Source: Eutypa lata (lineage: Eukaryota > Ascomycota > Sordariomycetes > Xylariales > Diatrypaceae). Taken from it: a stretch of 64,000 nt of DNA. The stretch spans positions 1 to 64,000 of the forward strand of contig JAKULF010000022.1 in NCBI GenBank assembly GCA_022661535.1, read 5' to 3'. A model generated the notes under the pieces. That model made no database searches. It had not been told where the DNA came from and was given only the letters and a program-made list of their open reading frames with translations. Both the position numbers and the translations under genes were made by a program. Positions 1 through 64,000 of this stretch are shown in pieces. Position 1 is the stretch's first letter. Each line of letters starts with the position of its first letter.

Positions 1-22
1 CCTTTTCTGAGCTATAGAATTT

Positions 23-475
23 GTGAAGGATAAAGGAACTAAAGAACCCTTTAACTCTAAACTCGAGATAGCAAAAAAGATAGCAGATTTAGCCTTCTCA
101 CCTCAGTTTAAATTGCTAATTTACTATGGCGGAGATGCAGGTTATCATGTTCACATAGATCGTGTTATTATTGCTCCTCCATTCATTATTAAAAGAAGGA
201 GATAGATTATATTGTAAAGGTTCTATCAAAGGTTGTTCATATAGTTTGTAATGAAATTAATAGCAATAGTTCGGACAAACATGGAGGTTAAAATACTTCT
301 TATCTTACAAATAAACGGTACAATGGTGTTAGAGTTAATAAATTTTCTACGCAAGCAATAGTCCGTGATTTTGTAAGAGCTTTTGATAAACCTTTTAATA
401 ATTATAAGGCTAGCACGCGTACTATAGCACATCGTTAATATCTGAAAGTCTTAAAAATAAAGGTGGTAGTTTTTA
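23..475 (+). pseudogene. decayed unidentified ORF remnant
   Basis: Two open stretches (23-205, and about 311-438 in another frame) keep protein-like composition. They are separated by stops and frame changes. The second part contains the stretch VRDFVRAFDKPFNNYKAS. I do not recognise the family; a plasmid-type polymerase or another mobile ORF is possible but unproven. The piece ends shortly before an atp6 fragment, so it looks like part of a rearranged junction. Confidence 0.3.
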
Positions 476-502
476 TGAGTGGTTTGGTGGTGGGTCAATA
501 TA

Positions 503-541
503 AATAAATTAGTAGGTAATAATTGATCAATAAGTCAAGAA
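503..541 (+). repeat. atp6-derived fragment, copy 1
   Basis: These 39 nt are identical to atp6 positions 50741-50779. They are a displaced piece of atp6 coding sequence with no gene context of its own. Confidence 0.9.
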
Positions 542-710
542 GATTAGATTTTATATTTTAATTAAAATTTGGTATGAATAAAGTAAGGTAAATTAACTAT
601 TAATTATACTATTTTAAGAGTTAATCATACTTATATGCTTTGCCCACGCCTATATTTATTACATTAACCTTTATGGTTAGGGATATGTATTAGTTATTAA
701 CACCTAAATC

Positions 711-806
711 TTTCTTTTTCAATTAAGATGAGGATCCACTTTTTTAACTTTTAGTTTGTTGAATAAGGGAGAAGAATAATAAAATTAAAGCCCTTATATT
801 ATTAAA
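711..806 (+). repeat. dispersed repeat, copy A
   Basis: The block starting with ctttttcaattaagatgag and ending in aaattaaagcccttata recurs at 45944-46018 with small indels. It lies in the spacer before cob. The rest of the spacer 542-1014 is AT-rich and I see no gene in it. Confidence 0.7.
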
Positions 807-853
807 AACAGATACATATTTTATTTAATAATTAATTTAATTCTTGTTTCTTT

Positions 854-891
854 AATAAATTAGTAGATAATAATTGATCAATAAGTCAAGA
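854..891 (+). repeat. atp6-derived fragment, copy 2
   Basis: A second copy of the same atp6 segment, differing by one base (G to A in the middle). Two copies 350 nt apart upstream of cob suggest a recombination hot spot or a tandem duplication after the first insertion. Confidence 0.85.
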
Positions 892-1014
892 CAAGCCTTT
901 TTAACTTTTTTACAGTGCATTATTAATACCTTTCACATTAATTGTATATAATACATATAAGAGCCTTTATTAACTCTAAATTTTACTAACCTAAATTATA
1001 ATAATAATCAAAAC

Positions 1015-4000
1015 ATGAGAATATTAAAAAGTCATCCTTTATTAAGATTAGTTAATTCGTATATTATTGATGCATCAGAACCTAGTAACATTAGCTATTT
1101 ATGAAATTTTGGGTCATTATTAGCTGTTTGTTTAATAATCCAGATAATTACTGGAGTAACATTAGCGATGCACTATAACCCTAGTGTATCAGAAGCATTT
1201 AACTCAGTTGAGCACATCATGAGGGACGTTTCGAATGGTTGGCTTGTTCGTTACTTACATAGTAATACAGCTTCAGCTTTCTTTTTAGTGTACTTACACA
1301 TAGGTAGAGGAATATATTACGGATCTTATAGATATCCAAGAACATTAGTTTGAGCTATAGGTACTGTTATACTTATACTTATGATGGGTACAGCTTTCCT
1401 GGGTTATGTTTATAGCCCGAAATGGTTTAATATAAGTAATAAAGGAAATATAAAGTATAACAAAGTAAATAGTAAAAGATGGTTTAACCAAAGCATGGTA
1501 AAAAGAGGATATTCTACAAATCGTCCTTCAGATAATATTGAAATTTCTGAAAGACTAGAAATAATTCTTCAAGAATTAGGTTTAAACCCGGTATATGTTT
1601 ATGAAAATTTAAATTTAGAAGATACTAGAAAACAAATATTAAACGATACCAGAGGTTTAAGCGGTATATACATGATAGTTAACAAAATAACTAAAGATTA
1701 TTATATAGGTTCTGCGGCAACCAATAGATTTTATGCTAGATTCTGTAACCATGTTATTTATTTCAGAGGTAGTAAAATAGTTAAATTAGCAATTAAAAAA
1801 TATGATTTGAAAAATTTTGCTTTTATTGTATTAGATTTATATCCTAATATTGTTACCAAGGAAAATAACAAAGAATTATTGGATTTAGAAGATAAATATT
1901 TAAAATTGTTAGTGCCTAACTATAATATTTTGACCGAAGCAGGTTATAGTTTTGGCTACAAACACACTGAAATTGATCGTAAAAAGATGAAAGATATTTA
2001 TAGTGATGCTAGACGTGAAATAATAGGTAATATAAACAAAGGTAAAAAGCTTTCTCCTGAAACCATAGAAAAAATGAGAGAAAAGGCTTTAAATAGACCT
2101 CCTATGTTAGATATAACTAAACAAAAGTGTATAGTTAATACAAGACCTGTTGTTTTGTATAACTTGAATGGTACTATTTACGGTGAATATTATACTATTT
2201 TGGATGCAGCTAAATCTATAAACTGTGGAGAAAAAACTATTAGAAGAGCACTAAAAACAGAAAAAGGATTAGTGAAAAGACAATGAATAGTAAAAGATTT
2301 GTCAAATAAATAGTTATCTTATTTCCAATTTTTTGTTATACTTTATTTTTATATTAAATCATAGTCCCGCGAGTAACAATCTTTCTGCAATCTTTATAGA
2401 GAAAAAAAGATTAAAGTGGTATAACCCGACGGGGATATAGAATAGTCTTTAAGATTATTTGGCGATGTTAGTGAAAACGATCAAAGAAGTTTAAACTTTA
2501 AGATCGTCGGTTATATAAATGATCGCGACAGACTGGGTCACTAATGGGTGGCTGAAATGCTGCTTAATGCACAGGCGGAACTTTTGGTTAAATTAATTTA
2601 ATTAATAGAATATACGAATTAAAAGTTATTCTAGCTTATTATCTTTTTAATAAGTAAGTTTGTATGTTTTACCTTATGGTCAAATGTCTTTATGAGGTAA
2701 TAGTTTGCCTCAAATGTATAACTAAAAATTAAAAACTTTATGTTGATTGAAATAATACTATATAAATTGTATCTTAGGGTTTTAAGTTAAAATAATCCAA
2801 GTTATATGATGTAAATTATTTTATACCTAACTCAACTAAAAAATAAGTTCCTCCATAGTTTGTCAATCTTTCCTTAATCCGTCAATCTGTATAAGAAGAT
2901 ATATTGACTAGCATAATCTCATTTCTTCGGAGAGATATATCGCCAATAGGTAGTATCCCTATGTACTCCTAGTTCTTCAAACCCAGCTTTTTTCAGCACC
3001 TTTTGACTTCCAGTGTTTTTCACATGAGCTCTACCCCACAATTGTTCTGTCTTATCCTGGTAATCCATGTCGGGAAGGTTGTCTAATTTAAGATGTGTAG
3101 TCATGCGAGGTAGACTCCACCAAAATGATATGAAGAAGGGCACGAACTCAGAAGCGTACCCTTTACCCCAGTGCTTCTTCTTTAAATAGTAATAGATGGA
3201 TGGCCATCCATTACTATAAATATGCACTCCTACCTCACCGATTAGCTCTCCCTCATTATCGTCTGATTTCTTCAAGAATATTCCTAAGTAGTAATGATTC
3301 GGTCGAAAAGGAGATTCTGGTTGTAGATCTTCGAGGTTTTTTCGAGTTTCACTCTCAGTTTCACTCTTCTTGTCTGGCTTGCCCTCGCCTCCTCTCAAGA
3401 GATGCAGAACTTCGGGATCCTTTCGGAGGGAGTGGTATGCATCGAGGTCCGAAAGAAGAAGTGGTCGAAGGATGAAGTGATAGGTGATAATAGGTTCATG
3501 TAGGTTACCCGCAAGGGGACATGGACGAGTCGTAAGGACCTTATCTTTATAGAAAAGGTCTTTTGTTAATAGCCAATGGAAGAGGTTTTTGTCCAATACA
3601 TTTCGATAGACTTGAAGGTCAAAGCCTGTATTTAACAGTACGTTGTAAGCAATAAAAGTATCGAGTTGGTAAGGAATCCCTGGCCTAGTCCAAGCGTATA
3701 CTAGCTCTTTTGTCTCAGGTATATTCGTACCTTGGAGGTTGGTAGAGTCGGGGCTGGGAACTGCTAGGATATTTACTTTCTCGCGGGGTAGATTCCACCA
3801 AAATTCCATAAAGGTTGTTGTAAACTCAGTTTCGTAGTGTTGGCGCCAGTGTTCTTTTTTGAATATAAACCGAAATTCAGGCCATCCGGTTAGGGTAGAT
3901 GCAAATTTATGTACCCCGCCTTCCCCTATCAACTGGCCCTCGTGTTTGTCTTCCTTCTTAAGGAAGATTCCGAAGTATACGTGCGAACCCTGGTATGGTG

Positions 4001-7000
4001 GTTGTAGACGTTGGAGCTTGTTCTGAGTTTCATTCTTGTTCTGATCGGGCTTGCCTGTGTCTGAAAAAGCCATAGTTTCGGGTTGGCTTCGAAGGGTGTA
4101 GTATGCCTCGAGGTCCGATAGAAAAAGAGGTCGAAGGATAAGACGATCAGAATGAATAGTAGGTAGGTTATTCTCAACCAGAGGAAGCGTGGTCGAGACA
4201 GTAATATGAGTCGGTGTGGTGGTGGTAGCAGCCATTGTGATTGGTTGGATAAGTGCTAAATATGTAAATGCGTATAGAGATTCTGGTGCTGGATTGTAAC
4301 TTTCTAAGTTGATAGAGAACAAGAGAAAAAAAGGGTAAGGAGAAGGTGATTGCTTATCCTTATATACTGTTTTTCTTTGTCAAAGTCACATGTAAATTTT
4401 TATTTGATTTCTAAGCAGGAGCTGGGATATTAGGAGTTCTCCCAGATTCTACTCATCGAAGGTTTACTATGACTTATTGTGGATCCGCATAATTTCAGTG
4501 ATCATCATGTGAAAAGGCCAGATGATCAAAGATAAAACAAAAGATAAGGAGAGAACAGGTATGATTGGATAGTTTACATTGGAGGGCGGGATTTCCGCAG
4601 TCTGACTCATGCTAAGGAGGATGAGGTGTCATGGTGGCGAGCTTGCTTATCCACATTTTCCGAATTAAGATTAGATATTTATGCGATCTGACTCATGGTT
4701 TACTGAAGATGATGTGTAATGGCGACTCAAGGGAATGGAGATTACGCGTCATGTGGCGAGGACGGAAGTTCTGCTTACCCCCTGCAAGATTGATGCCACA
4801 GTTAGGTCTTGATTTCGTATTACTCCTGCGTAGCCTGGGTGTGGCAAAATGCCGAGAAAGATTTTCATTGAGTCAGAAGACTGAAAAAATCTTGCCAGAT
4901 GTAGATCATAGATAAGAAAACCTGTTTTCTTTGGCTCTACAAGCTTACCTCTGTGACAAGCTTACGTCTGCTTTTTATTTCTAAGCAACCCATCGGTCTC
5001 AAAAATAAAACAAGAGATAAGGAGATAATGGATATGATTGGGTAAAAGATTGAGGGATTTATGCAGGTGTAGCACCAAAACTGATCTTTCGTATATGTTT
5101 TGTCAATATGGTATGACTCATGACTAGTGCCAAGGTGGCAACCCTAATGATGTGAATCACCGGAGCATATGTTCCAATGCGACTTTGCTGGGAAAACGGT
5201 AAGCTTTGATTTCTAAGCAAGAGACAAGGATGAAGAAGTAGAAGAGATCTGTTAGTGGTTCAAATATTGAGGGATTTATGCGCGATGACTCATAGATCGA
5301 TCAATAATGATGCGTGATGGGTAGGTTACGCCATGTGATTTGATTACGCTTATCTATTGGCCATAGTCTAGGATAAGAAAATCTTGACAAATGCAGATCT
5401 TGGATTAGAATATGTAATAGGATAAGATAAGAATTTATCATCCCATCCTAATCGTTTAAGTTGAAATTTACCTATCCTCAATTTCTATTTAAGCTAGATC
5501 CTTTCCCTTTACTTGTTTCAAGAGTACCAGACCTATATACAATAAGTTCTCTTTTTACCAAGTCATCTTTTTTACTCATTGTATTTATCATGGATCTTCC
5601 TTATTTTCCAGCACGTACCTATCGTTATGGTTAAATACATACTCAGGATCTTTTTGTCGAGAACTCATCTCAAAGGATGGACGGTCTACCTACTATGACT
5701 TCATCTCAGAATAATGAGATGAAGTCAGAATATGAATCGACTCTCTCTGTTACAGGCTCGAATTCTCGTACAGAGATTCTTCAAGGTCCAGACTCCAACT
5801 TGCACCTTGAAGAGATCCATGATGTATCTGAGTCACCAAAGACTGTGTTTGACGGTCTTCCTTGTGACACCAAGCTTTCGAGTTCTGAGAGAATGGATGA
5901 TCTCCCCGACTATGAATCCTCTCAAACTCTTTATTCTGAACCGTCCGTGATATTAATTTCGGACGATTCTTATTCAAAGACCTTACCAAGAAAGGGTACC
6001 CCTTTTCCTGTTACCACTACCGACATCTCTGATCCAGGATCAGAAAGGACAAAATGCTACACGAAGGGCACAAGCTCTTCTTCGATATTTACGGGTTAGT
6101 TGTTCCAGGGTGTTCTCCTTAATTTAACTAACTTCTTGCTAGCGAAACCTCATCTTCATCATGATGGCTATTCTTGGCGTTATGGACCGACTCATCCTAG
6201 TAAGGAATGGGTTAGAAAGTATTGCAAGCAACATGGTCTAATACCTTCTTCCTTGCCTCGAACGACCTCTTCAAAGGTGGACATTGTAAAAAAACGGCCT
6301 ACTTCGAAAACCCTCCTTCAAAAGTTGAAGGAGGTTGTTAGACAACACTTGGAAGAGGAGGATGACTTTGGTGTGAAAGTTAGTGCAGGGTATTCATCTT
6401 GGAGGGAGTCAAAGATATCGGATCTGACGATGGAAAAGAAAGAAAAAGCTATAGAGTTCAGTCTTGATTTTAAGTTTATTAGTTTTACATAGTTGCATAA
6501 TTGAGTATCCATCTATAGGGTTCTACGAAGAGAGGCAATATTTACTTAAATTCTCCTTTTTCAAAATTATGCAGCAATACTAGTGAAAACGGTCAAATAT
6601 ATTTGTTTAGTATAAAGACCGTCGGTATAGTATAATATCGCTACAGACTGGTCCACTGGTAGGTATCTAAAATGATGCTTAATGTACAGTCGGAGTCTTT
6701 TTTCAACATATCATTAGCTATATTGAGACACAAGGCTTTATACTAAATTAAGATTATTATATTTAAATAAGTATAAAGTACAGGGTTTGCTTGTTTTAAA
6801 CATGAAAAGCTAAATTCCATAGCTAGAATGAGCAAATTAAAGACTTGGCTACAGTTTAACCGCGAAGTAATAGCTGTAGCAAAATACCACTAATTGCTGG
6901 AAACTCTTCTATTCAGATGACAATCAGCAGGGAAATTAACATATTATGTTAAAACCTTCAGAGACTATACGTGGTACATTTAACTTTTTATATAGTAATA

Positions 7001-9385
7001 TTTTTATTATATAGATTAAGAAAATGAAGATATAGTCCAAACCATTAAATAAATTTAATGAAAGGAGAGTCGCGCCTCCTTACTTTTTTAATAACAGTAA
7101 ATGTTTCAGTATATTCGCAAACATAAACCTTATTTAAGGTTAATAAATTGTTTATACTGGGTTGTTACAAACAAAGGTTTAATGTATTACTTTTTTAATA
7201 TCACCAATTTTAGTATATTATTTTCAAATTTATTTAGATTTATACTATTACTTTGTATTTACCTTTTTTAAGTCTAAGGTCAAAGACAATAGAGAAACTA
7301 ATGAGATTAATGTTTTATTAACTGGTGTCCATAAAGAATTACCCGATTCATCTTTAAATACTAATTTTATAGAATGATTCGTAGGCCTTTGTGAAGCAGA
7401 GTCTAATTTTTTAATTAGAACAAGAAAAAACGCAAAAGAGGAAGTTTCGGGTTTTGAGTTTGTATTTAGAATTACTTTACATCAAGAGGATAGAAAAGTT
7501 TTAGAATACATAAAAAACACATTAAGATGTGGTAGATTAAACACTGAGAGAGATGTTTTAATATTTTCAATATCTCAATTAAATGATATTGAGACGGTCT
7601 TAATACCTATATTAGATAAATTTACATTAAACACTACCAAGTACTTGGATTATCTTTATTTTAAAAAAGCATTTTGTATGTTTAGAAATCGTAAATCTAG
7701 TGAATTAACTTTACAAGAAATTAATTTAAATATTATAAAATTAAAAGAAGGTATGAATAGTAAAAGAGTAAACTTTGTTTTACCTGAGGATCATAGTATA
7801 GTAATTACAGGTAATTATCTAGTAGGTTTACTAGAGGGAGATGGATCATTTTACTTAAATAAGCACGATATGACAGCTCGTTTTTCACTTGTTACTACTA
7901 CAGTGAATAGACTAGTTTTAGAAAAAATACGTGAGTTTATTTTAAGTTTATTAGATGAGCATTCTTATATGCTAGGAAGTACAACTAAACTAATTAATAT
8001 TAGTAATAAAAAAATTAAAAGTGGACATAGACCTATCTCTATATTAGAAATCTCTCAAATTGATTTTATTTGCAATGTACTTATTCCTTACTTAGATAGT
8101 ATAGAATTTAAAACTAAAAAATACCAAGATTATCTAGATTTTAAAACAATAGCGTTATTAATCTTAGAAGGTAAGTATTTAACTAATAAAGGTAAAGAAT
8201 TAATAATTAGATTAGGTGACAGTATGAATAATAATAGACTATCTACTAATCCTAACCCTATTATATTAGATGATACTACTAAATCAGAATTAAAAATTTT
8301 AGTAAAATCGGATCCTTTAATAAACATAGATTCTGAAGGTAGAGCTATGATAATATCTGAAAAAAAATATATAAGATCTACCTATATTATAAAAGTTTAC
8401 CTTCTAAATGGTTCTGTTAATTATTTTACAAGTGGAATTTCATGCGCTAAATTTCTACATGTAAGTAATGATTCTATAACAAAAAGATTAAACGATGGTA
8501 AACCAGTAAAAAATAAGGAAGGTTTAATTGTTGCTCAGTGTATAAAAAGAATAAAAGTCTACTCTTCTTTAAAATAATGATACAAATTCTTAACTCAAAT
8601 TTTTCTCAACCACGTCGTAAAACAACCACTTAATTATAATTGGTTATATTAGTATTACTAACCTTATAAGTGCTATTCCATGAATTGGACAAGATATTGT
8701 TGAGTTCATTTGAGGAGGTTTCTCTGTTAATAACGCAACTTTAAATAGATTCTTTGCATTACACTTTGTATTACCATTTGTTTTAGCTGCATTAGCATTA
8801 ATGCACTTAATAGCACTTCATGATACAGCAGGGTCAAGTAACCCTTTAGGTGTATCAGGTAATTATGACAGATTACCTTTTGCTCCTTATTTCTTATTTA
8901 AAGATTTAATAACAATCTTTATGTTTATATTTGTTTTAAGTCTATTTGTGTTCTTTATGCCTAATTACCTGGGTGATTCAGAGAACTACATTATGGCTAA
9001 TCCAATGCAGACACCGCCTGCTATTGTACCTGAATGATACCTTCTTCCATTCTACGCCATATTAAGATCTATTCCTAATAAATTATTAGGGGTTATTGCA
9101 ATGTTTAGTGCAATATTAGCTATAATGTTATTACCTATTACAGATTTAGGTAGATCTAAAGGTTTACAATTTAGACCTTTAAGCAAGATAGCTTTCTTTA
9201 TCTTTGTAGCTAATTTCTTAGTTTTAATGCAATTAGGTGCTAAACATGTAGAATCTCCATTTATAGAATTTGGACAAATAAGTACAGTATTATATTTTGG
9301 ACATTTTGTATTTATAGTTCCTTTTGTAAGTCTAATAGAAAATACTTTAATAGATATTAGTTTTAGTCATAACTATAAAAAATAA
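1015..9385 (+). CDS. cob: cytochrome b, 4 exons, 3 group I introns
   Basis: Apocytochrome b, the quinol-oxidising, heme-carrying membrane subunit of respiratory complex III. Exons by protein continuity: 1015-1410, 2669-2698, 6848-6855 and 8653-9385; together 388 codons plus TAA, the usual fungal length. The start ATG gives [14 protein letters not shown]. Exon 1 holds the first heme-ligand helix region, exon 2 only [10 protein letters not shown], exon 3 only eight bases (Ala-Thr and part of Val), and exon 4 the rest, including the PEWY motif. TGA encodes Trp (for example in LISAIPW). The exon 1/2 boundary could shift by about two bases. Confidence 0.95.
1411..2313 (+). CDS. GIY-YIG homing endonuclease in cob intron 1
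   Basis: The reading frame continues directly from cob exon 1, so the protein is probably made as a fusion and then processed. The GIY-YIG core is visible (GIYMIVN, then YYIGSA with a downstream Arg). A NUMOD3-like segment ([12 protein letters not shown]) follows, then a C-terminal helix-turn-helix of NUMOD1/IENR1 type ([16 protein letters not shown]). Two TGA codons are read as Trp near the end. The group I ribozyme core follows at about 2465-2585, and the intron ends near 2668. It nicks intron-less cob alleles to spread the intron (family knowledge). Confidence 0.88.
2919..4235 (-). CDS. tandem-domain GNAT N-acetyltransferase, nuclear-type
   Basis: An intact 438-aa frame starting at [10 protein letters not shown]. 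Two GNAT (RimJ/RimL, Acetyltransf_3-like) domains lie in tandem. Both open with the family's typical start ([20 protein letters not shown] near residue 30; [17 protein letters not shown] near 255). The second domain keeps an acetyl-CoA-binding loop ([10 protein letters not shown]); in the first the matching loop reads [10 protein letters not shown] and has lost its glycines, so only the C-terminal domain may bind the cofactor. Trp is TGG throughout and the stop is TGA, as in nuclear genes; read with the mitochondrial code it would run 19 codons further, to TAA. An upstream in-frame TTG extends the frame to 4322 but is unlikely to be the start. Substrate unknown. It is probably not translated in mitochondria and is likely of nuclear origin (inference). 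Confidence 0.8.
   Translation of the reverse strand: MAATTTTPTHITVSTTLPLVENNLPTIHSDRLILRPLFLSDLEAYYTLRSQPETMAFSDTGKPDQNKNETQNKLQRLQPPYQGSHVYFGIFLKKEDKHEGQLIGEGGVHKFASTLTGWPEFRFIFKKEHWRQHYETEFTTTFMEFWWNLPREKVNILAVPSPDSTNLQGTNIPETKELVYAWTRPGIPYQLDTFIAYNVLLNTGFDLQVYRNVLDKNLFHWLLTKDLFYKDKVLTTRPCPLAGNLHEPIITYHFILRPLLLSDLDAYHSLRKDPEVLHLLRGGEGKPDKKSETESETRKNLEDLQPESPFRPNHYYLGIFLKKSDDNEGELIGEVGVHIYSNGWPSIYYYLKKKHWGKGYASEFVPFFISFWWSLPRMTTHLKLDNLPDMDYQDKTEQLWGRAHVKNTGSQKVLKKAGFEELGVHRDTTYWRYISPKK
4323..5676. other. nuclear-like spacer with degenerate repeats
   Basis: No convincing gene. The stretch has mixed base composition and recurring short modules: atttctaagca at about 4407, 4976 and 5209, and gactcatg or a close variant at about 4603, 4688, 5115 and 5284. 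This suggests a degenerate tandem-repeat promoter or intergenic region brought along with the GNAT gene. Pyrimidine-rich stretches before 5590 resemble fungal nuclear promoters. Confidence 0.45.
5677..6492 (+). pseudogene. unidentified nuclear-like ORF broken by one TAG
   Basis: Two open stretches (5677-6099 and 6100-6492) are in the same frame and separated by a single TAG. The first 140 residues are Ser/Thr/Asp-rich and low-complexity. The second part contains [20 protein letters not shown] and ends in a basic, helical tail. Codon use matches the neighbouring GNAT gene rather than mitochondrial ORFs. I do not recognise the family. It could be a nuclear gene that has begun to decay, or an exon pair with an unrecognised splice site. 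Confidence 0.4.
7183..8577 (+). CDS. LAGLIDADG endonuclease in cob intron 3
   Basis: Intron 3 spans about 6856-8652, with its group I core (gctggaaactc, aatcagcaggg, gagactatacg, gatatagtccaaa) at 6890-7056. The ORF behind it has two LAGLIDADG motifs ([25 protein letters not shown]) and a C-terminal module like those in the other WFRG-type endonucleases here ([16 protein letters not shown]). No ATG opens the frame. An ATG at 7182 in another frame joins it only across a T-run near 7265, so a one-base error or frameshift is likely at the N-terminus. Confidence 0.75.
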
Positions 9386-9621
9386 TCGGTATGGAGATAG
9401 AATAAAAGATTATGCTGCAGGTATTGCCTTTATTCCAGTAATTACTTTTTATTTTTTGGGTATTACGTAAATAAGCCAGCCCTTGATAGTTTGAATGGAT
9501 TATGATAAATAAATGTTTAAAGAAAAATAATTTAATTAGATTTTTTTATATAAACCTAAAAATTATACTAATATTATAAAATAAGTATAAAAAAAAAATA
9601 AAAGAAACCTAAGTTTCTTTT

Positions 9622-9693
9622 AAGATTATGATGTAGTAGGTCTACACTTTGATTGCAGATCTTAAGTACGAGGTTCGATTCCTCCATAATCTT
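9622..9693 (+). tRNA. trnC: tRNA-Cys (GCA)
   Basis: A 72-nt cloverleaf candidate. Acceptor aagatta/taatctt pairs fully; the T loop ttcgatt is closed by a GAGG/CCTC stem; anticodon GCA lies at 9655-9657, the 34th position. The anticodon stem has weak pairs. It sits alone between cob and cox1. Confidence 0.75.
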
Positions 9694-9892
9694 GTTAAAT
9701 ATTCGTATAATTATCTAGCTTCTTTTTTATAACTATAGATTAATGAAATACATTAATTATATACTTTTTTTTAATAAATTTAAATTTATTATATGAAGAA
9801 TGCTTATGCCTGTGTGTATCGTTCAAGATCAGGAGGATAGGCACATACATAGTGATAATGTGACAAATGAAGGTTTGAAATCTTCTATTAGT

Positions 9893-32426
<22,534 letters not shown>

Positions 32427-32430
32427 TAAT

Positions 32431-33093
32431 AAGCTAGATAATAAAAACACAGTTGAATTATTATCAGCTGCATCCTGTGTTTATACTAATCTCCATATTC
32501 CAAGTACTTTAGTTAAAATCCGTCAGGATCTAAAATCCTTAAGTGGAGTATACGCTTTATGGTATTCGGGTTCTGACTCGGTTTATGTTGGTAGTTCAGT
32601 TAATTTAGCTAGCAGAGCTTTAGATCATATTAAAAATCGCCAATCTAATACTTACTTACAAAACGCTATAGCTAAGCATGGTTTAGATAAATTTTCTTTT
32701 TATATCTTGGAGTTGTTACCTGAAGATTGTTCTTCTTATGATGACTTGTTAGATCTAGAGCAAAAGTATCTTGATTTATTTCCTAGTAAATATAATTTTG
32801 AGAAATTTGCTAGAAAATCTAGAGCAGGTACACTAAGTTCAGATGAATCAAGAAAACAGATGAGTGATCTTAAAAAAGCTAGTTATACTGAGGAACGTAA
32901 ACACCAGATTTCCAAACAATTTAGTAAAGAGTTGTTTTTATATGACGCTAGTACTTTAAATTTAATTAAAAAGTATAGTAGGCAAGGAGAAATGATTGAA
33001 GAGTTACAAGTAAGCTTTAAAACTATTATAAAATACAGGGACTCTGGTAAAGTTTTTAGAGGTAAATATTTAGTCTCTTCTAAATTAATGTAA
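32431..33093 (+). CDS. free-standing GIY-YIG gene behind cox1
   Basis: The frame, +1 to cox1, is already open at the cox1 stop and contains GVYALWYSGSDSVYVGSSVN followed by LASRAL, then Glu in DLEQKYLDLFPSKYNF and a NUMOD-like C-terminus. There is no ATG near the start, and no ribozyme core or downstream cox1 exon follows, so this is not a simple intron. It may be an endonuclease gene inserted at the 3' end of cox1, or the remnant of a lost last intron. Confidence 0.7.
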   Translation, partial: KLDNKNTVELLSAASCVYTNLHIPSTLVKIRQDLKSLSGVYALWYSGSDSVYVGSSVNLASRALDHIKNRQSNTYLQNAIAKHGLDKFSFYILELLPEDCSSYDDLLDLEQKYLDLFPSKYNFEKFARKSRAGTLSSDESRKQMSDLKKASYTEERKHQISKQFSKELFLYDASTLNLIKKYSRQGEMIEELQVSFKTIIKYRDSGKVFRGKYLVSSKLM

Positions 33094-33293
33094 GAAAAAT
33101 GGTATCCATCTTTCTTGTTTAATAATTAGGAGTTTTAGTAATTTTCCTTGCCCTGCAATCAATAAAGTTAGCAAATAGAGCTTGCTTTCAATTATTTCTT
33201 GTTTACAGAAAAGTTCTTTTTTACAAAAGTTGCATGAATTAAAAGTTTTATTTACAGATATTCTTTATAAATCAAAACAATAATTCATGTAAA

Positions 33294-33361
33294 TCTCATT
33301 AGCTTAAAGGTAAAGTAGAATAGTCCTAATATTCTGATTTTAGTTCGAATCTAAAATGAGG
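33294..33361 (+). tRNA. trnR: tRNA-Arg (CCU)
   Basis: Cloverleaf with acceptor tctcatt/aatgagg, T arm with ttcgaat loop, and anticodon stem gaata/tattc closing loop gtcctaa, hence anticodon CCT. It is very similar to trnR(UCU) at 34011 and probably arose from it by duplication and anticodon change. Confidence 0.75.
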
Positions 33362-34010
33362 TAAATTTACGGGTGAATTAATTTACAGGAAGTAGCATTA
33401 TATAACTTAAAAACGGAAAAACACTGTGTACTAATTAAAAAATTAAATTATAAAAGGAGGTCTAATACATTAACTATACATTTTTTTTTTAGTCTACAAG
33501 AGGGGTTTTTAATTTATTTAGTAGCTCGATAAAAACATTCTTCCCTCTTTCAATGTTGGGGGCCTACATTAGAAATTTTGTAGTGCTTTATAGGTGGCTT
33601 TAACTTCAGCCCCTATTAAAAACTTGGCAAATTGCTGGAAGGACTAAAGGTGTAATCCCTTTACGTATAATCAGCAGGCAATCTTTCTTTATAAAAAAGA
33701 AAGCAGCTTCAACGATCAAACGCCAAGTGCCCTCGATTTAAAAATTAAATTTAAATAAGGGTAGTGATATGATCTAAGTGAAATAGTGACTAATAAGCAT
33801 TATTTTATCTTGACTAGATTTACCTGAATCTAAATCATCTAGTTCATATAACTTGAGTCCTAAAATACCTGCTGCAAAAGATCAAATGGATATTCTCCAA
33901 AAAAAGATAGATATTTGTATTGAAAAAATATCTCAAGATCTTGAATCTTCCGAATCTGAAGGTACAAAATCTAAAAATAAAGGTAAACAACCAGAAAGAT
34001 AAAAAAAAAT
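33362..34010. other. spacer with solo group I core and ORF tail
   Basis: At about 33625-33720 the segments caaattgctggaaggac, aatcagcaggcaa and ttcaacgatcaaacg match the P4-P7 strands of the introns here, without flanking exons: a solo intron remnant. At 33783-34001 a 72-codon frame without ATG (LDLPESKSSSSYNLSPKIP) looks like the C-terminal tail of an orphan ORF. Confidence 0.45.
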
Positions 34011-34079
34011 TCTCATTAGCTCAAAGGTAGAGCAGGATACTTCTAATATCCCTATTTTAGTTCGAATCTAAAATGAGAA
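34011..34079 (+). tRNA. trnR: tRNA-Arg (UCU)
   Basis: A clean cloverleaf: acceptor tctcatt/aatgaga, D stem gctc/gagc, anticodon stem ggata/tatcc with loop cttctaa (anticodon TCT) and a T arm with ttcgaat. It lies upstream of nad1. Confidence 0.88.
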
Positions 34080-34190
34080 TTCAAACAATGAGTAATTACT
34101 TAAAATAAATTATAATTACTCTTCATCTATATTTATTATATTCTTTACATTATTTATGGAGAATATTTTATTAGAATAATAAGAAGAAAA

Positions 34191-36419
34191 ATGTTATTTT
34201 TACCTCCAACTCTTATATCAGTTATTGAAGTTCTTTTAGTTATAGTTCCAGCGTTGCTTAGTGTAGCTTATGTTACTGTAGCAGAAAGAAAAACTATGGC
34301 CAGTATGCAAAGAAGATTAGGTCCTAATGCTGTAGGTTATTATGGATTATTACAAGCGTTTGCAGATGCTTTAAAACTTTTATTAAAAGAATATGTAGCA
34401 CCAACGCAAGCTAATATAGTATTGTTCTTTCTAGGTCCTGTTATAACATTAGTTTTTGCACTATTAGGATACGGAGTTATTCCTTATGGACCTGGTTTAG
34501 CTATTAGTGATTTTAATTTAGGTATATTATATATGCTGGCTGTATCATCTTTAGCAACTTATGGGATATTATTAGCTGGATGAAGTGCTAATAGTAAATA
34601 TGCTTTTTTAGGATCTCTTAGAAGTACTGCTCAATTAATTAGTTATGAATTAATACTAAGTTCTGCTTTATTATTAGTTATTATGTTAACAGGTAGTTTA
34701 AATTTAACTGTTAATGTTGAATCACAAAGAGCTGTATGATTTATATTACCATTATTACCTATATTTATAATATTTTTTATAGGATCTATAGCAGAAACTA
34801 ATAGACCTCCTTTTGATTTGGCTGAGGCTACTAATATGATTTGGTCTCATTAAAGATCACAAATTGCTGGGAACTCCACTCTTTTTTTTATAGGATAATC
34901 AGCAGGGAAATTAACATATAATGTTAAAACCTTCAGAGACTAGACGTGATCATTTAATATGAATTTATATTAGATAAGGTATAGTCCAAATTTGTATGAG
35001 AATACAAAATAATAAAAAAAAATGAAATCATATTTAAATATGAACTCTTCCGTCACTACCTTAGGCGTGATATCTAGATTAAAAGTTTGTACGGTAGCTA
35101 GTTATAGATATTATTTTACTTCAAAATCAGATTCACAATCATCTGAGCTACCTCCTGTTCCTATTTTTATTATTGATAATTTAAATCATGAGGATTGTAT
35201 TAAGTCTTCTAGAATATTATTAAAAAAATAAAGGAGGTATTTATTCTTTTATTAATACAGTCAATGGTAATCAATATATCGGGAGTGCGAAAGATTTTTA
35301 TTTAAGACTTAATGAACATCTCGAAAATAAGAAGTCTAATCTTGCTTTACAAAAAGCATTGGCTAAATATGGTTTAGATCAATTTAAATTTTGTAATTAT
35401 GAATATTTCACATATGAAAATAAAATTATAAGTCATAAAGCTTTAACTGACCTAGAGACTAGTTATATTAACAGATTTAATTTTGATAGTCTTTATAATT
35501 TTAAAGCAACAGCTACAAGTTCTTTGGGTTATAAGCATACAGAAGAAGCAATATTAAAGATGGTTGATTATTATAAAGATAAGAATAATCATCCTATGTA
35601 TGGTAAAACTCACACAGAAGAAGCACTAACTTTAATTAGTAAACCAGGTGAGTTAAATCCTATGTTCGGCCTTTGGTTTTCCCTTTGGTCAAAAACCAAA
35701 GGGAAAACTAGAAAACATGGTGAAGCAACTAAAGTGGCTATGAGTGAAAAGAAGAATAAATATGCTTTAGGTGTAGGTCTTGATGATTTAAATGACAACT
35801 TAATTTTAAAGTTTAAGAATAATGTATAGTTAGCTAAACATTTAGATATTTCTAAGGTTACAGTAGGTAAGTATTTAAATTCGGGTCTTGTATATAATAA
35901 AACATACCGGTTTAAACCTATACAAGATTAGTACGGTTTATGGTTTTTTTTTGGAATCAGAATTAGTTAGTGGATTTATGACTGAACACGCTGCAGTTGT
36001 TTTTGTATTTTTTTTTAGCTGAATATGGTAGCATAGTATTAATGTGTATTTTAACTAGTTTATTATTTTTAGGTGGTTATTTAATATTAGATATTATTTA
36101 TTTGCTAAGTTATTTAGATTTTATTATTTGAGAATTCTTTATTATAGACTGAATCCTTGTTTTAGATTATCTTATTGAAGATATAATGAATACACCTGCT
36201 TTAGAAGGATTGGTCTATGGGTTTAGTTTAGGATTAAAAAGTTCTTTAATGATTTTTACTTTTATTTGAGCCAGAGCTTCTTTCCCTAGAATACGTTTTG
36301 ATCAATTAATGTCCTTCTGTTGAACAGTTTTATTACCAATAGTTTTTGCTTTTATATTATTAGTACCTTGTATTTTATATAGTTTTGATATATTCCCTAT
36401 TAATATAAATTTATTTTAA
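34191..36419 (+). CDS. nad1: NADH dehydrogenase subunit 1, one intron, frame break in exon 2
   Basis: Membrane-arm subunit of complex I near the quinone site. Exon 1 34191-34829 ([16 protein letters not shown] to [10 protein letters not shown]), exon 2 35954-36419 ([16 protein letters not shown] to the C-terminus). In exon 2 a run of nine T at 36008-36016 puts the sequence out of frame; the expected [10 protein letters not shown] needs two more T or one fewer. Everything after is intact in the other frame. Given how conserved the protein is, a homopolymer sequencing error is the simplest explanation. Confidence 0.9.
35022..35931 (+). pseudogene. GIY-YIG endonuclease in nad1 intron, broken
   Basis: Intron 34830-35953, with the group I core upstream (aaattgctgggaactcc, gagactagacg, gtatagtccaaa at 34860-34992). 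ATG 35022 opens a frame that stops at an A-run near 35222-35230. The nuclease continues in the next frame ([25 protein letters not shown], Glu in [22 protein letters not shown]). A TAG near 35827 then cuts off the NUMOD1-like tail ([15 protein letters not shown]), which stays open to 35931. It has at least one frameshift and one premature stop. Confidence 0.75.
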
Positions 36420-36552
36420 ATTTTATTTTTATTAATATATAGTATTAAATTAATATGTAATTTGTTTTACATAATATAATCATGTAATTGTTTACTTATG
36501 ATGTAATTTTAGTTTAATTATATGGGAAGTTTTATTTTATTAAAGATAATAA

Positions 36553-38064
36553 ATGTTATTATCATCTTTATTATTTATACCTATTTTAGGGATATTTTTA
36601 ATCTCTAGCAATATGTCTTATGAGGATACAGAACTAAAAATAAGATCTTATAAAATAACAGCTCTTGTAACATCTATTTTAAATTTAGTTATATCTTTAG
36701 TAATATTTCTATTATTTGATTTTAGCAGTAATCAATTTCAGTTTGTTGGTGGGGTTCCGGCCCTACCTTACGGGATTTATCTTGGGGTAGATGCAATTTC
36801 AATCTATTTTGTATTACTTACTACTTTGATTTTCCCTATCGTTATAATATCAAATTGAAATTCGATAATTACAAACGTTAAATCTTATTTAGTAATTGTT
36901 TTACTGCTTGAGAGTTTATTACTAGGGTCTTTTTTAGTCTTAGATGCTTTGTTGTTTTATATTTTTTTCGAGGCAATACTACCACCTTTATTCTTACTAT
37001 TAGGATTATTCGGTTCTAGTAATAAAGTTAGAGCTAGTTTTTATCTATTTTTATATACTTTGTTTGGTTCATTATTCTTACTGCTAGCTATCTTAACCAT
37101 GTCTTCTATAATGGGTGCTACAGATTTCGAGGTGTTATGAAAATCAAATTTTGATTATTATATACAAATTGTTTTATTTTGCGGTATTTTTATAGCAATT
37201 TCTATTAAAACGCCTCTTTATTTTGTTCATACTTGATTACTAAAAGCCCACACTGAGGCACCGTTAGGTGGAAGTATTATCTTAGCAGCTATAGTCCTTA
37301 AGTTGGGATTATACGCAGTTCTAAGATTAATTCTACCTGTACTCCCTGAAGCTTGTGTAGCTTTAACACCATTTGTTTTTGTAATAGGGGTAGTAACTAT
37401 AATATATGCTAGTTTTAGTACAATAAGAACTACAGATATTAAAGAGTTAATTGCCTACTCTTCTGTTTCCCATGCAGCTGTATATTTAATGGGTGCATTT
37501 AGTAACACTATCCAAGGAATAGAAGGAAGTATAATTTTGGGTTTAGCCCATGGATTAGTTAGTCCTGCTTTATTTATTATTGCCGGAGGGGTGCTCTATG
37601 AAAGATCAGGAACTCGTAATATTAGCTATTACCGAGGAATAGCTCAAATGATGCCTCTGTGTTCCATTTTATTTTTTATCCTTTGCTTAGGTAATTGCGG
37701 GGCTCCTTTAACTTTAAATTTTGTAGGTGAGTTCTTATCGTTATATGGAGTATTTGAAAAATTACCATTGCTAGGTGTTTTTGCTGCTTCATCTATAGTA
37801 TTTTCTGCTGCTTACACAATATATTTATTTAACAGAATATCTTTTGGAGGATCATTCAGTTTATTTTTCCAAGAAAATTTCCAAGATCTAACTAAAAGAG
37901 AATTCTTTATATTATTAACTCTAGTATTCTTTACTATATTATTCGGTATTTACCCAAGCTTTATCTTAGATGGTATACATCATGGTGTATCAGGTTTAAT
38001 ATATAGTTTTAGTGAAATCTCTACTACGTTGGACATGTCTTATGTTAATATTCCCCTGAGTTAA
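36553..38064 (+). CDS. nad4: NADH dehydrogenase subunit 4, intact copy
   Basis: Proton-pumping membrane subunit of complex I. An uninterrupted 503-aa frame from ATG 36553 (MLLSSLLFIPILGIFLIS) to TAA, with internal TGA-Trp codons and no intron. Conserved blocks: LLKAHTEAPLGGSIILAA, LIAYSSVSHAAVYLMGAF, ILCLGNCGAPLTLNFVGEF and the C-terminal FGIYPSFILDGIHHG. It is the only full-length copy among four nad4 loci in this window, so it is the likely functional gene. Confidence 0.95.
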
Positions 38065-38066
38065 CA

Positions 38067-38136
38067 TTTAGTTATATCTTTAGTATTATTGGCTTTTAGT
38101 AGTAATCAATTTAAGATTAATCAATTTCAGTAGTAG
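38067..38136 (+). repeat. fragment of nad4 5' region
   Basis: The stretch atttagttatatctttagta... with agtagtaatcaattt repeats nad4 positions about 36687-36745 in diverged form, directly behind the nad4 stop. It is a partial duplication without coding potential. Confidence 0.65.
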
Positions 38137-38234
38137 AAGCGAAGGAGCTAGGACCTGATACAACTAAGATTATTAAGTAATGTATTCACTTTGCCGCTCT
38201 AAAAAATCTTCTGGATGTAGCAAAGTGGGTACAT

Positions 38235-38312
38235 ATATACTTTTTTAAGAGTATAGTTCAGGTAAAATAGGGAGCACACACTCCGAGTTCTCAGTTCAAA
38301 TCTGAGTGTTTT
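38235..38312 (+). tRNA. tRNA-like element, copy 1 (anticodon unclear)
   Basis: The sequence agagtatagttcaggtaaaat, an apparent anticodon arm ggag-cacaca-ctcc and a T arm ctcagttcaaatctgag resemble a tRNA. The anticodon loop lacks the usual T33 and the acceptor is poorly paired. It is nearly identical to 55219-55296. It is best seen as a tRNA-derived repeat. Confidence 0.4.
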
Positions 38313-38357
38313 TTGTAATTCATCCTTTACGAAGGTAAAAAGAAAAGATATCTAAAT

Positions 38358-39815
38358 ATGAATAATTTGCTTATTGTATACGAAACTTACGCAAATGGTT
38401 TATTTGCAAATATTTCCTATTATTTAATAATGTTGGGTTTAAGTTTTATAGGTTTACACTTTACTGCTTCTAATTTAATTTACGGTATTGATGCAGATTC
38501 TAGTAGTGTAATTAGTTTAGGGGTTGCAGGGGTTATGCTCAAATCTGAAGGAGGAAAGTATGAAATTGGAATTTCAGTTAAAGAAGGTGAAGAGACATCT
38601 ATAACCGATCGTACGGGTAATTTCATAGAATGATTTAGAGGGTTCGTTGATGGGGAAGGTTCTTTTATGATAGCAAAGAATAAATCTCTATTTACTTTTT
38701 CATTTGCAATACAGTTACATAAAGATGATAGAGCGGTGCTTCACTATATTCAAGGAAACTTAGGGTTAGGTAAAGTGACAGTTAGCGAAAATTTAGTTAA
38801 GTTTTTAATTGTGAATCAGAAGGAAGTTGCCAAATTAATAGAAATATTTACAGCTAATCCTTTAAACACTACTAAAGTACTTAATTTTTTAGGTTTTAAG
38901 AAGGCTTTTGAGCTTTATACTAGTTCTACATCTAAATCTGAAAGTACAATAAGAGAGATAGAGATAATTAGAAGTGGTCTTAACAATAAGAGATCTTCTT
39001 TTCAAAAGCCTGAGGGACACAAGCTTCACATTACTCCTTCATGACTATTAGGGTTTATTGAGGGAGAAGGTACTTTTTTTGTTCAAAGGAAGAGTTTTCG
39101 TTTAGAGTTCAGTTTAGGGCAAGCTGAAATAGATCTAGATTTAATGGAAGAAATCAAAAACTTCTTTGATTCTTTCCCTGGTGTAGTAAATGGGCGTTAT
39201 AAAGGGAACCTTGTTGTAAATTTATACAACTATCCGGGTAAAAACCTTAAACACAAATCTATGGTTAAGCTTTTTATTGTTAATTATGCATTTATTTGTG
39301 ATCATTTTATTCCCTTATTTAACTCTCTTGTGTGACATAGTAAGAAGGAACTAGATTATTTAGATTGGTTAAGTATTTCCAAGTTAAGAGATATGGGGCT
39401 TCAGTATACAGAAGAAGGTTTAAAGTTAATGCAGTTAATATTAAGCCAGATGAATTCTTATCGGTTATCTACTTCATCATCTCCCCGGGTAGATAGGGAA
39501 GTATTACGGTTAAATGTTGATAAGTTGTTAAATGGTCCTTCTAACTTAGAGGTTAAGAAGGATGGTAGAATTTTTATCAAATCTTTAAATAGACACGCTT
39601 ATAACCCTAAATCTCAAATTGTGCAATTGTGTGAAGCCGGTAGTGGAATAGTACTTCAATCATTCGAATCTACTAGTGCTTGTGCTAGGCTTTTAGGAAT
39701 ACCTCAATCTACGGCTTCCAAAAGGTTAAATAATGAAATACCGTTTTTATTTGAAGATAAAACTGTGTATTTAAAGAGAGAAGAGGTTTTAGTAGATGTT
39801 GCTGAGCTTGATTAA
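38358..39815 (+). CDS. free-standing LAGLIDADG endonuclease, 'WFRG' type
   Basis: A 485-aa frame, intact under the mitochondrial code. A hydrophobic N-terminus (NISYYLIMLGLSFIGLHF) precedes two motifs, EWFRGFVDGEGSF and WLLGFIEGEGTF, and a C-terminal DNA-binding module (CARLLGIPQSTASKRL). There is no group I core or split gene around it; it lies between nad4 and its second copy. It is the best-preserved member of a family also present at 43061-44377, at 59400-60745 and, more distantly, in cob intron 3. Confidence 0.82.
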
Positions 39816-40057
39816 AAGATACTTAAATTAAACGATAGTTATTTTTTTATTTCCAAGTGTATCGCTTGATTCCTGTGTTTTAGATGAGTTATTCTTTCTA
39901 TAGAGTAAGAAGCACTAAGCTTTTTTTGCTTTAATTATTACCTGCAGTTGGTTACAAGATATAACCAAAGAATTTACTTTAATAGTTATTCATCGACTGA
40001 TGTTATTAGTAATAATCATCGGCGTTGGAAAGGGAGAGATGGTGGGTATATTAAAGT
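39816..40057. other. spacer before nad4 copy 2
   Basis: AT-rich, with a short GC-richer patch (catcggcgttggaaagggagagatggtggg near 40018). The missing N-terminal part of nad4 copy 2 is not found here. Confidence 0.5.
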
Positions 40058-43043
40058 AAAGTGCAAGAACATTATGATTTAAATTTATTTGATATTTATT
40101 TAGGAGTAGATGGATTATCTATATATTTTGTATTACTAACCACAATAATAATGCCTATAGCAATATTATCTAATTGAAATTCAATAACAGAAAATGTTAA
40201 ATCTTATTTAATAATAATGTTATTATTAGAAACATTGTTATTAGCAGTATTTTTAGTATTAGATATTTTATTATTTTATATATTTTTTGAATCAATTCTT
40301 CCTCCCCTGTTTTTATTATTAGGGCTTTTTGGGTCTTCAAACAAGGTTAGAGCTAGCTTTTATCTTTTCTTGTACACATTAAAAAATTACCTTTTTCAGT
40401 GTAAAAGAGCCAAACTACGGGGAAGCCCTAAAGCTCTAGTAACCAAAGTTGTAGAGGAAACTTTACAACCGGCCTGATTAATGCTTCAGGGTAAGGTAAC
40501 ATCACTAGTTTTCATTACACCGTTATGAAAACCCTGCTTCGCAGGGAGATGAGAGAGCGTTTCGCTCCTGAAATGGGTGATCACGTATCTAAATCAGATT
40601 ATCCCGGTTACGCGGGAATCTGTAAAAGAGCAACGAGTAGACGGCTCTTCAGATTCTAGGACTTTAGTTTCTGTAAGGTGTACTCTAGTTGCTGGGAAAC
40701 CAGTTTTTGCGAGAAAAATTCCTTTTCATTCTCATAATCGCAGAGTTGTAATGGGGCTTTTTAGCGTAGCACAAAAAGCTTTTATACATTCAACTAGACC
40801 TATACAAAAAAACCTAACTTTGGAGTACACAGAGCAAGTAAATAATACTTCGATCTCCGTAAAATCTACGGCTATAAATAAGTTAGATCCTAATTTTATT
40901 ACAGGATTTGTAGACGCAGAAGGGTGTTTTATTTTAGGGGTATTCGCAGATAGTAATTATAAAATAGGTTATAAAGTTCAAGCTATATTTAAAATTAATT
41001 TAGATAATAAAGATTATGATTTATTATGTCAAATTAAAGATTATTTTGGGGCAGGAAGTATTACAAAACATGGGAACACTACTTTACAATATGCAATTAA
41101 ATCTTTGAAAGATTTAAACATACTTATTTCTCATTTTGATAAATATCCATTGATTAGTCAAAAATGGGCAGATTACCAACTTTTCAAGTCAGCGGTTTTA
41201 CTACTTAAAAATAAAGAACATCTAACTAGAGAAGGGTTTAATAAAGTACTTAGCATCAGAGCTTCTATGAATCTAGGTTTATCAGATGAATTAAAGCTAA
41301 CTTTTCCTAATGTTACTCCGATTTCAAGACCTTTACTTTTAGATAGAAGTGTTAAAGATCCAAATTGATTAGCAGGTTTTACTAATGGAGAAGGATGTTT
41401 CTTTATTTCTATTCGAAAATCTTCTTCTTGTAAAATAGGTAAAGCTGTAACATTGAAATTTCAAATAGCTCAACATAGTAGAGATACTGAGCTTATGAGA
41501 AACATAATAACTATTTTAGGATGCGGTAGAATTGAATTAAACTTATCTAGATCAGTTGTATATTTTGTAGTTATGAAATTTGAAGATATTACCCTTAAAG
41601 TAATACCATTTTTTGGCAAATATCCCATTAAAGGTGCGAAAATCTCAGATTATCACAGTTTTAAAAAAGCGGCTATTCTAATGAATAAGAAAGCTCACTT
41701 AACAGAACAAGGATTATCTGAAATTCAATCTATAAAGTCAAATATGAATTTTGTCCGAAAGACATCTTCTGAGAAATAAAAGTTCCGTTTGACATATTTG
41801 CCTACCCTAGGTTTATTATATTAATTGTAAGACTAAATTAATTTTTTTTTACGTTAGGCTATTATAACTTGATCATTGCTACTAGCGATTGCGTGTTGCG
41901 CAATATTACATGAATTTGCAGGGATGGATTTAACCGGTTAGTCCGGTAGGAATTAAAGTAACTCAAAATTAAAAATAACACAATAGTTTGTCCTAAATTA
42001 TTAACACAAGGACAAAAATTATGTACGTGTTCGGGTCTCTTTTTTTATTGTTATCAATTTTAACTATATCTTCTATAATGGGAACTACTGATTTTGATGT
42101 GTTATTTAAGTCTAATTTTGATTATACTACACAAATATTTTTATTTTGTGGTATTTTTTTTTCAATTGCAGTAAAAACTCCAGTATATGGATTAAACAGT
42201 TGATTGCTAAAAGCTCACACAGAAGCACCTCTTAGCGGAAGTATAGTCCTTGCTGCGATTGTATTAAAACTTGGTTTATATGGAATTATAAGATTAATAT
42301 TACCTATTATTCCTCAAGCTTCTTTAGATTTAACCTATATAGTGTACGTTATTGGAGTTATTACAGTAATATATTCTAGTTTAAGTACACTTAGGACTTT
42401 AGATATTAAAGAAATGATAGCTTATTCTTCTGTAGGTCACGCGGCTATTTATTTAATGGGTGTTTTCAGTAATACAATAGTAGGAATTGAAGGTGCAATT
42501 GTCTTAGGATTAGCACACGGATTTGTTTCTAGTGGACTATTTATATGTGCTGGAGGAGTCTTGTATGATAGATCAGGTACCCGTTCAATTGCTTATTATA
42601 AAGGTATGGCTCAAATGATGCCTTTATTTTCTATCTTGTTCTTTATCCTTTGCTTAGGTAATTGTGGTACTCCTCTTACATTAAATTTCATAGGGGAATT
42701 CTTATCTCTTTACGGTACATTTGAAAGAATGCCTGTTTTAGGTGCTTTTGCTGCTTCTTCTATTATTTTCTCAGCGGCATACAGTATTTACTTATTTAAT
42801 AGAGTAGTTTTCGGAGGAACATTTAGTAGATTTTTCGATGAAAGTTTTATGGATTTAAGTAAAAGAGAATTCTTCATAATATTTACACTAGTATTATTTA
42901 CGGTGTTATTTGGTATCTACCCTAGTTTTATATTAGATGGTATACATTATGGTGTATCTACTTTAATCTATAGTGTTAATTCGGATGAATCATTTTCTTT
43001 AATAGCTACTTCTTTTAGCTTTTTGCCATTAAAAGAGCTGTAA
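40058..43043 (+). pseudogene. nad4 copy 2, N-truncated, one group I intron
   Basis: Exon A 40058-40381 (from HYDLNLFDIYLGVDGLSIYF) and exon B 42030-43043, ending LPLKEL-TAA. Both are open and highly conserved but diverged from the intact copy (YGIIRLILPIIPQAS against YAVLRLILPVLPEAC). The first roughly 90 residues are absent. The intron at 40382-42029 is missing from the full-length copy, so this copy may be an older or foreign allele. Strong conservation suggests recent functionality or gene conversion. Confidence 0.82.
40751..41779 (+). CDS. LAGLIDADG endonuclease in nad4-copy intron
   Basis: An intact 342-aa frame from ATG 40751. An N-terminal linker reminiscent of a targeting or processing region is followed by motifs FITGFVDAEGCF and WLAGFTNGEGCF; TAA 41777. 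Upstream 40409-40690 holds the ribozyme block shared with cox1 introns 4 and 6, the atp6 intron and rns intron 1 (aaactacggggaagccc, gagcaacgagtagacgg). GC hairpins (ccctgcttcgcaggg; gagcgtttcgctc) interrupt the ribozyme at 40532-40568. Confidence 0.85.
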
Positions 43044-43060
43044 GTTCTACAACCAATAGT

Positions 43061-44377
43061 AAGATTACTCTTGATCCCGCACAGTTAAAATATCTAACTT
43101 CTTTAGTTAATAAGCAAACTGACGGGGCTATAGAGATTCAATTACCTAATAGTGAGAAACGAGTTTTATCTCAGGAATTTGTATAATGGTTTAGAGGTTT
43201 TACAGATGCGGAAGGACACTTCGGTATAGAAAATTCCCGAGACGGATATAAGTTTAAATTTGCTATACATCTTCACATTGATGATCTAGAAGTCTTAAAC
43301 TTTATTCGTACAAACTTAGGTATGGGGTTTATTGGTTCAGTAAAAACTGGAAATAAAGCTTATTACCGAGTAGCTTCTCGTGCTGAAATTGAGATTATCA
43401 TATCTATCTTTACCGAAAACTCTTTAAACACAACTAAACATCTTAACTTTTTAGCTTTTGCTAAAGCTTTTTGATTAAATCATACAAAGGGTTATGACAA
43501 TAACCTAAATGATGTAAACCTAGAAATAGAGAGTCTTAAAAGTACTATGAATTCCAATAGAAGCGATTTTAATATGCCTAATTCTCATAAATTTGTTCTT
43601 ACGTCTTATTGATTGCTGGGATTCATAGAAGGTGATGGTTCATTTTCTTATCAACACAAAACAGGTACCTTGGTTTTGTCTATTACCCAAAAAGAAAATA
43701 AAGCTTTATTGAACGCTGTTTTAGCTTACTTGCTTAGTTTAGCAAAGTCTGAGGATTTTGTTAAAGGTATTAACGAGGCCGGTCATGTTTATTTTGATTA
43801 TAAAGGAGGTGTATGAAATTTAAGAGTAATGAGGGGAGACTTTATAGAATTCGTTATAATACTCTTATTTAATTCTATGATTTTCCGGACTAAAAAATTT
43901 TTCCGGACTAAAAAATATTTAGACTACTTAGATTGAGTAGCTATCTTTAATCTTCGTAAAAAAGGTCTTCAATATACACCTGAAGGTCAGAAACTAATAG
44001 ACCGGATTTTAAATCAAATGAACAATAATAGATTATCTACATCATCTAAACCACGAATTGACAGAGCTGAACTAATTTTAGATTTAAATAATATTCTATC
44101 TCTTCCATCAAATTATGAGTACAAAGAGGATGGTAAAATCTTTATTATCTCTGAAAACAGGTACTTAACTGGAGGTAGACGTGTGAAAAAAGCAGTAGCA
44201 CTGCTTTCTTCTGATGGAGATTTAATTAAAACATTTCCTACTGCTACTGCTTGTTCTCGTTTTCTAGGTGTAGATAACTCAACTGTTACCTATAGATTAA
44301 AAAAAGGAAATATTTTCCTTTTTGATAATTATCAATGTTATCTTAAAGAGGTTGTTGTGTCTATTGAAGATAATTAA
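43061..44377 (+). pseudogene. LAGLIDADG 'WFRG' gene behind nad4 copy 2
   Basis: The frame overlaps the end of nad4 copy 2 and is open, but carries TAA 43184 directly before the first motif (WFRGFTDAEGHF). It is open from there through WLLGFIEGDGSF and the C-terminal module (CSRFLGVDNSTVTYRL) to TAA 44375. A short direct repeat (ttttccggactaaaaaa) at 43882-43914 duplicates six residues. A start downstream of the TAA would remove only the N-terminal linker. Confidence 0.7.
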
Positions 44378-44534
44378 ATTAGCTTCTGCACTTATCTTAC
44401 TTTTATTTTAATATTGCTTACTTATGTAGAGGTTAGTTTAATAATATCTCATACTCGCTTTGTGTTTTAATCTAACCGGGTGGTGGAGGGTATATAAGTA
44501 AGAAAGCCACAGGTAAAATTTAGGAGGACAAACT

Positions 44535-44787
44535 ACTAAAGTTTTAGATAAGGGTGCTATAGAATTAGTGGGGTATGGAAATTGGATTAGTTAAATTAAG
44601 TAAAAATAAATCTTCGCTTAGTACAGGGGTTGTTACTTCATATGCTTTATTTATATTAATAGGTTTAATAACATATATTTTAGCTGCTTATTTGGTTAAA
44701 GAAGATTTTGAAAAAAAAAACCACCAAGTCTTGGGTTGCAGAAGAATATGCGGATATATTATTCAATTTATTTTTAGGTTAAAATAA
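44535..44787 (+). pseudogene. nad5 C-terminal fragment
   Basis: KVLDKGAIELVG, then after a small deletion EIGLVKLSKNKSSLSTGVV and TSYALFILIGLITYILAAYL: this is the end of NADH dehydrogenase subunit 5 as known in ascomycetes. Only about 75 codons are present, with no upstream nad5 and an altered tail. A displaced fragment, probably moved with an endonuclease or by recombination. Confidence 0.7.
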
Positions 44788-44825
44788 AGTTACCGGGATA
44801 TAAATTTAATTGATTATAATTAAAA

Positions 44826-44895
44826 AAGAAACATGCTTAAAAGGTAAGCAATTTACAAATGTAAAATTAAAGGATGTTCGATTCATCTGTTTCTT
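44826..44895 (+). tRNA. tRNA-like, anticodon arm aberrant
   Basis: Acceptor aagaaac/gtttctt pairs fully; D stem gctt/aagc and T arm ggatg-ttcgatt-catct are good. The anticodon region tttacaaatgtaaa folds, but without T33 or a clear anticodon. It could be a degenerate or unusually structured tRNA. Confidence 0.45.
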
Positions 44896-45011
44896 AAAGA
44901 GGTAAAGTAAGAAATTACTTTCTTTCTTAATAATTAAAATAATTACTTTAATTATTTTAATTAACTAATTATACACTTTGTGTGACTTTAACTTTTCTCC
45001 ACAAGAAATAA

Positions 45012-45893
45012 ATGTTATCCTTTTTAATATATATAATGTTGACCGCTTTATTTTTTATCTTAACTTTGTTTTATTTAGATGACTTTAAATTATCCCAGAA
45101 TAGGTGAATTAGAATTTTTCAGATTTTATCACCCATTTTGTTATTATTTACAGTAACAGTATCCGTTTATCTAAATGTTATAACATTTAATGAAGTTACT
45201 TTATTAGATGGGGATAAAGGTACTTCTAATACTATAAATGTAGGAGCTAACGTTCAGGTTAACCGTGATGCTGCGGAAGCTGTAGGACGTAACATTGGTG
45301 TAGCTGGTACTGTAGCTGGTGTTGCTGGTGCTGTTGCTAAAGGGTTAGCCAAATCTAGTTTACCTCCTCTTGCAAAAGCAGGGGTTATTGTTGGTAGTGG
45401 TGTAGCTGGTGGTGCAATATTTGTTGGGACTTCAGCTGTTAATAGAGTTGTAAACAAAGGGTCTAATATAACAACTTCATCTCCTACTTTAACAAGCAGT
45501 AATTTATCAAATGGTCCTGGTTTAAATAAATTTTTTGGAGATTCTAATGATAACTTTAGTGATTTAATGGTTTTATTACTTTCTATAGATACTTTAACTT
45601 TGGTTTGTTTAAGTTTAACCTCTATTTTATTTATAATTATATTATTTAAATTTTTTCTTAATGAAAATAACATTAAATTAAATTTATCTAGTTTAATAGG
45701 AGATAAATTGAATAATAGTTTAAACTACTATATAATTAAAATCATTAAATTAAATAAGAAAGCTAATACTATTTTTATATTTATTATATTTATTGTATTA
45801 TTCATAGCCTTAGCTTTTAATTGTTATTTTATTACTGAATTATATAATAATTTAGATAAATTTATTGAACTGCATATAAACAGCAGAAAATAA
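45012..45893 (+). CDS. orphan membrane protein with Gly/Ala-rich centre
   Basis: An intact 293-aa frame (ATG 45012, TAA 45891, TGA-Trp used). Layout: two N-terminal helices (ILLLFTVTVSVYLNVITF), a soluble part, a Gly/Ala/Val-rich region of about 60 residues (VAGTVAGVAGAVAKGLAK; AGVIVGSGVAGGAIFVG), a Ser/Thr linker, then two or three C-terminal helices (FIFIIFIVLFIALAFNCYFI). Family not recognised; the Gly-rich amphipathic centre flanked by membrane helices is reminiscent of plasmid or phage membrane proteins, but that is only an impression. Confidence 0.6.
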
Positions 45894-45943
45894 GATATCA
45901 GAGTTACAAGAAATTCATAAAATTTAATATTATAAACTTTAAT

Positions 45944-46018
45944 CTTTTTCAATTAAGATGAGATCCTTTTATCAAGAATAGGGAAGAAGAATAAAATTAA
46001 AGCCCTTATAATATTAAA
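45944..46018 (+). repeat. dispersed repeat, copy B
   Basis: Matches 711-806 upstream of cob (ctttttcaattaagatgag, then gaagaataaaattaaagccc). Non-coding. Confidence 0.7.
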
Positions 46019-46212
46019 CGAGAAGTTAGTGATTATGAGTAAGCATTGATAGTCAGGTACACCATCGATAAATTTCTTTCGCAACACTAGGGGTCTATGG
46101 GTATAGTGCCATCTATCAAAGAAACAGATTGCAAGTACTGCACCTCAAGGTTATAAATCTATTTCCACATCAAGATAAGTTTTATATCTTATTGTTTATT
46201 TAATTAGAGTTG

Positions 46213-46268
46213 AATATTATTATCAAGTGGAGCTACAGTTTAATATTGTTATCAAGTGGAGCTACAGT
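46213..46268 (+). repeat. tandem repeat, two 28-29 nt units
   Basis: Two near-identical units with the core tatcaagtggagctacagt follow each other in the spacer 46019-46358, which otherwise holds nothing recognisable. Confidence 0.75.
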
Positions 46269-46358
46269 AACATATGCACCCATTCTTTAATTCAAGGTAA
46301 AAGAAAAGGAGCTTTATACGGTTCTATAGCTACCATATTTATGTAAAGAAACCACAAA

Positions 46359-46511
46359 TTCTTTGAAGAAAGCTTTGTGGACTTAAGTAAAAGAGAATTC
46401 TTTATGATATTTATTTTAGTTTTCTTCACCATTATTCTTGGAATTTACCTTAGCTTTATATTAGATGGTATACATTATGGTGTATCAACTTTAATTTATA
46501 GCTTTAACTAA
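46359..46511 (+). pseudogene. nad4 C-terminal fragment (third locus)
   Basis: Encodes FFEESFVDLSKREFFMIFIL and onward to LDGIHYGVSTLIYSFN and TAA: the last 50 residues of NAD4, closest to copy 2 (same DLSKREFF and HYGVSTLIYS). No upstream part. Confidence 0.8.
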
Positions 46512-46948
46512 AGTGACATAAGGTTAATGTATTATCATTATCTTCCTAAATTTTTTTATTATTTTTTTTTTAGAACTATAAATATTTCATTAAAAAAAAT
46601 AAGCCGAAGGTGGTGAATTACACCAAACTTGGATGCTAACTATTTAAATTTAAAGATAAATACGATTTTATATATATGTTAATTTAGTACTCTTAATATT
46701 GGAGTGAGAGCTTTCTGAATTAAAAATAAATTCTAAATATTAAGGCGCAAGCTCTTAAGATTATAATTTTATTTGGTTGAAAGTATATCTAGAGGAAAAA
46801 ACTTGAGGTTTTATTTGATAATATGTTACCTTTACATGCTGGGAGTGTTGAGCAGGAGGTAATAAAAAATTATTAGTGATATAGACAAAAAGTGTGTATT
46901 ATACAAATTTATTGAATATAGTTCATTACTATTGTATTTAATAAAAAA
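46512..46948. other. spacer, no gene seen
   Basis: AT-rich. A segment with tacatgctgggagtgttgag near 46835 vaguely recalls a group I P4 strand but lacks the partner segments. Confidence 0.4.
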
Positions 46949-47021
46949 TATTACAACGTAGACGGTCTACATTTAAATTTAAACTTTTAATTTAAAGTCA
47001 GAGTTCAATTCTCTTGTGATA
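46949..47021 (+). tRNA. trnK: tRNA-Lys (UUU), candidate
   Basis: Acceptor tattaca/tgtgata pairs with one wobble. The anticodon stem ttaaa/tttaa is perfect and closes loop cttttaa, giving anticodon TTT. The T arm is agag-ttcaatt-ctct. The D region is longer than usual, with atttaaat before the anticodon stem. Confidence 0.55.
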
Positions 47022-47104
47022 CTATATTAAAATAAGTAATATTTTCCCCAGCTTCGCATGGGGACAGGTAGCTAATCTAAGAGGTAAATTATTTTACATA
47101 ATGT

Positions 47105-48155
47105 TTTTTATTATATTCTATTTCCTTGGTGGTTATCTTAGTATTAGTGAGGATTAATTACCTCCTTTATTTTTATTAATAGGTTTATTTGAATCTAGTA
47201 ATAAAGTAAGAGTTAGTTTTTATTTATTTTTATTATTATCAATTCTAGCAATATCTTCTAGAATGGAAACTACTGATTTTGATGCTTTATTTAAAACTAA
47301 TTTTTATTATATTACACAAATATTCTTATTTTGTGGTATATTTATAGCATTTGCAGTTAAAACTCCAACTATTTTTTTAATAATTGATTATTAAAAGCTC
47401 AAGTATAATCTCCTTTAGGTGGAAGTATAGTATTAGTAGTATTGTTTTAAAATTAAGTTTATATGGTATATTTAGATTAATTTTATCCATATTACCATCT
47501 AAAAAGGATCTCTTTAGACAATTATACATTGATAGTATTTGTAATAGGTGTAATTACAATAATATATGTTAGTTTTAGTACATTAAGAACTACATAGGTT
47601 AAAGAATTAATAGCTTATAGTTCAGTATCTCACGCTGCTGTTTATTTAATTGGAGTATTTAGCTATACAATTCAAGGAATAGAAGGAGGAATTCTTCTAG
47701 GTTTAGCTCGTGGATTTGTCTCTAGTGGTTTATTTATATGTGCAGGTGGTGTTTTATACGATAGATATGGAACTATATTAATACATTATTATAAAGGTAT
47801 AACTCAAATTATGACTTTATTTTCTAGATTATTTTGGAGGAGCTCCTTTAACTTTAAATTTTGTAGGGGAATTTATGTCGTTATACGGAGTTTTCTCCGA
47901 AGGTGATACTACCTATTTTAGATATATTTGCTAGTTCTTCAATTGTTTTCTCTGCAGCATATACAATTTATATGTTTAATAGAATAGCTATTGGGGATCA
48001 TTTACTAAATTATTTGAAGAAAATATAAGTGATCTTAAAGAGAATTCTTTTTACTATTTATATTAGTTTCATTCACAGCAGTATTTGGTGTATATCCATC
48101 TTTTATAAAAGATGGATTACATTATTCAGTATCTAGCTTAGTATATTTTTTCTAA
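47105..48155 (+). pseudogene. nad4 pseudogene (fourth locus), heavily decayed
   Basis: NAD4 segments follow in order, in changing frames and with stops: LPPLFLLIGLFESSNKVRV, TDFDALFKTNF, CGIFIAFAVKTP, LIAYSSVSHAAVYLIGVF, GIEGGILLGLARGFVSSGLF, FICAGGVLYDRYGT, then parts of LNFVGEF and the end. At least eight disruptions. It was intronless and resembles copy 1 in some blocks and copy 2 in others. Confidence 0.85.
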
Positions 48156-48324
48156 TTCAACACCTGCGGTGGCGGTTTTTGAATAAATCTCTTATTTTCA
48201 CATTATGGTTTAAAATAAAGGTTAATATAGGAAAACCAGTTAATATATAAAAATTATATATAATTACAGTTCTTTTATATCAAGGCAAGGCCGTGTTAGT
48301 TATTAAAAAAGAGTTTAAATTAAA

Positions 48325-48440
48325 TCTTGGATAGGTAACTGGTTTTTGATGCAGAATATACTTTTGCTATTATGGTTACTAAATCTGCTAGGGTTAAACT
48401 TAGGTGATAAGTAAGACTTAAATTTGTCATTTATTTAATG
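48325..48440 (+). pseudogene. LAGLIDADG relic
   Basis: DAEYTFAIMVTKSARVKLRW, then a stop and VRLKFVI, is the first-motif region of the endonuclease type seen in the atp6, rns and cox1 introns. The rest of 48156-48784 is AT-rich with two GC patches (cacctgcggtggcgg; gtggccgcaggcggtg) and no gene. Confidence 0.55.
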
Positions 48441-48784
48441 AATTTACTAGTTGAGTTATAGATTTCTACTTTCTATTATATTAGTGTTACATCAAATTAT
48501 AATGCATATTTTAATACTTATTATTTATCACTATTTTTCAGCTATTTTCTTAACTAGTTTTTGGTTTATTTACTAGATTGCATTTTAATCAGGGGATTTA
48601 TAAATTTAGGTTATATATTTTTGAGTCGTGGCCGCAGGCGGTGAATTTATTATTAAAGCGGTTATTTGAGATTTATTATTACTTTATATGGTGACATAAT
48701 TATTTTTTTTTAGAAATCTTTTCGTTTTATTATAAACGCTAATACTTATTTTCATAGTATTAACTAATATCTTTATTAATAAAT

Positions 48785-48937
48785 ATGCCTCAATTAACAC
48801 CCTTTTATTTTGTAAATGAAGTAACTTTTGCTTTTGTAATAATTATAATAACAATTTACATGTTATCTAAATATATATTACCTAGATTTATTCGTTTATT
48901 TTTAGCTCGTACTTTTATATCAAAATTATTTAATTAA
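48785..48937 (+). CDS. atp8: ATP synthase subunit 8
   Basis: Small membrane subunit of the F0 stator of complex V. 50 aa, MPQLTPFYFVNEVTFAFVII to ISKLFN-TAA. It has the family's MPQL start, a single membrane helix and a basic C-terminus. It precedes atp6, as is usual in ascomycete mitogenomes. Confidence 0.95.
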   Translation: MPQLTPFYFVNEVTFAFVIIIITIYMLSKYILPRFIRLFLARTFISKLFN

Positions 48938-49095
48938 TGTTCTTGTGTAAGTAATAGAATATTATATTAAATATATACTTAATTTATCAAGATTTATATT
49001 TCAATTATAAAAAGTATAAATTTAGTTATTATAATTATAATTACTAGAATATTAATACTTTTTGATTAATTATTGAATACAATGATAATTTTACA

Positions 49096-51340
49096 ATGGA
49101 AAATTTAACAAACTTTAATTTAAACAGAGAAATAATTAGTCCTTTAAATCAATTTGAAATTAGAGATTTATTAAGTTTGGATGCACCTACAGTATTGTCT
49201 GGGAAACAAAACACAATGTGGGTTAAACTACCAAATTCCGGGGACACCCTAGAACTTCTGGTACCAAGCTATACTCGAAAGGGTATAAGTGGATGAACTA
49301 ATCACTCATGTATGGTAACAAGTCAGAAGGCTTCTGTAAAGAACGTGGGTTATCGCGGATCTAAGTCAGTAATATGTGAGAATATTGCTGTAAAAGAGCA
49401 ACGAGTATACGGTAGTTGACATGGTAGTAATACTTTATCATGTTTAAGATATACTCTAATGGGTTTCGAAAGAAATTATCAAGTTAAAATCCCTTCTAAC
49501 CAATTATATACAAGACAATATTCAACTAATAATATAACTAATAATATAACTCGTACCGAATCTACTGTTTCAGCTATTGACCAATCTATAACTAGTTGCA
49601 AATTAAATTTAATTAATCCTTTCTTTATTACAGGGTTCACTGATGGAGAAGGATCTTTTATGGTTTCAGTTAGAAAGTCATCTGCCCATCGTCAAGGTTG
49701 AAAAGTTCAAGCTTCATTTGTTATAACTTTACATAAAAAAGATCTAGAGTTATTAAAAAGTATTCAATTCTCTTTAGGTGGAATAGGAAGTATTGATCCA
49801 AAAGGTGAGGATATGATTCAATTACGGTTATTTTCTATAGAACAAATAACTAATGTAATTATTCCTCATTTTGATAAATTTCCGCTTTTGACTCAAAAGA
49901 AAGCTGATTTTGAATTATTTAAACTAGCAGTTGCTATTATGAATCGAAAAGGACATCTTACTCCAGAAGGGTTACAAGAGATTGTAAATATTAAAGCCTC
50001 AATGAATAAAGGTTTATCTAAGGATTTAAAGGAAGCATTTCCATATACAGATAAATTCCCTAGACCTTTGGTAGTAGATCAAGTCGTTAGAGACCCTCAA
50101 TGATTAGCTGGATTTACAGCCGGTGAAGGTTGTTTCTATATTAAACAACGAGGATCTACCAATAATAATAGAAAGATAGTTGAAGTAATTTTTTCTATAA
50201 GTCAACATTCTCGGGATGAATACTTAATGGATAGTTTAGTTAATTATTTAGGATCTGGAAGATTATCTAAATCGAAAAATGCAGTTTATTACACTTGTTC
50301 AAGATTTTCGGATATATGGGATAAAATCCTACCCTTTTTTAGTAAATTTGAAGTTTTAGGTGTTAAATCCTTAGATTTTAAGAAATGATGTAAAGTATGT
50401 GAAATTGTTAAATCCAAAGATCATCTTACTAATGAAGGGTTTAATCAAATTCGTGAAATAAAAGCAAGTATGAATGAAACGGTATCAAAAAGATAAAAGA
50501 TTTGAAGGTCTAAGTAAGAATTCTGGTTTATCCTAAACCTTATGTGTTAAGGTTGGTTACTCACAAACAGCGAGTTATAATTTATATTTATTGTTGATTA
50601 TTAGTTTGTAATATATTTAGGTGATAAATTTTACGGTCATGATATTAGGAAATATACATTTATCAATTACTAATATAGGGTTATACTTAATGATAGGGAT
50701 ATTTTTTATATTAGCTCTTAATCTTTTAAGTACAAATTACAATAAATTAGTAGGTAATAATTGATCAATAAGTCAAGAATCTTTATATGCAACTATTCAT
50801 AGTATAGTAACAAATCAAATAAACCCTAAAAGTGGACAAGTATACTTTCCATTCATATATGCATTATTTATATTCATTCTTATTAATAATCTTATAGGAA
50901 TGGTTCCTTATAGTTTTGCTTCTACAAGTCATTTTGTATTGACATTTGCTTTAAGTTTTACTATAGTTTTAGGTGCAACAATTCTAGGATTCCAAAAACA
51001 TGGTCTAGTATTCTTTTCTCTTTTAGTTCCCGCAGGTTGTCCTTTACCTTTATTACCTTTATTAGTTTTAATCGAGTTTATTTCTTACCTTGCTAGAAAT
51101 ATTTCTTTAGGTTTAAGATTAGCTGCTAACATACTTTCAGGTCACATGTTATTAAATATATTAGCAGGTTTTACTTATAACATTATGACAAGTGGTATAA
51201 TATTCTTTTTTTTTGGATTAATCCCCTTGTCATTTATTATAGCTTTTTCAGGTTTGGAATTGGGTATTGCGTTTATACAAGCGCAAGTATTTGTGGTTTT
51301 ATCTTCGGGTTATATAAAGGATGGTTTAGATCTTCATTAG
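49096..51340 (+). CDS. atp6: ATP synthase subunit 6, one intron
   Basis: Subunit a of the F0 proton channel. Exon 1 49096-49188 (MENLTNFNLNREIISPLNQF to LLSLDAP), exon 2 50642-51340 (ILGNIHLSITNIGLYLMIG to KDGLDLH-TAG); 263 aa, the normal length. The essential channel Arg lies in LGLRLAANILSGHMLLNIL. The intron splits the gene between codons 31 and 32. A piece of exon 2 (50741-50779) is duplicated twice upstream of cob. Confidence 0.95.
49459..50496 (+). CDS. LAGLIDADG endonuclease in atp6 intron
   Basis: An intact 345-aa frame starting at ATG 49459 (MGFERNYQVKIPSNQL). Motifs FITGFTDGEGSF and WLAGFTAGEGCF; stop TAA 50494. The N-terminal GFERNYQV is shared with the broken enzyme of cox1 intron 4, and the two are closest relatives here. 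The ribozyme block (aaattccggggacaccc, gagcaacgagtatacgg) lies upstream at 49231-49455. Intron 49189-50641. Confidence 0.87.
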
Positions 51341-51357
51341 TTTATTTTAATAGTAAA

Positions 51358-52449
51358 ATAATAAATCCTCTAGTTTATTTTCTTTTAGAAAATAAACTTT
51401 ATTTTGAGTGAGCTTTTAGTAGTCCACCTAAAGCTCATGCTTTTGTAAGTCTACCTTTAGAAAGTAATTTTGGAACTTTAATATTTAGAATTTTTACTTG
51501 GAAAAATTTAATAAGAGGAATATCTACAGGAATATGTGCTATATTAATAAGAAAAGGTATTTATTATTTTTTCAATGTTGATATGTTAATATATTTTTTA
51601 AGTAATGTTAATGATTTATGCACTAATATTCTAGCTTTCTGATATTTTTTTTTTAATTTTTTTGTAGGATTAACCATGGGGGAGATTTTTAATCAATTAT
51701 TAGTTAATTGAGTTAAAGAAAGTACCAAGAAATTTCTTGGTATACCTTTAGGTATAGAATGACCTAATAATAAATTACCTTTAATTGGACCATCAAAGAA
51801 TGAATTTACTTCTAATATAAAAGAAGTACCGATTAAAGAGACTTCTGTTACGTTTTCTACTAGAGAATCTCCTTTATCTAGTAGATCTCATAGTCCTACT
51901 AGTAATCGTTCTTTATCTCCTTTTTCTCGTCCAGCTACTCCTCCAGCTTTTGGACCAAGAGAATTTGACCCTGCGTTAAATAATCATAACTTGCCTAATA
52001 CACCCTTAACTGCTTCAACTATACGGCCTGAATATTTTAGCACTCATAATGATAATACAGATGTATTTTGAGCTTTAGATACAACTATTACACGTATTAT
52101 TAGAAATTTGTATGGTGATATATTAAGACCAGGAAGAGTAAATGGTGTTATTTGTCCACCTTTTGGATGAGATTCTAGATTTGATAGATTAGTAAGGGAT
52201 AACCCTTTTCATATGTGATCTAATATTAGAAGTACTAACGAATGTTCGGAGTTAGAACTTAGATGTATAATAAGTAGATTAGAATTTGCAAAATCTGATT
52301 TAATAAATAGGGGTGATCAAGATACTATCCTAAATCGTCTAGAAGGAAGGGTTAGAATAATGAGTGTTTATGATCGTTTATTAGATGAAGCTAATAGAAG
52401 TTTGAGATCTAGATTTCCTGCTTCTTCATATAGAAATACTAATAGTTAA
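51358..52449 (+). CDS. chimeric ORF: COX1 C-terminal copy plus orphan protein
   Basis: Open under code 4 from inside the atp6 3' end to TAA 52447; 363 aa if ATA 51358 starts it, 289 aa from the first ATG (51583). The N-terminus, FEWAFSSPPKAHAFVSLPLE, copies the COX1 C-terminus (WALNSPPKPHAFVSLPLQ). Two or three hydrophobic helices follow (LCTNILAFWYFFFNFFVGLT), then a Ser/Pro-rich linker (SPLSSRSHSPTSNRSLSPFS) and a soluble C-terminal domain of about 130 residues (DTTITRIIRNLYGDILRPGR). Ten TGA-Trp codons, so it is a mitochondrial-code gene. Family unknown. Confidence 0.65.
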
Positions 52450-52602
52450 AATTAGTTTAATTTTAATTATTTAGTTTTAAATTAAACAATTATACAAAAT
52501 ATCTCTATAAATATAATGTTATGTTATAATTATTATTTAGTGTTGTAATAGTACGCAAATATTATTAATAATTTCTTTATTAAAAGATTACTAATAATAT
52601 AT

Positions 52603-52671
52603 TCTCATTAGCTCAAAGGTAGAGCAGGATACTTCTAATACCCCTATTTTAGTTCGAATCTAAAATAAGAA
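52603..52671 (+). tRNA. trnR: tRNA-Arg (UCU), second copy, degenerating
   Basis: Differs from 34011-34079 by a few bases: the anticodon stem is ggata/tacct-like (one mismatch) and the acceptor is tctcatt/aataaga (one mismatch). Anticodon TCT is kept. It is likely a duplicate losing function. Confidence 0.65.
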
Positions 52672-53589
52672 TGAAATATATTTTTTATCTAGTAATTGTA
52701 ATAGAGACTTAAAAAAAGATCCTTTTTTATCCTTGGTATAGTAATGTTTCTCTTTTTTAATTCTTAATTAGTTAGAAGAGTCTAGATTATTTAATATTTA
52801 TCCCCCTTTTATAGATCAGGCTAATAAAAATACGGGATAAATAAGGAGAATATAATCTTTCTATATGTTTCAAAGATAATAAACTAAATTTAAAAGAATT
52901 TAATGAAAGTTATAGTTAAGAGTAAAATACTACTATTTCTAGATAATAATAAAGGTGAGGTGTACTAATATTTTCCATATTGATATAAAAAAAGATTAGT
53001 AGGAAAATGGGAATGATATTAGTATTAGTTTAAGAGTTAAAACATTAATAAATTTATATTATTAATATATAAGTTAAAATCTTATATACTATTTTAGAAT
53101 AAAATGTTTTAGAGATAATAATAAACTAAATTTAAAAGAATTTAAGGAAAGTTATAGTAAGCAATATGTCCGTATATTTAATTACTTTAAGCGAAAGGTT
53201 TAGGTTTAAAATAGAAAATATAATAAATTAACCCTTTGATTCAGGACCTAAGGTCTTCATAATAGTTCTTTATTATAAGGTTGATTTCTTAGACTTGGGT
53301 TCGGAGGGGAGATAGGTTTATCATAATATAAGATTTAAAAGCGAGCTTAGCAAAGCCTACATAAAACTATAATTTAGAGAGATATAATTACCTAGAAATA
53401 GCTTTATTTTATTCGAAACTTTTTTTTAAGGTCATGAACTTTTTGGTACTAATTTTCATAATAATAATAATAATAATATTAAATAATTATATTTAAAGGT
53501 TTTTTTAACCAGGATCAGATGGGTAACCAAGAATTTATAGTGATGGACTTTACCATCGAGACTTTTACAATAAAAAGTAAATTGTATTT
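52672..53589. other. spacer upstream of rns with internal repeat
   Basis: No gene. The segment aataaactaaatttaaaaga at about 52878-52915 recurs at 53119-53158, with flanks up to 40 nt long. A taa microsatellite lies at 53461-53478. Patches near 53231-53310 have a less AT-rich composition but no ORF. Confidence 0.5.
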
Positions 53590-55218
53590 TATATAGGTGA
53601 GTTTGGTGATGGCTCTGATTGAACGCTGTCTAAATGCTTGACACATGCTAATCGAACGTTTAATTTAATGAATAATTTTATTAAAAGTGGTGTACAGGTG
53701 AGTATAGATATCCAGCCTACCTTAAAGAGAGGGAAAGATCCCTCATAATAATAAAAAGGGTGTAAACCACCCGCTTTAAGAGGACTTAAGGAGTTATCGT
53801 CGGGATAGGTAGTTGTTAAGGTTATTACTTAACAAGCCTTAATTCTCGTAGTCGAAGCTGAAAGGTTGATCGACCACACTGGGTCTGAAAAAACCCCAGG
53901 GCAAGCGAGTACAGCAGTGAGGAATTTTGGTCAATAGCCAAACGGCTGAACTGGCAACTTAGAGGAATGGTAGTAAAGACTACAAATTGATTTATCAAAT
54001 AAAGTTCTAAATGCATTATTGATAATGACGATATGCAGATTTATGCCTTGACTAATTACGTGCCAGCAGTCGCGGTAATACGTAAGAGGCTAGTGTTATT
54101 CATCTTTAATAGGTTTAAAGGGTACTTAGACGGTAAATATTTTCCTTTTAAAAGGTACATTTTTACTAGAGTTTTATGTGAGGAGGTAGTACTTAAGGTG
54201 TAGAGATGAAATTTGTTGATACCTCGGGGACTGATAAAGGCGAAGGCAACCTCTTATGTAAAAACTGACGTTAAAGGACGAAGGCACAGAGAACGAACAG
54301 GATTAGGTACCCCAGTAGTCTTTGCAGAGAATGATGAATGCCATAGGTTAGGGTTAACTTGGTCTATAAATGAAAGTGTAAGCATTTCACCTCAAGAGTA
54401 ATGTGGCAACGCAGGAACTGAAATCACTAGACCGTTTCTGACACCAGCAATGAAGTATGTTATTTAATTCGATGATCCACGAAAAACCTTACCACAATTT
54501 GAATATTATTATTTGTTAATTATCTTTAAAGAATTTATTAATAAATAACAATACAAGCGTTGCACGGCTGTTTTCAGTTAATGTTGTGAAACTGCGGATC
54601 CGTCCGTGGAATTAACGAATACCCCGGCTTTATTTGTAAAATTATTAATATAGAGCATTTTCTGGCCCTCTACAATGGTCAGGACAAAGGGGAATAAGAC
54701 AAGTCATCATGGCCTTAATATTGTGGGCTATAGACGTGCCACATACTCCTAGACGGTCGGTGTAGGATACCGACCAAGTGGGAGAAACTATCAAATTCCG
54801 GGGACCTTCTAAAGCTCTTGGTACCAAGCTGTAATCGAAAGGTTACATGTGGACAGACTAATTTACTGTGTATGGTAACAAGTCAAGAGATGCTCGAAAG
54901 AGCAATGAAATATCGCGGATCTAAGTCAATAGTATGTGAGCGCAAGCTCTATATTATTGTAAAAGAGCAACGAGTAGACGGTAGTTGCATTGGATTTAAT
55001 ACATTTGAACGAAGAAATGTACCAATGTTAAGGTGTACTCTGATAGGTTCTGAGAGGAACCCTTGAATCAATGTCCTTTCTAAGAAGAAAAGAAAAAGTA
55101 ATTAAAGCTACTGTCTTTAAGTTTTAGTGTATTTGCAGCATGTTTTTTTTGCTTCTTAAAAATTTATAGTGATATACTGTATCGAAAAATACAATATATC
55201 TAATTGAGTACTTTCTCA

Positions 55219-55296
55219 ATATACTTTTTTAAGAGTATAGTTCAGGTAAAATAGGGAGCACATACTCCAAATTCTCAGTTCAAGTCTGAGTATACT
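55219..55296 (+). tRNA. tRNA-like element, copy 2, inside rns intron 1
   Basis: Nearly identical to 38235-38312 over about 70 nt. In this copy agtata/tatact could form an acceptor. The loop reads cacata, so a CAT anticodon is conceivable, but T33 is missing. A tRNA-like unit inside an rRNA intron is unusual. Confidence 0.4.
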
Positions 55297-55379
55297 AGTT
55301 CTGTGATTTTTAGGTAAAATCACTATACAGGAACGGGTGAAGTTTCCTCCACGGAGGTAGTAATTATATAGAAATAACC

Positions 55380-56429
55380 ATGAGATTATACACATGTGTA
55401 TCAAAGATCGGCCGCGGCCTATTTAACGTAACTTTAATTAGCTATGCAACTAGAAAATATTCTACATCTTCTTATACAGAATCAATTACAATACCTCTAT
55501 CTACTTCTACAGGATTTTCTATTGCACCGGTAAATCCCTGATTTATAACAGGGTTCACAGATGCCGAAGGGTGTTTTTTATTACAAGTTAGAAATAGAAA
55601 TAACTCTTGGTATGTTGAAGCTAGATTTGATATCTCTCTCCACAAGAAAGATCTAGAACTAATGAAACAAATTCAAAATTATTTTGGAGGGGCGGGTGGT
55701 ATAAACATCCATGGTGAAAATAGTTATCAGTATACCATAAGCTCAATAAAACAAATAAATGACAGAGTTATACCTCATTTCGATAATTACCCTTTAATAA
55801 CTCAGAAGTATTCTGATTACTTACTTTTTAAAGAGGCTATTAATTTAATAAACTCTAAAAAAAATATGGATAAAGAAGTATTTATTGAAAAAATTGTAGA
55901 ATTAAAAGCATCTATGAATAAAGGTTTATTATCGGAGGTGTTAAAAGCCAGTTTTCCAAACATTGTCTCTGTTTCTAGAACAATTGTAGAAAGCCAAATA
56001 TCGGATCCTCAGTGGGTAGCAGGTTTTGCAAGTGGTGAGGGTTGTTTCATGATCAAGACAAGCGTTAATAGAAATGCTCAATTAGGATACGGTGTACAAC
56101 TATCTTTTCAAATCACTCAAAATAATAGAGATGTGGAGCTTATTAGAAGTTTAGTCTCTTACTTAGGGTGTGGGAGATTAGTGGTAAATGAAAAGCATAA
56201 TGGGACTAAGGTCAATTTTAATGTAACAAAATTTTCCGATATTCAAGAGTTAATTATTCCGTTTTTCCTAAACCATAAAATATTAGGTGTTAAATCCTTG
56301 GATTTTGAAGATTGATGTAAAGCTGGTGAAATAATAAAAAATAAAGGCCATCTTTCCAAAGAAGGATTAGACAGAATATTTAAGTTGAAAGCTGGAATTA
56401 ACCGAGGAAGGTCGGCCGAGTCTTCTTAA
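55380..56429 (+). CDS. LAGLIDADG endonuclease in rns intron 1
   Basis: An intact 349-aa frame from ATG 55380, with TGA-Trp at the first motif (WFITGFTDAEGCF) and a second motif WVAGFASGEGCF; stop TAA 56427. The N-terminus (SYATRKYSTSSYTESI) is Ser/Thr-rich. The ribozyme block shared with the atp6 and cox1 intron 4 elements is upstream at 54790-55060 (aaattccggggacc, gagcaacgagtagacgg). Confidence 0.86.
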
Positions 56430-56817
56430 TTAATTCTTTTTAGCTTACCAAAAGATTAGGTTTAATTAATAACTATAAAGACAGTAGTAACAATATACTT
56501 TTGATTTGCTTTATGAAAAAATTGAGTAATTGAGACAAAGAGAAGCAAAAATGCGAATTTAAGCTAATCTCAAAAAATAGGATAAAATATGGAAATGGAT
56601 TGTAGCCTGAAATTCGGCTGCATGAATAAGAAATTGCTAGTAATCGTGAATCACCATGTCACGGTGAATAATACTTTGGATTGGTACTAACCACTCGTCA
56701 CATGCTGAAAGGAGTTGGTGCAATAAGTTTGCTCTCTTATTATAAGTAAGTAAATGATAGGATTTAGATGTTATAGTAGGATTCTTCGTATGCGCGATTC
56801 TGATTAGTGTTAAGTCG

Positions 56818-57400
56818 AAATAGAAGTGATCTGAGAAATTTCTTCTGGCTTACTTGTAGGAGTGAACCTCCTGCTACAAACCATCAAATTGCGGGAAAGC
56901 CCTAAAACAATTTCAACCAAGTAGGGGTAGTAATATACCTTATGGCTCAGGTAATGACTCGGGGTATGGTAAAATCGAAATTGATGAACGAAAGGAAATG
57001 GGTAATCTGCAGCCAAGTGCCTAGTTTATTAGCAATAGTTTTATTATAAATAATTAATGGGGAGTAATACTCCCTTAATCCATTAGATAATCAAATAAAA
57101 GCTAAGGAATTAGGTATGCAGTTCATCGACTAAATGTTGGTTGGCGTTTATTATTTTTAGTTTATTAATTTTAGTTTAGTAAGCGCTTAAGATATAGTCA
57201 AACCCCAAGCGAGAGCTTGCAGGACTATAAGGGGCTTTGCTCCTATCATGTTTTATATAGAGTAGTCTGTTAAATGGGTATTAATTAATAATACTTAGGG
57301 AGAAGGACCTTAACTCAGCCTGATATCCTTATAGCAAGGTTTATACATTTTATTTTCTAGCGTGCTTTGTATTGCTTGCTTAGTTAGAAAAAATAATAGG
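56818..57400 (+). mobile_element. rns group I intron 2, no ORF
   Basis: The segments caaattgcgggaaagccc, tcaaccaag, gctcaggtaatgactcggggtatgg, gcagttcatcgactaaatg and agatatagtcaaacccc are group I core strands of IC1-like arrangement. There is no endonuclease. Tail 57200-57400 has GC-rich hairpins. Boundaries are inferred from interruption of the SSU 3' element. Confidence 0.65.
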
Positions 57401-57437
57401 CTAAAAAGGTAGATTAGCGAAATACGGTTCGTGTAGT

Positions 57438-57478
57438 GGAAGTTGCACGGGATTCATAAAATTTAACAAAAAAATAAA
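57438..57478 (+). repeat. rns 3'-end repeat, copy 1
   Basis: gtggaagttgcacgggattc and the following cataaaatttaacaaaaaa recur exactly at 58487-58525. Copy 1 is the genuine rns end. Confidence 0.9.
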
Positions 57479-57481
57479 AAA

Positions 57482-57551
57482 AGCCTGTAGCGAGGTGCTG
57501 ATATATTTACCTTAATACCTTTTTATTTCTGGTTCAATTCCAGAGCAGGTT
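57482..57551 (+). tRNA. tRNA-like, anticodon unclear
   Basis: Acceptor agcctgt/gcaggtt and T arm tctgg-ttcaatt-ccaga pair well, and a D stem agc/gct is possible. The anticodon region gatatatttaccttaatacc does not form a standard stem. It is either a degenerate tRNA or one with an unusual arm. Confidence 0.4.
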
Positions 57552-57569
57552 TCTGAAAAATAGATATTT

Positions 57570-58486
57570 AATGATTAAATGCGAATTTAACACCTTTTAC
57601 GCAAAAAATAAAGGCGTATATGGTGCTTTTTACCCTAAAGGTAGATTTTTATTTAGTAATATATCTCCTAGGGTTATACGATATTTTAGTAGCAAAGAGA
57701 CATTACCGTTAAAGTTTATTTGGATTTAAGTGACATAAAAACGATATATAAAGAAAACAAAAGGAGATCAGGAATTTACCGTTGAGTTAATTTGATTAAC
57801 GGATCTACGTATATCGGAAGTGGTGAAGATTTAACCAGAAGATTTAGATATTATTTTTCTCCTAAGTGATTAATAAAAGAATCACTTAAAAATAATAGCA
57901 TTATACACAGAGCTTTATTAAAAAATGGTTATAATAAATTTCGTTTAGAGATTTTAGAATATTGTGAAAAAGCTAAAACTCTAGAAAGAGAACAATATTA
58001 TTTAGATGTATTAAAACCTACTTATAATATCTGTAAAGTAGCCGGTTCTAGTTTAGGTCGTAAAACTAATAGTTCTACACGTTTAAAACTTAAATATATA
58101 TGAATGGTTAGATTATTTAAAGAAAAAACAATTCTTTGCCTGAACAAATAAATTTTACTGAGTTTATTTTAAATTGATTTGAAAAAAAAGTAAAAAAATT
58201 AGAATTAATAACAAATAAACTTTAACGTACGTTTGAAAAAATTACTGAAAATAAAACTTATTTAAATAGATCATATAAAGTCCGTATGTAAATTTTATCT
58301 TCTTCTACTACTGCTACTACTGTACGAGTAACAGATCTAAATAATGGAGTTATTACTTCTTATCCTTCTGCCAGAAATGCGGCTTTAGCATTAAATTGTA
58401 GTAATTCCACGATTATGAATAAATTAAAAGGAAAAAACAATAAAATTTTAAAAGGTAGATATTTAATAAGAAGTAATATCACTCCT
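57570..58486 (+). pseudogene. GIY-YIG endonuclease pseudogene behind rns
   Basis: ATG 57570 opens a short frame. After a shift near 57710 the nuclease follows: SGIYRWVNLINGSTYIGSG, EDLTRRFRYYF, Glu in LEREQYYLDVLKPTYNI. Several stops near 58140-58290 precede a NUMOD1-like tail (ARNAALALNCSNSTIMNKL). It is most similar to the intact gene at 61514. It lies between the two copies of the rns 3'-end repeat. Confidence 0.75.
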
Positions 58487-58525
58487 GTGGAAGTTGCACG
58501 GGATTCATAAAATTTAACAAAAAAT
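58487..58525 (+). repeat. rns 3'-end repeat, copy 2
   Basis: An exact copy of the last part of rns and its flank, at the distal border of the GIY-YIG pseudogene. It looks like a target regenerated or duplicated on insertion. Confidence 0.88.
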
Positions 58526-58630
58526 AAGGAAGGTTCCGTTTACAGGTATAACGGCTGAGCTGTAAACTCAGGAGCTATATAAGTTATAAATATTAAGCTC
58601 ATAGAAGAGTTCAAATCTCTAATCTCCGTA
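58526..58630 (+). tRNA. tRNA-Tyr-like (GUA), degenerate copy
   Basis: The D arm (ccgtt/aacgg) and anticodon arm ctgag-ctgtaaa-ctcag (GTA) are intact, and a long variable arm (gagct...agctc) is present. The acceptor strands aggaagg and atctccg pair poorly. Homologous to trnY at 58769. Confidence 0.6.
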
Positions 58631-58768
58631 CAAAAAATAAAATAGAATCTAAAAATTAAAAAAGTATAGGAAGAAACTCTTAAATAAAATGGATAAGTAA
58701 TAGTATTTATAAATAACTTATCAAATATATTTGATTAGCATAATGAAAACTTAAAATTTATTAATGCA

Positions 58769-58854
58769 AGGAGACTTCCTTTATTGGTAAGAAGGGCTGA
58801 GCTGTAAACTCAGTAGTTTAAAGCGGCTTTAAGAGTTCGAATCTCTTGTCTCCT
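58769..58854 (+). tRNA. trnY: tRNA-Tyr (GUA)
   Basis: An 86-nt class II tRNA: acceptor aggagac/gtctcct, anticodon arm ctgag-ctgtaaa-ctcag, a variable arm, and T arm agag-ttcgaat-ctct. It follows rns, as in related mitogenomes. Confidence 0.9.
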
Positions 58855-58862
58855 AAAGATAA

Positions 58863-58903
58863 GTCTCTATAGCTCAATGGTAGAGCTTGATACTGTTAAT
58901 ATC
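58863..58903 (+). pseudogene. truncated tRNA-Asn, 5' part
   Basis: gtctctatagctcaatggtagagc followed by anticodon arm gata-ctgttaa-tatc (GTT) matches the trnN at 60822. The T arm and 3' acceptor are replaced by unrelated sequence. Confidence 0.7.
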
Positions 58904-59399
58904 CCTCCTCCTATTCCTTAGTTATAATACTAAATTAAAGACTAAGTTTGTTTGTTTGTTCCACTCAATAATTTATAGTGATTATTGAAATCACTATTTG
59001 AGTGGTTTATTCTCCGTAGGTTTGAGGCGTCTTTAAATTAAATACTAATAATTAATGGATACAGGTGTCCAAAATATTGTAAAATTAGAATTAAATTTAT
59101 GTAGGTTCCTACCGTTTTTTATGAAAATGATAATGTTTATTAAAAATTTTTATGCGTAATTTACCCTTTTAACGCGAGGAGTAAAAGGGAGTCCTGGTGG
59201 GATCATGGTCTGCCTTGGCTGTCCTTAGCTAAATCCATGTTATCAAATAGTTTAAAAAGATTTCATCACGAACACCTTATACCTATTATAGAATGTAGTA
59301 CTATTTTATCAGATGATGTAGCTAAAAATATCTATCTTTCGGTTCCGACGCCTGGCGCACCCCTTATAGGTGCGCGCGAGGCTAAATATTAAAAAAATT
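58904..59399. other. spacer with GC hairpin
   Basis: No gene. An inverted repeat cactcaataatttatagtgattattgaaatcactatttgagtg lies at 58962-59003. A strong GC hairpin (gcgcacc cttata ggtgcgc) lies at 59355-59375. Confidence 0.55.
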
Positions 59400-60745
59400 T
59401 AATGATTTAGTTGAAAGGTTAGAAGAATATAATAAGGATACTGAAGTTGATAAAGATAAAGAGGAACAACTTAAACTATTTTACGATTTTATATAATGGT
59501 TTAGAGGTTTCACTGATGCTGAATATTGCTTCCAAGTTACCCCCCTTTCTGGAAATGCTTTTTAATTTAGATTTAGTTTTGGTTTACATATAGATGATCG
59601 TTCCGTCTTAGAATTTATTCAAAGTAAGTTAGAGTTAGGTGAGGTGAATATTGACCCTAAAAGAGCGATAGTTACTTATAATATTATTTCAAAACAAGAG
59701 ATTGATATAATTATAGCTTTATTTACAAAATACAATTTAAACTCGACTAAACATCTTAACTTCTTGGCTTTTAGACCAGCTTTCGCCCTTTATATTAACC
59801 CTAATAGAGACCTTAAAACATTAAAACCTATAATTTTGGATATTATAAGTGAGATGAACTCTAAAATAATTAATTATACTATGCCTATCAATCGCTGCAT
59901 AATTACTCAAAACTGATTAACAGGGGAGCTTTTTTTATTATTTTTATTTTATAATAATATTAGTTCAATAAAATATTAATAATTAAAAATAAAAATAATA
60001 AAAAATTTAGTGGAAGGTGGTGGTTCTTTTAGTTATAATGCTTTAACGAAAAATGTAATATTTTTGGTTGCTCAGAAAGGTAACGAGGATTTACTTAAAG
60101 AGATCGTAAGATTTTTACAAGAATTCGATAGAAATATTATACTTGAAAACGGAGTTAAGATTTATCCTGGTTATTCAGGTCAGTTTAATTTAAGTGTTAA
60201 CAATAATGATTTTATAGAAGCGGTTTTAATTCCTCTTTTTGATAGTGTTAAGTGATATAGTAAAAAGTATTTAGATTACGAAGATTTTAAAGCAATCTTA
60301 AAAATGATTCAAAAAGGGTTTCACTACATACCTGAAGGTTAAGATTTAATTAAGAGAATTGTTAGCCAAATGAACAATGGTCGGCTATTTACTTCGAAGA
60401 CAACTAAATTAGACCGAAACCAATTTGTAACAGATGTTGAAGAAAACAGCCTTCTAATTATGAAATAAGAGAAGGAAGAACCTTTATTCTGTCATTAAAT
60501 CGTTATAAAGTGGATGATTCAGCTATCAGTGTTCTTTTACTAGAAAAAGATGGAGAAGTGCTCAAGTCTTTCCCCTACGGACGGTAGCAGAATGTGCAAA
60601 ATATTTAGGTATAGCTCGTTCTACTGTGAAACGTAGAGCTGAAAATGGTCAACAGTTTATCTTTAAACCCATTAAGGAAAAAGATATGTCTTCTAGTTTT
60701 ACAGAAGAAGGTAAACTAGTTATTATTAAGATAATAGAAAGTTAA
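59400..60745 (+). pseudogene. LAGLIDADG 'WFRG' gene, decayed third copy
   Basis: It follows the family order but is broken. TAA 59494 lies directly before WFRGFTDAEYCF; another stop follows after GNAF. The second motif is interrupted by about 75 nt of AT-rich insert at 59935-60010, after which EGGGSFSYNAL resumes. Further stops occur near 60340 and 60465, and the C-terminal module (CAKYLGIARSTVKRRA) is out of frame. Confidence 0.75.
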
Positions 60746-60821
60746 TAATTATAATTAGTTTTATGTTTGTATTGTACACCGTATTTTATTAAGGTTAAAT
60801 CTAACTTAAATCTAAATTTTA

Positions 60822-60892
60822 GCCCCCATAGCTCAACGGTAGAGCTTTGCACTGTTAATGCAACTATAGATGTTCGATTCATCTTGGGGGCG
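60822..60892 (+). tRNA. trnN: tRNA-Asn (GUU)
   Basis: Acceptor gccccca/tgggggc, D stem gctc/gagc, anticodon arm ttgca-ctgttaa-tgcaa (GTT), and a T arm with ttcgatt. A complete cloverleaf. Confidence 0.9.
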
Positions 60893-61008
60893 TACTAATT
60901 TTGTTCTTTTTTTAATATATTTAAGTATCAATATAATTCATATATTAGCTAAGGCATTAATTAGTTATATTGTTAGGGTAAACGTTAATAATCCGCAAAG
61001 AAGGAGCA

Positions 61009-61031
61009 TGATAGATGTTCGATTCATCTTA
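61009..61031 (+). repeat. trnN 3' fragment
   Basis: atagatgttcgattcatctt repeats the variable loop and T arm of trnN (about 60866-60885) without the acceptor. Confidence 0.7.
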
Positions 61032-61061
61032 AAAAATTATAGATACGCATAAAGGATTTAC

Positions 61062-61128
61062 GGGATATTAGCATAAGGGTAATGCGACTTTTAATCATCA
61101 TTATGTGAGTTCGAATCTCGTATATCCT
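61062..61128 (+). tRNA. tRNA-Lys-like (UUU), short anticodon arm
   Basis: Acceptor gggatat/atatcct, D arm gcat-aagggta-atgc and T arm gtgag-ttcgaat-ctcgt are good. The loop cttttaa suggests anticodon TTT, but about four bases of the anticodon stem seem to be missing. It may be a second, defective trnK. Confidence 0.5.
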
Positions 61129-61295
61129 AAATGAACGGCCATAGGTTTATTAGCGGCCATATATCAATTGGTAGATATCCCTGGTGTGGACGAAACGCGT
61201 GTTGATTTTCAGAGAGTGAATCACCTTTTCGAGAAATATACCCAATATATTAGCATGTACTTAAAATCTATAGTTTTATAAATTAATTTATAAAT

Positions 61296-61369
61296 AGCAA
61301 CCATAAGTTAATTGGTAAACTTTTCATCTACCACATGAATGTTGTCAGTTCAAATCTGACTGGTTGTAT
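61296..61369 (+). tRNA. trnG: tRNA-Gly (ACC)
   Basis: Acceptor gcaacc/ggttgt, anticodon stem ttcat/atgaa closing ctaccac (anticodon ACC), and T arm gtcag-ttcaaat-ctgac. The first acceptor pair is A-A. Confidence 0.75.
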
Positions 61370-61513
61370 AAAAATAGTAATACTATTGTACTATTTTTAA
61401 TTATATCTACAGGAGAGAAGGGAACTTCTGTTCAATTAGAGTATTTCCATTATTAAGTGCACAATAGATTAGAGTATTATGACTCTTTTTATCGATAAAT
61501 TAAACATAATCTA

Positions 61514-62398
61514 ATGAAAAATAAAAATTTAAATAGTATAGTAATTCCCTTAAGATCTTATTATAATATAATAGAGTCTAAGTCTGTTATATACAAAGAA
61601 AGTAAGAATAAAAGTGTTATATATAGATGGGTGAATAAAATAAATAATAAGTGTTATATAGGTAGTGCAATTGATTTGTCTAAGAGATTAAGAATGTATT
61701 ATTCCTTGGGACAGCTTAAAAGGATAGTAACTAAAGAATCAAGTAGAATATATAATGCTATAATAAAGTATGGTTATTCGAATTTTAGGTTAGATATTCT
61801 TGAATATTGCAATAAAGAACATATAATTGAAAGAGAACAATTTTATATAGATTTGTTAAATCCTGAATACAATATATTAAAAGTTGCAGGGTCTCGTTTT
61901 GGATCTAAAGTTACATTTAAGACTAGAAAAGCTATAAGTATTAGTTCCAGAGGCCGTAAAATATCAACTAAATGTAAATTAGTCGCGAATTACTCATCTA
62001 AAATAGTTACATCTTATACTAAACTTAAGCTATCTTTAAGAAGTCAAGGTGTAAAAGTAAAAATATTTGATTCATCAAAAAACTTTATTAATGAATTTCC
62101 AAATATAAAGAGTGCGGCGCAATATGTGGGTGTAAAATATACTACCATAAGTAAAATATATAATACAGGTATATCTTACGACAATTACATTTATGAATTT
62201 GAACTTAAAGATATTAGGGTATGAATTTATAACTGTGAGAATAAATTCATAGAAATTTTAGATAATGCTAAGAAAACAAGTGAAAAATATAATATACCTA
62301 AATCTACTTTATCTAATTATATTAAATCAGGAAAACTTTACAAAAAAGAATTTTATTTTTATAGTATTAATTCTAAAAATAATCCCTTTTTTAAATAA
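61514..62398 (+). CDS. free-standing GIY-YIG endonuclease
   Basis: An intact 294-aa frame between tRNA genes, with no ribozyme core nearby. SVIYRWVNKINNKCYIGSA (Ile replaces Gly-Ile at the first motif position: VIY), then IDLSKRLRMYY with the Arg, and Glu in IEREQFYIDLLNPEYNI. It carries a SRFGSK-type segment and two NUMOD1/IENR1-like helix-turn-helix units (SAAQYVGVKYTTISKIYN; TSEKYNIPKSTLSNYIKS). Sister of the pseudogene behind rns. Confidence 0.85.
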
Positions 62399-62448
62399 TA
62401 AGAATATGTTTAAAAATAACAATGTTCGTTAGTAAATTGTTATTTTAA

Positions 62449-62519
62449 AAGATTATAGTTTAACGGTAGAACAGTAATTTTCCATATTACAAGCTCGGGT
62501 TCAATTCCCGATAGTCTTA
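62449..62519 (+). tRNA. trnG: tRNA-Gly (UCC)
   Basis: Acceptor aagatta/tagtctt, D arm gttt-aacggta-gaac-like, perfect anticodon stem gtaat/attac with loop tttccat (TCC), and T arm tcggg-ttcaatt-cccga. Confidence 0.88.
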
Positions 62520-62629
62520 TTATAATAAGAAAACTTAAAAAGTTTTTACTAAAAGAAAACACATTATACTAAAAATTTATAGTGAAGGAGTTTATTAAAA
62601 ATAATAATTTCTATGAAAATTATTATTTA

Positions 62630-62698
62630 AAAGTTGTAGTTTAATGGGAAAATGGTTAGAGTTTCTGAGATATGTGAGTTCGATTCTCATCAACTTTT
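62630..62698 (+). tRNA. tRNA-like, anticodon arm does not fold
   Basis: Acceptor aaagttg/caacttt and T arm gtgag-ttcgatt-ctcat are perfect. The middle section ggttagagtttctgagatat forms no standard anticodon stem. It may be a damaged tRNA or one with an error in this read. Confidence 0.45.
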
Positions 62699-62786
62699 GG
62701 CTTACTCAAGTAAGCTATTTTATTTTATAAAATAAGGTTTTGAGTAAATATTGTACTCTTTTTTTTTTTTGAATTATATTTTACAC

Positions 62787-63092
62787 ATGAGAAATTTTGA
62801 AGATTATATTATAGAAATTAGTGATGGTAATTATATCATTGACTTAAGTTATTTTCATGATGCTGAGCATTTTAATTCGTATTTACTTTATTTTTTAGGT
62901 TATTATGCTATGCTAAAGAAGGACATAAACAGTGAATATATAATCTTAGGCTTAGAATTTAATCATGATTTTTTAAAAATAAGTCATATTATTTTTCTAT
63001 TTCCATACGTAGATAGAGGATTATCCTTTAAAAATATTTATATATTCGGTTTAAATTCGAATTTAGTAAATTTGCGTATAAATATTATATAA
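62787..63092 (+). CDS. small orphan ORF
   Basis: 101 aa from ATG 62787 (MRNFEDYIIEISDGNYIIDL). Phe/Tyr/Ile-rich with one moderately hydrophobic stretch (HIIFLFPYVDRGLSF). No TGA codon, no known motif. Low confidence that it is expressed. Confidence 0.35.
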   Translation: MRNFEDYIIEISDGNYIIDLSYFHDAEHFNSYLLYFLGYYAMLKKDINSEYIILGLEFNHDFLKISHIIFLFPYVDRGLSFKNIYIFGLNSNLVNLRINII

Positions 63093-63223
63093 TTATATAA
63101 TATAAATAAAAATTCTTGATAATGGGAGAAATTCTTCTTTCCATGTGGGAATTAATTTTAGAGTAATAAGTATTCTTTTATTAAAGGAATAGTCTCTTTT
63201 TATTATTAAGTATAAAGATAGAA

Positions 63224-64000
63224 ATGATGTTTAATTTATTATGTGATATTTTTGGCGTGAAATGGGGTTTTATAATATATTTATTTATTAGTAAAATTTT
63301 AAAATATAGCTTTTTAATTAAAATTATATTAATTTTAATTTCTTTATTAGGAATTAGCTTTGATGTATCACTTTTCGATGGCGGCGATAGTTCATCTGCT
63401 CAATAATTTGCTGGAAGGGATGTTTCAGTGCAAGAACCAGATAGCAGACCTATACCTGAATTAGGTGGAAACCTTATATCAGAATTAGATAGTAGACCCA
63501 GATATGAATTAGACGATGGAAGAACTCATTTTTAGTTATGAGGTAGAACAGATACTGAAAATGTGAGAAATTCTACTGAATCGAGAACATATCAAGCTTA
63601 TCATCCAGGATTAGTTGAAACTAGTAATGGATTCAGATCTGAATTGCCTACAAATTCTATCAGAGATACTAACCATTGAGAATTACATTCTCGTATTTCT
63701 AATCCTGGCTTTTACCCGGCTGATCTTAATGGAGGAGTTCAATCTAATGTTAATTTACGTCTTTCCGAGGAACTTAACAGGGGTAGTTTTGACGCTCATA
63801 CTCCTATGATTAAAAAGCATGTTCATTTTGAAGATAGCAATATCAATTCTTTACCTAAACCTAAATCTTCCAATTTTTTTGTAGATCTATTTAAATCTTT
63901 TAAAAATGGAGAGAGTTCTGTAGAAGGAGGAGGTTGAGTTAATGGCGGGGATCTAAGGCGTCATTACAAATGCGAACAAACTGTTTTTACTAAAAAGTAG
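63224..64000 (+). pseudogene. orphan membrane ORF with two in-frame stops
   Basis: One frame of 259 codons from ATG 63224 to TAG at the window end, interrupted only by TAA 63404 and TAG 63533, without frameshift. N-terminus: two hydrophobic helices (FIIYLFISKILKYSFLIKII). Then a charged, repeat-like stretch (two SRP.YEL/IPEL units), and a soluble Asn/Ser-rich C-terminus with TGA-Trp codons. The layout (membrane helices, low-complexity linker, soluble domain) resembles the chimeric ORF at 51358 without clear sequence identity. Confidence 0.5.

Follow-up and report, generated by a model that had tools for sequence, protein, structure and literature searches.

A probable block of nuclear DNA with two divergent genes in the endonuclease slot of a mitochondrial cob group I intron

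How does DNA with the marks of nuclear genes come to lie inside an intron of the mitochondrial cob gene, and does it leave that gene usable? The window analysed here, i.e. the whole stretch of 64,000 nucleotides, is the start of a mitochondrial contig (apparently circular, ~145.4 kb plus self-overlap) within a 54.5-Mb fungal assembly. A sequence-only reading had proposed that nuclear-like DNA at 2880..6540 separates the two halves of the second cob intron, and the exon and intron limits that we obtained (Table 1) bear out this division. The most likely arrangement is that nuclear DNA fills the endonuclease slot of a group I intron that is predicted to be still spliceable, because related introns hold a LAGLIDADG_2 gene at that place and the core of the present intron is intact and covarying.

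Table 1. Features of the cob region, in window coordinates
Feature	Position	Strand	Remarks
cob exon 1	1015..1404	+	ORF 1015-2313 starts with cob protein; end set by frame and cob-393 site
cob exon 2, YVLPYGQMSLWG	2663..2698	+	exact word once, at 2663; aligned to L065, L066
P1 of cob-429 intron	TGAGGT 2693-2698 / GCCTCA 2707-2712	+	recurs in fold of joined flanks
cob-429 group I intron (second cob intron) including block	2699..6847	+	exon joins match uninterrupted relatives
Inserted block, likely nuclear	~2851..6480	.	left border 2758-2918 uncertain; right border <=6493
Two-domain GNAT acetyltransferase CDS	2919..4235	-	complete, 438 aa, TGA stop; PF13302 E=4.3e-40
Intergenic promoter-like spacer, degenerate repeats	4239..5589	.	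between two divergent genes
TATA-like box TATATAAG	4359..4366	-	131 nt upstream of GNAT ATG
Gene 2 exon 1	5677..6094	+	divergent from GNAT
Predicted 48-nt spliceosomal intron, GTTAGT...TTAACTAAC...CTAG	6095..6142	+	consensus signals
Gene 2 exon 2	6143..6492	+	final codons overlap right junction
14-nt word AGTTTTACATAGTT	6481..6494	+	common to L066 intron; right junction or microhomology
Intron stem TGCATAA 6494-6500 / TTATGCA 6567-6573	6494..6573	+	read by eye; other letters in L065, L066
Group I core P3	6579-6585/6654-6660	+	core spans 6579..6691
Group I core P5	6589-6594/6617-6622	+
Group I core P6	6623-6628/6635-6640	+
Group I core P7	6646-6650/6687-6691	+
8-nt cob micro-exon GCTACAGT	6848..6855	+	L066 has GCAACAGT fused directly to TATTACTAACC
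cob-437 intron	6856..8652	+	adjoins micro-exon

The Rfam model RF00028 returned no group I match in 1-12000, even at E-values up to 1, so that the group I intron is established through its relatives and through covariation; the cob-429 subtype may be poorly covered by the Rfam model. Two relatives (L065 and L066) have the same cob-429 intron uninterrupted, at the same site and with homologous flanks and core, but where they carry a LAGLIDADG_2 homing-endonuclease gene the present intron carries the nuclear-like block. No trace of that endonuclease gene was detected within one turn of the mitogenome, the cob-429 intron included. Compared with five sister introns, 95.1% of 144 cells are paired in P3, P5, P6 and P7, a level reached in none of 500 shuffles, where the slid controls lean in favour of the core because its structure was read from the present sequence. 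The neighbouring cob-437 intron has an open LAGLIDADG-type frame at ~7183-8577, the first ATG of which does not occur before 7645.

Of the interval proposed earlier the insertion itself stands, and the right border has to be moved: the intron alignment, to which we gave preference over Markov segmentation, places it at or before 6493, most likely at ~6480. For the left border the range is 2758 to 2918, with composition pointing to ~2850-2925. By segmentation the best nuclear-like segment is 2925-6433; the GNAT gene, the greater part of gene 2 and some of the spacer are scored as nuclear, while two stretches in the spacer zone (4260-4537 and 5358-5643) fall below 0.5, which we count against a nuclear origin. 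The length of the shared word at the right junction was equalled in one of 500 simulated pairs. A search for a target-site duplication between the border zones yielded no direct word longer than 7 nt, and inverted words of at least 8 nt were not found between them.

The abrupt step in composition that had been noted is real, given a GC fraction of 0.41 in 2851-6480 versus 0.19-0.20 just to the left and 0.30-0.34 just to the right (whole mitogenome, 0.29). Against a nuclear origin we count that 0.41 is below the values of the three stretches of nuclear DNA used for comparison (0.48-0.51), although 1 kb of upstream sequence at the nuclear GNAT gene on contig C7 has 0.40. As also claimed before, tryptophan is never encoded by TGA in the block (12 TGG in GNAT and 3 in gene 2), which amounts to 15 TGG and 0 TGA versus 2 and 13, respectively, in six pieces of mitochondrial core-gene exons (Fisher P=1.8e-6). 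Four intron-encoded ORFs are less extreme, with 9 TGG and 18 TGA in total and one ORF devoid of Trp. The block thus uses the standard code that marks nuclear-derived DNA (TGG for Trp, TGA as stop), and its longest open frame comprises 486 codons, against a maximum of 227 among 300 order-3 simulations.

The reverse-strand gene with a TGA stop is a GNAT coding sequence, running from 4235 down to 2919. Its frame is intact, its profile match to PF13302 scores 138.1 bits (curated cut-off, 25.4) and a relative, P0001, has the same length. Among five sequences 11 changes are unique to the GNAT of the block, with two gains and two losses of residues with AT-rich codons, from which the event is not datable. 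The promoter-like character ascribed to the spacer agrees with the TATA-like box and with five TGACTCA/TGAGTCA sites (4603, 4689, 4869, 5114 and 5286), where 500 first-order simulations gave a mean of 0.22 and a maximum of 3. A 16-nt spacer repeat, ATTGAGGGATTTATGC, was considered as a dispersed nuclear repeat and rejected, because exact copies occur only on C25 and copies with up to two mismatches are no commoner genome-wide than those of a reversed control. Overlooked in the sequence-only reading was a second gene with a spliceosomal-type intron, the removal of which (splicing itself being predicted) restores the frame; P0035 seems to have an intron translated through at this position. In frame and upstream of exon 1 there is a further ATG, at 5590, which a TAA at 5632 closes.

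A nuclear origin within a group I intron is supported by codon use, the spliceosomal-type intron, nuclear paralogues and the two uninterrupted relatives. Searches of the same assembly at the DNA and protein level recovered diverged GNAT paralogues on C7 (61%) and C8 (44%), but nowhere else in the 54.5 Mb a copy of the block, an absence that we count against a nuclear origin; gene 2 and the spacer had no match among the fungus's own nuclear contigs. A relic of 52 bp on C5 (85% match) translates like the start of a two-domain GNAT gene. Closer relatives of the block GNAT are P0002-P0005 (70-79%), which may be nuclear genes; their ends fit a standard-code reading, and the source database translates TGA as Trp elsewhere (P0027). 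IMG/VR, searched with the block GNAT and two GNAT alignments, contained no relative.

We therefore propose, with a probability of roughly 0.84, that ~3.6 kb of fungal nuclear DNA, with a promoter-like spacer between two divergent genes, occupies the LAGLIDADG_2 slot of the cob-429 intron. A nuclear fragment would have entered the mitochondrion and been joined by end-joining into a peripheral intron loop, its right end perhaps through a short microhomology, the endonuclease gene having been lost before or during the insertion. As the ribozyme core is untouched, the block is predicted to leave the pre-mRNA together with the intron, by which cob would remain functional and the block would survive as a passive load. 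Expression of either gene in the mitochondrion is expected to be poor: GNAT is oriented against the recognised mitochondrial genes and its TGA stop would be read there as Trp, and gene 2 requires a spliceosome.

The rarity that had been claimed for such a case has to be tempered, as an acetyltransferase lodged at this very codon in a cob intron has been described before, of which the present one is a variant. According to the parts of the literature drawn on in this paragraph, Xylariales mtDNA carries N-acetyltransferase genes, one of them in a cob intron at codon 143 (PMC6140425), i.e. the site of the present intron. In Annulohypoxylon stygium this N-acetyl-transferase lies in cob-i3 in 6 of 6 isolates; the intron measures 4,153-4,155 or 6,251-6,259 bp, is typed ID;IB, and has 'double L1' as the sole conserved domain given (PMC6140425). 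There too an acetyltransferase stands beside a LAGLIDADG (IB-type) intron and the total intron length is similar, but the sections of that account compared here, by description, are silent on whether the gene follows the nuclear code, on its orientation and on any further gene or spliceosomal intron; its authors preferred vertical descent within mtDNA (PMC6140425). Likewise, nat1 is an accessory acetyltransferase gene of Dematophora necatrix mtDNA (PMC11404375), and a review suggests a nuclear origin for fungal mtDNA N-acetyltransferases, citing Wai et al. 2019 (PMC11277600), but in the portions used neither source depicts a block that retains the structure of nuclear genes. In the open-licence literature, as far as its accessible portions go, we recognised no earlier account of nuclear DNA that carries spliceosomal introns within a fungal mitogenome. 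From the transferase genes in common and from named Sordariomycete hits we surmise that the present fungus is related to Xylariales. Besides the block, its mitogenome contains a mitochondrialised GNAT gene and class-III aminotransferase genes in three copies, one of them nuclear-like. This other GNAT (C25:67965-69470, P0027; relatives P0028 and P0029) belongs to the same broad subfamily (PF13302, E=4.6e-17) but, unlike that of the block, has 9 TGA and 1 TGG Trp codons, a GC of 0.28 and a long hydrophobic N-terminal part, and falls in a separate clade (100/100).

Such parallels give a little short of an even chance to the view that the block is old, shared cargo, which was taken up by the cob-429 intron before this fungus and A. 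stygium diverged, or moves between species with the intron, and was kept, perhaps by selection. This view departs from our main reading in age and maintenance, the nuclear origin being common to both. It draws on the A. stygium gene in six isolates, at least as the available part of that report describes it (PMC6140425), on the intact GNAT frame, and on the 5,954 bp that the two introns and micro-exon make up here, likewise without LAGLIDADG_2; however, neither the Trp and stop codons nor the composition of the protein show mitochondrial drift, and this points to a recent event provided that mutation is not slow. That the block came by interspecies transfer from the nucleus of another fungus, not from the own nucleus, would account for the unmatched gene 2 and spacer and for the closest GNAT relatives being P0002-P0005, but we hold it to be unlikely, as the C5 match resembles the start of a two-domain gene and so suggests that the lineage once had the gene in its nucleus.

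An assembly chimera of nuclear and mitochondrial reads is very improbable. The contig runs over more than one turn, so that the assembly contains the block and its two junctions in two passes, which differ by 1 nt across 2401-7199; both passes may derive from the same reads, which leaves the chimera some room. Against it also stand the absence of any other copy from the assembly, the endonuclease slot and intact intron flanks, which match a genuine insertion, and near-identical GNAT (P0001) and gene-2 (P0031) proteins in other data sets, although these do not imply a genomic location. Scarcely credible is a mitochondrial plasmid or other autonomous element: plasmid-type insertions are known in fungal mtDNA, as the consulted part of PMC3562157 relates, but the block has standard-code genes with a spliceosomal-type intron, its ORFs include no polymerase (Pfam on the three main frames), and inverted repeats are missing as noted above.

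If the insertion of nuclear DNA in the endonuclease slot is accepted, a doubtful but far-reaching extension is that the cob-429 intron, once the carrier of a selfish endonuclease, has become a vehicle for nuclear genes by exchanging that endonuclease for a nuclear gene pair. This cargo would be common to several Xylariales and would spread between mitochondria by co-conversion when cob is cut by the endonuclease encoded in the cob-437 intron, at a distance of only 8 nt. Gene traffic is mostly known from mitochondrion to nucleus, and the opposite direction is seldom visible with recognisable gene structure, a promoter-like spacer and a spliceosomal-type intron. In the present case uninterrupted relatives allow the acceptor site to be reconstructed, which suggests how such DNA survives: intron loops that already tolerate an endonuclease gene of ~1 kb may be safe landing places for it, and a nuclear source is indicated for the puzzling 'transferase genes' of Xylariales mitogenomes. 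If true, GNAT and class-III aminotransferase genes would have passed repeatedly from nucleus to mitochondrion, with recent and ancient cases side by side in a single mitogenome, and reverse gene transfer would be open to direct observation.

The block of likely nuclear origin that interrupts cob intron 2 differs from its mitochondrial surroundings in both composition and codon usage. Its GC content is 0.41 (2851-6480), against 0.29 for the mitogenome, 0.48-0.51 for three nuclear stretches and 0.40 for the 1 kb upstream of the related GNAT gene on nuclear contig C7. The minus strand encodes a two-domain GNAT protein of 438 residues (PF13302, E = 4.3e-40) and the plus strand a second gene, with all tryptophans specified by TGG (12/12 and 3/3, respectively), whereas the Trp codons are 13 TGA and 2 TGG in six pieces of mitochondrial core-gene exons, and 18 TGA and 9 TGG in four intron-encoded ORFs combined. 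Since domain 2 of the GNAT protein keeps HWGKGYASE, a type of motif with a role in GNAT catalysis, and the aligned place in domain 1 reads HWRQHYETE, we infer that only the second domain is catalytic. A TATATAAG box lies 131 nt upstream of the GNAT ATG; the residues KKVYKDEQ, common to the upstream reading frames of the relatives P0002 and P0016 at this position, suggest that the stretch around it is conserved. The 1.35-kb spacer contains five TGACTCA-type sites (at least four were reached in 0/500 simulations); TGACTCA is a binding site of bZIP (Gcn4-type) proteins.

The second gene forms a single frame of 255 codons after removal of a predicted 48-nt intron (GTTAGT...TTAACTAAC...CTAG), the signal pattern of which occurs four times in the remaining 141,765 bases, both strands together. 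Five homologues were found (41-99% identity), one of which, P0035, seems on our reading of the alignment to continue translation across an intron at the matching position. With the homologue P0033 as reference, the upstream start is closed off by a TAA at 5632, and the gene may therefore be decaying or have a later start.

The exon-intron boundaries of cob (see table) are supported by relatives among the IMG/VR contigs: cob residues 131-145 run unbroken across site cob-429 in L063 and L064, which lack intron 2, and in L066 GCAACAGT abuts TATTACTAACC without intron 3. These contigs (L062-L066) are filed as viral, yet bear cob exons and mitochondrial introns and look like fungal mtDNA.

Features of cob and copies of GNAT and class-III aminotransferase on contig C25 (G000, the assembly; L015 and L035, stretches of C25)
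Feature	Position	Remarks
cob exon 1	1015-1404	
cob intron 1	1405-2662	with GIY-YIG-like ORF, read from sequence
cob exon 2	2663-2698	
cob intron 2	2699-6847	holds the block
cob micro-exon GCTACAGT	6848-6855	
cob intron 3	6856-8652	LAGLIDADG-type; followed by exon 3
Mitochondrialised GNAT ORF	G000:C25:67965-69470 (L015:3965-5470)	501 aa; 9 TGA and 1 TGG Trp codons; GC 0.28
Class-III aminotransferase, complete, nuclear-like ORF	G000:C25:133776-135218 (L035:876-2318)	4 TGG, 0 TGA; GC 0.43; PF00202, E = 1.1e-74
Aminotransferase copy with TGA codons	G000:C25:144367-145665, over the contig turn into window 2-196	one open frame with the nad5 end
Aminotransferase copy with TGA codons and internal TAG	G000:C25:124829-127202	between atp9 motif (122541) and cox2 motif (131458)

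The cob-429 intron is present without the block in L065 and L066, which carry a LAGLIDADG_2 domain (PF03161, E = 4.7e-56 and 6.1e-55) between the matching flanks, in frame with exon 2; the sole match of the L066 endonuclease in the mitogenome is cob exon 2. On the left, homology to both stops at 2757 and the border is uncertain by ~160 nt. On the right, homology with L066 restarts around 6481 at the 14-nt word AGTTTTACATAGTT (equalled in 1/500 simulated pairs), and the alignment with L065 starts only at 6535. In our reading of the sequences, a stem TGCATAA/TTATGCA (6494-6500/6567-6573) corresponds to TGTATGG/CCATACA in L065 and to TATATGG/CCATATA in L066. On this comparison the block ends by 6493, not at 6540 as the sequence-only reading had it. 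The final codons of gene 2 overlap this junction, with predicted residues still aligning to the end of P0035, and joining by microhomology would fit. The core of intron 2 lies 3' of the block. Comparing its P3, P5, P6 and P7 (24 pairs) with five other introns of the same mitogenome, pairs form in 95.1% of the 144 cells, and the pairing or covariation score was matched in 0/500 shuffles; eight pairs changed on both sides (equalled in 6/500), and the number of further pair types was equalled in 90/500. Slid controls pair in 23-57% of cells, the structure being favoured over them because it was read from this sequence. From this pairing and covariation, intron 2 splicing is predicted to go on.

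Searches of the whole 54.5-Mb assembly with the GNAT gene and protein recovered relatives on C7 (61% over residues 12-185) and C8 (44% over residues 10-157, plus a weaker second piece), as well as a match on C5 (52 bp, 85%) whose translation resembles the start of the two-domain gene; the remaining matches are the two assembled passes of the block and the mitochondrialised GNAT on C25. The rest of the block gave no further match in the assembly, with none for gene 2 exon 2 and only two, both with E above 1, for exon 1. In a domain tree (37 rows; 9 of 34 inner branches open) both GNAT domains group with those of P0002-P0005 (100/100 and 100/99). The mitochondrialised GNAT, outside these clades, forms a separate one (100/100) with P0028 and P0029 from other data sets, joining domain 2 weakly (82/79). 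The simplest reading is that GNAT genes entered this mtDNA lineage twice. P0014, a GNAT whose long N-terminal part is hydrophobic and looks mitochondrial, stands apart from both mitochondrial clades and is perhaps a further import.

Contig C25 (186,961 bases; 29 contigs in the assembly), of which the window is the stretch G000:C25:1-64000, repeats its first 9 kb ~145.42 kb further on at 99.93% identity. Within the 41.5-kb overlap, of which 9774-19573 and 32072-41686 were compared, the passes are 99.94% identical over the former part; over the latter the later pass is 98.9-99.7% identical, minus ~130 bases near 40,100. Most simply, C25 would represent a single pass around a circular ~145.4-kb mitogenome, with the overlap left untrimmed. 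The window also holds two nad4-like genes (36553-38064 and 40061-43043). The second is split by an endonuclease-containing stretch, and its protein sequence matches that of the first at 75-81% identity over 103 and 316 residues. A 372-aa ORF of the window without TGA-Trp (25698-26816) gave no match in a Pfam search up to E = 0.1.

Comparable cargo has been described in Annulohypoxylon stygium, where all six mtDNAs bear two N-acetyl-transferase genes, of which one sits at codon 143 of cob, in cob-i3. They also have an aminotransferase gene, located between atp9 and cox2 and containing two short introns, as well as an aminotransferase fragment. Its authors report only three other transferase genes among ~500 fungal mtDNAs and prefer vertical descent (PMC6140425). 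A review (PMC11277600), citing Wai et al. 2019, holds that phylogeny suggests a nuclear origin of genes of this kind. The shared site, the lack of LAGLIDADG_2 in the published domain list and the intron lengths suggest that A. stygium bears the same kind of cargo. Our aminotransferase copy with the internal TAG occupies the same atp9-cox2 interval (PMC6140425), and the nuclear-like copy shares 50% identity with portions of nuclear paralogues located on C6 and C11. In the light of these published genes, the block is a structurally explicit variant of an already known acetyltransferase cargo in mtDNA, and the presence of GNAT and class-III aminotransferase genes in a single mtDNA, each family at a young and an old stage, hints at recurrent import.
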